Below the pieces are notes generated by a model. That model worked only from the letters and a program-made list of their open reading frames with translations, searched no databases and was not told the origin of the DNA. From assembly GCA_001683845.1 (NCBI GenBank), contig LXQI01000007.1, forward strand, positions 62,001 to 126,000: 64,000 nt of DNA. Reading direction: 5' to 3'. Numbering within the stretch: position 1 is the stretch's first letter; every line of letters starts with the position of its first letter. Shown here in pieces: positions 1 to 64,000 of this stretch. The position numbers and the translations under genes are program-made. Source of the DNA: Erythrobacter sp. ANT-B3C2. GTDB taxonomy: Bacteria > Pseudomonadota > Alphaproteobacteria > Sphingomonadales > Sphingomonadaceae.

Positions 1-354
1 CTCTTCGGCAGCGAAAAGAGCTGCGGTATCAAGGGCCTGCGGCTCGATCCCGAGAGCTTCTCTCTGAAAGTGGTCGAGGTGCCCCCCAGTGACTCCGGGG
101 CGGATTGGCAGGCCGCCGGCGTGCTGGTCCACAACGCCCGCAACCGCACCCTCGCGCACATGCTGGTGGAAATGCCCTTCGGTGCCTTCCCGATGGCGCT
201 GGGCGTGATCTACGATCACCCCGCAGCGACCTTCGAGGCCGGCATCATCGCAGAGCGCGCCAAGGCCAGTGAGGGCAAGGATTCCAGCCTCGCCCGCCTG
301 CTCGCCAAGGGCCAGACCTGGACCGTTTCCGGCACCGCTGCGGATCCGATCTGA
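1..354 (+). CDS. 2-oxoacid:ferredoxin oxidoreductase beta subunit, C-terminal part (truncated by window edge)
   Basis: Frame open from base 1; 'DWQAAGVLVHNARNRTLAHMLVEMPFGAFPMALGVIYD' resembles the C-terminus of this family. Confidence 0.75.
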   Translation, partial: LFGSEKSCGIKGLRLDPESFSLKVVEVPPSDSGADWQAAGVLVHNARNRTLAHMLVEMPFGAFPMALGVIYDHPAATFEAGIIAERAKASEGKDSSLARLLAKGQTWTVSGTAADPI

Positions 355-579
355 CCCGCCCGCAACTGGCTTAGGAGCCGCTTGCGGCGGCGTTCTACCC
401 GCGTTGCAAATCGCCAATCAGAGCCGATTTGCGCTCCCGATGTACCCGGCTTGCAGCCCATTGCACCACCGATGCAAACCCGTCCCACCCCGCTTTCCAT
501 GGCGGCGTAACCCGGTGCAAAAGCCCATCTTGCGGCCCCTAATCGCAGCGCGTAATCGCCTCCCGGTGGAGCGCATCGC

Positions 580-1497
580 ATGGACAATCTGACGCACAGC
601 CTCGTGGGCGCGCTCATTGGGCAGGCGGGGCTGAAGCGGAAAACCGGCCTTGCCATGCCCGCGCTGGTGATCGGCGCCAACCTGCCCGATATCGACGCCG
701 GCTGCGTTCTGCTGGGCGACATGCAGCACCTCGCCCTGCGCCGCGGGATCACCCACGGTCCCATTGCCTGGGTGCTGCTCCCGCTCGCCTTGGCCGGCCT
801 GCTTTACGGATGGGACCGATGGCAAGCCCGACGCGGCAGGCGTCCGGAAAGCCGCCGCCCGGTGCACTTCGGCTGGCTCTATGCGCTCGCCTTCATCGGC
901 TGCCTCTCACACCCGGCGCTCGACTGGCTGAACAGCTACGGTGTCCGTCTGCTCGCACCTTTCAGCAGCCGCTGGTTCTATGGCGACGTGCTGTTCATCA
1001 TCGATCTGTGGCTGTGGCTCGGCCTCGGCTTCGCCACCTGGCTTTCGCTGCGACGCGAGAAGCGAGGCGGGGAGTGGCGCCGCCCGGCGCAGGTCGCACT
1101 GGCGGCGTCGCTGGCCTATGTCGGGCTGAACGCCGCCATCACCTGGCAGGCCGAACGCTCGGTCGCCGATGCGCCCACCGGAACCGAGCAGGTTATCGCC
1201 AATCCGCAGCCGCTGGCCTCCTACCGCCGCTCGGTAGTCTCCGGGGGCAACGGCCTTTACGCGGTGGATGGTGAGACCCTGCCTGGAGTGCCGCTCGATC
1301 GCTGCGATCTAGCGGCGGCGCGCGCGGCCGTTCCGGCGGTGGACAATTTCCTGATCTGGGCGCGCGCACCCTTCGTCACCCCGCGCGAGGATGGCACCCA
1401 CCTGCTCGGCGATGCCCGCTTCGCCGATTCCCGCAGCCAAAGCCGCTTCAGTGTCGTTCTGCCCCAGGGGACCTGCCCGGAACGCCCCGGCGCCTGA
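580..1497 (+). CDS. metal-dependent hydrolase, YdjM-like membrane protein
   Basis: 'MDNLTHSLVGALIGQAGLKRKTGLAMPALVIGANLPDIDA' typical N-terminus. Confidence 0.8.
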   Translation: MDNLTHSLVGALIGQAGLKRKTGLAMPALVIGANLPDIDAGCVLLGDMQHLALRRGITHGPIAWVLLPLALAGLLYGWDRWQARRGRRPESRRPVHFGWLYALAFIGCLSHPALDWLNSYGVRLLAPFSSRWFYGDVLFIIDLWLWLGLGFATWLSLRREKRGGEWRRPAQVALAASLAYVGLNAAITWQAERSVADAPTGTEQVIANPQPLASYRRSVVSGGNGLYAVDGETLPGVPLDRCDLAAARAAVPAVDNFLIWARAPFVTPREDGTHLLGDARFADSRSQSRFSVVLPQGTCPERPGA

Positions 1498-1528
1498 GCC
1501 GCTTTGAAGTGCCAGAGGGGATGAGAAT

Positions 1529-2911
1529 TTGACCGCACCGCACATCGTCTGGCTCCGCCGCGACCTGCGCCTCGCCGACCAACCCGCCTTCGCCTGCGCC
1601 GCCGAAGCAGGCCCGGTAATCGCGGTCTATGTGCTCGACGACGAACGCGCCGGCGAGCGCCAGCTGGGCGGCGCCTCGCGCTGGTGGCTGCACCATTCGC
1701 TGATCTCGCTGGGCGCGGAACTGGAGCGGCGCGGCTCCCGCCTGATCCTGCGCCACGGCAACAGCGCGGAGCAAATTGCCCAACTCGCCGCCGAAACCGG
1801 CGCCGCCGCCGTCCACGCCCTGCGCCATTACGAGCCGTGGTGGCGTAACGCCGAAGACGAACTCGCCGGCCGCACCCGGCTGTGCCTGCACGATGGCAAT
1901 TACCTCGCCCCGCCGGGCAGCGTCACCACCGGCTCAGGCCAAACCTACAAGATCTACACCCCCTTTGCGAACGCACTGATGGAGCACATGCCGCCCGGCG
2001 ATCCGCTGCCCGCGCCCGAGCTTCGCGCGCCCGGTGCATGGCCCGCCAGCGACAGCCTCACCGATTGGCACCTCCTGCCGACCACCCCCGACTGGGCGAC
2101 GGGTTTCGTCGTCCATTGGCAAGTGGGCGAGCAGGCCGCTCACGCGAGGCTCGACGATTTCCTCGGCCGGGTCCGGGATTATGCGGGGCACCGCAACCTG
2201 CCCTCGGTCGATGGTTCCTCGCAACTGTCCCCACACCTGCACTGGGGCGAGATCTCGCCCGCACAGGTGTGGCACGCGCTGCAAGGGACGGCCGGCGAGG
2301 GCGCGGACACTTACCGCCGTGAGATCGTCTGGCGGGATTTCACGCAGAACATCATCTACGCGTTTCCGCACTATCCTGACGGTAATTACCGCCAGCAATT
2401 CGACAATTTCCCTTGGCGCGACCCGGCCACCGACCCGGCCGCCGCTGCCGATCTTGCCGCCTGGCAGCAGGGCCGCACCGGCTACCCGATCGTCGATGCC
2501 GGGATGCGCCAGCTGTGGCGGATGGGCTGGATGCACAATCGCGTGCGGATGATCACCGCCAGCTTCCTCATCAAGCACCTGCTGATTGACTGGCGCCACG
2601 GCGAGCGCTGGTTTTGGAATGCGCTGGTGGATGCCGATCATGCCAATAATTCGGTCAACTGGCAGTGGGTCAGCGGCACGGGCGTCGATACCCAGCTGTT
2701 CACCCGCATCATGGCCCCGCTTAGCCAGTCCGAGAAGTTCGATGCCGCCGGCTATATTCGCGAGTTCGTGCCTGAGCTGGCCGAGCTGCCCGACGCCGAC
2801 ATTCACGATCCGGCCGACGAGCCTCGCCCGGCGGCCTATCCGCCGCGGCTGATCGGCCACAGGGAAGCGCGCGAGCGGGCGCTCGTCGCCTATCGCATGC
2901 TGCGCGGTTGA
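1529..2911 (+). CDS. phrB: deoxyribodipyrimidine photo-lyase
   Basis: 'IVWLRRDLRLADQPAF', 'GYPIVDAGMRQLWRMGWMHNRVRMITASFLIKHLLIDWRHGERWFWNALVDADHANNSVNWQWVSGTG'; TTG start. Confidence 0.95.
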   Translation: MTAPHIVWLRRDLRLADQPAFACAAEAGPVIAVYVLDDERAGERQLGGASRWWLHHSLISLGAELERRGSRLILRHGNSAEQIAQLAAETGAAAVHALRHYEPWWRNAEDELAGRTRLCLHDGNYLAPPGSVTTGSGQTYKIYTPFANALMEHMPPGDPLPAPELRAPGAWPASDSLTDWHLLPTTPDWATGFVVHWQVGEQAAHARLDDFLGRVRDYAGHRNLPSVDGSSQLSPHLHWGEISPAQVWHALQGTAGEGADTYRREIVWRDFTQNIIYAFPHYPDGNYRQQFDNFPWRDPATDPAAAADLAAWQQGRTGYPIVDAGMRQLWRMGWMHNRVRMITASFLIKHLLIDWRHGERWFWNALVDADHANNSVNWQWVSGTGVDTQLFTRIMAPLSQSEKFDAAGYIREFVPELAELPDADIHDPADEPRPAAYPPRLIGHREARERALVAYRMLRG

Positions 2912-2915
2912 GCCG

Positions 2916-4214
2916 ATGGGTCGTGCCTTGCCGCCGCCACGGTGCACGGCCATAGAGCGGCGTATGGGCGGGCAGGGCCCTTTACGCGGCACGGCATTGC
3001 TGGCAGCAGGGCGGCGCTTTCGCTCCCGGCATGGCATCTTCGCGCGGGCCTTTACGCGCCTGTGCGGCTGGGGCCTGCAGCGAGTGGTCGAGCGGATCGA
3101 CGCCGGGCTCCAGACCGGCGCCATCCACGCCACGCTGCCCGATGGCTCGCGCCTGATGCTCGGAGGGCGCCGCCCCGGTTTTGAGCCGATCGTGGAACTG
3201 CGCGACTGGCGGGCGCTGCTGCGGCTGGCGACCGGCGGCTCGGCCGGCTGGTACCAGGCGTGGGAGGCGGGCGAGTGGGCGAGCCCCGATCCGGTGCCGC
3301 TGTTCGCCCTGTTCATGGCCAATGGCGAGAGCTTGGGCGACGCGGCCCGCGCCAAGGGCCCGTGGCGCTGGGCGGCGAGGGCGCTGCATGCGCTCAACCG
3401 CAACACCCGGGCGAGGGCGCAGCGCAACATCCAAGCCCATTACGATCTGGGCAACGATTTCTACGCCGCCTGGCTCGATCCGACGATGAGCTATTCGAGC
3501 GGGATGGGAGTGGGCGCGGACGGGCTCGAGGCGGCGCAGCACCGAAAATGGGCGCGCCTGGCCGAGCGGATTGGCACTCCCGCCACCGTGCTCGACATTG
3601 GCTGCGGCTGGGGCGGGCTGTGCACCTTCCTGGCCGAGCGCGGCGCAGCGGTGACCGGCATCAGCCTTTCCGCCGAGCAGCTGGCCTGGGCGAGGGCACA
3701 CCACCATCCGGTCGTCCGCTTCGAAAAGCGTGATTACCGCGATGTAGCGGGGCCGTACGACGCCATCGTCAGTGTGGAGATGGTCGAGGCGCTGGGCCGT
3801 GAATATTGGCCGGCCTATCTCGATGCCATCGCCCACGCACTGAAACCCGGCGGGCAGGCGGCGATCCAGTTCATCTCGTTGAAGGAGGTACTGTTCGAGG
3901 CCTATGCCGCCAGCGCCGATTTCATCCAGGCCTATATTTTCCCCGGCGGGCTGCTGATCAAGACCAGCGAATTCCGCTCACTCGCCGCAGAGCGCGGGCT
4001 CGATTGGCAGGACCAAGAGGATTTCGGCCCCGACTATGCCGAAACGCTGAAGGCCTGGCGCGAGCGGTTTGAGGCGGCGGTGGCGCAGGGCCGGCTGCCG
4101 CCCGGTTTCGACCGGCGGTTCTGCGACCTGTGGCGCTATTACCTGATGTATTGCGAGGGCGGCTTCCGCGGCGGCGGGATCGACGTCAGCCAGATCACGC
4201 TGGTCAAGCGCTGA
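2916..4214 (+). CDS. cyclopropane-fatty-acyl-phospholipid synthase family methyltransferase
   Basis: 'NIQAHYDLGNDFYAAWLDPTMSYSSG', SAM motif 'VLDIGCGWGGL'. Confidence 0.9.
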   Translation: MGRALPPPRCTAIERRMGGQGPLRGTALLAAGRRFRSRHGIFARAFTRLCGWGLQRVVERIDAGLQTGAIHATLPDGSRLMLGGRRPGFEPIVELRDWRALLRLATGGSAGWYQAWEAGEWASPDPVPLFALFMANGESLGDAARAKGPWRWAARALHALNRNTRARAQRNIQAHYDLGNDFYAAWLDPTMSYSSGMGVGADGLEAAQHRKWARLAERIGTPATVLDIGCGWGGLCTFLAERGAAVTGISLSAEQLAWARAHHHPVVRFEKRDYRDVAGPYDAIVSVEMVEALGREYWPAYLDAIAHALKPGGQAAIQFISLKEVLFEAYAASADFIQAYIFPGGLLIKTSEFRSLAAERGLDWQDQEDFGPDYAETLKAWRERFEAAVAQGRLPPGFDRRFCDLWRYYLMYCEGGFRGGGIDVSQITLVKR

Positions 4215-4226
4215 ACCGCGGAGGCT

Positions 4227-5285
4227 TCAGCCCCGGCGCTCCAGCAGCGGGCGCCACCAATCCTCATTCTCAAGATACCACGCCAGCGTCTGCGCGAAGC
4301 CTGCAGTGAAGTCGCGCTGCGGCGCGTAGCCCAGTTCGCTCTCGATCTTGGAGCAATCGATCGCATAGCGCCGATCGTGGCCGGCGCGATCGGTGACGTA
4401 GGTCTTCAGCGATGCGGAAGGATCGCCACGCGCGGCTGGCGCATCGGGGAAGCGGGTGGCGAGGTCCGGCCGCTCCGTAAAGGCGCGGTCCACCGCGGCG
4501 CAGATCTCGTCGATTACCTGCATGTTCGGCAGCTCGGCCCCGCCGCCGATATTGTACATCTCGCCCGGCCGCCCATCCTCGATCACGCGCTCGATGCCGT
4601 AGCAATGATCCTCCACATGCAGCCAGTCGCGCACGTTCATTCCGTCGCCGTAGATCGGCAGGTTGCGCCCCTCCAGGCAGTTGAGGAGGAACAGCGGGAT
4701 CAGCTTCTCAGGGAATTGGTAGGGCCCGTAATTGTTCGAGCAATTGCTGGTGGTGGTCTGCAGGCCAAAGGTGTGGTGATAGGCGCGCACCAGATGATCG
4801 GAGCCCGCCTTGGAGGCCGAGTAGGGTGAGTTCGGCGCATATTGCGTGGCCTCGCTGAAGGCCGGATCCTGCGGGCCGAGCGAGCCGTAGACCTCGTCGG
4901 TCGAGACATGGTGGAAGCGATGCGGGCGCCCGCCATCGTCCAGCCACACCGTGCGCGCCGCCTTCAGCAGGCTGTGCGTGCCAATGACGTTGGTGGAGAC
5001 GAAGGCGTCTGGCCCGGTGATGGAGCGATCGACATGGCTCTCGGCGGCGAAGTGCACGATCGTGTCGATCCCGCGCTGGCGCAGCAGCTGCTCGACCAGT
5101 TCGGTGTCGAGGATATCGCCCTCAACCAGCTCCACTCCCGGGAGGCCGGCGATGTTGGCCGGATTGCCGGCATAGGTGAGCAGGTCGAGCACGGTGATTG
5201 TATCGTCCGGATGCCGTGCCCGCCAGAAATGCACAAAATTGGCGCCGATGAAGCCGGCGCCGCCGGTGACGAGAAGTTCAGCCAT
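4227..5285 (-). CDS. rfbB: dTDP-glucose 4,6-dehydratase
   Basis: '[18 protein letters not shown]', 'HHVSTDEVYGSLG', 'SPYSASKAGSDHLVRAYHHTFGLQTTTSNCSNNYGPYQFPEKLIP'. Confidence 0.95.
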   Translation of the reverse strand: MAELLVTGGAGFIGANFVHFWRARHPDDTITVLDLLTYAGNPANIAGLPGVELVEGDILDTELVEQLLRQRGIDTIVHFAAESHVDRSITGPDAFVSTNVIGTHSLLKAARTVWLDDGGRPHRFHHVSTDEVYGSLGPQDPAFSEATQYAPNSPYSASKAGSDHLVRAYHHTFGLQTTTSNCSNNYGPYQFPEKLIPLFLLNCLEGRNLPIYGDGMNVRDWLHVEDHCYGIERVIEDGRPGEMYNIGGGAELPNMQVIDEICAAVDRAFTERPDLATRFPDAPAARGDPSASLKTYVTDRAGHDRRYAIDCSKIESELGYAPQRDFTAGFAQTLAWYLENEDWWRPLLERRG

Positions 5286-6135
5286 CGTTGTTCAACTCTT
5301 CTAGCATGTGCCGCAAATTGACCCGCCAGTGCGGCGCGGGGCCGCCGAGCAGACGCCAGGTCGCGCTCTTCTCAAGCACGGAATAGGCCGGGCGCTGCGC
5401 GGGGGTGGGGAAATCTTCGGTGGCGATCGGCACGATCTGCGCAGCCGTTTGCAGCAGGCCGAGCGCCAGCGCCTCCTCCTGGATCGCGACGGCGAAATCG
5501 TACCAGCTGGCGACGCCGCTATCGGTGTAGTGATACAGGCCCGTGGCGCCTTGCTGCGCAAGCGCCCAGATCGCCGAAGCCAGCGCAGGCGCCCAGGTGG
5601 GGGTGCCGATCTGGTCGGCGACCACGCGAACCTCCTCGCGCTCGCCCATCAGGCGCAGCATGGTGCGCACGAAATTGGCACCCTGCGCATCGTAGACCCA
5701 GGCGGTGCGGACCACCAACGCATCGGAGCCGGCGGCTTGTTCGCCGGCGAGCTTGCTGCGGCCATAGGCGCCGAGCGGGGCGGTGGAGGCGTCGGGCGGG
5801 AAGGGGCGGCCGGCGGTGCCGTCGAACACGAAATCGGTCGAGACATGCACCAGCTGCGCGCCCGCCTCCGCGGCAGCGGCGGCGAGGTGGCCGACGGCGT
5901 GGCCGTTGATGGCCAGCGCGGCTGCTTCCTCGCTCTCGGCGCGGTCGACGGCGGTATAGGCGGCGGCGTTGAAGATGTGCGTGGGGGCAAGCTCGCTCAC
6001 GAAGCGCTCGACCGCGGCGGCATCGGCAATGTCGAGCGTGGAATGATCGGCGGCGACGGTCTCGGCCCCGGCTGGCGCCGAGGCGAGCAGCGCCCGGCCG
6101 AGTTGCCCGCCCGCTCCGGTGACGAGCACCTTCAT
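5278..6135 (-). CDS. rfbD: dTDP-4-dehydrorhamnose reductase
   Basis: Starts '[18 protein letters not shown]' inside the longer ORF; 'YSVLEKSATWRLLG'. Confidence 0.93.
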   Translation of the reverse strand: MKVLVTGAGGQLGRALLASAPAGAETVAADHSTLDIADAAAVERFVSELAPTHIFNAAAYTAVDRAESEEAAALAINGHAVGHLAAAAAEAGAQLVHVSTDFVFDGTAGRPFPPDASTAPLGAYGRSKLAGEQAAGSDALVVRTAWVYDAQGANFVRTMLRLMGEREEVRVVADQIGTPTWAPALASAIWALAQQGATGLYHYTDSGVASWYDFAVAIQEEALALGLLQTAAQIVPIATEDFPTPAQRPAYSVLEKSATWRLLGGPAPHWRVNLRHMLEELNNDG

Positions 6136-6677
6136 GTGAAGGCCGTGATCTCGGCAAAAGGCTGCGCCGCCTTGTCTTTGGCCGATAGCTGCGGCTCGAT
6201 GCCGTCCAGCGGCCATTCGATGCCGAGCGTGGGGTCGTTCCAGAGCAGGCTGTGCTCGCTCGCCGGATCGTAGAAGGCGGTGCACTTGTAGAGAAAGTCC
6301 GTGCCGTCCTCCAGGCACAGGAAGCCGTGCGCCATGCCCGGCGGGGCCCACAGCATGTGCTTGTTGGCCGCGCTCAACTCGGCCCCGAACCATTTGCCGA
6401 AGCTGGGCGAGGAGCGCCGAACATCCACGATCACGTCGAACACCGCGCCGCTCGCCACCCGCACCAGCTTGCCCTGGGGGTTGGGGCTCTGGAAGTGCAG
6501 CCCGCGCAGCACGCCCCTGGCCGAGCGGCTATGATTGTCCTGCACGAATGCAAAGTCCAGCCCGGCTTCGGCAAAGGCGCGTGCGTTCCAGCTCTCCATG
6601 AAGAAGCCGCGCTCATCGCCGAACACGCGCGGCTTGATCAGCCACGCGCCGTCGATGCCGGTCTCGATCAGTTCCAC
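6132..6677 (-). CDS. rfbC: dTDP-4-dehydrorhamnose 3,5-epimerase
   Basis: '[47 protein letters not shown]'. Confidence 0.95.
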
Positions 6678-7555
6678 CGCGTGCCACCCGCGAGCAACTT
6701 CATCAGATATTCGCCATAACCGGACTTACGCAGCGGCGCGGCGACCCGTTCCAGCTGGGCATCGTCGATGAAGCCCATCCGCCAGGCGAGCTCTTCCGGG
6801 CAGGCGATTTTGAGGCCCTGCCGCTCCTCGGTGATCCGCACGTAATTGCCCGCATCGCTGAGCGAGGCGTGCGTGCCGGTATCGAGCCAGGCATAGCCGC
6901 GGCCCATGATCTCGACATTCAGTTCGCCCGCTTCGAGATACATCCGGTTGAGATCGGTTATCTCCAGCTCGCCGCGTTCGGACGGCTCGATCCGGTGCGC
7001 CATCTCCACCGCGCGGCCATCGTAGAAATAGAGCCCGGTCACCGCATAGTTCGACCGGGGGCGCTCGGGCTTCTCCTCGATCGAGATCGCGCGGCCCGCA
7101 TCGTCGAACTCGACCACGCCGTAGGCCCGTGCATCCTCGACGTGGTAGCCGAACACCGTTGCGCCGGTTTCTCGGCCGGAGGCGCGCTGCAGCAGTTCGG
7201 TCAGTCCGTGCCCGTAGAAGATGTTGTCGCCCAGGATCAGCGAGGAGGGCGCCTCGCCCACGAAATCGGCGCCGATGTGATAGGCTTGCGCCAGCCCGCC
7301 CGGCTCCGGCTGCACCGAATAGCTGAGCGACAGGCCAATCTCCGACCCGTCGCCGAGCAGCGCCTGGAACGCCGGCTGGTCGTGCGGGGTGGTGATGATC
7401 AGGATTTCGTGGATGCCGCTGAGGATCAGAACGCTCAGCGGATAATAGATCATTGGCTTGTCGTAGACCGGCATCAACTGCTTGGAGACGCCCTTGGTCA
7501 GGGGATAGAGCCGCGTGCCCGAGCCTCCGGCCAGGATGATGCCCTTGCGTTCCAT
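6668..7555 (-). CDS. rfbA: glucose-1-phosphate thymidylyltransferase
   Basis: '[45 protein letters not shown]'. Confidence 0.95.
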
Positions 7556-7724
7556 AAGACGATCCCCTGTGGCCGATCGCAGCCGGTCGCGCTGTTGCAG
7601 ATCGCCCTGCCTATATCAACCGGTGGCTGCGGCGGCTTGGGTGCAGTGCAGCAATGGCACGCCGCCGTTGGCCCTTCGCAACAGGCTCGCTCGATCCCGC
7701 GAGCCTGCAGCCCCGACCCACCTT

Positions 7725-8687
<963 letters not shown>

Positions 8688-8869
8688 GCGAGGTTCTCCA
8701 AGAGAGTCGCCGCCAGTCCAAGGCCGGCAGCGCGCCTATAAGGCAGTGCTCCTACTCATGAATGACGCCTCGCGTCGAGCCCTCGCGAGCCGGAATAGCA
8801 TACACGGTGGAGCGAAGAGGCAGCCTGCGGTCCGCCACGTCAGCGAGGCGGGCCGCGCCCCCGCTGCGC

Positions 8870-9607
8870 CTATCCCTCCACCCGCTCGCGATGACCAGTG
8901 GGGAAATCCTCGGCCACCAGCGCGGCGATGCGTTGCGCGACGGTCTCCGGCGGTTTGACGGTTTGCGGATCTTCGCCGGGAAAGGCGCGGGCGCGCATGG
9001 TGGTGCGGGTTGCGCCCGGATCGAGGATCGCCACGCGGATGGACGAGATCCGCTCCACTTCCTGCGCATAGGTGGCCAGCAGGCAATCGAACGCCGCCTT
9101 GGTGGCACCATAGGCGCCCCAATAGGCGCGGGGAGCCGCGCCAACGGAGCTGGTGAGGCCAACCACGCGGGCGACTTCGCTGCGTCGCAGCAGCGGATCG
9201 AAGGCGGCAATCAGCGCCTGGGTCGCCATCACGTTGAGCGTCAGCACGCGGGTGAACTCCTTGGCTTCGATCTGTGCGACCGGCCCGAGCTGCGGCAGGA
9301 CCGCGGCGTTGAGGACGAGGATGTCGAGCCGCTCCCACCGTTCAGCGACGGCGGCGGCGAGGCGGGGGAGAGCATCGCCCTCGGCAAGGTCGAACGGGGC
9401 AATGGTGGCGCTGCCACCAGCCTGGTGGATCGCATCCTCCACCCGCTCGAGATCAGAGACGGTGCGGCCACTGATCAGCACATGCGCACCCGCCGCTGCG
9501 AGCGCCTGCGCGGTGGCCGCGCCGATGCCGCGGCTGGCGCCCGTGACGTACGCAATGCGCCCGCCCAGCGGCCCAGTGGCATGCGACCCGGTGGCATCCT
9601 CGACCAT
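8870..9607 (-). CDS. SDR family NAD(P)-dependent oxidoreductase
   Basis: 'AYVTGASRGIGAATAQALAAAGAHVLI', YxxxK region 'YWGAYGATKAAF'; start chosen at 9607. Confidence 0.85.
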   Translation of the reverse strand: MVEDATGSHATGPLGGRIAYVTGASRGIGAATAQALAAAGAHVLISGRTVSDLERVEDAIHQAGGSATIAPFDLAEGDALPRLAAAVAERWERLDILVLNAAVLPQLGPVAQIEAKEFTRVLTLNVMATQALIAAFDPLLRRSEVARVVGLTSSVGAAPRAYWGAYGATKAAFDCLLATYAQEVERISSIRVAILDPGATRTTMRARAFPGEDPQTVKPPETVAQRIAALVAEDFPTGHRERVEG

Positions 9608-11091
9608 CAGGCGACCTGCGGAACGGCCGGGTTGACCGGCAGTGAGAGCTGCGCGTCCGCCTCGTGCCGCTCGGCGATGTCGGTGAGCCGGGTGGGGTAG
9701 TCGCCCGTAAAGCAGGCGTCGCAATATTGGGGGCGGGCCGCGTTACGACCCTCCAGCCCGACCGCGCGATAGAGCCCCTCGATGGAGACGAAGGCCAGGC
9801 TGTCGGCCTTGATGAAGGCGCACATCGCCTGGACATCCATCCGCCCCGCCAGCAGCTTGGACCGCTCGGGCGTGTCCACGCCGTAGTAGCAGCCGTGCCC
9901 CGTGGGCGGGCTGGCGACGCGGAAGTGGACCTCGCGGGCGCCGGCATCGCGCATCATCTCGACGATCTTCATGCTGGTGGTGCCCCGCACGATCGAATCG
10001 TCGATCAGGACGATGCTCTTGCCCTCCACCAGCTTGCGGTTGACGTTGTGCTTGCGCTTCACGCCTGCGTGGCGAGCGCTGTCCGAAGGCTGGATGAAGG
10101 TGCGCCCGACATAATGCGAGCGGACGATCCCCAGCTCGAATGGAATGCCCGATTGCTGCGAGAAGCCGATCGCCGCCGGAACGCCGCTATCGGGCACCGG
10201 CACGACGATCTCGGCCGAGACCGGCGCCTCGCGGGCCAGCTCCACGCCGATCTGCTTGCGCGATTCGTAGACCGAGCGCTTGTCGAGGATGGAATCGGGT
10301 CGGCTGAAATAGACGTGTTCGAAGATGCAGGGGCGGCCCGGCTGGTTGCCCAACGGATGGTGGCTGGTGATCTTACCGTCGAGATCGACCTCGATCAGCT
10401 CGCCCGGCTCCACCTGCCGCTCGAACTCCGCGCCGACAACGTCGAGCGCAACCGTTTCACTGGCGAAGGTGACCGCATCGCCCAGCCGTCCCATCACCAA
10501 CGGACGGATGCCCAGTGGATCGCGGCAGGCGATCATCCCCGCGGGCGTCATGCAGATCAGCGACCAGGCGCCCTCCAGCATCCGTAGCGCATCGATGAAT
10601 TTGTCGAGCAGGGTCGGGTAGCGGCTGGTGGCGACGAGGTGGATGATCACTTCGGTATCGGAGGTGGACTGGAAGATCGCGCCCTTGCGCACCAGTTCCT
10701 GGCGCACGGTGCGCGCATTGGAGATATTGCCGTTGTGCGCCACCGCGAAACCGCCCGTGGCGAGATCGGCATAGAGCGGCTGGACGTTGCGCAGGCCGGC
10801 GCCACCGGTGGTGGAATAGCGGACGTGGCCTGCAGCCATGATGCCCGGCAGCTCGGCGATCGATACGCCGGTCGCAAAATTGTCGGCCACATGGCCAAGG
10901 CCACGGCGGGTGTAGAACTCGGCCCCGTCGAAGCTGGTGATCCCCACCGCCTCTTGTCCGCGATGCTGAAGCGCGTGCAGGCCCAAGGCACAAGCGGCGG
11001 CAGCCTCGGCCGCACCGATAACGCCGAACACGCCGCACTCTTCGCGCAGCTTGTCACCATCCAAGTCGAGGAAGGGGTGGGTGAGGTTCAT
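9607..11091 (-). CDS. purF: amidophosphoribosyltransferase
   Basis: 'DKLREECGVFGVIG', 'IVLIDDSIVRGTTSMKIVEMMRDAGAREVHFR'. Confidence 0.97.
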   Translation of the reverse strand: MNLTHPFLDLDGDKLREECGVFGVIGAAEAAAACALGLHALQHRGQEAVGITSFDGAEFYTRRGLGHVADNFATGVSIAELPGIMAAGHVRYSTTGGAGLRNVQPLYADLATGGFAVAHNGNISNARTVRQELVRKGAIFQSTSDTEVIIHLVATSRYPTLLDKFIDALRMLEGAWSLICMTPAGMIACRDPLGIRPLVMGRLGDAVTFASETVALDVVGAEFERQVEPGELIEVDLDGKITSHHPLGNQPGRPCIFEHVYFSRPDSILDKRSVYESRKQIGVELAREAPVSAEIVVPVPDSGVPAAIGFSQQSGIPFELGIVRSHYVGRTFIQPSDSARHAGVKRKHNVNRKLVEGKSIVLIDDSIVRGTTSMKIVEMMRDAGAREVHFRVASPPTGHGCYYGVDTPERSKLLAGRMDVQAMCAFIKADSLAFVSIEGLYRAVGLEGRNAARPQYCDACFTGDYPTRLTDIAERHEADAQLSLPVNPAVPQVA

Positions 11092-11325
11092 CGATTCCAG
11101 TGGGATGCCGAGAGCGTTTTCCCAATGGCGATATTACGGGACGATTACAAGGCCGCGGCCGATCTGGCTTACGAGAGTTGACCCCGGGTCCGGCCGATTG
11201 AGCGAGAGAGAAAGCAGACATCACAATCCTTAAGGTTGCCGCGGAATCCTCCCCTATCGCTGCGATCAGCATGCAGCCGTGGCCACTGCGAGACGCAGTA
11301 GACCACGACGACATATCAGCTGAAA

Positions 11326-13134
11326 TTAGCGGAGTGGCACACCCGCCTTTGCAAAGGCAGCCTTCGCATTCACGAGCTTCGTGCGCCCTTCCTGGTCGGC
11401 GGTCGACACCAGCAGATCGCGAAGCTCCACGGCAGTCAAGGACGGCTTCATCGCCACCAGTTTCGCCGCAATGCCTGCCACTTGAGGGCTTGCCATGGAC
11501 GTGCCCGACAGCGCCCTGCGCTGCCCTCCTGGAAAGAAGCTCTCCACGTTCACGCCGTTGGCATACACCGCCACCGTTCCTCCGATGGAGGTGAAGAGGG
11601 CTTCGCGTCCGGCCCGGTCGACTGCCCCGACGGTCAGCAAATTGGGAGCGGTCAGCCCAGCGGGAATGTAATCTGAAAAGGTGGAGTCGTTCGCCTCGTT
11701 GCCCGCTCCCGCAACAAACAAAATGTTTGGTGCCGCCTTGATTGCGGCATCCAACGCGGTTTTCTCGATCAAGTAGAGCTCCTGGGCAAGCTTCTTGCGA
11801 GCCTCGGCTTCGGAGTGTCCGCCTTGCAACTGCAGCATGCCATCATACGCCGCAGGGCTCACCCGCCAGCTCATGTTGACGACGCGCACGCCATCGCGCT
11901 TCATCTGCTCCACGATCTCCCGGTAGAACTTCGCTCGTCCCTCCGCTCCCGCTCGATCGAGCCTGAAATCCTCTAGCCGGAACGGCCAGTAATTGGCGAT
12001 CGCCTGCACCCGGGCGAAAGGGTTGCCTTCGGTGGCAATGCCGGCGACGTGGGTGCCGTGGATGTAGTTGCCGATGAAGCCGAGGAAGTCGGCGACCTCC
12101 TTTGCCTGCTCCGGTTTCAATCCACGCATGTACGATTGGAAGGCGGTTGCCTCGGCAGTCTGTTGCCCCGCCTGAAGGTCCATCGAGCCCTTTACGAGGT
12201 CCATCAGCCGTTGAGTATCGTTCTGGTACGGGCCGGCGGCGCGAAGGAGCGGAGCCTCTGTGATCGTGCCGTCCCACGAGACTGCAACGCCGGGGTTGGC
12301 CGCGGCGTTGAACAGGCTCATGTCGACGCCCGAATCCCAAATGGTGACCGTTACGGCCTCGCCGGGCATTGCGGTTGTCAGGAAGACGTCGCGCTCCGTC
12401 CAAATATCGATGTCAGGCGCGGCCGCAGCCTGCTGGGCGATGATCGTCCCGATTGCAGCATCCATCGCCGCAGCGACGGGCAGGACGCATTGCAAGGCCA
12501 TTCGGGACGCGACGATGCTGCTGGCTGTACCCATATCGACCTTGTTGCCGTTCTTGGCCACGACGGGGTCGAGCTGCTGCTTAAACGCGCCGACGATGAG
12601 GCCGGGATTTGCAGTCGAGAAGCTCGCACGGGTCTGATTCATCCAGCTATCGACCTGGGCCCAGGGGAGGGTGCCGAGCCGCGCCGGAACAAGCGCGTTC
12701 ACTGTGGCTTCGGGGTCGTTTGAGGCGCAGCTTTCTGCTATTATCTCACTGACAAGCCCCGCAGTCAGTTTTCGATCCTCGCGCTGCTGGATCGAGCGCA
12801 GCTCAGCCGCCGTCGCCTTGACCGTGGCAACGTCACGTTTGAGCGCCGCAACGGTAATTTTTCGCCCCAGCAGCCCCTCCCGCGTCGACAGGTCGGCTAT
12901 GTCATAGGCGGCAAGCGTCTTAGCATCGTCGCGCAGTATTTGATCGGCCAAGGAGAGTATTGGCTCGATGGGCCCCTCGAGTAAGACCGAGGGCGCTGCG
13001 GGCAATTGGTAGCTGTAGACCGGAAGCTGTTCTGCGCGCGTCACCAACGTCTTTTCCTGCGTTGCCGCCGCGCCTCCTGCAGGCGCGAGAGCGAAGACGA
13101 GTACCAGTGCCGACATTGTCTTTGTTATCTTCAT
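11326..13134 (-). CDS. S8 family subtilisin-like serine peptidase, secreted
   Basis: Signal-like N-terminus; 'IWDSGVD', 'HGTHVAGIA', 'ALSGTSMASPQVAGIAA' catalytic triad motifs. Confidence 0.88.
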   Translation of the reverse strand: MKITKTMSALVLVFALAPAGGAAATQEKTLVTRAEQLPVYSYQLPAAPSVLLEGPIEPILSLADQILRDDAKTLAAYDIADLSTREGLLGRKITVAALKRDVATVKATAAELRSIQQREDRKLTAGLVSEIIAESCASNDPEATVNALVPARLGTLPWAQVDSWMNQTRASFSTANPGLIVGAFKQQLDPVVAKNGNKVDMGTASSIVASRMALQCVLPVAAAMDAAIGTIIAQQAAAAPDIDIWTERDVFLTTAMPGEAVTVTIWDSGVDMSLFNAAANPGVAVSWDGTITEAPLLRAAGPYQNDTQRLMDLVKGSMDLQAGQQTAEATAFQSYMRGLKPEQAKEVADFLGFIGNYIHGTHVAGIATEGNPFARVQAIANYWPFRLEDFRLDRAGAEGRAKFYREIVEQMKRDGVRVVNMSWRVSPAAYDGMLQLQGGHSEAEARKKLAQELYLIEKTALDAAIKAAPNILFVAGAGNEANDSTFSDYIPAGLTAPNLLTVGAVDRAGREALFTSIGGTVAVYANGVNVESFFPGGQRRALSGTSMASPQVAGIAAKLVAMKPSLTAVELRDLLVSTADQEGRTKLVNAKAAFAKAGVPLR

Positions 13135-13234
13135 ATGTTTGTCCCTTCTAAGACTGAGCTTGGAATTTCGGGTGACACGACCACATGCGACGGAGATCAG
13201 GGATCAACTATTTATCGTTCGATTGAAAGGCTTG

Positions 13235-13897
13235 TCACTTATCGTTTGCAGGAACCATTAGCCCGCGCCTTGCGGCCACCCAGAAGATCGCGAGCAACTG
13301 GAGCAGCGCCATCCCGGAGACAAACGCCAGCGGCTCTATCCAGTTAGTGAAGCCGAGGTGCGCCAAGCAGGCCCAGCCTCCGAAGACGAGAAAGCCTCCC
13401 TGCAACGCGAGTGCAGATGCTTCCAGGCTGACCTGGCGCGACAGTTCGTCCACCCGGCGAGTGGTCAGCCGCGTCAGAGCGGTCAGCCCAATCAGGCAAA
13501 TACCCACTACGACCGCAGCTACCTCTGGGCTGAACGGCCCGGTCCTGTCGGCAGCCGAAATCGCCGCCAGAACCAGGAACAGCAGCCCGATCAGTACACA
13601 TGCAGCGGAGCTGAGCCCAAGGACGAGGCGCTGATCGCGCAAATCATCGGCATCCTCGACATTAAGATAGCGGGCCCCCGTACGTGGCGCGAACGCACCG
13701 AAGCCAACCATCAAGCCTAGCAGCGCATAGATCATGCCAGTGACAAGCGCGATCATTTGCGACGGATCCGCGAAATCGTGACCACCGCGGTCCAACGCAA
13801 ACAAGACTGCCCCCATGGACGCGCCCCCGACCGCTGCGCCGGAAAGCGTCTGCACGGATAATTTCTTCCAGTTCAGTTGAGCGACGTTGCCAGTCAT
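13235..13897 (-). CDS. multi-pass membrane protein of unknown function paired with XRE regulator
   Basis: Several hydrophobic segments; ATG overlaps the stop of the upstream XRE gene. Confidence 0.65.
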   Translation of the reverse strand: MTGNVAQLNWKKLSVQTLSGAAVGGASMGAVLFALDRGGHDFADPSQMIALVTGMIYALLGLMVGFGAFAPRTGARYLNVEDADDLRDQRLVLGLSSAACVLIGLLFLVLAAISAADRTGPFSPEVAAVVVGICLIGLTALTRLTTRRVDELSRQVSLEASALALQGGFLVFGGWACLAHLGFTNWIEPLAFVSGMALLQLLAIFWVAARRGLMVPANDK

Positions 13898-14106
13898 CGA
13901 GAATGCTCCGGATGCCAATGGTCGAGGAACAGTTGGTCCACCGGCTCAGCGAAGAGTTTCGCCAGCCGCAGGGCCAGTGGGAGGCTCGGATCATATTTGT
14001 CGGTCTCGACAGCATTGATCGTCTGGCGCGAGACGCCAAGGCGCCGGGCGAGCTCACCCTGGCTCCACCCTTGCGCTTCGCGAAAAGACCTGATCCGGTT
14101 CTCCAT
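13894..14106 (-). CDS. small XRE-family HTH transcriptional regulator
   Basis: 'REAQGWSQGELARRLGVSRQTINAVETDKYDPSLPLALRLAKLF'. Confidence 0.9.
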   Translation of the reverse strand: MENRIRSFREAQGWSQGELARRLGVSRQTINAVETDKYDPSLPLALRLAKLFAEPVDQLFLDHWHPEHSR

Positions 14107-14117
14107 CAGCTGGATAT

Positions 14118-14154
14118 CTGTAAAGAGCTCTTGTCTGTCAAGACCTCTTTACAG
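14118..14154. promoter_or_regulatory. operator-like inverted repeat upstream of the XRE gene
   Basis: CTGTAAAGAGCTCTTG-tctgt-CAAGACCTCTTTACAG, 15/16 pairing arms, ending ~12 bp before the start codon. Confidence 0.75.
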
Positions 14155-14470
14155 GCTGGCAGTCCCGTGGCCCACCAAGCCACAGACCGACCCAGCCATG
14201 CGAGGGGCGGCAGCTATTGTCGGGGACACGGCAAAGTGGAGCGGGCTAGGGTAGCAAGGCGCGGGCGTGAGGCGCTCCACATCTTCTAGAGTTCTTTGGA
14301 GAACAGCGCCGCTTAATGTCCACGCGAGCGTGGACGGGACAGCGCGCGACCAATGAGGCGTCGCGCCCATAGGATCCTGATGATCACGAGCTAGTCAATT
14401 CTACCGCTCGCTGCGGCCAGACCTCAAGTGGACGCCCAACCGACCGTTCGCAATATCGGCGTTCAAGCTT

Positions 14471-15574
14471 TTACAAAAGCAAGAGCGAGAAACCGAGCGC
14501 GGCGACGAAGCTGGCGAGCGTTGCCGTCAGTGTGGGAACGGTGGCGCGCCAGCCCATCTGCATCAGCAGGTCCATCCGGCTGCGCATCGCAGTTGCGGTG
14601 ACCGCCAGCAGCAGCAGGCCCTTTGACACGGTCAACGCACCATCCGAAAGGTTGCGCGGAAGCGGCGCGAGCGAATTGACCGTGACGATCACAAGAAACG
14701 CGATGATGAACCATGGCGGCACGAGACGCCGGAACCACGGGCGGCCTACACCCGATCCGCTGCCTCCGATGGCCAAAGCCACAAGTGCCACCAGCGGGGC
14801 GAGCAGGGCCACCCGCGAGAGCTTGACTACCGTGGCGTAGGACCCGGCGGGATCGGAAAACGCGTAGGCACCCCCGATCGCCTGCGCGACATCGTGGATA
14901 GACGCGCCGATCAGGAAACCGGCCTGCCGGTCGTCGAGGCCGAGCACGGCGGCGAGCAGCGGATAAAGGGACATTGCCAGCGCGCTCGCGAGTGATACGC
15001 CGACCAACGTTAACGCGAATTGCGCCTGGCTCATCCGATCCTTGCCGATCACCCCATAGAGCGCGAGCGCGGCGCTCGCCCCGCAGATCGCCGTAGCTCC
15101 GCCCGCGAGCACGCCGGCATATTGAGTCTGCCCGGCTAGGCGCGCGCCGGCGAGACCGGCGGCGAAGGTGAGCGCCATCACGACGAGCAACGCGGCAAAG
15201 GGTGCCGGGCCGAGTGAGCTGATCTGGCCGATGGTTACCTGCAAGCCAAGCAGCACAATGCCCATCCGCAGGAAACTACGCGCGGCAAAGTCGAGCCCGC
15301 GGTGGGTGCTCGGCTCGCGCGCGACGAAATTCAGCGACAGGCCGACCAGCAGGCCCAGGAGAATGATCGGAAATCCGTAATGCTCAGACAGCCAAGCGGC
15401 GGCTGCTGCGGCCACGCCGCAAGCGACCAGTCCCGGCCAGAGGGTGTTTTCGGTTGGTTGGGCGAGGACCTCCTTCGCCTCTTGCTCGGCAAGGTAGAGT
15501 TCGCCGAACAGATCGCCTCCATTAGGAACAGCATCCCAGTCGATCGGGCGGTCGCGGTTGTCCGACGGTGTCAT
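14471..15574 (-). CDS. YeiH/PSE-family putative sulfate (sulfite) exporter
   Basis: 'LWPGLVACGVAAAAAAWLSEHYGFPIILLGLLVGLSLNF', 'GFLIGASIHDVAQAIGGAYAFSDPAG'. Confidence 0.85.
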   Translation of the reverse strand: MTPSDNRDRPIDWDAVPNGGDLFGELYLAEQEAKEVLAQPTENTLWPGLVACGVAAAAAAWLSEHYGFPIILLGLLVGLSLNFVAREPSTHRGLDFAARSFLRMGIVLLGLQVTIGQISSLGPAPFAALLVVMALTFAAGLAGARLAGQTQYAGVLAGGATAICGASAALALYGVIGKDRMSQAQFALTLVGVSLASALAMSLYPLLAAVLGLDDRQAGFLIGASIHDVAQAIGGAYAFSDPAGSYATVVKLSRVALLAPLVALVALAIGGSGSGVGRPWFRRLVPPWFIIAFLVIVTVNSLAPLPRNLSDGALTVSKGLLLLAVTATAMRSRMDLLMQMGWRATVPTLTATLASFVAALGFSLLLL

Positions 15575-15649
15575 ATGGATCTTCCTTTACGCCTCCGAGC
15601 CGCTATCGTGCAAGCTGCGCCGCGTACGTGGGCGAGTGGGGAGAGAGCG

Positions 15650-16927
15650 ATGGCGACCGAAGGACGGGTGGACGCGACGCAAGAAGCGCCGGAGGATCCG
15701 GGGCTGGTTCGAACCCGCCGGCTCCTTATCGCGTTGCTCTTTTTCGGCACGATCATCAACTACGTCGATCGGCAGGTGCTCTCGCTGCTTAAGCCGACGA
15801 TTTCGGCCGAGTACGGTTGGGGCGACGCCGAATTTGCCCACTTTGCTGCGGCCAGCCAGCTCGCCGCCGCGGGCGCGCTGCTGTTCGTGGGGTGGATTAT
15901 TGATCGTTTCGGGGTTCGTCTCGCCTACGGTGCGGCGGTCGCGCTCTGGTCGGTAGCCGGCATGGCGCACGCGGTTGCCGCAACCGTGACCCAGTTCGTC
16001 AGCGCGCGCGTAGCTCTGATCGCCTTCGAGTCGGTGAACACGCCGGCCGTCGTAAAGGCGGCAGCCGAATACTTGCCGATCCAGCAGCGCACGATCGGCC
16101 TGGGGATCATCAACACCGCCCCCAATATCGGCAACATCCTGGCGCCACTGACCGTGGTGCCGTTTGCGATGGTCTTCGGATGGAAAGCGGCGTTCATCGT
16201 TACCGGCCTGCTCGGCTTTGTGTGGCTGGCATTTTGGATCGCAGGAACCGCGAAGCTGCGTCCACTACCGCGGGCCAGGGCGGCCGAGAAAGGCACACCC
16301 GCGCGCTCATCCTACAGCGAGGCTTTCGCCGATCGCAAGACGTGGGCGATCGCGGGCGCCAAAGCGATTACCGACATGTTTTGGTGGTTCTTCACCTTCT
16401 GGCTTCCCGACTTGTTCAACAAAGTGTTCAATCTCTCGCAGACCGAGCTTGTCGGCCCGACCGCATTGGCATTTTCGCTTGCCGCGCTCGGCGCGCTGTT
16501 TGCCGGCAAACTTTTTGGGGTGCTTCTGGGAACCGGGAGGACAGTCAATTCAGCGCGCAAGACCGGGATGCTGCTGTTCGCCTGCGTGATCGTGCCAATC
16601 CCGCTTGCGTTGTCGGTGGAGAGCGCATGGACCGCAGCTGCGATCATCGGCCTTGGGCTGTTCGCGCACCAGGGCTTCTCGACCAATATCTTCGGCTTTG
16701 CGGCTGATGCGGTCCCTGCGCGGCGCGTCGCGACGGTCATGGCGATCGGTGCGATCGCGGGCAACATCGCCGGCTTCGGTATTCAGGAGGTCACCGGGGT
16801 GCTTCTCTCATCCGGCGTTGGCTACGCACCGCTGTTCTGGGCCGCCGCAGGGGCCTACCTGCTGGCGTTGGCCTGGATCCACTTACTGGTGCCCCGGATC
16901 GTGGCCGAAGACGAAAGGATGGGCTGA
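15650..16927 (+). CDS. MFS transporter, anion:cation symporter/ExuT-like
   Basis: 'LLFFGTIINYVDRQVLSLLKPTISAEYGW', 'AEYLPIQQRTIGLGIINTAPNIGNILAPL'; start chosen at 15650. Confidence 0.85.
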   Translation: MATEGRVDATQEAPEDPGLVRTRRLLIALLFFGTIINYVDRQVLSLLKPTISAEYGWGDAEFAHFAAASQLAAAGALLFVGWIIDRFGVRLAYGAAVALWSVAGMAHAVAATVTQFVSARVALIAFESVNTPAVVKAAAEYLPIQQRTIGLGIINTAPNIGNILAPLTVVPFAMVFGWKAAFIVTGLLGFVWLAFWIAGTAKLRPLPRARAAEKGTPARSSYSEAFADRKTWAIAGAKAITDMFWWFFTFWLPDLFNKVFNLSQTELVGPTALAFSLAALGALFAGKLFGVLLGTGRTVNSARKTGMLLFACVIVPIPLALSVESAWTAAAIIGLGLFAHQGFSTNIFGFAADAVPARRVATVMAIGAIAGNIAGFGIQEVTGVLLSSGVGYAPLFWAAAGAYLLALAWIHLLVPRIVAEDERMG

Positions 16928-17157
16928 TCCCTCGGACAGGTTCGCGCCTACTTGCTTGCGGACTAAGGCAAAGCAACACGATCTTCGCTAGTTATGGTGC
17001 GATTTTGGGGTGCGGATGTCACCCGCGCCGGGTAACGGCAGAGCCGCGACGGGCTGCAGGCAGGCGCTACCGGCGAGGCGCAGGCGAGCGGGTTGCCTGA
17101 CTCTATCGCGAGCGAATGGGAGGAAGCCGCCGACATTGCATGATCGTGATCAAGAAA

Positions 17158-17180
17158 GGGCCCGGCTTTTAGCCGGGCCC
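17158..17180 (-). terminator. rho-independent terminator downstream of TonB-dependent receptor
   Basis: GGGCCCGGCT-TTT-AGCCGGGCCC perfect 10-bp stem; on the minus strand followed by TTTCTT. Confidence 0.8.
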
Positions 17181-17207
17181 TATCGTGTGCCGCTTGGGCG
17201 ATAATGG

Positions 17208-19541
17208 TCAGTTGATCTGAGCGCGCAGGCTAATCCCAAAGTAGCGATCCGCATCGCGCGCGATCTGCAAGCGCTGGCCTGCGCTAATATTGAGCAGCGC
17301 GTAGCTCTCGTCGGCTATGTTTCGCGCGTGGAACGTTAAGCGATAGCGGTCTTCGGCGTCCGAAAAGCCGAGTGAGGCGTTCCAGATCCCGTAGGGGTCG
17401 ATCAGGCCCTGTTCGCCAAGGTCCGAGAACTGCTTGCTGGCGTGGCGGTAGTCGGTGTCCAAATACGTCCTGAAGCGACCGAGATCGGCCTCGTAGCTGC
17501 CGCCCAATGTGTAGACGAACTTTGGCGCCAGCGGCAGCTGCGTGCCGTCGCGCGCGTCAGGCGCATTGGTCAGCGGATTGGGGTTGAACCGCTTGACCCG
17601 TGCATCGGCGGACGCAGCGCTCGCGCGCAAGGTCAGTCCTTCGACCGGAACCACCAGCAGATCGGCTTCGAAGCCATCGGACTTCACTGTGCCCGCGTTG
17701 GTGAGGTTGGTCACGACGGCGCCGTTCAGCGTCACGAAGTTGTTGGCCTGGAAGCCGTCATATTCGACGGTGAAAGCCGCGACGTTGAGCTGCACACGGT
17801 TGTCGAGAAACTGCGTCTTGGCGCCGATCTCGAACGCGTCAGAAGTTTCCTCATCGATGGGGATCGCGTTGACGGGGGCGGTGTGGTTGAAGAAGACGTT
17901 GAAAGCGGGCCCCTTATATCCGCGCGTGTAGCTGCCGTAGAGCATGACGTCGTCGAGCGGCGTAAGCTGCAACACAGCCTTGCCCGAGAGGTTGCCGTTG
18001 TTGCTGCTGCCCCGCGAGGTATTGGTGCCGTTGCCGCCCGAAGCGAGCGTCCCGCCCGCCGGGTTGGCCGAGATACCGGGGCCGGTAGCCGGCGCGCCGT
18101 TCGTCGCGTTCACGCCCGGCGCGCGGGTGTGAATGAACGACAGATCGTCCCAAGTATAGCGCAACCCGCCCGTTACGGCGATCAGATCGCTCAGACGATA
18201 AGTGGCCTGCCCGAACACCGCATAGTTCGATGAACTGACATCGCTTTGGGAGGTTGCGGTCGGGAACAGCGTGCTGACCGTATCGGCGATGTTGCACGGG
18301 CGCCCACCGGAGGGGGCAACCGGAAGCGTCGAGCTCGCGCACGTGATATCGCGGCGGGTGAAAACCTGCGAATTGTCCGAATGCCAGAGTAAGCCGCCGA
18401 CCTGGTAGAAGAACGGAAGGGCAGGATCCGACGCGATCCGTGCCTCCAGCGAGATTTGCCGCGTTTCGACCAGGCCGTTGTCGTGCAGCTCGGCGGTGCC
18501 GACGAGCGCGCGCGGAAGAAAGTCGCCTTCGCGCAGCTCACGGTTTCTCCAGTCGCGATAGCCGTAGATCACGCTGAGCGTGTGGGAATCGGTCAGGTCA
18601 AAGTCGGCGTTGGCGGTCAGGCTCCACTGCGTATCCCTGGTCTGGGTGACGAGGTTGTGGTTCACAAAGCGTTGGTTGAGCCCTTGAGCGACGCCACCTG
18701 GAAGGCCCAGTTCGGCGTCAAGCACCGCGCCGCGGCTGACTGTGGTCACGTCGGCGCAGCAGTCGTCGTCGGCGCGGAAGTAGTCGGCGATGAACCGCAG
18801 TCGGGCGATCGCCCCATCGTAGTCGACGATGCCGCGGGCGCCGTAATGCTCGTAGCCGTTCACGTTGTTGCGTTCGCCACCGAAGACATTGGTGATGTTG
18901 CCGTCGTAAGACCCGTAGAAGCCGGTTACGCGTGCGGTGAGGTCCATGCCGATCGGTCCGGAGAGCGCGCCACGGAACCGATATTCGTCGCCTTCGAACC
19001 ACTCGGCGCGAGCCTCAGCCTCAAAGCTGTCGCTGCCGCCCTTGGAGATGATGTTGACGAGACCCGCGCTTGCGTTCTTACCGAACAGCGTGCCCTGAGG
19101 CCCGCGCAGCACCTCGAGCCGCTCGATGTCGACCAGGTCCATGAAGGCCTGCCCCGAGCGGCTTAGTACGATGCCGTCGACGACGGTGGACACGCTCGGC
19201 TCGGCGGCGATCGAGAAGGTGATGGTTCCCACTCCGCGCATCACAATCGCACTATTGGCGCTCGTGGTGCCCTTGCGGAAGGTGACCGAGGGAACGAGCT
19301 GGCTCAGTCCCTCGAGGCTCGTTGTGCCCGCCGCCTCGAGCCGCTCGGACGTGAGCGCGGTGATCGAGATCGGCACGTCCTGGACGTTTTCCGCGACCCT
19401 CTGCGCGGTGACGATGATCTCCTGAATGCCCGCCTCGTTGGCTGGCTCGGCGCTGACATCCTGCGCCGCTGCGGGTGTGGCCAGAATTGTAGCGAGCCCG
19501 GCGAACGTCAGCGCGCTCGTGGCGCGAAGCATGCAATTCAT
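17208..19541 (-). CDS. TonB-dependent receptor
   Basis: TonB-box-like 'IQEIIVTAQR', plug 'VDIERLEVLRGPQGTLFGKNASAGLVNIISK', C-terminal beta-strand ending in F..SLRAQIN. Confidence 0.92.
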   Translation of the reverse strand: MNCMLRATSALTFAGLATILATPAAAQDVSAEPANEAGIQEIIVTAQRVAENVQDVPISITALTSERLEAAGTTSLEGLSQLVPSVTFRKGTTSANSAIVMRGVGTITFSIAAEPSVSTVVDGIVLSRSGQAFMDLVDIERLEVLRGPQGTLFGKNASAGLVNIISKGGSDSFEAEARAEWFEGDEYRFRGALSGPIGMDLTARVTGFYGSYDGNITNVFGGERNNVNGYEHYGARGIVDYDGAIARLRFIADYFRADDDCCADVTTVSRGAVLDAELGLPGGVAQGLNQRFVNHNLVTQTRDTQWSLTANADFDLTDSHTLSVIYGYRDWRNRELREGDFLPRALVGTAELHDNGLVETRQISLEARIASDPALPFFYQVGGLLWHSDNSQVFTRRDITCASSTLPVAPSGGRPCNIADTVSTLFPTATSQSDVSSSNYAVFGQATYRLSDLIAVTGGLRYTWDDLSFIHTRAPGVNATNGAPATGPGISANPAGGTLASGGNGTNTSRGSSNNGNLSGKAVLQLTPLDDVMLYGSYTRGYKGPAFNVFFNHTAPVNAIPIDEETSDAFEIGAKTQFLDNRVQLNVAAFTVEYDGFQANNFVTLNGAVVTNLTNAGTVKSDGFEADLLVVPVEGLTLRASAASADARVKRFNPNPLTNAPDARDGTQLPLAPKFVYTLGGSYEADLGRFRTYLDTDYRHASKQFSDLGEQGLIDPYGIWNASLGFSDAEDRYRLTFHARNIADESYALLNISAGQRLQIARDADRYFGISLRAQIN

Positions 19542-19651
19542 GGAAACCCTCCCTGAAATTCGCTCGGCAAAACAGTACCTTGCGAAGCTTAAGATCGGCG
19601 GGTTTTGTCACCCGCTCGCTTGGTCCATTGATTTGCGTAAAACGACACGAT

Positions 19652-19668
19652 ATGTCAAGCGGTGTCAT
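19652..19668. promoter_or_regulatory. candidate LacI-family operator in the TBDR/GH31 divergent intergenic region
   Basis: ATGTCAAGCGGTGTCAT imperfect palindrome, overlapping GACAcgataTGTC at 19644-19656. Confidence 0.4.
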
Positions 19669-19689
19669 ACTTCTAGGACAGGCCGCATT

Positions 19690-21699
19690 ATGCAGCTGCG
19701 CGAGTGCCACAATAGCAAGGGCTTCGAACTCGTGGTGGCGGACCAGGTTGTGCTGCGCCATGCACCTGATTGTCCGGCGGTGGCCACCGCGCGAGGATGC
19801 CCGGACATCGACATGGTTCGCGGCAACTTCCGGATCGAGGATGCACCGTTCGACCGGGTCGTTGCCGATGGCTGGCGGCACGGTGGAGCCGGCGCCGAGT
19901 TGCTCGAGCAAGGAAGGCCGGTCGCGCTGCTCGAATGGGACGAGCGGTCGCTCCGCGTCCGCGCGCTGACGGCAGGCCATGATCGTCTTTGGGTGCGGTT
20001 TCACGCCGAACCGGGCGAGGCCGTGTGGGGCGGGGGCGAGCAGATGAGCTACCTTGCTCTCAACGGCCGGCGTTTCCCGATGTGGACCAGCGAGCCCGGC
20101 GTCGGCCGGGACAAGTCGACCGATCTCACCCGCGCGATGGACGAAGCCGGCATGGCAGGCGGCGACTACTGGACGAGCAACTACCCCCAGCCGACGTTCG
20201 TCACCTCGCGCTGGCTGGCGGTCCACCTCGACGCGAGCTGCTATAGCGCACTCGATTTCACTGATCCGACCCGTCACGAGGTCGAAGTCTGGACGGGAGA
20301 TGCGCGGTTCGAATTCTTCGCCGCCGACGGCCCGCAACCACTTGTGAGCCAGATGGCCGACCGTTTCGGCCGCCAGGCCGCGCTTCCGGATTGGGCGATC
20401 ACCGGCGCCATCATCGGCCTCAAGTCGGGTGCATCGAGTTTTGACCGGCTCGAGCGGTTCATCGAGGCCGGCGCAGCGGTCTCGGGCCTGTGGTGCGAGG
20501 ATTGGGCGGGCATTCGCGAAACCAGCTTCGGCCGCCGCCTTTTCTGGGATTGGCACATTGGCAAGCGCAGCGAAGCCCGATTTCCCGACCTCCGCCGCCG
20601 CTTAGCCAAGCTCGACGAGCGCGGCATACGGTTCCTCGGCTACTCCAATCCCTATCTCGCCAACGACGGCGAGCTGTTCGTCGAGGCGCGCGAGGGTGGG
20701 CACCTCTGTCTCCAGCGAGGCAGCGGCAAGGTTTACCTGGTCGATTTTGGCGAGTTCGACTGCGGAGTGGTCGACTTCACCCGGGATGAAACTCGCGAGT
20801 GGTTCGCCGAGCGCGTGTTGGGTCGCGAGCTGCTCGACGCGGGCATGGCCGGTTGGATGGCCGATTTCGGCGAATACCTGCCGGTCGACCTGGCGCTCGC
20901 CGACGGCTCGGATCCGATGGTCATGCACAACCGCTGGCCGGTGCTGTGGGCCGAGGTGAACGCGCGCGCGCTCGAGAGCCGCGGCAAGACCGGCGATGCG
21001 GTGTTCTTCATGCGCGCCGGCTTCTCTGGAGTGCAGGAGCATTGTCCCCTGCTGTGGGCGGGTGACCAGTGTGTCGATTTCACTCGGCACGACGGGATCG
21101 GCACGGTGATCACCGCGGCACTGTCGGCGGGCTTAGTGGGCAATGCATACAGCCATTCGGACTGCGGCGGCTACACCTCACTCCTTGGCCACGTACGCAG
21201 CGAAGAGCTGATGATGCGCTGGTGCGAGCTCGCCGCGTTCACGCCGGTGATGCGCAGCCACGAAGGCAACCGACCCGATGACAACCTGCAGTATGACAGC
21301 ACACCCGAACTGCTCGCGTGCTTTGCGAAGTGGAGCCGGGTCCACGCCGCGCTTGCGCCTTACATTCGCGCGCTGAGCGACGAGGCAGCCACTAGCGGAT
21401 TGCCGCTGCAGCGGCCTTTGTTTCTCGAGTTTCCGGACGATTCTGAGCTGTTTGCGGTGCAAGACCAGTACTTTTATGGGCCTGACCTGATCGTAGCACC
21501 AGTGATTGAGGAAGGCGCAGCCGCCCGGGAGGTCATCCTGCCGGGCGATGCGCATTGGCGGCATGTCTGGACCGGGGCGGACTTCGCCCCGGGCACGCAT
21601 GCAATTGCCGCGCAGATCGGTCAGCCGCCGGTGTTTTACCGCCCTGGCAGCCTGTACGCAGAGCTGTTCGCAGCCTTACCTGAGGCGCTTGGCGGATGA
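19690..21699 (+). CDS. GH31 alpha-glycosidase, probable sulfoquinovosidase (YihQ/SmoI-like)
   Basis: 'GGGEQMSYLALNGRRFPMWTSEPGVGRDK', 'WMADFGEYLPVD' nucleophile and 'WAGDQCVDF' acid/base regions; K/E/R/W/Y at the recalled sulfonate-binding positions. Confidence 0.88.
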   Translation: MQLRECHNSKGFELVVADQVVLRHAPDCPAVATARGCPDIDMVRGNFRIEDAPFDRVVADGWRHGGAGAELLEQGRPVALLEWDERSLRVRALTAGHDRLWVRFHAEPGEAVWGGGEQMSYLALNGRRFPMWTSEPGVGRDKSTDLTRAMDEAGMAGGDYWTSNYPQPTFVTSRWLAVHLDASCYSALDFTDPTRHEVEVWTGDARFEFFAADGPQPLVSQMADRFGRQAALPDWAITGAIIGLKSGASSFDRLERFIEAGAAVSGLWCEDWAGIRETSFGRRLFWDWHIGKRSEARFPDLRRRLAKLDERGIRFLGYSNPYLANDGELFVEAREGGHLCLQRGSGKVYLVDFGEFDCGVVDFTRDETREWFAERVLGRELLDAGMAGWMADFGEYLPVDLALADGSDPMVMHNRWPVLWAEVNARALESRGKTGDAVFFMRAGFSGVQEHCPLLWAGDQCVDFTRHDGIGTVITAALSAGLVGNAYSHSDCGGYTSLLGHVRSEELMMRWCELAAFTPVMRSHEGNRPDDNLQYDSTPELLACFAKWSRVHAALAPYIRALSDEAATSGLPLQRPLFLEFPDDSELFAVQDQYFYGPDLIVAPVIEEGAAAREVILPGDAHWRHVWTGADFAPGTHAIAAQIGQPPVFYRPGSLYAELFAALPEALGG

Positions 21700-22709
21700 G
21701 CGGACGGTCGAACATCCGCGATGTTGCCGCGTGCGCGGGTGTGGCGGTGAAAACCGTCAGCCGAGTGCTGAATGGCCATGCCTATGTCAGTGAGGCGACC
21801 AGAAAGCGGGTCGAAGAAGCGATGGACGCGCTCGACTTTCGCCCCAGCATCGCGGCGCGCATCCTGTCAGGCGCCAAATCCAACCAGATCGCGCTGATTT
21901 ACGACAATCACAGCCCATACTACACCTTCCAGATTCAGAAGGGCTGTTGGGAACATTGCCATGCGCACGGCACTCGCCTGCTCGCACAGCCGATCGACGT
22001 CGACGATCCGGCGGTTGGCGCTCAAGTGCGCGGGCTGATCAGCGAAACCCATGTCGACGGTATCATCCTATCCTCGCCGGTGACCGACTGCGCCCCCGTC
22101 CTCGCGGTGCTCGACATGCTCGACATTCCCTTCGTTCGCATCTCGCCAGGGACCAACCACGCGCTCACCAGCTCGGTGTTCATGGACGACGTGCAGGCGG
22201 GCGACGATATGACGACCCACCTCGTCAACCACGGTCATCGACGCATTGGTTTCATCAAGGGCCACCCGAGCCACATGGCGACCGGGGAGCGACTCCACGG
22301 CTATCGCAAGGCGCTCGACCGCGCGGGGATCGGCTTCGAGCCGGCGCTGGTCATCGACGGCGAGTTCGACTTCGACAGCGGGGTGCGCGCCGCTGCGGTG
22401 CTGCTCGATCTGCCCAAGGCGCCGACGGCGATCTTCGCTTCGAACGACGACATGGCCGCCGGCGTGCTCGCCGAAGCGCACGGCCGGGCGATCGAGGTGC
22501 CGACCGAGCTATCGGTGGCCGGGTTCGATGATACCACGCTCGCGCGCACCGTCTGGCCGCCCCTGACAACGATCCACCAGCCGATGGCGGAGCTGGCGCG
22601 TACCGCGGCAGAGATTCTCATCACCGGCGGCGAGATCAGCCACCGCCGCTTGCCGCACCAGTTGGTCGAGCGCGGCTCTGTCGCGCCACCACCCAGGAGA
22701 ATTGCATGA
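21696..22709 (+). CDS. LacI-family transcriptional regulator
   Basis: 'NIRDVAACAGVAVKTVSRVLNGHAYVSEATRKRVEEAMDALDFRPSIAARILSG'. Confidence 0.95.
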   Translation: MSGRSNIRDVAACAGVAVKTVSRVLNGHAYVSEATRKRVEEAMDALDFRPSIAARILSGAKSNQIALIYDNHSPYYTFQIQKGCWEHCHAHGTRLLAQPIDVDDPAVGAQVRGLISETHVDGIILSSPVTDCAPVLAVLDMLDIPFVRISPGTNHALTSSVFMDDVQAGDDMTTHLVNHGHRRIGFIKGHPSHMATGERLHGYRKALDRAGIGFEPALVIDGEFDFDSGVRAAAVLLDLPKAPTAIFASNDDMAAGVLAEAHGRAIEVPTELSVAGFDDTTLARTVWPPLTTIHQPMAELARTAAEILITGGEISHRRLPHQLVERGSVAPPPRRIA

Positions 22710-23620
22710 GCCTTCTGCCCGCCCCGCCCGCCGGCCGCTCTCTTGGGCAATCCGGGGTCGGCATGTCGCCGATCGCCTGGGGCATGTGGCGGCTCGCCGA
22801 TGATAGGCGGAGCGCGGGCGAGGCGGCGCAGCTGGTCAACGCTGCGCTCGATGCGGGGATCACGTTGTTTGACACAGCCGACATTTACGGTTTCGACGGA
22901 GTAAGTGGCTTCGGCGACGCCGAAGCGCTGCTGGGTGAAGTGCTCGCGGCCGAACCCGGGTTGCGCCGCCGGATGGTTCTGGCGAGTAAGGGTGGCATCC
23001 GGCCACCGTTGCCATACGATCAGTCGCCAGCATACCTCGCCGAGGCAATTGAAGGGTCGCTGAGCCGCCTGCAGGTCGAGACGATCGACCTATGGCAGAT
23101 CCACCGGCCTGACATCCTTTCCCACCCTCAAGAGGTCGCCCGCACGCTTGAGGACGCGCTCTCCGCCGGCAAGATCCGCGCACTTGGAGTGTCCAACTTC
23201 ACGACCGCACAGGCCGAGGCGTTAGTGGCGTTTCTCGACACGCCGCTTGCCGCGACGCAGCTCGAAATCAGCCCGCTGCGGATTGATAGCTTCGCCAACG
23301 GGGATCTCGATCAGGCGATGCGCCTAGGCCTTACTGCGCTAGCATGGTCGCCGCTGGGCGGCGGACGGCTGCTCGCGCCCAAGACCAACCGCGAGCGTGC
23401 GACCGCCGCCGAACTCGACCGGATCGCGGAGGAGCAGGGGGTGAGCCGCAGCGTCGCAGCCTATGGCTGGCTGATGGCGCACCCCGCGGGGATCGTCCCC
23501 CTCGTCGGCTCGCAAAATCCGGGCAGGATAGCCGAGGCGGCTGGAGCGCTGGCGATGCGATGGACCCGGCAGGATTGGTATGCGGTGCTCGTCGCCGCCC
23601 GAGGAGAAAAGCTACCATGA
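22706..23620 (+). CDS. aldo/keto reductase (SmoB-like candidate)
   Basis: D-Y-K-H tetrad context: 'FDTADIYG', 'LASKGGI', 'WQIHRPD'. Confidence 0.9.
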   Translation: MSLLPAPPAGRSLGQSGVGMSPIAWGMWRLADDRRSAGEAAQLVNAALDAGITLFDTADIYGFDGVSGFGDAEALLGEVLAAEPGLRRRMVLASKGGIRPPLPYDQSPAYLAEAIEGSLSRLQVETIDLWQIHRPDILSHPQEVARTLEDALSAGKIRALGVSNFTTAQAEALVAFLDTPLAATQLEISPLRIDSFANGDLDQAMRLGLTALAWSPLGGGRLLAPKTNRERATAAELDRIAEEQGVSRSVAAYGWLMAHPAGIVPLVGSQNPGRIAEAAGALAMRWTRQDWYAVLVAARGEKLP

Positions 23621-24702
23621 CGAAACAGTGCGAGATCGCGTGGTTTTCCGCGTTGTGCGATGACGATTACGAGTTTCTCGGCGTCCCCGATCCCGCTCTA
23701 CGGTCGAGTTGGGAGCATTGCCGCAATATCGTCCTCCGAGCGGAGGAGGGTGGGTTCGACAATATCTTGCTTCCATCAGGCTACCAATTGGGCCTCGACA
23801 CAACGGTCTTCGCCGCGGCGATCGCACCCATGCTCACGCGGATGAAGCTCCTGTGGGCGACCCGCATCGGGGAGGACTGGCCGCCGCAGCTCGCCCGCCG
23901 GATCGCAACCCTGGACCGCATCCTCGGCCCCAATATGGAAGGGACCGCTGGGCGGCTCAACGTCAACATCATCTCTTCCGACATGCCCGGGCAGACAATG
24001 GCGGGCGGCCCGCGCTATGCCCGCGCAACCGAGGTGATGAAGATCGTTCGCGCCTTGCTCAATGGCGAGAGCATTGACCACCAGGGCGAGCACTACCAGC
24101 TCAAGCTCGATCCCCCGCGGATCAGCACGATCAGCGGCAAATGCCCGCCGTTCTATTTCGGTGGCCTCAGCCACGAGGCGCGCGAGTGCGCGGCAGAGGC
24201 ATGCGACGTCTACCTGATGTGGCCTGACAGGATGGAACAGGTACGCGAGATCATAGCTGACATGACCGCGCGTGCGGCGAAGTACGGCCGCACGCTTCGG
24301 TTTGGCTACCGCGTCCATGTCATCGTGCGCGAGACCGAGGACGAGGCACGGGCCTACGCCGACCGGCTGCTGTCCAAGCTCGACGACGAGAAGGGCCGCG
24401 CGATTCGCGAAGCCTCACTCGATGCAAAGAACTACGGCGTCCAGCGCCAGGCCGAGCTGCGCGGTGCAGCCGACGGCGACGGCTTTGTTGAGGACAACCT
24501 CTGGACCGGTATCGGACGCGCGCGTTCGGGCTGCGGATCGGCAATCGTGGGAACGCCCGATCAGGTCCTGGCCAAGCTGCGCGCCTATCAGGCCGAAGGG
24601 ATCGAGGCGTTCATCCTGTCCGGATACCCGCATACCAACGAATGCGACATGTTCGCCCGCTACGTGCTGCCGCATATCGAACACGGCCCGCTGACGTTCT
24701 GA
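23617..24702 (+). CDS. LLM-class flavin-dependent (alkane)sulfonate monooxygenase, SsuD/SmoC-like
   Basis: 'IAPMLTRMKLLWATRIGEDWPPQLARRIATLDRILG', 'GRLNVNIISSDMPGQ', 'IVGTPDQVLAKLRAYQAEGIEAFILSGYPHTNE' typical of SsuD-like proteins. Confidence 0.9.
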   Translation: MTKQCEIAWFSALCDDDYEFLGVPDPALRSSWEHCRNIVLRAEEGGFDNILLPSGYQLGLDTTVFAAAIAPMLTRMKLLWATRIGEDWPPQLARRIATLDRILGPNMEGTAGRLNVNIISSDMPGQTMAGGPRYARATEVMKIVRALLNGESIDHQGEHYQLKLDPPRISTISGKCPPFYFGGLSHEARECAAEACDVYLMWPDRMEQVREIIADMTARAAKYGRTLRFGYRVHVIVRETEDEARAYADRLLSKLDDEKGRAIREASLDAKNYGVQRQAELRGAADGDGFVEDNLWTGIGRARSGCGSAIVGTPDQVLAKLRAYQAEGIEAFILSGYPHTNECDMFARYVLPHIEHGPLTF

Positions 24703-24767
24703 TTCAGGCCATGCGCCCTTCGGAACCGATGCTGTCATGAAGCAACACCTGCTCAACGGACGGGACG

Positions 24768-26291
24768 ATGAGCGATAGACCCGCGTCTGCCCCCCCTGAG
24801 CCTGTTGAAGCACGCGAGGGCACGACATACGACCTCGCTGTGATCGGCGGCGGGGTGAACGGCTGCGGCGTGGCGCGCGATGCCGCGGGGCGCGGCGCGG
24901 AAGTTCTTTTGCTCGAGCAGAACGACCTCGCCTCGGGTACTTCGTCGGCCTCGACGAAGCTGATCCATGGAGGCTTGCGCTACCTCGAGCATTACGAGTT
25001 CGGCCTTGTGCGTGAGAGCCTGTCCGAGCGTGAGCGATTGTGGAGCATCGCCCCGCACATCGCCTGGCCGATGCGTTTCGTGCTGCCGCACGTACCGGGC
25101 GTGCGCCCCCGCTGGCTCGTGCGCGCGGGGCTGTTCCTCTACGACCACATCGGCGGGCGAAAGCGGCTTCCGGCGACCGAGACCATTGCGCTCTATACCC
25201 ATCCCGCCGGCGCGCCGCTCAAGAGGGATTTCACCAGCGCCTTCGTCTATTCCGACTGCTGGGTCGACGACGCGCGGCTGGTCGTGCTGAATGCCCGCGA
25301 TGCAGCCGACCGCGGTGCGGATATCCGCACCCGCTGCCGGGTGACACGGGTACGGCGCGTTGACGCGGGGTGGTCAATCGATGCCGGCGGCGAAACGTTT
25401 AGCGCCCGCGCTGTCGTTAATGCCGCGGGCCCCGGTGTGGTCGATCTGCTTTCAACCAGTAAACTGCAACCGGACAAGGCCCTCCGGCTGGTTCGCGGAT
25501 CGCACATCGTGGTGTCCAAGCTGTTCGACCACCAATATGCCTATTTCTTCCAGTTGCCGGATCTCCGCATCTTCTTCGCAATTCCTTATGAGCAGGATTT
25601 CACCCTTATCGGAACGACGGATGTCGATCACGATGGCGGACCGATCGCGGCGAGCGCAGAAGAAATCGCTTATTTGTGCGAAGGCGCGAGCCGCTTCTTC
25701 CGCCAACGGATCGCCCCCGCCGACGTAGTCTGGACCTTTTCTGGAGTGCGACCGCTGATCGACGACGGTTCAGGTCGGCCCGAGGCAGCAACGCGCGGGT
25801 ACGATCTCGACCTGTCGGACGAGAGCGAAGGTGCGGCGCTGCTGTCGATCTACGGGGGCAAAATCACCTCCTATCGCCACCTGGCCGAGGATGCGGTCGG
25901 CAAACTTGCGTCCCGGCTCCCCATTTTGCGCGGAAAAGGGTGGACGGGCCTCGAAGCACTGCCGGGTGGGAATTTTCCGGTCGACGCGCTGCCGCAGGTC
26001 GAGGCCGAGTTTCGCCAGCAATTCCCGTTCTTAGGCGATACTGCCGGCCGGCTCGTCCGCGCTTACGGAATGACTGCCTTCGCGATCTTCGGTGGCGTCA
26101 GCAGCTGGTCGGACTGTGGTCGGGATTTCGGGCATGGATTCACCAAGCGTGAGCTCGACTATCTTGTGCGACACGAGTGGGCGCAGACGGCAGACGACGT
26201 GCTGTGGCGCCGGACAAAACTGGGCCTGCGCTTTAGCCCCGAGCAGCGGCAGCGATTGGTCAACCACATGACCGAGGAGCTTGTCATTTAG
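24768..26291 (+). CDS. glpD: FAD-dependent glycerol-3-phosphate dehydrogenase
   Basis: 'DLAVIGGGVNGCGVARDAAGRGAEVLLLEQNDLASGTSSASTKLIHGGLRYLEHYEFGLVRESLSERE'. Confidence 0.92.
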   Translation: MSDRPASAPPEPVEAREGTTYDLAVIGGGVNGCGVARDAAGRGAEVLLLEQNDLASGTSSASTKLIHGGLRYLEHYEFGLVRESLSERERLWSIAPHIAWPMRFVLPHVPGVRPRWLVRAGLFLYDHIGGRKRLPATETIALYTHPAGAPLKRDFTSAFVYSDCWVDDARLVVLNARDAADRGADIRTRCRVTRVRRVDAGWSIDAGGETFSARAVVNAAGPGVVDLLSTSKLQPDKALRLVRGSHIVVSKLFDHQYAYFFQLPDLRIFFAIPYEQDFTLIGTTDVDHDGGPIAASAEEIAYLCEGASRFFRQRIAPADVVWTFSGVRPLIDDGSGRPEAATRGYDLDLSDESEGAALLSIYGGKITSYRHLAEDAVGKLASRLPILRGKGWTGLEALPGGNFPVDALPQVEAEFRQQFPFLGDTAGRLVRAYGMTAFAIFGGVSSWSDCGRDFGHGFTKRELDYLVRHEWAQTADDVLWRRTKLGLRFSPEQRQRLVNHMTEELVI

Positions 26292-26819
26292 GCTCTCAGA
26301 TCGCCGCCATCGGCGGCTCCGTTAGCCTGCGCAGCACCGTCGCATCGTCGCTTAGAACCGCAATGGCCAGCTTAGCCGGCCGGAGCCTAGGTCACGCTCT
26401 ATAACGGGCTGTTCCTGACGCGGCTGCCGCACTATCGGAGCGAGGAGCACATGCCCAAGGACGGTGCCAAGAGGGTGGAGGCGGTCCGCCAAGCGGATGG
26501 CCCGCTGATCGCGGCGTGATCTCGGGTGATTGGATCTACGCCGCGAGTTTGCGCCAAAGGTTCAGCGGCGCAAAGAAGATACGATCCACGCGATGCGCGC
26601 CAACAGCTCGTCGCGGTCAGCGACCTTGAGGCAGAATGGTGCAACGAGCGCAGCGAAGTACGCGTGCCGGGCCATTTCTTCCTCGTCGGATGCCAAGCAA
26701 CCTTGGCTGCTTGGGGGGCGGGGCAGGGCACGGTGCAAACACGCTCTACGGCACAACCGGCGGCATAGCCGGTAGGAAAGATTGCCAACCCCTTTCCACG
26801 ATTAATGCGCGAACATTGG

Positions 26820-26893
26820 TCGGGGAGAGAGGATTCGAACCTCCGGCCCCTGCCTCCCGAAGACAGTGCTCTACCAGGCTGAGCTACTCCCCG
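26820..26893 (-). tRNA. tRNA-Pro(CGG)
   Basis: Reverse complement CGGGGAGTAGCTCAGCCTGGTAGAGCACTGTCTTCGGGAGGCAGGGGCCGGAGGTTCGAATCCTCTCTCCCCGA folds as cloverleaf; anticodon loop TTCGGGA. Confidence 0.95.
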
Positions 26894-27003
26894 ACCGGCG
26901 CCCGCTTTGACCGGCGAACCGGGGCGGGGTGAGGCAGAGGCGGGCCTATAGGGTTGGCCCGGCAGGCTGGCAAGCGGCCATTTGGAGTGGTAGCGCAAGC
27001 CTC

Positions 27004-27960
27004 ATGCACGCGCACCGTAAGTCCTCCAAAGCCGCACCGGAACAGGATTGGGAGCGGCATTATCTCGCGCTGATTCGCCGTATCTGGCACGAGGGGGACG
27101 AGCGGCTCGATCGCACCGGAGTGGGCACCCGCTCGATCTTCGGGCCACAGCTGAGGATTGACCTGGCAGAGGGCCGGGTACCGCTGCTGACCACCAAGCG
27201 GGTGTTCTGGAAGGCTGCGGCACGCGAGATGCTGTGGTTCCTCACTGGCTCCACCAACATCCGCCCGCTGCTTGAACAGGGCGTGACGATCTGGAGCGAC
27301 TGGCCGCTGGCCCGCTACCGCCGGGAGACGGGCAGAGCGATCGGGCAGGAGGTGTTCGAGCGGCGGATCGTGGAGGATGAGGCGTTCGCACAGCGGTGGG
27401 GCGATCTCGGGCCAGTCTATGGCAAGCAATGGGTCGACTGGCCGACCTATCAGTACGGGCCGGACGGGAAGTTCACGCGCGGCCCCGGCATAAACCAGGT
27501 GGCACTGCTGGTGGAGGGATTGCGGCGCGATCCCGCCGGGCGGCGGCTCATCATCGAGGGGTGGAATGTCGCCGAGCTGGACCAGATGGCGTTGCCGCCG
27601 TGCCACAAGACCTACCAATTTCATGTGGTGAAGAACCGCCTCAGCTGCCAGCTGTACCAGCGCAGCTGCGATGTGGCGCTGGGGCTGCCGTTCAACCTGT
27701 TCGGCGCCGCTTTGCTGACCCGCATGGTGGCGGCGCAGGCGGGCTACGAGCCCGGCGAGCTGGTGTGGACGGGGGGCGACACGCACCTCTACCTCAACCA
27801 TGCCGAGCTGGTCGCCGAGCAGCTGGCGCGGGAACCCGCCGGCGAGCCACGGCTTGCGCTCGCAAGGGTGCCCGCATCGATCTTCGACTATCGCTTCGAA
27901 GACATTGTGGTAACCGATTATCACCCTCAGCCGGCGATCCGCGCGCCGGTTGCGGTTTGA
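27004..27960 (+). CDS. thyA: thymidylate synthase
   Basis: 'DRTGVGTRSIFGPQLRIDL', 'PPCHKTYQFHV', 'LSCQLYQRSCDVALGLPFNLFGAALLTRMVAAQ'. Confidence 0.96.
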   Translation: MHAHRKSSKAAPEQDWERHYLALIRRIWHEGDERLDRTGVGTRSIFGPQLRIDLAEGRVPLLTTKRVFWKAAAREMLWFLTGSTNIRPLLEQGVTIWSDWPLARYRRETGRAIGQEVFERRIVEDEAFAQRWGDLGPVYGKQWVDWPTYQYGPDGKFTRGPGINQVALLVEGLRRDPAGRRLIIEGWNVAELDQMALPPCHKTYQFHVVKNRLSCQLYQRSCDVALGLPFNLFGAALLTRMVAAQAGYEPGELVWTGGDTHLYLNHAELVAEQLAREPAGEPRLALARVPASIFDYRFEDIVVTDYHPQPAIRAPVAV

Positions 27961-28055
27961 GCCGGGGCGTTGACCGCTCGCCTGCTTCGCAATATTGTGG
28001 CAGGAAATTGGAACAAAGTGTCTCGCTCAGCGGGGCCGGGTTGGAGCAGGAAAGC

Positions 28056-29336
28056 ATGGCCAGCGAGGCAGCCAAGGAGGGCGCAAACCGCCCGCGCCTC
28101 TCGCTGCACGTGCCCGAGCCGCGCTCCCGCCCGGGCGACACGGCCGATTTCTCGTACCTTGATCTTCCCCCGGCCGGGGCCCAGCCGCGGCCCGATGAAG
28201 CCTGTTCCGCTGCCGCCACCTATCCTTTGTGCAACGATCTCATTCGCGTGCTGGGCGAGGACAACCGGACACATGGGCCGTGGAACCCCCAGCTCTCGCC
28301 CGATGCCATGCGGCAGATTTTGCGGCAAATGGCGCTGGTGCGCGCCTTCGACAACCGGATGTACCGCGCCCAGCGGCAGGGGAAGACCAGCTTCTACCTG
28401 AAGTGCACGGGGGAGGAGGCGACATCGGTTGCGGCCACCCATGCGCTCGATTTCGAGGACATGATCTTTCCCTCTTATCGCCAGCAGGGCTGCCTGATCG
28501 CGCGGGAATATCCGCTGGTGGAGATGATCAACCAGATCTTTTCCAACCGGGCGGACAGGCTGATGGGCCGGCAGCTGCCGATCCTCTATTCGGCGCGCGC
28601 GGTGAACTTCTTCACCATTTCGGGCAATCTCGCCACGCAGCTGCCGCAGGCGACCGGATTTGCCATGGCGAGTGCGATCCGCGGTGATTGCAAGCTGGCC
28701 GCCGCCTGGGTGGGCGAGGGCTCGACGGCGGAGGGCGATTTCCACTGCGCGCTGACCTTTGCTGCCGTCTACAACGCGCCCACCATCTTCAACGTGGTGA
28801 ACAATCAATGGGCTATCTCCAGCTTCTCGGGGATCGCCGGGGCCGAGCGGGCGACCTTCGCCGCTCGGGCGATCGGCTACGGCATCGCCGGGCTGCGGGT
28901 GGACGGCAACGATGCGCTCGCGGTCTATGCGGCCGAGCGCTGGGCAGCCGACCGCGCGCGTTCGAACCACGGACCGACTTTGATCGAGTTCTTCACCTAT
29001 CGCGTGGAGGGCCACTCCACTTCCGATGACCCGAGCGTCTATCGCCCCGCGCAGGAGGGCAAGGACTGGCCGCTAGGCGACCCGATCGAGCGGCTGCGCG
29101 ACCACCTGTTCGAGATCGGCGAGTGGTCGATCGAGGCGCACGAGGCGATGGATGCCGAGCTGGACGCGCAGGTGCGCGCCGCCTCTCGCGCGGCGGAGGC
29201 CAACGGCATTCTTGGCCATGGCCTGCACCAGCCCGACCGCACGATGTTCGAGGATGTGTTCGAGACCATGCCTTGGCACCTCAAGGAACAGAGCGAGCAG
29301 GCGGTGCGCGAGCGGAGCGTCAAATGGCCGGACTAG
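28056..29336 (+). CDS. branched-chain 2-oxoacid dehydrogenase E1 alpha subunit
   Basis: 'FPSYRQQGCLIAREYPLVEMINQIFSNRADRLMGRQLPILYS', 'VEGHSTSDDPSVYRP'; ORF trimmed to ATG 28056. Confidence 0.93.
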   Translation: MASEAAKEGANRPRLSLHVPEPRSRPGDTADFSYLDLPPAGAQPRPDEACSAAATYPLCNDLIRVLGEDNRTHGPWNPQLSPDAMRQILRQMALVRAFDNRMYRAQRQGKTSFYLKCTGEEATSVAATHALDFEDMIFPSYRQQGCLIAREYPLVEMINQIFSNRADRLMGRQLPILYSARAVNFFTISGNLATQLPQATGFAMASAIRGDCKLAAAWVGEGSTAEGDFHCALTFAAVYNAPTIFNVVNNQWAISSFSGIAGAERATFAARAIGYGIAGLRVDGNDALAVYAAERWAADRARSNHGPTLIEFFTYRVEGHSTSDDPSVYRPAQEGKDWPLGDPIERLRDHLFEIGEWSIEAHEAMDAELDAQVRAASRAAEANGILGHGLHQPDRTMFEDVFETMPWHLKEQSEQAVRERSVKWPD

Positions 29337-30388
29337 ATACCGCTCCGGCGGCGGAGGCAGAGAGCGAAGTGCCCGAGCGCGAGCTGACGATGATCGAAGC
29401 GATCAACGATGCGCTCGACGTGATGCTGGCACGCGACCCCGACGTGGTGCTGCTGGGCGAGGATATCGGCTATTTCGGGGGCGTGTTCCGCTGCACCGCC
29501 GGCCTGCAGGAAAAGCACGGCAAGACCCGCGTGTTTGATACGCCGATTAGCGAGAACGGCATCATCGGTGTGGCGGTGGGAATGGGCGCCTATGGCTTGC
29601 GGCCGGTGCCCGAGATCCAGTTTGCCGATTACATCTATCCCGGGCTCGATCAGATCGTCAGTGAGGCGGCGCGGCTCCGCTACCGCTCGGCGGCCGAGTA
29701 CATCGCGCCTATGACGATCCGCTCTCCGTTCGGCGGCGGCATCTTTGGCGGGCAGACCCACAGCCAGAGCCCGGAGGCGATCTTCACCCACATTTGCGGG
29801 CTCAAGACGGTGGTGCCGAGCACTCCCTACGATGCCAAGGGCCTGCTGATCGCCGCGATCGAGGACAACGATCCGGTGATCTTCTTCGAGCCCAAGCGGA
29901 TCTACAACGGCCCGTTCGACGGCTATTACGACCGCCCGACCAAGAGCTGGAAGGGCCAGCCCGGCGCGATGGTGCCCGAGGGGCATTACACCGTGCCGCT
30001 GGGCAAGGCCCGCATTGCACGCGCAGGCGAGGCGCTGACGGTGCTGGCCTATGGCACGATGGTGCATGTCGCCGCCGGTGTTGCGCAGGAGAAAGGCGTG
30101 GATGCCGAGATTATAGACCTGCGCACGTTGCTGCCGCTCGATATCGAGACGGTGGAAAAGTCTGTGCAGAAAACCGGCAAATGCCTGATCGTACACGAGG
30201 CTACCCGCACCTCCGGCTTTGGCGCCGAGTTGAGCGCGCTGGTGACCGAGCGCTGCTTCTACCACCTGGAGGCGCCGGTCGAGCGCGTCACCGGGTTCGA
30301 CACTCCCTATCCCCACAGCCTTGAATGGTCCTATTTCCCCGGTCCGATCCGCGTCGGCGAGGCGATGGACCGGCTGCTGAACGAGTAA
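29324..30388 (+). CDS. branched-chain 2-oxoacid dehydrogenase E1 beta subunit
   Basis: 'MIEAINDALDVMLARDPDVVLLGEDIGYFGGVFRCTAGLQ'. Confidence 0.94.
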   Translation: MAGLDTAPAAEAESEVPERELTMIEAINDALDVMLARDPDVVLLGEDIGYFGGVFRCTAGLQEKHGKTRVFDTPISENGIIGVAVGMGAYGLRPVPEIQFADYIYPGLDQIVSEAARLRYRSAAEYIAPMTIRSPFGGGIFGGQTHSQSPEAIFTHICGLKTVVPSTPYDAKGLLIAAIEDNDPVIFFEPKRIYNGPFDGYYDRPTKSWKGQPGAMVPEGHYTVPLGKARIARAGEALTVLAYGTMVHVAAGVAQEKGVDAEIIDLRTLLPLDIETVEKSVQKTGKCLIVHEATRTSGFGAELSALVTERCFYHLEAPVERVTGFDTPYPHSLEWSYFPGPIRVGEAMDRLLNE

Positions 30389-30393
30389 ATCCG

Positions 30394-31725
30394 ATGGCCC
30401 GCTACACCTTCCGCCTGCCCGATATCGGCGAGGGCATCGCCGAAGCCGAGATCGTCGCATGGCACGTCGCCGTGGGCGACGAGGTGGCCGAGGATGGCCG
30501 CATTGCCGACCTGATGACCGACAAGGCGACCGTGGAGATGGAAAGCCCGGTCGCCGGACGGGTGATCGAGATCGCCGGCGAGGCGGGCGAGGTGATCGCC
30601 ATCGGCTCGCCGCTGGTGGTGCTGGAAACAGCCGAGGCCGAGGGCGAGGAGCCCGGCAGTTCGGCGGAGCCTGTGGCGGCAGTTGAGCAGAAGGTCACCG
30701 AAGCGCCCGAAAGTAGGGAAGGCGTGCCTGTTCAAGAGGTTGCCCCGGAGAGTTCAAACTCGAAGAAGGAGGTTTCGCCAGCGCCGCAGGGCCATGTTGC
30801 CGATCCGCCGCCCGCATCCGCTCAGCAACACGCAGCGAGGGCCGCGGTCCTCGCAAGCCCAGCCGTGCGCAAGCGAGCGAGTGAGCTCGGTGTCGATCTG
30901 GCCCAGTTGCGCCCGGCGGCGGACGGCCGCGTGCGCCACGCCGATCTCGATGCCTTTCTCAGCTATTCGGGCGGGCAGGGCTACGCTGCTTCCGGCCGTG
31001 CGCGGCCGGACGAGACCATCAAGGTCATCGGCTTGCGGCGCCGGATCGCCGAGAACATGGCAGCATCCAAGCGCCACATCCCGCATTTCACCTATGTCGA
31101 GGAATGCGACGTCACCGAGCTGGAGCAGGCCCGCGCGCAGCTCAACGGCGCATCGGCCAGCTCGGGAGGCGAGCGGCCCAAGCTGACGCTCCTGCCGCTG
31201 CTGATCGCCGCACTCTGTCGCGCTTTGCCCGACTATCCGATGCTCAACGCCCGCTATGATGACGAGGCGAATGCCGTCACCCGCCACGGCACGGTGCATC
31301 TGGGCATGGCCACCGCGACGCCGGCCGGGCTGATGGTGCCGGTGATCCGCAATGCGCAGGGGCTGAACCTGTGGCAGCTGGCGGCTGAGATCGTGCGGCT
31401 TTCGCAGGCATCGCGCGACGGCAGTGCGCGCAGTGAAGAGCTTTCGGGCTCCACCATCACCGTTTCCTCGCTGGGCCCGCTGGGCGGGATTGCCTCGACC
31501 CCTGTGGTCAACCGGCCCGAGGTGGCGATCCTCGCGCCCAACCGCATCGTTGAGCGGCCGATGTTCGTTTCCGACGGGCTGGGGGGCGAGCGGATTGCCC
31601 GGCGCAAGCTGATGAACCTTTCGATCAGCTGCGATCACCGGGTGGTCGACGGGCACGATGCCGCCGCCTTCGTGCAGGCGGTCAAGCGGCTGCTGGAAGC
31701 GCCCGCGCTGCTGCTCGCAAGCTAG
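30394..31725 (+). CDS. branched-chain 2-oxoacid dehydrogenase E2 (dihydrolipoamide acyltransferase)
   Basis: Lipoyl domain 'DKATVEMESPVAG', catalytic 'SCDHRVVDGHDAA'. Confidence 0.94.
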   Translation: MARYTFRLPDIGEGIAEAEIVAWHVAVGDEVAEDGRIADLMTDKATVEMESPVAGRVIEIAGEAGEVIAIGSPLVVLETAEAEGEEPGSSAEPVAAVEQKVTEAPESREGVPVQEVAPESSNSKKEVSPAPQGHVADPPPASAQQHAARAAVLASPAVRKRASELGVDLAQLRPAADGRVRHADLDAFLSYSGGQGYAASGRARPDETIKVIGLRRRIAENMAASKRHIPHFTYVEECDVTELEQARAQLNGASASSGGERPKLTLLPLLIAALCRALPDYPMLNARYDDEANAVTRHGTVHLGMATATPAGLMVPVIRNAQGLNLWQLAAEIVRLSQASRDGSARSEELSGSTITVSSLGPLGGIASTPVVNRPEVAILAPNRIVERPMFVSDGLGGERIARRKLMNLSISCDHRVVDGHDAAAFVQAVKRLLEAPALLLAS

Positions 31726-31819
31726 TGGCGGAACGGGTTTGCGGGGCGGTTGACAGCCCCAGACCGCCCCACTAGAGGCGCTGCTTCCCAAGCGGAGAGG
31801 CGCCCCAGGCGGCCATGAT

Positions 31820-31896
<77 letters not shown>

Positions 31897-31949
31897 CTTG
31901 GCGGATTTTTTAGGTCATTATAGCTCAGGCCCTCGAGGTCCCCGGCCGT

Positions 31950-32162
31950 TCAGCGCCAGCGGCCGGTTTCCATCCAGATCAGGAATCGCCGGAGCGGCAG
32001 CAGCCAGGCAAGGCCCAGCACGAGGTAGGCCAGCGTCTGCGCCAGCACCGGAAGTCGCTCGATTAGCGGAGAGGCGAGCACCACCGCCAAGGCATAGAGC
32101 ACCAGCCCCACGAGCAGCGCAAGAATGCCGACTGGGATGCGCCAGGTGGGCTTGTCGCGCAT
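31950..32162 (-). CDS. DUF2842-like small membrane protein
   Basis: 70-aa two-TM protein 'MRDKPTWRIPVGILALLVGLVLYALAVVLASPLIERLP'. Confidence 0.7.
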   Translation of the reverse strand: MRDKPTWRIPVGILALLVGLVLYALAVVLASPLIERLPVLAQTLAYLVLGLAWLLPLRRFLIWMETGRWR

Positions 32163-32758
32163 CAATCCGCTCCAAACGGCCCAAGCACACGGGTCGGCGT
32201 GACGATCGCCACCAGCGGACGATCGTGGGACTCCAGTGGCAGGGAAGCGATCTCCTGCATGTCCCATGCGAGCCCAATCGCCACGGTCTGCGGGTGGGTT
32301 GCCAGCCAGCGATCGTAAAACCCGCCGCCCTGGCCGAGCCGCTCGCCGGTAGGGGTGAAGCCGAGCAAGGGTACGAACAGCACGGCGGGCAGCACCTGCG
32401 GTGCATCGGCACGTGGCTGGCGCAGGCCCATCGGGCCGGGGACAAGATCGCTCTCCTCGAATGGGTCGGTGTGGCGGTGGAAGGCCATGGTGGCGCCGTC
32501 CGGGGAGATGCGCGGCAGGGCGACCGCATGGCCCGTCTTGAAAAAGAAGCGGGTGTAACCGGCGGTCGGCGCCTCGCCGGCGCTGGCGCGGTAGAGGCCG
32601 ATCACGGCCTCTTGCGGCACCATCGCCAGCACCGCTGCGGGTGGGCGCTTGAACACCAGCGCACTGACTTCGCGCGGGAGGGCGCCGGCATGGGCGCGGC
32701 GCGATGCTCGCAGTTCCTCGCGTAGCTGCCGCTTCAGCTCGCCGGCCTGCTCGTCCAT
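32162..32758 (-). CDS. 5-formyltetrahydrofolate cyclo-ligase
   Basis: 'LVPGPMGLRQP', 'VPLLGFTPTGERLGQGGGFYDRWLA'. Confidence 0.92.
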   Translation of the reverse strand: MDEQAGELKRQLREELRASRRAHAGALPREVSALVFKRPPAAVLAMVPQEAVIGLYRASAGEAPTAGYTRFFFKTGHAVALPRISPDGATMAFHRHTDPFEESDLVPGPMGLRQPRADAPQVLPAVLFVPLLGFTPTGERLGQGGGFYDRWLATHPQTVAIGLAWDMQEIASLPLESHDRPLVAIVTPTRVLGPFGAD

Positions 32759-32809
32759 TCGCTCAACCTGCCTGCCTTTGATGGGGTGTGACGGAACCAC
32801 CATGGGTCG

Positions 32810-32970
32810 TTTGCCGGGAAATCCACTGACGCGTCGACGTCAGGTGGGCGCCATATACACCGGCCCTCGGGGCGAACCCCGCGAACCGGGTAGGGACAGC
32901 TCCCAAGGATTTGCTTATAGCCTCAGGGATTTTCTAACGGCTCGTTCCGGGCAGTCCCGCCAACTCTTAT
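32810..32970 (-). ncRNA. ssrS: probable 6S RNA (boundaries approximate)
   Basis: Non-coding gap between zapA and 5-FCL genes (conserved 6S context); minus-strand sequence contains CCCTGAGGCTATAAGC and GGTTCGCGGGGTTCGCCCCGAGGGCC hairpin segments. Confidence 0.55.
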
Positions 32971-32992
32971 CTAAGCGTTCGTGGCCGTTCTC

Positions 32993-33361
32993 TCAAGCAC
33001 CTGCGTGATCATTCGCGCCGGCCTCCAGCGCCTCGGCGGTGCGCTCGAGCCGTGTGGCGAGCGCCTCCAATGCTTCCAGCGCGGCGGCGGAAGGGCCTGG
33101 CGCCCCGGCCGAGGCTGCGGCTGGCGGCTGAGATGGAGTTCCGCCGCCTTGCGCCATCTCGTGCAGCTCGTCGGCCAGCAGCAGCGCGGCGTAAAGCAGG
33201 CGCCTTGCCTCCGGCTGGCCGGTAAAACCGGCTTGGCCCGCGAGCCGCTGGTCGATCATACGCCCCAGCATCGCAAGGTGCTGCTCCTCGCCCGCGGCGC
33301 AGGTGAGCGCATATTCGCGCCCGGCGATCGCCAAGGTGACGTTGCTCGTGGCGCTGCTCAT
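32993..33361 (-). CDS. zapA: cell division protein ZapA
   Basis: 'NVTLAIAGREYALTCAAGEEQHLAMLGRMID'. Confidence 0.85.
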   Translation of the reverse strand: MSSATSNVTLAIAGREYALTCAAGEEQHLAMLGRMIDQRLAGQAGFTGQPEARRLLYAALLLADELHEMAQGGGTPSQPPAAASAGAPGPSAAALEALEALATRLERTAEALEAGANDHAGA

Positions 33362-33555
33362 GGCTCGATCCGCGCGATCAGCCGGTCCAGCTCGGCCAGC
33401 GCGCCCTGCGCCTCCCGCCGCAGCGCCGCATCGGCGCCGGCCTGCCGGGATGCGCGCTCGATCCGCCCGGCGGCCGCCTCGATCCGTGACAGGGCACGCG
33501 AAAATCGATCATCTTCCATCGCTTGGAGCCCGTTGCTTGAAACCGGCGACAACAC
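33358..33555 (-). CDS. small coiled-coil hypothetical protein upstream of zapA
   Basis: Overlaps zapA start; 'MEDDRFSRALSRIEAAAGRIERA'. Confidence 0.6.
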   Translation of the reverse strand: MLSPVSSNGLQAMEDDRFSRALSRIEAAAGRIERASRQAGADAALRREAQGALAELDRLIARIEP

Positions 33556-33722
33556 CGCCGACTACAAAAGCATTGTTTAGACCAGATGTGAACAGGCGAG
33601 GGACTGGCAGAGCCCGACAGGGCTCAGCTTGGGCGCCGCCGCCTTGACGCGGGGGGCGGCGCTCCCCCAAGGAACGCGCAGCCGAATCGCGGCCCGGACA
33701 TGCTTTTCCAGGAGCCTTCGCC

Positions 33723-35720
33723 ATGCGCCACGATCCTGCTCGCTTCGCCCCCATGGCCAATGCCATCCGCGCCCTGTCGATGGATGCGGTCGAGGCGGCC
33801 GAATCGGGCCATCCGGGCATGCCGATGGGAATGGCCGATGCGGCCACCGTGCTGTGGAGCGAATATCTGCGCTTCGACGCCAGCGCACCGCACTGGCCCG
33901 ATCGCGACCGCTTCGTGCTCTCCGCCGGCCATGGCTCAATGCTGATCTACTCGCTGCTGCACCTCACGGGGTTCGCTCAGCCGACGATGGACGACATCCA
34001 GAACTTCCGCCAGGTCGGCAGCCGGTGCGCCGGGCACCCGGAGAATTTCCTGATCGAGGGGGTGGAGGCCACCACCGGGCCGCTCGGCCAGGGGCTTGCG
34101 ATGGCGGTGGGCATGGCGCTGGCCGAGCGGCACCTCAACGCAATCTATGGCGATGCGCTGGTCGATCACCGCACCTGGGTAATTGCCGGCGATGGCTGCC
34201 TGATGGAAGGCATCAACCACGAGGCGATCGGGCTGGCTGGCCATTTGAAGCTGGGCCGGATGAACGTGCTGTGGGACGATAACCGCATTACCATCGATGG
34301 CAGCACCGATCTTTCCACCAGCGAGGACGTGCGCGCCCGCTATCTTGCCACCGGCTGGCACGTGGTCAGCTGCAACGGGCATGATGCTGACGATGTGCGC
34401 CGCGCGCTGGACGAGGCGCTGGCCGACCCGCGCCCCTCGCTGATCGCCTGCCGCACGGTGATCGGCAAGGGTGCCCCCAACAAGGCGGGCACCTCCAAGG
34501 TCCACGGCGCGGCGCTGGGCGCGGACGAGGTGGCCGCCGCGCGCGAGATGCTCGGCTGGGATACGCTGGCTTTCGAGATCCCCGAGCGGATCCTCGCAGA
34601 TTGGCGCGCGGCCGGTACGCGCGGGCAGGAAGCTCACGCGCAGTGGCGCGATCGGCTGCAGGCGAGCGGGCAGGCCCACGAATTCACCGCTCGGATGAAG
34701 GGCGAACTGCCAGAGGTCTCGCAGTGGGCCGATTGGGCCGATTACAAGGCGCAAGTGGCCGAAGCGAAGCCCGAGATGGCCAGCCGCAAGGCAAGCGAGG
34801 CGGCGCTGGGCGTGTTGACGCAAAGCCTGTCGCAGATGGTGGGCGGATCGGCCGATCTCACCGGATCGAACAACACCAAGACGCCCTCCACCACGCCGCT
34901 GATGGCGGACGACTACGCCGGGCGCTACATCTATTACGGCATCCGCGAATTCGGCATGGGCGCGGCGATGAACGGCATGGCGCTGCATGGTGGTATCATC
35001 CCGTTCGGCGGCACCTTCCTGATCTTCTCCGATTATTGCCGCCCGGCGGTTCGCCTTTCGGCGCTTCAGCAGGCGCGCGTGATCTATGTGTTCACGCATG
35101 ATTCGATCGGCTTGGGCGAGGATGGCCCGACCCATCAGCCGGTCGAGCACCTGCAGTCCCTGCGCATGGTCCCCGATCTGTTGGTGATGCGCCCGGCCGA
35201 TACGCTGGAGACCGCCGAGTGTTGGGAGCTTGCGCTAAAGGAGAGCGCCCGGCCGAGCGTGCTCGCACTGAGCCGGCAGAACCTGCCCGCCCTGCGCTTC
35301 GATGCGAGTGAAAACCTCTGCGCGCGAGGTGCCTACCGCCTGCGGGCGGCGCAGGCGGACCGGCGGGTGATCCTCATTGCCACCGGCTCCGAGGTCTCGC
35401 TCGCCTGCGCCGTCGCCGAGGTGCTGGAAGGGCAGGGGATCGGCGCCGATGTGGTCTCCATGCCCTGCGCCGAGTTATTCGACGAGCAGCTGGCCGCTTA
35501 TCGCAACGAATTGCTGCCCGAGGTGCTGCCGTCCGAGATCCTGCGCGTGTCGATCGAGGCGGGCACCACCTTCGGGTGGGAGCGCTACACCCTGCTCGAC
35601 GGCCTTCGCATCGGGCTCGATCGCTTCGGCTCGTCGGGCAAGGGCGAGGATCTGTTCGAGAAGTTCGGTTTTACGCCGGAGGCGATCGTGCCGCAAATCA
35701 CCGCTCGTCTGGGCCAGTAA
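33723..35720 (+). CDS. tkt: transketolase
   Basis: 'NAIRALSMDAVEAAESGHPGMPMGMADAATVLW', 'HDSIGLGEDGPTHQPVEHL'. Confidence 0.97.
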   Translation: MRHDPARFAPMANAIRALSMDAVEAAESGHPGMPMGMADAATVLWSEYLRFDASAPHWPDRDRFVLSAGHGSMLIYSLLHLTGFAQPTMDDIQNFRQVGSRCAGHPENFLIEGVEATTGPLGQGLAMAVGMALAERHLNAIYGDALVDHRTWVIAGDGCLMEGINHEAIGLAGHLKLGRMNVLWDDNRITIDGSTDLSTSEDVRARYLATGWHVVSCNGHDADDVRRALDEALADPRPSLIACRTVIGKGAPNKAGTSKVHGAALGADEVAAAREMLGWDTLAFEIPERILADWRAAGTRGQEAHAQWRDRLQASGQAHEFTARMKGELPEVSQWADWADYKAQVAEAKPEMASRKASEAALGVLTQSLSQMVGGSADLTGSNNTKTPSTTPLMADDYAGRYIYYGIREFGMGAAMNGMALHGGIIPFGGTFLIFSDYCRPAVRLSALQQARVIYVFTHDSIGLGEDGPTHQPVEHLQSLRMVPDLLVMRPADTLETAECWELALKESARPSVLALSRQNLPALRFDASENLCARGAYRLRAAQADRRVILIATGSEVSLACAVAEVLEGQGIGADVVSMPCAELFDEQLAAYRNELLPEVLPSEILRVSIEAGTTFGWERYTLLDGLRIGLDRFGSSGKGEDLFEKFGFTPEAIVPQITARLGQ

Positions 35721-35734
35721 TCAAGGAGTTCGCT

Positions 35735-36742
35735 ATGGCGACCAAGGTATCCATCAACGGCTTCGGCCGCATCGGCCGGCTCGTCGCGCGGGCGATCCTG
35801 GAACGCGACGATCACGATCTGGAGCTCGTGGCAATCAACGATCTCGCCGAGCCGAAGGACAATGCGCTGCTGTTCGCCTATGACAGCACGCACGGGCGCT
35901 TTCCCGGCAAGGTCACCAGCGACGGTAACTCCATGCAGGTCGACGGACGCGACATCGCTGTCACCAAGGAGCGCGATCCGGCGAAGCTGCCGCACAAGGA
36001 CATGGGCGTAGACATCGTGCTGGAATGCACGGGCTTCTTCCAGAGCCATGATGCCGCCAAGCCGCATCTCGATGCCGGCGCCCGGCGGGTGCTGATCTCG
36101 GCCCCGGCCAGCGGTGTTTCGGCCACCATCGTATATGGCGTGAACCATGCGGCGCTGACGGCAGGGGATGTGATCGTTTCCAATGCCAGCTGCACCACCA
36201 ACTGCCTAGCACCGGTCGCCAAGGTCCTGAACGACAGTTTCGGGATCGAGCGTGGCTTCATGACCACGATCCATTCCTACACCAACGATCAGCGCATGCT
36301 GGACCAGATCCACAAGGATCTGCGCCGCGCCCGCGCCGGGGCGATGAACATGATCCCCACCACCACCGGCGCCGCCCGCGCGGTGGGGTTGGTGCTGCCC
36401 GAGCTGAAGGGCAAGCTGGATGGATCGTCGGTGCGGGTGCCCACGCCCAACGTCTCGATGATCGACCTGGTGTTCGTGCCCGGACGCGCAGTGACCAAGG
36501 ACGAGATCAACGCCGCGCTCAAATCCGCCGCCGAGGGCGAGATGAAGGGCGTGCTGGACTATACGGACGAGCCGCTCGTCAGCAGCGATTTCAATCACTA
36601 CCCGGCCAGCTCCACCATCGACAGTCTGGAGACGGCGGTGCTCGAAGGCCAGCTGGCCCGCGTGGTTTCGTGGTACGATAATGAATGGGGCTTCTCCAAT
36701 CGCATGATCGACACCGCCGGGGCGATGGCAAAGCTGCTCTGA
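35735..36742 (+). CDS. gap: type I glyceraldehyde-3-phosphate dehydrogenase
   Basis: 'KVSINGFGRIGRLVARAI', 'SNASCTTNCLAPVAKVL'. Confidence 0.97.
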   Translation: MATKVSINGFGRIGRLVARAILERDDHDLELVAINDLAEPKDNALLFAYDSTHGRFPGKVTSDGNSMQVDGRDIAVTKERDPAKLPHKDMGVDIVLECTGFFQSHDAAKPHLDAGARRVLISAPASGVSATIVYGVNHAALTAGDVIVSNASCTTNCLAPVAKVLNDSFGIERGFMTTIHSYTNDQRMLDQIHKDLRRARAGAMNMIPTTTGAARAVGLVLPELKGKLDGSSVRVPTPNVSMIDLVFVPGRAVTKDEINAALKSAAEGEMKGVLDYTDEPLVSSDFNHYPASSTIDSLETAVLEGQLARVVSWYDNEWGFSNRMIDTAGAMAKLL

Positions 36743-37230
36743 TCGGCACGGGCGTGGGCGGACGGCTGGCGGGGATCGGGCGGCGAAGCCGGCCGCACGG
36801 GGAGATCGAACTGATCGATCATGTCCATGTCAGCCGCACGCACGGTGTGGCCCAGGATTTCCGGGGTGCGCTGGCGGCCAGCAAGGGCAATTACCGGCGG
36901 CAGGTCTCGCTGATTGAGGCCGAGAGCTGGGCCGAGGCGCTGGCCGATCTGTCGCAGGCCGCACTGCACTCGGCCGAGCCCTGGTGGCGCCGCCGTGCCA
37001 ATTTGCTGGTTGAGGGCATCCGCCTGCCGCGCGCGGAAGGCACGCGCATCCGCATCGGCGCCGGCTGCCTTTTCGAGGTCATAACGGAGTGCAATCCGTG
37101 CCACCGGATGGAAGAGGTCGCGCCCGGCCTGAAGGCAGCGCTGACGCCCGGCTGGCGCGGCGGCTTCTTGTTGCGAGTGTTGGAAGATGGTGAGATTGCC
37201 ATCGGAAACGAGGTGAGGATCGAGCCATGA
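36685..37230 (+). CDS. MOSC domain-containing protein (start uncertain, likely a GTG near 36754)
   Basis: 'RRSRPHGEIELIDHVHVSRTHGVAQDFRGALAASKGNYRRQVSLIEAESW'. Confidence 0.65.
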   Translation: MGLLQSHDRHRRGDGKAALIGTGVGGRLAGIGRRSRPHGEIELIDHVHVSRTHGVAQDFRGALAASKGNYRRQVSLIEAESWAEALADLSQAALHSAEPWWRRRANLLVEGIRLPRAEGTRIRIGAGCLFEVITECNPCHRMEEVAPGLKAALTPGWRGGFLLRVLEDGEIAIGNEVRIEP

Positions 37231-38438
37231 GTCACTTCCGCACGCTGGATGATCTGGAGAACGATCTGGGGGATGTCTCCGGCAAGGTCGCGCTGGTGCG
37301 GGTCGATCTCAACCTGCCGATGGCCGATGGCGCGGCGACCGATCTCACCCGTGCCCGCGCGGTGGCCCCCACTATTCTCGAACTCGCCGATGCCGGCGCC
37401 AAGGTGCTGCTGCTGGCACATTTCGGCCGGCCCAAGGGTGAGCGCCACTCGACCCTGTCGACCAGCCTCGTCCAGCCCTCCATCGAAGGCGTGCTCGGGC
37501 GCGAGGTGATGTACATCTCCGAGGTATCGGGCACGGTGGTAGAGCAGTCGCTCGCCATCCTGCGGCCGGGCAACATCGGCCTGCTGGAAAACACCCGCTT
37601 CTGGCCGGGCGAGGAGGCGAATAATCCCGATTTCGCCCGCGCCATCGCGGCGAACGGCGATTTCTATGTCAACGATGCCTTTTCCGCCGCACACCGGGCG
37701 CATGCCAGCACCGAGGGGCTCGCGCATCTGCTCCCCGCCTACGCGGGCCGCGCGATGGAGGCCGAACTGCAGGCGCTGAACCGGGCGCTGGGCAACCCTG
37801 AGAAGCCGGTGGCTGCGGTGGTCGGCGGGGCCAAGGTCTCGTCCAAGCTGGCGGTGCTGAAACATCTGGTGGCGCGGGTCGATCATTTGATCATCGGCGG
37901 CGGCATGGCCAACACCTTCCTCGCAGCGCGCGGCGTGGATGTGGGCAAGTCCTTGTGCGAGCACGATCTCACGCCACAGGCCGAGGGGATCATGGACGCC
38001 GCCGACCGCGCGGGCTGCACCGTGCACCTGCCCTACGACGTGGTGGTGGCGCGCGAATTCGCCGCCAACCCGCCGGGTTTGCGCACCTGCAACGTGCACG
38101 AAGTCGCGCCCGACGAGATGATCCTCGACGTCGGCCCGCAGGCGACCGAAGCGCTGGCCGACGTGCTCAAGACCTGCCGCACGCTGGTGTGGAACGGCCC
38201 GCTGGGCGCCTTCGAGACGCCGCCGTTCGAGGCAGCCACCGTGGCGCTGGCGCAGACCGCCGCCGCGCTGACCAGTGAGGGCTCGCTGGTCACGGTCGCG
38301 GGCGGGGGCGATACGCTGGCAGCGCTGGCGCAGGCGGGGGTGGTGGACCGCTTCAGCTATGTCTCGACCGCTGGCGGCGCGTTTCTCGAATGGATGGAAG
38401 GGCGCGAACTGCCGGGCGTGGCTGCGCTTGCCCGCTAG
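37227..38438 (+). CDS. pgk: phosphoglycerate kinase
   Basis: 'KVALVRVDLNLPM', 'VNDAFSAAHRAHAST', 'VTVAGGGDTLAAL'. Confidence 0.97.
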   Translation: MSHFRTLDDLENDLGDVSGKVALVRVDLNLPMADGAATDLTRARAVAPTILELADAGAKVLLLAHFGRPKGERHSTLSTSLVQPSIEGVLGREVMYISEVSGTVVEQSLAILRPGNIGLLENTRFWPGEEANNPDFARAIAANGDFYVNDAFSAAHRAHASTEGLAHLLPAYAGRAMEAELQALNRALGNPEKPVAAVVGGAKVSSKLAVLKHLVARVDHLIIGGGMANTFLAARGVDVGKSLCEHDLTPQAEGIMDAADRAGCTVHLPYDVVVAREFAANPPGLRTCNVHEVAPDEMILDVGPQATEALADVLKTCRTLVWNGPLGAFETPPFEAATVALAQTAAALTSEGSLVTVAGGGDTLAALAQAGVVDRFSYVSTAGGAFLEWMEGRELPGVAALAR

Positions 38439-38507
38439 AAGCGCCCACTCAAATCGTACTGCGGCAAGCCACTGGCTGGACCGCGCCGGAAAGCAGAGGA
38501 ATTTGGC

Positions 38508-39407
38508 ATGACCTACGAAGAGATGAAGGCCCGCATCGAGGCCGGCAACGGCTTCATCGCCGCGCTCGACCAGTCGGGCGGCTCCACCCCGAAGGCGCTG
38601 CGGGGCTATGGCGTCGCCGACGCGGAGTGGAATGGCGAGGATGAGATGTACCGCAAGATCCACGAGATGCGCTGCCGCATCATCCGCTCGGCTGCGTTCA
38701 CCGGCGAGCGCGTGGTGGGCGCGATCCTGTTCGAAAAGACGATGGACGGAACGGTTGACGGCACCCCCGTGCCGCAGGCGCTCGCCGCAAAGGAGATTGT
38801 CCCCTTTCTCAAGATCGACAAGGGTCTGGAAGACGAGGCGAACGGCGTGCAGCTGATGAAGCCGATGCCGGAACTCGATGGCCTGCTCGCCCGCGCGAAG
38901 AGCCTCGGCGTGTTCGGCACCAAGCAGCGCTCGGTGATCAATGCCGCCCATCGCCAGGGCATTGCCGCAGTGGTGGCGCAGCAGGTCGAGATCGGGCGGC
39001 AGGTGCTGGCTGCGGGGCTGATGCCGATCCTGGAGCCGGAATATTCGATCAGATCCGAAGGCCGCGCCGAAGGCGAGGCGATGCTGCGCGAGGCGATCCT
39101 CACCCATCTCGCCCAGCTGCCCGAGGGCGAGCAAATGATGCTCAAGCTATCGATCCCCGGCGAGCGCAACGCCTATCGCGCACTAATCGCGCATCCCAAG
39201 GTGCTGAAGGTGGTCGCGCTCTCGGGCGGCTATTCGCGCGAGGAGGCCTGCGCCGAACTGGCGAAAAACGAGGGCATGATCGCCAGCTTCAGCCGCGCCC
39301 TGCTCGACGAGCTGCGCGCCCATCAGGCCGACGCGGAGTTCGACGCGACGCTGGATACGGCGATTGCCGCGATCCATCATGCAAGCGTGGAGAAGGTGGC
39401 CGCATAG
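38508..39407 (+). CDS. class I fructose-bisphosphate aldolase
   Basis: 'GNGFIAALDQSGGSTPKALRGYGV', 'MPILEPEYSI', 'VALSGGYSREEAC'. Confidence 0.93.
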   Translation: MTYEEMKARIEAGNGFIAALDQSGGSTPKALRGYGVADAEWNGEDEMYRKIHEMRCRIIRSAAFTGERVVGAILFEKTMDGTVDGTPVPQALAAKEIVPFLKIDKGLEDEANGVQLMKPMPELDGLLARAKSLGVFGTKQRSVINAAHRQGIAAVVAQQVEIGRQVLAAGLMPILEPEYSIRSEGRAEGEAMLREAILTHLAQLPEGEQMMLKLSIPGERNAYRALIAHPKVLKVVALSGGYSREEACAELAKNEGMIASFSRALLDELRAHQADAEFDATLDTAIAAIHHASVEKVAA

Positions 39408-39699
39408 CGAGATCGCTGCGCGGTCGGGGCACGGTGGAGGCGCTGGTGTCGGAGGCCGGTGCGCTTCGCGTTGTTCGAGCTGAAACCGGCAGCTAGGGCG
39501 AGCTGCACCAGCACCGGCTGCCGCCAATGCGGTCCGCGGAGTGGCTTCGGCCTGGCTGCAATGATTGCGAGGCCGGCCACTCCCGCCTCGGCAAAGAGCT
39601 GCGGGTTGTGGAATAGCAAGTACTTGTGGAAAGCCCCGCTCCGGTGCTTGTGGGTCACGCACGCCGACGTATCCGTACCGGCATAGCAGGAGCCATGGC

Positions 39700-40374
39700 T
39701 TGAGCGTTGATCGCGATACCAATTCGCTCGAAAAGCGCGGCGCTGCAGCCCGCCGGAGCGCTTGCCAGCTCTATCTGATCTCCCCGAAGGACGTGTCCGG
39801 CGCCTTTTCCGAACGGCTGGCCCGGGCGATCGACGCGGCGCTGCCCTCGATGCCGGTGGCGGCCTTTCAGCTGCGGCTGAAGGGGCTTGACCAGCACGAA
39901 TGCGCTCGGCTCGCAGCGCCGTTGCTGGCGGTGTGCCGGGAGCGGGAGGTGGGTTTCATCGTCAATGACGATGTCGCGCTTGCGAAGCGGTTGAAAGCCG
40001 ATGGCGTGCATCTGGGCCAGCAGGATGGCGCCATTGCCGAGGCGCGCGAGACGCTGGGCCCGGGGGCGCAGATCGGCGTGACGTGCCACGCCAGCCGCCA
40101 CCTGGCGATGGAAGCGGGCGAGAGCGGCGCCGATTACGTCGCCTTTGGCGCGTTCTACTCCAGCACCACCAAGCCCAGCGAGCACCGCGCCGAGCCTGAG
40201 TTGCTCGAATGGTGGCAGCGGCTGATGGAGATCCCCTGCGTCGCCATCGGTGGCATCACGCCCGCCAATGGCGCCCCGCTGGTGACTGCCGGCGCCGACT
40301 TTCTCGCGGTCTCCGCCGCAGTGTGGTCGGGCGACGAGGCGGCGGCGGTGCGGGCCTTCGGAGAGGCACTTTGA
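39700..40374 (+). CDS. thiE: thiamine phosphate synthase family protein
   Basis: 'FIVNDDVALAKRLKADGVHLGQQD', 'VAIGGITPANGAPLVTAGADFLAVSAAVW'; TTG start assumed. Confidence 0.85.
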   Translation: MSVDRDTNSLEKRGAAARRSACQLYLISPKDVSGAFSERLARAIDAALPSMPVAAFQLRLKGLDQHECARLAAPLLAVCREREVGFIVNDDVALAKRLKADGVHLGQQDGAIAEARETLGPGAQIGVTCHASRHLAMEAGESGADYVAFGAFYSSTTKPSEHRAEPELLEWWQRLMEIPCVAIGGITPANGAPLVTAGADFLAVSAAVWSGDEAAAVRAFGEAL

Positions 40375-40426
40375 GGGAGCCTTTCGCGGTTTCGACTGTT
40401 CATCCGGGAACAAACGGGAGACACCA

Positions 40427-41737
40427 ATGCGCCACCTGATCGCCCCGCCGCTACTGCTGCTGCTCGCCGCCTGCGGCCTCAGTGGAACCGATCGCAACGA
40501 CGCAGAGGAGGAGGGCGCCACTGCAGCCACCGCCGACGCGAGCGCGGTCGATCCCCTGGCCTCGCGCGATCCCGCTCCGGGCGAGCGGATGCAGGAGGAG
40601 ATCGCTGATTCCGAACAGCGGCCGTTAATGCAGGCGCAGGTGGTGCTCGATCGGCAGGGCTTCGGCCCAGGCGTAATCGACGGGAACATGGGCATTTCCA
40701 CCCGCAATGCGCTGGAAGGCTTTCAGGAGGCAAACGACCTCGAGATCACTGGGGAGCTGGACGAGGCGACGCGTCGGGCACTCGCACGGTGGAACAACAT
40801 TCCGGCCACGCGGGTGGTGACGATCCCCGAAAGCTGGAGCCGCATCTCCTTCCAGCCGGTGCCCGACAACCCGGCCGAGCAGGCGCAGATGGAGGCGCTC
40901 GGATACGAAAGCCTGGACGAGAAGCTCGCCGAGCGCTTCCACACTACGGTCGAGGTGTTGCGCCAGCTTAACCCCGGCGGGCGTCCGGCCGGGATGGCAG
41001 CCGGAACGGCAGGGCAGGGCGGAGCCACGGGGCAGGGCGGAGCCACGGGGCAGCGCGGAGCCACGGGGCAGGGTTCGCTCCCGCGCACCGGTGCCACCGC
41101 CTCGCCATCGCCCACCCCGAGCCCCACCGCCACTCGGTCGCCCGCCGCCGGCGCATCGCCTCGCGCAGGCAGCACGACCGCTGCGGCGCCGCAATCCACC
41201 TTCCGCCCCGGGCAGATGGTGCGCGTGCCCAATGTCGGCGCCGATCGGATCGACCGCGCCTCGGTTGACAACCAGGATTGGCTGCGCACGCTTGCCTCGC
41301 TTGGGGTGGGTACCGAGCAGCCGAAGCTCTCTCGCCTCGTGGTGAGCGAAGGGGGTGGATGGCTCAAGGGATATGACAAGGACGATCGCCTCGTCGTCAC
41401 CTTCACCGTCACCACCGGATCGCAGAACGATCCGCTGCCGCTGGGCGAGTGGGGGATCACCGGCGTCGGCCGCAACCCCACCTTCTCGTACAATCCGGAA
41501 TTGTTCTGGGATGTGCCGGACAGCGATGCCAAGCAGCAGCTGCCGCCCGGCCCCAACGGCCCGGTGGGCGTGGTGTGGATCGATTTGACCAAAGAGCATT
41601 ATGGCATCCACGGCACTCCCGAGCCCGAGACGATCGGCCGTACCCAGAGCCATGGCTGCGTGCGCCTGACCAATTGGGACGCGGCACGGCTCGCGCAGAT
41701 GGTCGATACCTCCACGAAAGTGATCTTCGAGGCCTAA
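40427..41737 (+). CDS. L,D-transpeptidase with peptidoglycan-binding domain, lipoprotein-like
   Basis: 'LLLLLAACGLSG' lipobox; YkuD motif 'HYGIHGTPEPETIGRTQSHGCVRLTNWDAARLA'. Confidence 0.92.
   Translation: MRHLIAPPLLLLLAACGLSGTDRNDAEEEGATAATADASAVDPLASRDPAPGERMQEEIADSEQRPLMQAQVVLDRQGFGPGVIDGNMGISTRNALEGFQEANDLEITGELDEATRRALARWNNIPATRVVTIPESWSRISFQPVPDNPAEQAQMEALGYESLDEKLAERFHTTVEVLRQLNPGGRPAGMAAGTAGQGGATGQGGATGQRGATGQGSLPRTGATASPSPTPSPTATRSPAAGASPRAGSTTAAAPQSTFRPGQMVRVPNVGADRIDRASVDNQDWLRTLASLGVGTEQPKLSRLVVSEGGGWLKGYDKDDRLVVTFTVTTGSQNDPLPLGEWGITGVGRNPTFSYNPELFWDVPDSDAKQQLPPGPNGPVGVVWIDLTKEHYGIHGTPEPETIGRTQSHGCVRLTNWDAARLAQMVDTSTKVIFEA
41012..41073 (+). repeat. in-frame 18-bp tandem repeat (GQGGAT hexapeptide, ~3.4 copies)
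   Basis: GGGCAGGGCGGAGCCACG repeated. Confidence 0.9.
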
Positions 41738-41741
41738 AGCC

Positions 41742-42416
41742 ATGCACCTTGCAGATCGCCTGCTGACGATCGCCATCACCGCCACGCTGACGAGCGCCGC
41801 GTGGGTGGTGTTCGGCAGCGCTTACATCGATCGGGGCCGCCCGGCCGGCCCCGTCACTCCTGCGGATCAGGCTGAGGTGGCGGAAGCGGGGTCTGGCGAA
41901 GGTGCCAGCTCGCCTGCGACGCAGGCCGCTCGCGCGCCGCTTGAACGTGGCGCCCCGGTGCGTCCGGGCCGGGCGGAGGTCAGCCGGCTGATGATCCCCG
42001 TAGCCGGTGTGCGGCCTGATCAGCTGGTCGACAGCTTCACCGATGGGCGGGACGAGGGGCTACGGCTGCACGAGGCGATCGACATCATGGCACCCACCGG
42101 CACCGCAGTGGTGGCGGCGGCGGCCGGCTCGGTGGAACGGGTGTTCAATTCCGAGGCTGGCGGCAACACGATCTACATCCGCACGACCGACCGCGAGACA
42201 ATCCATTATTACGCCCACCTTGATGGCTATGCGCCGGGCCTGCGCGAGGGCCAGCAGGTCCGCCGCGGCCAGCGTCTGGGTACGGTGGGCTCCAGCGGCA
42301 ATGCCGAACCCACCGCGTCGCACCTGCATTTCGCCATCCTGCGCACCGCGCCCGATGCCGAATGGTGGGAGCCGGCGACTGCGCTCAATCCCTACCGGCT
42401 GCTCGCCGGCCGGTAA
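41742..42416 (+). CDS. M23 family metallopeptidase
   Basis: 'LHEAIDIMAPTGTAVVAAAAGSVERVF', 'SHLHFAIL'. Confidence 0.9.
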   Translation: MHLADRLLTIAITATLTSAAWVVFGSAYIDRGRPAGPVTPADQAEVAEAGSGEGASSPATQAARAPLERGAPVRPGRAEVSRLMIPVAGVRPDQLVDSFTDGRDEGLRLHEAIDIMAPTGTAVVAAAAGSVERVFNSEAGGNTIYIRTTDRETIHYYAHLDGYAPGLREGQQVRRGQRLGTVGSSGNAEPTASHLHFAILRTAPDAEWWEPATALNPYRLLAGR

Positions 42417-42460
42417 GTCCGGCGCATGGTGTGGGTTAGCGCCCTGGCGCAGGGAGCGGC

Positions 42461-42820
42461 TTAGCGCCCCTGGCGCACGCAGCGCAGGCGGCCCGGCTGC
42501 CCGACCTCCATCCGGCGCATGAAAGTGGCCGAGATGAGCTGATATTGCTCGCCACTGCGCGGCCCGCTGGTGAAGGTCAGCACATTGCCGCGCCGCAGGT
42601 AGGTGCCCGCCCCCTGCGCCGAGGAATAGCGCGAGGCGCTCTCGATGCTAAAGCCCAGCTCCTCCTGCACGATCCCGCGCGGGCCCGCGGCATCCCCCGG
42701 CAGTTCGCACACATAGCGCCCCTGCCCGACGGTGCCGATCGGCCCCACCGCCGCGGCGGATGCGGCGAGTGGCGCGGCGCACAGCACCGCAAGCGACAGC
42801 GAGAAAACAGCCCCCTTCAT
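42461..42820 (-). CDS. secreted hypothetical protein
   Basis: Signal peptide-like 'MKGAVFSLSLAVLCAAPLAASAAA'. Confidence 0.65.
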   Translation of the reverse strand: MKGAVFSLSLAVLCAAPLAASAAAVGPIGTVGQGRYVCELPGDAAGPRGIVQEELGFSIESASRYSSAQGAGTYLRRGNVLTFTSGPRSGEQYQLISATFMRRMEVGQPGRLRCVRQGR

Positions 42821-42916
42821 CGGCAGCCCTATACAGCCGGTCCGCTTGCATTGCCATGAACGCCGCCACCCGCTAGTGCGCGGCACCTTTCCCGACCAGA
42901 CCCAAGGTTTTGCGCG

Positions 42917-43480
42917 ATGAAGATCAGCGGCGTGGACATCCGTCCCGGCAACATCCTCGAATATGAAGGCGGCATCTGGAAGGTCGCCAAGATCCAGCAC
43001 ACCCAGCCGGGCAAGGGCGGGGCCTACATGCAGGTCGAGATGAAGAACCTGCAGGATGGCCGCAAGACCAACGTGCGCTTCCGCAGCGCCGACACGATCG
43101 AGCGCGTCCGGCTCGACACGCAGGAATACCAGTTCCTCTATGCCGAAGGCGACATGCTCGTCTTCATGGACAAGGACACGTACGAGCAGATCCAGCTCCC
43201 CGCCGATCTGCTGGGCGAGGCCGTTGCCTTCTTGGAAGACGGCATGGAGGTGACCCTGGAACTGTGGGACGAAAAGCCCATCAGCGTGGCGCTGCCCGAG
43301 CAGATCGAGGCCACCATTGTGGAGGCCGATGCGGTGGTGAAGGGGCAGACCGCCTCCTCCAGCTTCAAGCCGGCGATCCTCGAAAACGGCGTGCGCGTGA
43401 TGGTGCCGCCGCATATCGGGGCGGGCACGCGTATCCTGGTCGACGTGTACGAGCGCACCTATGTCGGCAAGGCCGGCTGA
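42917..43480 (+). CDS. efp: elongation factor P
   Basis: '[45 protein letters not shown]'. Confidence 0.97.
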
Positions 43481-43490
43481 AGGCTGAGTT

Positions 43491-44327
43491 ATGGCAGCGA
43501 TTTCCGGTCTCATCCGCGTCATGGAAAAGGCCGCCCGCAAGGCCGGCGGCCGGCTGCGCCGCGACTTCGGCGAGGTCGAGCAGCTGCAGGTCAGCCGCAA
43601 GGGCCCGGCCGACTTCGTCTCCCGCGCCGATCGCCACGCCGAACGCACCCTATGGGACGAGTTGCGCGTGGCCCGGCCGGACTGGGGCTTTGTGCTGGAA
43701 GAGGGCGGCACGATCGAGGGCGATCCGCGTCTGCCGCGCTGGATCATCGATCCGCTCGATGGCACCACGAATTTTCTTCACGGAATCCCGCATTTCGCCA
43801 TCTCCATCGCGGTGCAGGAGCCCGCGCTAGACGGCAAGGGAGCGGATGGCAGCGGCTGGGGCGATGTCACCGCCGGGCTGGTCTACCAGCCGATCACCGA
43901 CGAAAGCTTCTGGGCCGAAAAGGCCCGTGGCGCGTGGCTGCAGGATGCGCGGCTGCGCGTCTCCGGCCGGCGCCAGTTGTCGGAAGCGCTGGTCGCCACC
44001 GGCATCCCGTTTCACGGTCACGGCAATTTCGCCGAATGGTTCGCGATTCTCGCGCAGATCGGCCCGCAGGTCGCCGGTATCCGCCGCTTCGGCTCGGCCG
44101 CGCTGGATCTCGCCTGGGTCGCGGCGGGCCGGTACGACGGGTTCTGGGAAAGCGACCTCCAGCCATGGGACACCGCGGCGGGCTGCCTGCTGGTGCGCGA
44201 GGCCGGCGGCTTCGTCACCGATTACCGCGGCCGCTCCCTGCCGATCTGCGCCAAGCAGCTGATCGCCGCCAACGATCCGCTCCATTCGCGCCTTCACAAG
44301 CTGGTCGCCGGCGCCCTGCGCGACTGA
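43491..44327 (+). CDS. suhB: inositol monophosphatase family protein
   Basis: 'WIIDPLDGTTNFLHGIPHFAISIAV', 'WESDLQPWDTAAGCLLVREAGG'. Confidence 0.92.
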   Translation: MAAISGLIRVMEKAARKAGGRLRRDFGEVEQLQVSRKGPADFVSRADRHAERTLWDELRVARPDWGFVLEEGGTIEGDPRLPRWIIDPLDGTTNFLHGIPHFAISIAVQEPALDGKGADGSGWGDVTAGLVYQPITDESFWAEKARGAWLQDARLRVSGRRQLSEALVATGIPFHGHGNFAEWFAILAQIGPQVAGIRRFGSAALDLAWVAAGRYDGFWESDLQPWDTAAGCLLVREAGGFVTDYRGRSLPICAKQLIAANDPLHSRLHKLVAGALRD

Positions 44328-44411
44328 GCCTGTGGGCTCGGCTCTGCAACGCCGTGCCGCGTTGAGCGTTGATGCCCGGCCACCCTGCCGCTAGGGCAAG
44401 GCATGACGGGG

Positions 44412-44497
44412 GCCCCTGTGGTGGAATCGGTAGACGCGCTCGACTCAAAATCGAGTTTCCTCGTGAAGTGCCAGTTCGAGTCTGGCCAGGGGCACCA
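44412..44497 (+). tRNA. tRNA-Leu(CAA)
   Basis: GCCCCTGTGGTGGAATCGGTAGACGCGCTCGACTCAAAATCGAG...GTTCGAGTCTGGCCAGGGGCACCA; anticodon loop CTCAAAA; encoded CCA. Confidence 0.95.
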
Positions 44498-44505
44498 ACC
44501 TTGTC

Positions 44506-44658
44506 TGCGCTATCGCGCTTCGCGCTACTTGAGCGCGAGTTCGGTGCGCTACCGCGCTTCGCGCTACTTGAGCGCGAGTTCGGTGCGCTACCGCGCTTCG
44601 CGCTACTTGAGCGCGGGTCTGCGCACCCGCGCTATGCGCTGCCTGAGCGCGGGTTTGC
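44506..44658 (+). repeat. 39-bp tandem repeat, ~3 copies plus a degenerate fourth
   Basis: TGCGCTACCGCGCTTCGCGCTACTTGAGCGCGAGTTCGG units at 44506, 44545, 44584. Confidence 0.92.
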
Positions 44659-44741
44659 GTCGCGACGGCGCCAGCCGCTTGTCGATTGTACTCTGCGCGC
44701 GGGACCGCGGCGGCCAGCCGGTTACTGTCTGAGCGCTCGAC

Positions 44742-46544
44742 GTGGAGCCCTTCGCAGCGCCTTCCTTCCACGCGATCGCGGCGATGGCAGTCACTGTCGC
44801 GATGTTCGTCGCCTTCGCGCGCGGCACCTTCTCCACCGAGATCGTCTCGCTCCTGACCATCGCCGCCATCGCGCTGTTCCTCTACTTCTTTCCGCTGCCG
44901 GGGGAGGGACCCACGGACGGGCTGCAGCTCGCCTTCTCGGGCTTCGGGCATTACGCGCTCATCACCATCTGCTCGCTGATGATCATGGGCCGCGGCCTCG
45001 TCGTCACCGGCGCGCTGGAGCCGGCGGCGCGGTTCCTGGAGCGGATCTGGCGGATCAACACCCAGCTGGGCCTGCTCGTCTCGCTGCTGCTGGCGATGGG
45101 CCTGTCGATGATCGTCAACGATACGCCGGTGCTCGTCCTGCTGCTGCCCATCTTCGTCTCGCTGGCGCAACGCGGCGCCATGCCGGCCTCCAAGACGCTG
45201 ATCCCGCTCAACGCCGCAGTGCTGATCGGCGGCATGGCCACCACCATCGGCACCTCCACCAACCTGCTGGTCGTCTCGATCGCGACCGATCTGGGGATGC
45301 CGGAGATGAGCGTGTTCCACTTCACGCCCATCGTCCTTGCCGCGGCCGTCGTCGCGCTGCCCTATCTGTGGCTGGTCATGCCGCGCCTGCTGGGCGACAA
45401 CAGCCCCGATCAGGTGCAGGCCCAGCGCCGCTTCATCACCCGCCTGCGCGTGCCCGTCGGCAGCGAGATGGTCGGCAAGCGGATGGAAGAGGCGATGGTC
45501 GGCCTGCCCGAGGATTTCGCCTTCGAGGAACAGCCCCGTGGCGCGTTCGAGGCAGGCCAGCGCCTGCGCATCTCGGGCACGCATGAGGCGCTGGAGGAAG
45601 CTCTGCGCCAGCTCAAGGGGCAGGTCGCACCCGGCTGGGTGATCGACCGCATCCGCCGCACCGCCACCAGCCGCAGCGAAGATGTACAGGTGGTGGAAAT
45701 GGTCGTCACCGCCGATTCGCGCATCGTCCACCGCACACTCGCCACCTCGGGCATCGCAGACCTTTACGGCGTCGCGGTGATCGGCATCCACAAGCCGCAA
45801 AAGCTGATGCACAACGAACCCTTCGACGAGCGCGGAGACATTCGCCTTGCGGAAGGCGACGTGCTGCTGGTGATGGGCCTGCAGGACGGGCTGACGGAGT
45901 TCGCCACTGCCGATAGTCTGCTCCAGCTCGAAGGCGCGAGGGAGGTGCCGCGCCGCTCCAAGGCGGTACTGGCCGCGGCGATCATGTTCGGCTCGGTCGG
46001 ATTCGCCTCGATCGGCCTGCTACCCATCGCCATTGCGGCGCTTGGCGGGGCGATCGCGATGTTCGTCACCGGCTGCGTGAAGTTCGACCGGGTGGGCCGC
46101 GCCCTCTCGGCCAAGGTCATCGTTCTGGTGGCGGCGAGCATCGCTATCGGCCGGATTATCCTCGATAGCGGAGCGGCCGAGTGGCTGGGAGCCCTGATGG
46201 CCAGCGGCCTCCAGCACCTTGTCCCCGCCGCGGTGCTGGCGTGCATCATGCTGTTCGTGACGCTGCTGACCAACTTTGCCTCCAACGCCACCGCCGCCAC
46301 CGTGGGCACGCCGATCGCCTTCGCCATCGCCGCGCAGCTGGGGTTGCCCGCAGAGCCGCTGATCCTCGCCGTGCTGTTCGGCTGCAACCTCTGCTACGCC
46401 ACGCCGATCGCTTACCAGACCAACATGCTCATCATGGCCGAGGGTAGCTACGAGTTCCGCGATTACCTGCGCACCGGCGTGCCGCTGGTCCTGCTGATGG
46501 TCGTCACGCTGAGCATCCTGCTGGTGATCAGCTACGATATGTAG
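44742..46544 (+). CDS. SLC13 family permease with TrkA-C domain
   Basis: 'LNAAVLIGGMATTIGTSTNLLVVSIA', 'LFGCNLCYATPIAYQTNMLIM'; GTG start. Confidence 0.88.
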   Translation: MEPFAAPSFHAIAAMAVTVAMFVAFARGTFSTEIVSLLTIAAIALFLYFFPLPGEGPTDGLQLAFSGFGHYALITICSLMIMGRGLVVTGALEPAARFLERIWRINTQLGLLVSLLLAMGLSMIVNDTPVLVLLLPIFVSLAQRGAMPASKTLIPLNAAVLIGGMATTIGTSTNLLVVSIATDLGMPEMSVFHFTPIVLAAAVVALPYLWLVMPRLLGDNSPDQVQAQRRFITRLRVPVGSEMVGKRMEEAMVGLPEDFAFEEQPRGAFEAGQRLRISGTHEALEEALRQLKGQVAPGWVIDRIRRTATSRSEDVQVVEMVVTADSRIVHRTLATSGIADLYGVAVIGIHKPQKLMHNEPFDERGDIRLAEGDVLLVMGLQDGLTEFATADSLLQLEGAREVPRRSKAVLAAAIMFGSVGFASIGLLPIAIAALGGAIAMFVTGCVKFDRVGRALSAKVIVLVAASIAIGRIILDSGAAEWLGALMASGLQHLVPAAVLACIMLFVTLLTNFASNATAATVGTPIAFAIAAQLGLPAEPLILAVLFGCNLCYATPIAYQTNMLIMAEGSYEFRDYLRTGVPLVLLMVVTLSILLVISYDM

Positions 46545-46700
46545 CCTGTGTTGCCCGCGTGATCGCGCCCGTGGCGGAGCGCCGGTCGAGGAGCGAATGC
46601 CGCACTGTACCGGCGCAAGACACTGGGTTGTTAAGCATTCCTCCCTAGGAACCGCCGCGCTCGTTGCTGGTTTGGCGCGCAGCACGTGGGAGATAGCTAG

Positions 46701-46994
46701 ATGACCGAAGAACGCATCGTCGAAACCCGCTCGCCCGAGGGGCAGAGCAACACACACACCACCGTCATCACCGATGGCGCATCCGAGAGCCGCCGCAGTA
46801 GTGGCGGGGGCATGCTGGTGATCCTGCTGGTGGTCGCGCTGGTCGCCATCGCGGGCATCTGGATGATGACCAATGTTGGCGGAGCCGAGATCGCCAAGGA
46901 CAATGCGATCGCCGATGCCGCGGGCGAAGTCGGCGCCGCCGCCGGAGAGGTTGGCGCGGCCGCGCAGGATGCCGCAGGCGCCGTCACCGACTGA
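46701..46994 (+). CDS. small single-TM hypothetical protein
   Basis: 97 aa with 'GGMLVILLVVALVAIAGIWMMTNV'. Confidence 0.65.
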   Translation: MTEERIVETRSPEGQSNTHTTVITDGASESRRSSGGGMLVILLVVALVAIAGIWMMTNVGGAEIAKDNAIADAAGEVGAAAGEVGAAAQDAAGAVTD

Positions 46995-47097
46995 TCCGGC
47001 GCTCCGTCCCATGCCCCTCGAACGGGGCGGATACGCAAACACGCAGGTGGAGGGCGGGCCTTGGCTCCTTCTCCACCTGCTGCGGGGAAATGGGCCG

Positions 47098-48177
47098 CTA
47101 GTCCGCCCCCAGGCCAGGCACTGCCGCCGCTTCCCGCTCGGCGTGCTTCCTGTGCCGGATCGACCACCACAGCGAAATGCCGATCAGCACCGCGCCAATC
47201 AGCCCGGTGATGGTCTCGGGAATATGGAACCGGGCGGACAGCAGCATGATCGAGCCCAGCACGATGATGGCCCAGAACGCACCGTGCTCGAGGAAGCGAT
47301 ATTGCGCCAGCGTCCCCTGCTCCACCAGGTGGATGGTCATGGACCGCACGAACATGGCCCCGATCGAAAGGCCCAGCGCGATCACGATCATGTTGTTGGA
47401 AAGCGCGAAAGCGCCGATCACCCCGTCGAAGCTGAAGCTGGCATCGAGCACCTCGAGGTAGAGAAACCCGCCTAAGCCAGAGCGCACGACCAACCCTGCG
47501 GCCTTCTTCGCCTCCTCGCGCAGCCTGAGCCAGGTGCCCAGGGCATCCACCGCGATATAGGTGACGAGGCCCAGCAGCCCGGCGGTGAGGAAGGTCAGCG
47601 CATCCTCTGCCGGCAGCATCGAGGAAATGCCCCACAGCACCACCAGCAGCAGCGCGATCTCCATCGCCGGCAGCACCGAGACGCGCACCAGATGTTTCTC
47701 GATCGCGGCAATCCAGTGCACCTCCTTGTCGGCATCGAAGAAGAACTTCAGGCCCACCATCGCCAGGAAGGCGCCGCCGAATCCGGCGATTCCGATATGC
47801 GCGCCCGAGACGATGCGCTCGTATTCCACCGGGTTGTTCAGCGAGAGATCGATGGTCTCCAGCGGCCCCAACCCGGCGGCGATCGCCACGATCGCGAGCG
47901 GGAAGAAAATCCGCGTGCCGAACACGGCGATGGCGATGCCCCACAGCAGGAAGCGCTGCTGCCACACCGGATCCATGTCGCGCAGCACGGTGGCGTTCAC
48001 CACCGCATTGTCGAAGCTGAGCGAGACCTCGAGAATCGAGAGGACCACGATGATCCACAGCATCGCGGCCATGCCGCCCACCGTCCCGGTGCTCGCCCAG
48101 CCATACCAGGCGCCCAGCGCGATGCAGGTCACCGTGAAGACAAGCGAGAATTTGTAGAAGCGCAGCAGCGTGGCCAT
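47098..48177 (-). CDS. DUF475 / TerC-like integral membrane protein
   Basis: 'LWIIVVLSILEVSLSFDNAVVNATVLRDMDPVWQQRFLLWGI', 'VLDASFSFDGVIGAFALSNNM'. Confidence 0.88.
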   Translation of the reverse strand: MATLLRFYKFSLVFTVTCIALGAWYGWASTGTVGGMAAMLWIIVVLSILEVSLSFDNAVVNATVLRDMDPVWQQRFLLWGIAIAVFGTRIFFPLAIVAIAAGLGPLETIDLSLNNPVEYERIVSGAHIGIAGFGGAFLAMVGLKFFFDADKEVHWIAAIEKHLVRVSVLPAMEIALLLVVLWGISSMLPAEDALTFLTAGLLGLVTYIAVDALGTWLRLREEAKKAAGLVVRSGLGGFLYLEVLDASFSFDGVIGAFALSNNMIVIALGLSIGAMFVRSMTIHLVEQGTLAQYRFLEHGAFWAIIVLGSIMLLSARFHIPETITGLIGAVLIGISLWWSIRHRKHAEREAAAVPGLGAD

Positions 48178-48371
48178 CGGCGGGCGGGCACCTGTGATCG
48201 ATCGAAAAGTGTGGAGCGGCAGCTAGAGGCTCAGCCCGTCGCCTGCAATCACCTGAGTAGAAGCTCTACCTGGCGCAGAAGATCCACACTTTCGGTCGTG
48301 CCGCGCGTCGGCGAGAGCGCGGAGGTGCTCCCGCCTCCAAGCCCAGCTTGCGCCGGGAGCACCCCGCGCCG

Positions 48372-49238
48372 TCAGTCTTCGCGGTAGATCGCTTCCGGCC
48401 CCGGAAAGCTGCGCTCGCGCACCTCGTGGGCATAGCGCTCCACCGCCTCGGCGATGGTCTGGCGCAAATCCGCATAGCGCTTCACGAAGCGCGGCACCCG
48501 CTCGAACATTCCCAGCATGTCGTCGGTCACCAGCACCTGCCCATCACACCGCGGCGAGGCGCCGATGCCGATCACCGGGCAGCCCACCGCCTCCGTCGCG
48601 CCGATGGCGATCGGCTCCATCACCCCCTCCATCACGATGGCGAACGCGCCCGCCTCGTCGAGCGCCCGCGCATCGCTCACGATCTTGGACGCCTCGGCCT
48701 CACTGCGCCCGCGCGCGGCATAGCCGCCCAGCACGTTCACCGCCTGCGGGGTCAGCCCCACATGGCCCATCACCGGAATTCCGCGCTCGACCAGAAAGCG
48801 CACGGTCGGCGCCATCGCCGCGCCGCCCTCCAGCTTCACCGCCGCCGCGCCGCTCGCCTTCAGCAGCCGCACAGCGCTGGCGAACGCCTGCTCCGGGGCC
48901 GCTTCGTAGCTGCCGAAGGGCATGTCGATCACCACCAGCGCATGGAACGATCCGCGCACCACCGCCGCCCCATGCGCCTCCATCATCTCCAGCGTCACCG
49001 GCACGGTGGAAGGCAGGCCGTAGATCACCTGCGCCAGCGAATCGCCCACCAGCAGCATGTCGCAATGCTCGTCGAGCAATTGTGCCTGTCGCGCAGTGTA
49101 AGCGGTGAGCATCACGATTGGCTGGGCAGTGGCGCCATCCACCTTTCGTCGGCGGATCGCCGGCACGGTCAGCCGCCGCATCGGCTGGGGCGTGGGGTGG
49201 GCGCGGCTGGTGGCGGTATCGAGCTGGTGGATGGACAT
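48372..49238 (-). CDS. panB: 3-methyl-2-oxobutanoate hydroxymethyltransferase
   Basis: '[46 protein letters not shown]'. Confidence 0.95.
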
Positions 49239-49411
49239 GGCCCGCACTTGTAGCCGCGCGCGGCCCGGTGCGCAAAGCACCCTGACAGGTTGCCGTTTCT
49301 TGGTGTGCATTGCGGTAAATGCCCATTGCCACCGTCACAAAACTGCATAGAACTGCGCGCCGCGGGCTGGCGGAGTGAGCGGGGACTCACTGGGCCCGGC
49401 GGGGAGCCTGA

Positions 49412-50995
49412 TTGCCCATGATACTCGGCCGTGTGAAGCCGCTCGATGCCATTCTGGCGACGGCCCGCAAGAAATCGCTGCACCGCACGCTCGGCGCCTT
49501 CCAGCTAATGCTGTTCGGTATTGGCTGCATCATCGGCACCGGCATTTTCGTGCTCACCGCGGCGGGCGCGCAGAAGGCGGGCCCCGGCCTGATGCTGGCC
49601 TTTGTCATCGCGGGCCTCGTGTGCATCGTGGCGGCGCTCTGCTATGCAGAGATCGCGGCGATGATCCCGGTCGCCGGCTCGGCCTACACCTATTCCTACG
49701 CCACCACGGGTGAGATGCTCGCCTGGACGGTCGGCTGGGCGCTGATCCTCGAATATGCCATCGCCGCCGCGGCCGTTTCGGTCGGCTGGTCGGGTTATTT
49801 CGCAGGCACCATCCTCAACGAGTTTTTCGGATTAGAGTTGCCCCGCTGGCTGGCCGCGGGCCCGCTGGCTCTGGGTGGACAGCCGGGTGGCTTCATCAAC
49901 CTGCCGGCGATGATCATCGCCCTGCTCGTCACCTGGTTGCTGATGGTCGGCACCAGCGAGAGCGCGCGGGTCAATGCCGTGCTGGTGGCCATCAAGGTGA
50001 TCGCGCTGACCGTCTTTATCGGGCTTACCCTCACCAGCCCCTCCTTCGATACAGACCAGTTCAACCCGTTCCTGCCTGCGGGCGTGTTCGGCGGCTTCGG
50101 TTCGGGCGTCGGCGCGGTCGGCGCGGCGGCAACGATCTTCTTCGCCTATGTGGGCTTCGATGCGGTCTCCACCGCGGCGGAGGAAACCAAGAACCCGCAG
50201 CGCAACGTGCCGATTGGTCTGGTGGGTTCGCTGCTGTTCTGCACCGTCTTCTATATCCTCGTGGCGGCGGGCGCGATCGGTACGATCGGCGGCCAGCCGA
50301 TCATGGGCCCGGGCGGCGTCCCGTTCCCCGCCGGCTCGGAAGCGCTCGCTCGCCAGTGCGCCATGCCGCAATATGCCGCGATGCTGGTCTGTTCGGACGA
50401 GGCGCTGGCCCACGTGCTGCGCCAGATCGGCTTTTCGGGCATCGGCAATGCGCTGGGCATCGCCGCTTTCCTCGCTTTGCCCTCGGTCATCCTGGTGCTG
50501 CTCTTCGCACAGACCCGCGTGTTCTTCGTGATGAGCCGCGACGGATTGCTGCCCGAAGGTCTGTCCAAAGTGCATCCCAAGTGGCGGACGCCCTATGTCG
50601 TCACCGCGATCACCGGCGTGATCGTGGCGATCGGCGCGGCGTTCTTCCCCGTGGGACAGTTGGCGGATATCGCCAATGCCGGCACGCTCTACGCCTTTCT
50701 GATGGTGGCGGTGGCGGTGATGCTGCTGCGCAAGCGCGAGCCCGATCGCAAGCGCGATTTCCGCACCCCGGCCATCTGGTTCGTCGGCCCGGCCACGGTG
50801 CTGGGTTGCGCCTTCCTGTTCGTCAACCTGCCCACCGCGGCGATGCTGGTGCTTCCCATCTGGACGGGGATCGGCCTGCTGATCTACTTCGCCTACAGCC
50901 GCCGCAACAGCCATCTGGGCAAGGGCATCGTCGAGGTGGTGGACGATATCGAGGGCGACGGGACCATGATCCCGATCGATCCGCCCCGCAATTGA
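49412..50995 (+). CDS. APC family amino acid permease
   Basis: 'LGAFQLMLFGIGCIIGTGIFVLTAAGAQKAGPGLMLAFVIAGLVCI'. Confidence 0.9.
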   Translation: MPMILGRVKPLDAILATARKKSLHRTLGAFQLMLFGIGCIIGTGIFVLTAAGAQKAGPGLMLAFVIAGLVCIVAALCYAEIAAMIPVAGSAYTYSYATTGEMLAWTVGWALILEYAIAAAAVSVGWSGYFAGTILNEFFGLELPRWLAAGPLALGGQPGGFINLPAMIIALLVTWLLMVGTSESARVNAVLVAIKVIALTVFIGLTLTSPSFDTDQFNPFLPAGVFGGFGSGVGAVGAAATIFFAYVGFDAVSTAAEETKNPQRNVPIGLVGSLLFCTVFYILVAAGAIGTIGGQPIMGPGGVPFPAGSEALARQCAMPQYAAMLVCSDEALAHVLRQIGFSGIGNALGIAAFLALPSVILVLLFAQTRVFFVMSRDGLLPEGLSKVHPKWRTPYVVTAITGVIVAIGAAFFPVGQLADIANAGTLYAFLMVAVAVMLLRKREPDRKRDFRTPAIWFVGPATVLGCAFLFVNLPTAAMLVLPIWTGIGLLIYFAYSRRNSHLGKGIVEVVDDIEGDGTMIPIDPPRN

Positions 50996-51033
50996 CCGGC
51001 CCGCCGCCGCTCGAGGCGCGGCGTCAAAAAAAA

Positions 51034-51071
51034 GGGTCCGCGCCTGGATATCGAAACCCGGGCGCGGACCC
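51034..51071 (-). terminator. rho-independent terminator
   Basis: GGGTCCGCGCC...GGCGCGGACCC stem; minus strand followed by T8 (A8 at 51026-51033). Confidence 0.8.
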
Positions 51072-51097
51072 ATTCATTCATCGAGCGAAGCGCTCAA

Positions 51098-51600
51098 TCA
51101 GGCATAGGCGACGGTGGTGCGGGTGGCAGCACGGCGACGCATTGCTGCGCCGATCGCGCCGAAACCGATGATCATCATCGCCCAGGTGGCCGGCTCCGGC
51201 ACCGCCGAGATCATCCCGGAGGCAACCGGGAGCGCAGCCGAGTAATTGCCTTGCATGCCGTTGATTTCATGGGGCGTCCCCACACCCGCATTCGGATCGA
51301 CAAAGGCGCCGTGCAGCACGATCTCGCGGAAATCCAGCGGGAGCAGATCGGCACCATTGAAGCCGCCGCAAAGATCGAAGTGTCCGTAAGGTCGAACATC
51401 ATCGAGTAATTGAGGATCCCGCCGGGAGTATTTCCGATGCCAGGCAGATTCAGGATAATTGGCCCGTAGAACGGCACGCCCTCGGCAACCTCGATAAAGC
51501 CGTCACCGTCGGTGTCTGCAGAGGGAGGGGGGGTTAACCGAGTTGATCGGCACGCCCATCCCATTGAAGCGCCCATGGATATGCGCGACATGCGGCCTGG
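51098..51600 (-). pseudogene. decayed CHRD-type PEPxxWA-CTERM protein (frameshifted, 5' truncated)
   Basis: Coherent protein is spread over three frames: 'VAHIHGRFNGMGVPINSVNPP' / 'SADTDGDGFIEVAEGVPFYGPIILNLPG' / 'GGFNGADLLPLDFREIVLHGAFVDPN...VPEPATWAMMIIGFGAIGAAMRRR'. Confidence 0.75.
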
Positions 51601-51944
51601 CTCACGCCCTTGCCGCCATGGCGCGACATGTAGCGGGCGATCTCGCCGCCCCCCATCGAAAATCCAACCAGCGCCACGTCCTCGCTCGCGCCGGTGGCCT
51701 CCATCACATCGGCCAGATCATCGGCGAAGGTGTCGTAATCATAACCCGCGGGCGGCTGGTCGGATCGGCCGAAACCGCGCCGGTCATAGGCGATCGCCTG
51801 GAAGCCGGCCTCCGCCAAGGCGATCATCACCGGGTCCCAGCTGTCGGCCGAAAGCGGCCAGCCGTGGATCAGCACCACCGGCCGCCCGCTGCCGAGTGTC
51901 TTCACATAGAGCTGGGTGCCATCGCGCGCGTCGATCCGGTTCAT
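51534..51944 (-). pseudogene. 3'-truncated alpha/beta hydrolase
   Basis: 'MNRIDARDGTQLYVKTLGSGRPVVLIHGWPLSADSWDPVM...GFSMGGGEIARYMSRHGGKGVSQAA' then abrupt junction; ~136 aa versus ~270 expected for family. Confidence 0.75.
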
Positions 51945-52049
51945 ACAGCGTCCGCCTTTTGGAAATGTTGAGGTTGCCCTTCCAACCCGCGCCTCGCCAA
52001 TCGGTTGCCCACCATCGCCACTCATCAGGACTAGCCGAATCCAACACGC

Positions 52050-52064
52050 GAACATATATGGAAC
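52050..52064. promoter_or_regulatory. LexA (SOS) box, alphaproteobacterial type
   Basis: GAACATATATGGAAC = GAAC-N7-GAAC (GTTC-N7-GTTC on minus strand). Confidence 0.7.
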
Positions 52065-53338
52065 AAATGGATCGCCCCAAAACCTCCAGCGGAACCCCCC
52101 ATTCCATCATGGAAAAGCTGGCGGTGCTGGCCGATGCGGCGAAGTACGACGCCTCCTGCGCCTCCTCCGGCACCGCCAAGCGCAACAGCGCTGGCAGCGC
52201 CAAGGGTATCGGCTCGACCGAGGGCATGGGCATCTGCCACGCCTACGCGCCCGATGGCCGCTGCATCTCGCTGCTCAAGATTTTGCTGACCAACCACTGC
52301 ATCTTCGATTGCCACTATTGCATCAACCGCAAGAGCTCGAACGTGCGCCGCGCGCGCTTCACCCCGGCCGAGGTGGTCGACCTCACGCTCAGCTTCTATC
52401 GCCGCAACTATATCGAAGGGCTGTTCCTCTCCTCGGGCATCATCAAGAGCTCCGATTACACGATGGAACAGCTGGTCGAGGTCGCGCGATCACTGCGCGA
52501 GGACCACCACTTCCGCGGCTACATTCACCTCAAGACCATCCCCGATGCCGATCCGCAGCTGGTCCACCAGGCCGGGCTCCATGCGGATCGCGTCTCGATC
52601 AATGTCGAACTGCCCACCGATGCCGGCCTCGCCCGCCTCGCGCCGGACAAGGACGCACGCGGCATCGAAGGCGCAATGGGCGGGATGAAGATGGCGATCA
52701 AACAGGCGCGCGACGAGACCAAGCGCTTCAAGCACGCCCCCCGCTTCGCCCCCGCCGGGCAGTCGACGCAAATGATCATCGGCGCCGATGCCGCCAGCGA
52801 TGCCGATATCGTGGGCAAGGCCAGCCGCCTTTACGATGGGTTCGGCCTGCGCCGCGTCTATTACTCCGCCTTCAGCCCCATTCCGGATGCCAGCGCGGTG
52901 CTGCCATTGAAGCGCCCGCCGCTGATGCGCGAACACCGGCTGTACCAGTCCGATTGGCTGATGCGCTTCTACGGCTACACTTCAGGCGAGGTGATGCAGG
53001 CCACCGGCGATGATGGGATGCTGCCGCTCGATATCGATCCCAAGCTCGGCTGGGCGCTGAAGTTTCGCGAGCAATTCCCGGTGGATGTGAACCGTTCCTC
53101 ACGCGAGATGTTGCTGCGCGTGCCAGGGTTGGGGGTGAAGGCGGTGAACCGGATCATCACCTCGCGCCGCCACCGCACGCTGCGGCTGGAGGATGTGGGC
53201 AAGCTCACCGTCTCGCTCACCAAGGTGCGCCCGTTCATCGTCACCGTCGACTGGCGCCCCACCTTGCTGATCGACCGGGGCGATCTGCGCCGCCTGCTCG
53301 CGCCGAAGAAAGAGCAGCTGGAGCTGTTCGCCGCATGA
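52058..53338 (+). CDS. putative DNA modification/repair radical SAM protein
   Basis: 'LLTNHCIFDCHYCINRKSSNVRRARFTPAEVV' CxxxCxxC cluster; C-terminal HhH 'LRVPGLGVKAVNRIITSRR'. Start may be 52067 if the SOS box is used. Confidence 0.9.
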   Translation: MEQMDRPKTSSGTPHSIMEKLAVLADAAKYDASCASSGTAKRNSAGSAKGIGSTEGMGICHAYAPDGRCISLLKILLTNHCIFDCHYCINRKSSNVRRARFTPAEVVDLTLSFYRRNYIEGLFLSSGIIKSSDYTMEQLVEVARSLREDHHFRGYIHLKTIPDADPQLVHQAGLHADRVSINVELPTDAGLARLAPDKDARGIEGAMGGMKMAIKQARDETKRFKHAPRFAPAGQSTQMIIGADAASDADIVGKASRLYDGFGLRRVYYSAFSPIPDASAVLPLKRPPLMREHRLYQSDWLMRFYGYTSGEVMQATGDDGMLPLDIDPKLGWALKFREQFPVDVNRSSREMLLRVPGLGVKAVNRIITSRRHRTLRLEDVGKLTVSLTKVRPFIVTVDWRPTLLIDRGDLRRLLAPKKEQLELFAA

Positions 53339-54783
53339 ACGCGCTCCAGCATGTCCGGCTTGGCACCTACTACGTGGCGCAATTGCCCGAACAGGACGAT
53401 TTCGAGTTCTGGCGCGATCGGGCGCGCGCGCTCGTCCAGTGCGACGTGCCACCCGATCGCATCGCCTGGGTGCCCCCCGGCGGCAATGGCGATCTGTTCA
53501 CTCATGGCGAGCGCCGTGCCCCCGTGCCCCCCGCCGATGCCGCGATGGTGCGCGCCAGCAAGCCCTTCATCCAACTCGCCAGAAGCGCGATCTGCCACAG
53601 CGACCCCGATCGCTTCGCGCTGCTCTACCGCCTGCTCTGGCGCCACCAGGCCAACCCGAAAGTGCTCGAAGACCGCGCCGATGGCGACGTGCGCCGGCTG
53701 GACGAACTCGCCCGCCATGTGCGGCGCGACATTCACAAGATGCGCGCCTTCGTCCGCTTCCGCCTGGTTGAAGATGAGGCGGCCCAAGGCGGCGAGAGCG
53801 AGGAGCATTACGTCGCCTGGTTCGAGCCCGAGCACCACATCCTGCGCGCCAATGCCGGCTTTTTCACCCGCCGCTTCGCCAATATGCGCTGGTCGATCCT
53901 CACCCCGAAAGGCTCGCTCCACTGGGACACGCAGGCACTGGCGGAAGGCCCCCCGGCCGAACGCGCCGATGCCCCCGCCGGCGATCCGGTGGAGGCCCTG
54001 TGGCGCAAATATTACGCCTCCACCTTCAACCCCGCGCGTTTGAAGGTCGGGGCGATGCTGAAGGAAATGCCCCGCAAATATTGGAAGAACATGCCCGAAA
54101 CATCGCTCATCCCCGAGCTGGTCGCGGGCGCACAGGCGCGGGAGGCGGCCATGGTCGATGCAGGGTCAATCGAACCGAGCGAGCGCCCCGATACGCTCGA
54201 CGCCATCGCCAGCGCGATTCATTCCTGCCGCCGCTGCCCGATCGGCGAGCTGGAAAACCAGGCGGTGATGGGCGAGGGGCCGCGCCGTGCTGCGCTGATG
54301 GTGGTGGGCGAACAGCCCGGCGATCAGGAGGATCTCGCCGGCAAGCCCTTCGTCGGCCCCGCCGGGCAGGTGCTCGATCGTTTCCTGCAACAGGCCGGGA
54401 TCGACCGCGAGCAAACCTACGTCACCAACGCGGTCAAGCATTTCAAATTCACCCAGCGTGGTAAGCGCCGACTGCACCAATCGCCCACCGCCAAGGAGAT
54501 CGACATCTGCCGCTGGTGGCTGGAGGGCGAGCGTGCGCTGGTGCAGCCCCGGCTGGTGCTGGCGCTGGGCGCCAGCGCCGCGCGCGGCCTGCTCGGCAAG
54601 ACGGTGAGCATCTCCAGGGTGCGCGGCGCCGCGCAGATGCTGGAGGATGGCAGCGAACTGTGGGTCACCGCGCATCCATCCTATCTGCTGCGGCTCGAAG
54701 GCCCCGCACGCGAGGAGCAGGAGCGCCTGTTCGCCGCCGATCTCGCCGCGGTGGCCGAGCGACTGGCCGAGCTGGCGCAATGA
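53335..54783 (+). CDS. DUF4130 - UdgX-family uracil-DNA binding protein fusion
   Basis: 'VVGEQPGDQEDLAGKPFVGPAGQVLDRFLQQAG', 'VTNAVKHFKFTQRGKRRLHQSP' (UdgX R-loop with His), 'AHPSYLLR'. Confidence 0.9.
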   Translation: MNALQHVRLGTYYVAQLPEQDDFEFWRDRARALVQCDVPPDRIAWVPPGGNGDLFTHGERRAPVPPADAAMVRASKPFIQLARSAICHSDPDRFALLYRLLWRHQANPKVLEDRADGDVRRLDELARHVRRDIHKMRAFVRFRLVEDEAAQGGESEEHYVAWFEPEHHILRANAGFFTRRFANMRWSILTPKGSLHWDTQALAEGPPAERADAPAGDPVEALWRKYYASTFNPARLKVGAMLKEMPRKYWKNMPETSLIPELVAGAQAREAAMVDAGSIEPSERPDTLDAIASAIHSCRRCPIGELENQAVMGEGPRRAALMVVGEQPGDQEDLAGKPFVGPAGQVLDRFLQQAGIDREQTYVTNAVKHFKFTQRGKRRLHQSPTAKEIDICRWWLEGERALVQPRLVLALGASAARGLLGKTVSISRVRGAAQMLEDGSELWVTAHPSYLLRLEGPAREEQERLFAADLAAVAERLAELAQ

Positions 54784-55076
54784 GCGGCGGTTACGCTCCA
54801 ATTGCAAGGCGGCTGCAAACCGGCCTGCGCGTGCGTTCCGACGCCGCATTTTGCGCGGCCCGTGCAAGCTGCGGCGGAGCAGATGCAGCACCGGTTCACC
54901 CCGGTTTCGGGCGGGATGCAAGGCGCCGCAAGGCGGGTGCATTTGCCCGCCGAACGGGTGGTGGCGTGGGCTTCGTCCGGTGCCGTTGCGCCCCCGATGC
55001 AACCCCCTTGCAAGGCGGTGCAAAGCGGCCTTCGCGGCCCGCTGTTGCGCTCTAGCGGCAGCGCGGGGCGCGCCCG

Positions 55077-58000
55077 ATGCCCGATCCTTCCTCCACTCCC
55101 GACAAACGCACAATCGAGCTCGATCCCGAGCTGATCGACGCGCCGCCGCGCGCACCTTTCGTCGAGCTTGGCATTGTCTCGTGCTTCAGCTTCCTGCGCG
55201 GTGCATCGGATGCGGTGGACCTGGTGACGGCGGCCCGGGCGCTCGGCTACGATGCGCTCGGCATCGCCGATGGCAATTCGATGGCCGGCGTGGTGCGCCT
55301 GCATACCGAAGCGAAAACACTGAAACTGCATCCGCTTATCGGCTGCAGAATAGAAACGGTGGAAGGTCTTTCCTTCCTCGCCTATCCCACCACGCGCGCG
55401 GCCTATGGCCGCCTGTGCCGCCTCATCTCGGCCGGACGCATGGCCACGCTCACGGGCGAATGGCAGGAGAAAGGCGCCTGCGAGATCAGCCTCGCCATGC
55501 TGGCTCAGCATGCGTCTGGGGCGGGAGAAGGGGCGGTGCAGCTGGTCCTGCTGCCTCCGAGCGATCTCGAGGCCGCGTTCACGATTGAGGTGCCGAGTAA
55601 CGTCATCCCCCTTCCCGTGCGGGGAGAGGATGGGGAGGGCGGACCGCCTGCGCCCAACACCCTCCAGCGCACGCTTCCCTTCACACAGGTGTTGCCACAC
55701 CTCGCCGCGCTGCTGCCCAGTCTGCGGCACCTCGCCGCGAATTACCTCTACACCGGCGACGATATTGCCCGGATCGACCGGCTCGATGCGCTTGCCCGCG
55801 CCAGTGGGCTGGGCCTGCTCGCCACCAACGACGTGCATTACCACGCGCCGGATCGCCGCCCGCTGCAGGACGTGATGACCGCCATCCGCCACAAGACCAC
55901 CGTCGCCGCGGCCGGCCACCTGCTCCACGCCAATGCCGAGCGGCACCTGAAATCGCCGGCCGAGATGGTCCGCCTGTTCGCCCGCTGGCCGCACGCCATC
56001 GCCGCCGCGCGCGCAGTTGCCGATGCCTGCCGCTTCTCGCTGGACGAATTGGCCTACGAATACCCGCAGGAGATCACCCCCACCGGGATCAGCCCGCAGG
56101 AACACCTGACCCGGCAGACCTGGCAGGGCGCAAATGAGCGTTATCCCAATGGGATACCGGACACAGTTGCTGAAACACTCGAACGCGAGCTGGCACTGAT
56201 CGGCAAGCTCGATCTCGCGCGGTACTTCCTCACTATCCAGGACATCGTCGATTACGCGCGGAGTGTGAATCCGCCGATCCTGTGCCAGGGGCGCGGTTCG
56301 GCAGCCAATTCGGCGGTGTGCTATTGTCTGGGCATCACCGCGGTGGATCCGGCGAAACACCAGCTGCTGTTCGATCGCTTCATCTCCGAAGAGCGCCGCG
56401 AGCCGCCCGATATCGACGTCGATTTCGAGCACGAGCGGCGCGAGGAGGTAATCCAGCACATCTATCGCAAATATGGCCGCCACCGCGCCGGGCTGTGCGC
56501 CACCGTGGTCCACTATCGCCCGCGCATGGCGATCCGCGAGGTGGGCAAGGCAATGGGGCTGAGCGAAGACGTCACCGCCGCGCTCGCCGGCACGGTGTGG
56601 GGCGGGTGGGGCAAGGAGATCGGTGATGCCCATGCCGAGGAGGTGGGGCTGGACATCACCGACCCGCATCTCAAGCGTGTGCTCCAGCTCACCCGGCAGA
56701 TGATCGGCATGCCGCGCCACCTCAGCCAGCATGTCGGGGGCTTCATCCTCACCGAGGGCGCGCTGAGCGAGACGGTGCCGATCGGCAATGGCGCCATGCC
56801 CGAGCGCAGCTTCATCGAATGGGACAAGGACGATATCGAAGCGCTCGGCATCCTCAAGGTCGATGTGCTCGCGCTGGGGATGCTGACCTGTGTGAAGAAG
56901 TGCCTCGATCTACTTGAAAAGCATCACGATCGTGCGCTGACCTTGGCCAGCGTGCCGCGCGAGGACCCGGAGGTCTACGCCATGCTGCGCAAGGGCGATT
57001 CACTCGGCGTGTTCCAGGTGGAGAGCCGGGCGCAGATGAACATGCTGCCCCGCCTGCGTCCGCGCGAATTCTACGATCTCGTCATCCAGGTGGCGATCGT
57101 GCGGCCCGGGCCGATCCAGGGCGATATGGTGCACCCCTATCTCAAGCGCCGGCGCGGGGCGGAACCCGTCCGTATCCCCTCGCCCGCCCCCGAGCATGGG
57201 CCCCCCGACGAGCTTTCCAGCATTCTCGCCCGAACCCTAGGCGTGCCGATCTTCCAGGAGCAGGCGATGAAAATCGCGCTCGATGCGGCGCGGTTCTCCA
57301 GCGCCGAGGCCAACCGGTTGCGCAAGGCAATGGCCACCTTTCGCAGCCGTGGGATGGTGGACGAATTGCAGGACATGATGGTGGAACGAATGGTGAACCG
57401 TGGTTACAATCGCGAGTTCGCCCAGCGCTGCTTCAACCAGATCCGCGGCTTCGGGGAATATGGCTTTCCCGAGAGCCACGCCGCTAGCTTTGCGCATATC
57501 GTCTATGTCAGCAGCTGGCTGAAGTGCCACTTTCCGGCCGCCTTCACCTGCGCGCTGCTCAACTCACAGCCGATGGGCTTCTACGCCCCGGCGCAGATCG
57601 TGCGTGATCTGCGCGAGCATGGCGGCACGGTGCTGCCGGTGGACGTCAACCATTCCGGGTGGGACTGTACGCTGGAAGAGATCGGCGAGCGGGAACCGGG
57701 CGGGGCGGACACCGGTCGGCTCGACTGCCACCTCGCATTGCGCCTCGGGCTGCGGCAGGTTGACGGGCTGCCCGAGCATGTCGTCGCCCGCCTGGTCGCC
57801 GCGCGCGAGGAGGGCGGCGGCCCCTATCGCGCCGTGGCCGATGTGCAGAGCCGGGCCGGGCTCGGCCCTGCGCAGATCGAACGGCTCGCCAGCGCCGATG
57901 GCTTTGGCTCGATGGGCCTTTCCCGCCGGCAGGCGCTGTGGGATGCGCGCAGCCTGATCGCCGCGCCCGACCTGCCGCTGTTCCGCGCCGCCGCCGCGCG

Positions 58001-58679
58001 CGACGAGGGGGCCGAGCGGGTGCAGGTGGCGCTCCCCCCCATGCCGCTCTCCGAGGAGGTGGTGGCCGATTACCAGACCACCCGCTTCAGCCTGAAGGCG
58101 CATCCGCTCGCCTTCCTCCGCGCCGATCTGGCGGAGCGCGGCTTCGTGCGCGCCTGCGACCTGCGCTCGCGCAAGTTCCGCAGCCAGGTGCAAGTGGCCG
58201 GCGTGGTGCTGATCCGTCAGCGGCCGGGCAGCGCCAAGGGTGTGTGCTTCATCACGCTGGAGGACGAGACGGGGGTGATCAACCTCGTCGTCTGGCCCGA
58301 CCTGAAGGAGAAGCAGCGCCGCGTGGTGATGGGCGCGCGGCTGATGGAGGTGCGCGGCCGGGTGGAATATGACGACGAGGTGATCCACGTGATCGCCGCG
58401 CATATGGTCGACGCGACCGGGCGGTTGCACGCATTATCGGAGGATCTGCTCAAGCCCACCTTCGCCCGCGCCGATCATGTCACCAGCCCGCTACCCGCCC
58501 GTTGGGGACCGAGCCGAGGCGAGGGCGGAGACGATCCGCAAGCGCCTGACAAGCCGCCAATCGATCCATGGCAGCCGCCGCCGCCCGGCAATCGGGAGTG
58601 CGGGTTCGTGCAGGGCGGCCACCCGCGCGATGCCCGGATCATCCCCCGCATCCTGCCGCATCCGCGCGATTTTCATTGA
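55077..58679 (+). CDS. dnaE2: error-prone DNA polymerase
   Basis: PHP domain 'LGIVSCFSFLRGASDAVDLVTAARALGYDALGIADGNSMAGVVRLH'; 'GRGSAANSAVCYCLGITAVDP', 'FPESHAASFAHIVYVSSWLKCHFPAAFTCALLNSQPMGFYAPAQIVRD'. Confidence 0.96.
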   Translation: MPDPSSTPDKRTIELDPELIDAPPRAPFVELGIVSCFSFLRGASDAVDLVTAARALGYDALGIADGNSMAGVVRLHTEAKTLKLHPLIGCRIETVEGLSFLAYPTTRAAYGRLCRLISAGRMATLTGEWQEKGACEISLAMLAQHASGAGEGAVQLVLLPPSDLEAAFTIEVPSNVIPLPVRGEDGEGGPPAPNTLQRTLPFTQVLPHLAALLPSLRHLAANYLYTGDDIARIDRLDALARASGLGLLATNDVHYHAPDRRPLQDVMTAIRHKTTVAAAGHLLHANAERHLKSPAEMVRLFARWPHAIAAARAVADACRFSLDELAYEYPQEITPTGISPQEHLTRQTWQGANERYPNGIPDTVAETLERELALIGKLDLARYFLTIQDIVDYARSVNPPILCQGRGSAANSAVCYCLGITAVDPAKHQLLFDRFISEERREPPDIDVDFEHERREEVIQHIYRKYGRHRAGLCATVVHYRPRMAIREVGKAMGLSEDVTAALAGTVWGGWGKEIGDAHAEEVGLDITDPHLKRVLQLTRQMIGMPRHLSQHVGGFILTEGALSETVPIGNGAMPERSFIEWDKDDIEALGILKVDVLALGMLTCVKKCLDLLEKHHDRALTLASVPREDPEVYAMLRKGDSLGVFQVESRAQMNMLPRLRPREFYDLVIQVAIVRPGPIQGDMVHPYLKRRRGAEPVRIPSPAPEHGPPDELSSILARTLGVPIFQEQAMKIALDAARFSSAEANRLRKAMATFRSRGMVDELQDMMVERMVNRGYNREFAQRCFNQIRGFGEYGFPESHAASFAHIVYVSSWLKCHFPAAFTCALLNSQPMGFYAPAQIVRDLREHGGTVLPVDVNHSGWDCTLEEIGEREPGGADTGRLDCHLALRLGLRQVDGLPEHVVARLVAAREEGGGPYRAVADVQSRAGLGPAQIERLASADGFGSMGLSRRQALWDARSLIAAPDLPLFRAAAARDEGAERVQVALPPMPLSEEVVADYQTTRFSLKAHPLAFLRADLAERGFVRACDLRSRKFRSQVQVAGVVLIRQRPGSAKGVCFITLEDETGVINLVVWPDLKEKQRRVVMGARLMEVRGRVEYDDEVIHVIAAHMVDATGRLHALSEDLLKPTFARADHVTSPLPARWGPSRGEGGDDPQAPDKPPIDPWQPPPPGNRECGFVQGGHPRDARIIPRILPHPRDFH

Positions 58680-58710
58680 CCACTGTGGCGCCGCGGCCAA
58701 GGGCGGCCCG

Positions 58711-59358
58711 ATGATCGACCCGGCCAAGCTCGCCGCCTTCGCCGCCGTGACGGGGCTGGTGAGCATGGTGCCGGGGCCGCAGGTGATCTTCGTGCTGAGC
58801 CAGGCCGCCTGGCGCGGTCCGCGAGCGGGCGCGGTGGCGCTCGCCGGGCTGCAGCTGGGCAATGCGGGGTGGTTCGTGCTGGCGGGGCTGGGGCTGGGCG
58901 CGCTGGCGCTGGCCTGGCCCCATGCGTTCACCGCCCTCACCGCGGGCGGAGCGCTCTATCTCGCCTGGCTCGGCTTCAAGGCCTGGCGCCACTCCCGGAC
59001 AGCGGCGGAGGAGGGTGGCGCCGAGCCGCCTCGGGCGCGCGTCGGCCATGCGCTGCGCGACAGCCTTGCCGTAGCGATGAGCAACCCCAAGTCGCTGGTC
59101 TACGTGCTCGCGCTGCTGCCGCCATTCGTCGATGCCACGCGGCCTGTCGCGCCGCAGCTGGCGATGCTGGGAGCGGTGGCGATTGCCCTCGATACGCTGG
59201 TGGGGGCGGTTTACGTGGCCGCGGGCGGCGGGCTGGCGGCGACGATGCGGCGGCCGGCGGTGCGGCTGTGGCTGGAGCGCGGCGTGGGCACCACCTTCCT
59301 GTTGCTTGCAGCACTGATCCTGGCCGATCTGGTGCGGCGGGGCGGCGCCATCGCCTGA
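58711..59358 (+). CDS. LysE family translocator
   Basis: 'LVSMVPGPQVIFVLSQAAWRGPRAGAVALAGLQLGN'; start ATG 58711. Confidence 0.85.
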   Translation: MIDPAKLAAFAAVTGLVSMVPGPQVIFVLSQAAWRGPRAGAVALAGLQLGNAGWFVLAGLGLGALALAWPHAFTALTAGGALYLAWLGFKAWRHSRTAAEEGGAEPPRARVGHALRDSLAVAMSNPKSLVYVLALLPPFVDATRPVAPQLAMLGAVAIALDTLVGAVYVAAGGGLAATMRRPAVRLWLERGVGTTFLLLAALILADLVRRGGAIA

Positions 59359-59386
59359 GCCTCATTCTGCCGGCCGGCCGGAACCC

Positions 59387-60166
59387 ATGCGCCATCCGGG
59401 GCTTGGCGCCAGTATGAGGATATCCCGCCGCATCGGCCAATTCGGGCTCGATCGGGCGGTTTTGGGGCTGCTGGTGCTGGCTGCGCTGCTGCTGGCCGGC
59501 CGGGCATGGCTGGCGGACAATCCGCAGCACGACCCCTGGGCGCCGCTCAGCCTCGATCATCCGCCAGGCTGGGCCACCCAGCGCAAGCTTGCCGCCCTGC
59601 GCGACGATCCGGCCGAATGCCGCGCGGTGCTCAAACGCAGCGATGTGGCTTTCCAAGCGCTCGATCCGGCGGGCGAGGGTGAATGCCGGCGCGAAGACCG
59701 CACCCTGCTCAGCGCCGCGCCGTTGAGCCCCACCCCTCCGGTCAGCACCTGCGCCGTGGCGGCGGGGGTGGAGCTGTGGCTGAGGCAGGGTGTGCAACCC
59801 GCGGCCGAGGCACTGCTGGGCTCGGAAGTGGCGCGGGTGGAGCATTACGGCACCTTCAGCTGCCGGCGCATCTCCGGTGGCGACACCGGCCGCTGGAGCG
59901 AGCACGCCACCGGCAATGCGATCGATATCGCCGCTTTCGTGCTGGAAGACGGGCGGCGGATCAGTGTGTTGGGAGACTGGGCCGAAGAGGGCGAAGAGCA
60001 AGGGGGCGGGGAGGATCAGGCTGACGAGGCCGTCTTCCTGCGCCGCGTGCGGGACGAGGCCTGCGGCGTGTTCGGCACCGTTCTTTCCCCCGATTACAAC
60101 GCCGCCCATGCAGACCACTTCCATTTCGATCAGGAAGCGCGAGGGTTGGGCGGGGTCTGCCGATAG
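59387..60166 (+). CDS. extensin-like domain protein
   Basis: 'VEHYGTFSCRRISGGDTGRWSEHATGNAIDIAAFVLEDGRRISVL', 'DYNAAHADHFHFDQ'. Confidence 0.87.
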   Translation: MRHPGLGASMRISRRIGQFGLDRAVLGLLVLAALLLAGRAWLADNPQHDPWAPLSLDHPPGWATQRKLAALRDDPAECRAVLKRSDVAFQALDPAGEGECRREDRTLLSAAPLSPTPPVSTCAVAAGVELWLRQGVQPAAEALLGSEVARVEHYGTFSCRRISGGDTGRWSEHATGNAIDIAAFVLEDGRRISVLGDWAEEGEEQGGGEDQADEAVFLRRVRDEACGVFGTVLSPDYNAAHADHFHFDQEARGLGGVCR

Positions 60167-60502
60167 CAGCGGGTCCTCGCTTGCTACGGAGGTGGGGGGT
60201 GTTATCCAGCAGCGGCCGCTCGCCCATGCGACCTCTGCTCACGACGACACCGAGGGCCGGGCGGCCCTTCTGTTCGCGCAGCGCATCGTGGCAGGTATGC
60301 ACCACTAGGATGGCGCGCTCATGGGAGGCGATGGTAAACGCGCCAGCCGCTGATGCTCGGCACTCGAACGGCCCGGACCAGCTTGGCGCTTGCCGCCGCC
60401 GCCCGTCCGACACGGCGCATGCGTGACTACGAGCGTGATCCTCTCATCACCGTCTTGCCTCTCCGCCCAGCGGCCTTTGGCAAGACGCGGCGCATCAGGA
60501 GG

Positions 60503-61192
60503 CTACACCGGCTCCAGCGCGTAGCCGGCGGAACGCACGGTGCGGATCGGGTCGCGCATGTTATCAAGCGCGATCGCCTTTCTCAAGCGGCGGATGTGCA
60601 CGTCGACCGTGCGCTCCTCGATCTCGCTGCCCGTGCCCCAGACCGCGTCAAGCAGCTGGCTGCGGCTGAACACGCGGCGCGGGTGCTCCATGAAGAATTT
60701 GAGCAGCCGGTATTCGGTGGGGCCAATCTGTAGCTGGCGGCCGCGCCGCTCCACCCGGTGAGCAACGGGGTCGAGCTTCATGTCGCCGGCCTCGATCGTC
60801 TCGCCGGCCAGTGCCGGGCGCACGCGGCGCAGGACCGCCGAGACGCGGGCGAGCAGTTCGCGCGGGGAGAACGGCTTGGTGACGTAATCGTCAGCCCCGG
60901 TTTCGAGGCCCCTGATGCGATCGTCTTCCGCCTCGCGCGCGGTGAGCATGATGATGGGTACGTGCGCGGTGGCCTTGTCGCGCCGCAATCGGCGGCAGAC
61001 CTCGATGCCGCTGGTGCCTTCGATCATCCAGTCAAGGATCACCAGATCCGGCGCATCCTCGCTGGCGAACACCAGCGCCTCGTCGCCATCGGCGGTGACG
61101 CGCACCTGGTAACCTTCGCTTTCGAAGCGATATTCGAGCAGTTCGGCAAGGGCCAGGTCGTCTTCGACCAGAAGCAGCTTGGGCGCGGACAT
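60503..61192 (-). CDS. phoB: phosphate regulon response regulator PhoB
   Basis: 'KLLLVEDDLALAELLEYRFESEGYQV', 'LDWMIEGTSGIEVCRRLR', 'TVDVHIRRLRKAI'. Confidence 0.94.
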   Translation of the reverse strand: MSAPKLLLVEDDLALAELLEYRFESEGYQVRVTADGDEALVFASEDAPDLVILDWMIEGTSGIEVCRRLRRDKATAHVPIIMLTAREAEDDRIRGLETGADDYVTKPFSPRELLARVSAVLRRVRPALAGETIEAGDMKLDPVAHRVERRGRQLQIGPTEYRLLKFFMEHPRRVFSRSQLLDAVWGTGSEIEERTVDVHIRRLRKAIALDNMRDPIRTVRSAGYALEPV

Positions 61193-61291
61193 GTGTTCCC
61201 CCTTGGCGCACCGCCGAACCGGGGCGAGCGCTGACGGTGGGCTTATGACAGAACTGCGTCAGGAATGTTGCAGCCGCCGGGCCGCGCGGGT

Positions 61292-61963
61292 TTAGCGCTC
61301 GATATCGGTCGGATAGTGGCCCACAGCGGCGAAGTGGACCATTTCGGCCACGTTGGTGGCGTGATCGCCGATCCGCTCGAGATTGCGCGCGACGAACAGC
61401 AACTGTGCGGCGCTGCTGATGGTGGCCGGGTTTTCCATCATGTGGGTGACGAGGTTGCGGAAGACGCTGTCGTAGAACGCATCCACCTTGGCGTCGCGCT
61501 CGATCACCTCGCGGGCCGAGAGCGGATCGCGCGCGGCATAGGCGGTGAGCACGTCGTGCACCATCTCGGCCGCCAGCTCGCCCATCGAGGCGAGCAGGGT
61601 CAGCGGCTCGAACCGGCCGCGTCCCTCGATTCGCCCGACGCGCTTGGCAATGTTCTTGGAATAATCGCCGATCCGTTCGACCATTCCGGCGATCTTCAGC
61701 GCGGCGATGATCTCGCGCAGATCGTCAGCCAGAGGCGCGCGCAGGGCGAGCAGGCGCACGACCATCGCATCGATCTCGCCTTCGAGCCGGTCAAGCTTCT
61801 TGTCGCGATCGACGACCTGCTGGGCGAGTTCCTCGTTGCCGGTGACCAGTGCCTCCAGCGCTTCCTGGATGGCCAGCTCGGCCAGGCCGCCCATCTCGGC
61901 GATCAGACCACGCAGCCGCGTGATGTCCTCGTCGAACGCCTTTACCGTGTGTTCCACCATCAA
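61292..61963 (-). CDS. phoU: phosphate signaling complex protein PhoU
   Basis: '[35 protein letters not shown]', '[24 protein letters not shown]'. Confidence 0.95.
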
Positions 61964-62751
61964 CCGTACCGCCCTGTGATGTAGTCCTGCGTCCGGCTCT
62001 CGCGCGGGGTGGTGAAGATCTGCGATGTTTCGCCGAACTCGATCAAACTGCCGAGGTGGAAGAAGGCGGTGCGCTGCGAAACGCGGGCCGCCTGCTGCAT
62101 CGAGTGGGTGACGATTACGATGGCGTAGCGGCCGCGCAACTCGTCGATCAGCTCCTCGATCTTGGCGGTGGCGATCGGATCGAGCGCGCTACACGGCTCG
62201 TCCATCAGGATCACCTCGGGTTCCACCGCGATGGCGCGTGCGATGCACAGCCGCTGCTGCTGCCCGCCCGAAAGCGCGGTGCCCGATTCAGCCAAGCGGT
62301 CCTTTACCTCTTCCCACAAGCCGGCGCGGCGCAGCGAGCGTTCCACGATGGCGTCCAGATCGGCCTTGCCTTCCGCAAAGCCGTGAATCCGCGGCCCGTA
62401 GGCGACATTCTCGTAAATCGATTTGGGGAACGGGTTGGGCTTCTGGAACACCATACCCACGCGGGCGCGCAGCTGCACCACGTCCATTCCCGATTTGTAG
62501 ATATCCTCGCCATCAAGCTCGATGGTCCCCTCCACGCGGGCCGAGGCGATGGTGTCGTTCATGCGGTTGAAGGCGCGCAGGAAGGTCGACTTGCCGCAGC
62601 CCGAGGGGCCGATAAAGGCGGTGACATACTCGCTGGGAATATCGATCGAGACCGCGTCGATCGCTTTCTTGTCACCGTAGAACACGGAAACGTCGCGCGC
62701 GCGCATCTTGGGCTCGGCATTGGAGCGTTGGGAGAGGGGTTCGGTCACCAT
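61960..62751 (-). CDS. pstB: phosphate ABC transporter ATP-binding protein
   Basis: '[21 protein letters not shown]', '[43 protein letters not shown]'. Confidence 0.97.
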
Positions 62752-63995
62752 GTTTTCTCGAAGCGGTTGCGCAGGTAGATGGCAAGCCCGTTCATCAGCA
62801 GCAGGAATGCCAGCAGCACGATGATCGCGGCGCTGGTCCGCTCGACGAAGCCGCGGTTGATCTCGTCGGACCAGAGGAAAATCTGCACCGGCAGCACCGT
62901 GGCCGGGTCGGTAAAGCCGCCGGGCGGGGTGGCGACGAAGGCGCGCATGCCGATCATCAGCAGCGGTGCGGTCTCACCCAGCGCGCGGGCCATGCCGATG
63001 ATCGTGCCGGTGAGGATGCCGGGCAGGGCCAGCGGGAGAACATGGTGGAACACCACCTGCACGGGGCTGGCGCCGACCGCCAGGGCCCCATCGCGGATCG
63101 AGGGCGGCACCGCCTTCACAGCGTTGCGGCCGGTGATCACGATCACGGGCATGGTCATCAACGCCAAGGTCATCCCGCCGATCAGGGGCGCGGACCGCAG
63201 ATTGGGAAACAGCCCCAGGAACACCGCCAGGCCGAGCAGGCCGAAGATGATCGACGGCACCGCGGCAAGGTTGTTGATCGAGACCTCGATGAGATCGGTC
63301 CAGCGGTTGCGCGGCGCATATTCCTCCAGGTACAGCGCGGCCAGCACGCCGATCGGGAAGGCCAGTGCCAGCGTCACCAGCATGGTGAGCATCGAGCCCT
63401 TCAGCGCTCCCCAGATACCGGCCAATTGTGAATTGGTGGCGTCGGAGCGGGTGAGGAAGCCGGGATCGAAGCTGTTGCCGAGCACGCCCTGTGCGGCGAG
63501 CTGCCGGGCGAGCGGCTGCAACGCGGTCTGGCCGTCGCCCGAATAGGCCGCCGACAGGCTTTCGCTCGTAGGGAGAGCCATCTCGACGCGCTGCTGCAGG
63601 ATGGTGGGATCGCTGATGATGCGCTCGGCCACCATCCGCCAGGCATCGGCGCTGACCTCGTTCGCTGCCTCCTCGCCGATCGCCTGCGCGGCCGCGAAGC
63701 TGACCACCTCCGGCAGCCCTTGGCCTTCGAGTGAGCGGATCGCCACGCCCTGGCCCTCGATGCCGGCGGGCAACACGAGGCCAACCTGGGTGAAATCGAT
63801 CGGCACGGTGAGGGTGGCGCGCTGGAAGCCGCCGATGCCGTTGTAGGTCATCGTAACGAGCAGGAACAGCAGCACCGCGACGGAGAACAGGATCGCCGCG
63901 AGGCCGGCGAAGCGGAACCGCTTTTCCGCCGCATAGCGCTGCTTCAGCCGCTTCTCGAAGCTGGCGGTGCGGGTCAGGTTGAGGGTCTCACTCAT
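62745..63995 (-). CDS. pstA: phosphate ABC transporter permease PstA
   Basis: '[68 protein letters not shown]'. Confidence 0.93.
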
Positions 63996-64000
63996 AGGCT

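Follow-up and report, generated by a model that had tools for sequence, protein, structure and literature searches.

The window, the whole stretch of 64,000 nucleotides that was analysed, encodes a protein which is almost certainly a cytoplasmic, retaining GH31 alpha-sulfoquinovosidase (SQase) of the K/E/R/W/Y type, predicted from sequence and modelled structure to catalyse the first step of a sulfo-SMO (sulfo-ASMO) pathway whose other genes surround it. Such an enzyme releases the sulfosugar sulfoquinovose (SQ) from the sulfolipid headgroups of plants and algae. The gene neighbourhood settles the SQase function better than the residue signature does. Coordinates of all features are collected in Table 1.

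Table 1. Sulfoquinovose gene cluster of the window, with active-site codons and operator-like sites (positions refer to the window).
Feature	Position	Strand	Remarks
YeiH-family permease, candidate sulfite/sulfate exporter	14471..15574	-	PF03601
Second operator-like site GTTGTCCGACGGTGTCATA	15557..15575	+	between YeiH and MFS genes; overlaps the assumed YeiH start codon
MFS transporter, predicted inner-membrane importer	15650..16927	+	425 aa; PF07690
TonB-dependent outer-membrane receptor	17208..19541	-	PF00593/PF07715; divergent from SQase
Operator-like site TATGTCAAGCGGTGTCATA	19651..19669	+	between receptor and SQase genes; ends 20 bases upstream of the SQase start
GH31 alpha-sulfoquinovosidase (SmoI/YihQ-type)	19690..21699	+	669 aa, uninterrupted ORF
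K245	20422..20424	+	AtSQase K245, YihQ Q262 (MAFFT); sulfonate-pocket position
E270	20497..20499	+	AtSQase E270, YihQ Q288 (MAFFT)
R283 and W286 in GRRLFWDW	20536..20547	+	AtSQase R283/W286, YihQ R301/W304; codons start at 20536 and 20545
D392 (WMADFGEYLP), predicted catalytic nucleophile	20863..20865	+	AtSQase D388, YihQ D405
D459 (WAGDQ), predicted acid/base	21064..21066	+	AtSQase D455, YihQ D472
Y495	21172..21174	+	AtSQase Y491, YihQ Y508
LacI-family regulator	21696..22709	+	PF00356/PF13377; start overlaps SQase stop by 4 bases
Aldo/keto reductase, SmoB/SquF-like 6-dehydroglucose reductase	22706..23620	+	PF00248; best PDB 7bbz/7bc1, E 1e-50
Flavin-dependent SQ monooxygenase, SmoC/SquD-like	23617..24702	+	PDB 7olf E 1e-109, 7oh2 E 5e-108
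GlpD, aerobic glycerol-3-phosphate dehydrogenase	24768..26291	+	NF009906, 697 bits

No N-terminal signal peptide is apparent in the SQase. An alternative start of its reading frame at 19426 (757 aa) was discarded and 19690 preferred. The protein was aligned with MAFFT together with the solved Agrobacterium SQase (sequence from the HMMER alignment to PDB 5OHY), YihQ of E. coli MG1655 (NC_000913.3, L082) and 80 homologues taken from genome contigs. No gaps occur near any pocket or catalytic position. A first-pass annotation had aligned K, E, R/W and Y to YihQ by eye, and this assignment proved exact, including 20422 (K) and 20497 (E) as codon starts. Neither K nor E is displaced from the sulfonate pocket. 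The K/E/R/W/Y set, for which Q/Q/R/W/Y is the alternative, stands in register with the solved SQases, and the catalytic motifs WMADFGEYLP and WAGDQ are kept, as had been read, with their aspartates aligned to those of YihQ. The residue sets QQRWY and KERWY were reportedly defined for SQases in a paper of 2018.

Because K/E/R/W/Y is identical in 82/82 sequences other than YihQ, including all 80 homologous loci, and does not vary across an alignment of 30 sequences that are 56-76% identical to the window protein, the agreement is, judged by these sequences, not due to chance. YicI, the GH31 alpha-xylosidase of E. coli, aligns with F, a gap and D at the positions of K, E and R and with F at that of the tyrosine; the W and the two catalytic Asp are retained.

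The best NCBIfam match of the protein is NF007746 (863 bits), titled simply 'alpha-glucosidase'. Taken at its word, this title would make the protein a general GH31 alpha-glucosidase, with a neighbouring monooxygenase acting on unrelated sulfonates. However, NF007746 (PRK10426) fits YihQ-like proteins, and every solved relative that matches better than E 1e-40 is an SQase. The six closest distinct sequences of the PDB search, among them Agrobacterium 5ohs/5ohy (E~1e-241), 8r56, 6pnr and YihQ, are SQases throughout (E 1e-241 to 1e-178), while the next GH31 enzyme follows at 2e-40, a gap of ~140 orders of magnitude. With K/E/R/W/Y invariant and an SQ-monooxygenase-type gene linked in 46/46 loci, the alpha-glucosidase reading is very improbable.

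The structural comparison points in the same direction. An AlphaFold2 model, built from a 30-sequence alignment, reached a mean pLDDT of 84.1 and a pTM of 0.87, a few segments of the catalytic loops (458-469, 496-501) being modelled with low confidence. Foldseek placed the solved SQases 5ohs, 7ofx, 5ohy, 8r56, 6pnr, 5oht and 5aed at TM 0.90-0.95 (5ohs 0.94), above every other GH31 enzyme listed (TM ≤0.72; YicI-type ~0.7). The GH31 fold with the aspartate pair of WMADFGE and WxGDQ is found by alignment, by PF01055 and by Foldseek. PDB ranking, model and operon context support sulfoquinovosidase over generic alpha-glucosidase, which had been the preference of the first-pass annotation.

The named residues define binding of the sulfonate and not of the rest of the sugar, and a sulfofucose-degrading bacterium is described (PMC12421959). 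An SQase-fold glycosidase for a different C6-sulfonated or anionic glycoside, e.g. a sulfofucoside, would fit both points. We consider this hardly credible in view of 54% full-length identity to an SQase with crystal structures that include SQ substrates, and of a reductase and a monooxygenase that match those of the SQ pathway.

The genes for SQase, LacI-family regulator, aldo/keto reductase and monooxygenase follow one another with SQase first, each stop overlapping the next start (21696, 22706 and 23617). The reductase is closest in the PDB to 7bbz/7bc1, which we take to be Agrobacterium SmoB. The best matches of the monooxygenase, 7olf and 7oh2, bear generic record names and are presumably the SQ monooxygenases of Rhizobium and Agrobacterium; alkanesulfonate monooxygenases (7jv3 at 7e-61, 1m41) match more weakly. 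For the monooxygenase, an ORF start at 23344 (452 aa) was dropped; translation probably begins at ATG 23617, which has GGAG ahead of it. The SmoC/SquD- and SmoB/SquF-like genes lie within a 10-gene window, as used for sulfo-SMO clusters in PMC13372026.

A SmoA/SsuE flavin reductase is not present in the cluster, and a profile search found no SsuE homologue (TIGR03567) in the 91%-complete genome. An SsuE-type flavin reductase is reported as optional and is also absent from the cluster of N. aromaticivorans (PMC9594981). Two PF01613 flavin reductases are encoded elsewhere in the genome. With neither a flavin reductase in the cluster nor an SsuE homologue in the genome, the electron donor of the monooxygenase, a supplier of reduced flavin, is therefore only presumed. 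GlpD, encoded downstream of the monooxygenase, probably serves the use of glycerol freed from SQ-glycerol. Genes for glycerol kinase (GlpK, contig C12) and glucokinase (contig C27) are located outside the cluster.

On the other side of the SQase gene, the receptor shows a signal peptide and a TonB-box-like EIIVTAQR at its N-terminus. The YeiH gene faces away from the MFS gene. For the latter, an ORF start at 15302 (541 aa) was dropped; ATG 15650 is preceded by a purine-rich stretch and fits the homology to L003, which sets in at codon 118 of the longer ORF. A scan of the cluster for sigma-70 promoters found nothing, and terminator-like matches in the cluster occur at chance level, the best being an 11-pair stem 3' of the receptor gene (17181-17157). 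Elsewhere, the window holds genes for dTDP-rhamnose type sugar synthesis (4227-7555, minus strand; PF16363, PF04321, PF00483), and a DNA polymerase III alpha-type protein of 1200 aa (55077-58679, plus strand) adjoined by genes for a DUF4130/uracil-DNA-glycosylase fusion and a radical-SAM protein (51512-54783).

Conservation was followed in 62 sphingomonad loci (L002-L063; Blastomonas, Tsuneonella, Novosphingobium, Erythrobacter, Rhizorhabdus and others) and 18 Rhizobiales loci (L064-L081; Microvirga, Aureimonas, Jiella and others). The sphingomonad loci have the gene arrangement of the window in common. Context was counted in the 46 sphingomonad loci with at least 6.5 kb before and at least 5.5 kb after the SQase. 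Receptor, LacI regulator, aldo/keto reductase and monooxygenase are each found in 46/46, the MFS transporter in 42, YeiH in 35 and GlpD in 26. GlpD, being close by in no more than these 26 of the 46 loci, has a weaker link to the cluster. In two loci (L026, L049) the YeiH-MFS pair is located on the opposite side of the cluster, still near.

In the Rhizobiales loci, no homologue of the LacI, receptor or MFS gene adjoins the SQase gene. Four of them have a monooxygenase (51-53% identity) and a reductase (37-39%). Most SQases of this set probably feed another SQ pathway, as no homologue of the window monooxygenase is nearby. Within the window's own family, a close monooxygenase (E ≤ 1e-100) was found in 40 of 151 sampled genomes and is missing in two members of the window's genus; the trait is therefore patchy.

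One copy of an operator-like site stands between the genes for receptor and SQase, another between those for YeiH and MFS transporter. The second copy, read as TGTCCGACGGTGTCATA, is located at 15559-15575 before the MFS gene. A site upstream of SQase, called with ≤2 mismatches in 12 fixed positions, is present in 62/62 sphingomonad vs 0/18 Rhizobiales loci. Most core positions are invariant among 63 sequences and the sequence just outside is near random; the information content amounts to 1.3-2.0 bits over nearly all columns and mostly to <0.5 in the flanks. A genome-wide search for TGTCNNNCGGTGTCAKA with ≤1 mismatch returned two places only, those before the SQase and MFS genes, and the reversed control pattern occurred nowhere in the genome. 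With three mismatches allowed, 7 sites were found in the window vs 7.6 expected, i.e. chance numbers; the evidence for the site rests on exact match, conservation and the strict genome-wide search. Under the strict pattern, a copy near the MFS start is seen in 24 of the 51 loci with an MFS match.

Judging by these sequences, the site is probably the operator of the LacI-family protein. On the minus strand its TGTCAA part becomes TTGACA, and the receptor promoter may have its -35 box here. A different SQ-type cluster is located on plasmid pABRDHK22 of Novosphingobium sp. EMRT-2 (L095, 2819-13086). It comprises a K/E-type GH31 SQase (54% identity to that of the window), a long-chain-fatty-acid-CoA ligase, a TonB-dependent receptor, a LysR regulator and a phytanoyl-CoA-dioxygenase-family protein, with a reductase and a monooxygenase 72% and 84% identical to those of the window. 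The ligase hints that the sulfolipid is used as a whole. In this cluster TATGTCTCACGTTGTCATA stands ahead of the reductase gene, yet no LacI gene is nearby.

Whether receptor and MFS transporter serve the pathway is a separate matter. They might import something else, with SQ entering by another route. By its library matches, the receptor is similar to siderophore receptors. Moreover, the receptors beside SQase in L002-L063 fall into two sequence types, ~77% or ~42% identical to that of the window, and MFS identity ranges from 38 to 86% among loci. However, all 46 loci have the receptor, whose gene and that of SQase have the operator-like site in common, and the MFS gene has its own copy in the window and, by the strict pattern, in 24/51 loci. 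Overall, import of another compound is rather unlikely. As a side observation, the enzymes remain similar across the two receptor types, which looks like an exchange of the receptor.

The following route can be drawn. TonB-dependent receptor and MFS transporter would import SQ glycosides. Residues, fold and context strongly indicate that the SQase hydrolyses alpha-sulfoquinovosides, the most likely substrate being sulfoquinovosyl glycerol. A double displacement is predicted, with D392 as putative nucleophile, D459 as putative acid/base and the sulfonate presumably held by K245, E270, R283, W286 and Y495. By homology, the flavin-dependent monooxygenase is expected to cleave the C-S bond of sulfoquinovose, yielding sulfite and 6-dehydroglucose, and the aldo/keto reductase to convert the latter to glucose. 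Glycerol could be used by GlpD and the glycerol kinase encoded elsewhere in the genome. The YeiH permease, going by family name and position, is a possible exporter of sulfite or sulfate. Repression of the cluster is probably due to the LacI-family regulator acting via the two sites of the form TGTCnnnCGGTGTCATA, if regulator and sites are correctly paired.

The sulfo-SMO pathway has been reported for Novosphingobium aromaticivorans and Agrobacterium (PMC9594981; PMC12890257). The Agrobacterium tumefaciens SQase SmoI (PDB 5OHS, 5OHY, 7OFX) shares 54% identity, pocket and catalytic residues with the window protein (TM 0.94), but the Agrobacterium pathway reportedly goes with an ABC transporter for SQ-glycerol (PMC9594981), where the window encodes a TonB-dependent receptor along with an MFS transporter. 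E. coli YihQ (PDB 5AED, 5OHT; 42% identity) agrees in fold, catalytic residues and R/W/Y. In contrast, it has Q262/Q288 in place of K245/E270 and belongs to sulfo-EMP sulfoglycolysis and not to C-S cleavage. The SquD/SquF sulfo-ASMO (sulfo-SMO) cluster of N. aromaticivorans (Liu et al. 2021, as reviewed in PMC9594981) comes from the same bacterial order and resembles that of the window in its monooxygenase and reductase families and in having no SsuE in the cluster; this likeness was drawn via the review, the sequence itself lying outside the compared loci.

The pathway and the enzyme type are already known, as is their occurrence in sphingomonads (PMC13372026), and we make no claim of novelty for receptor and operator. 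In the literature searched, outside of which lies the founding key paper on N. aromaticivorans, neither a link between sulfoquinovose and a TonB-dependent receptor in the sense meant here nor, apart from work on E. coli, a LacI operator for sulfoquinovose was found. There is about an even chance that the cluster represents a sphingomonad version of sulfo-SMO, in which SQ glycosides enter via TonB-dependent receptor plus MFS transporter in place of an ABC importer and a dedicated LacI protein acts at two copies of TGTCnnnCGGTGTCATA. If true, TonB-dependent uptake of the sulfolipid headgroup and the TGTCnnnCGGTGTCATA operator would be undescribed.

Sulfoquinovose production is put at ~10 billion tons a year (PMC10755693), and sphingomonads such as Novosphingobium belong to its active degraders in water (PMC13372026). 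Placement in the SQ pathway corrects the database name, which is only 'alpha-glucosidase', for the window protein and its 62 sphingomonad relatives. From the conservation of receptor, transporter and operator-like site, a hypothesis open to test can be formed on how these bacteria may take up and sense the sulfolipid headgroup.
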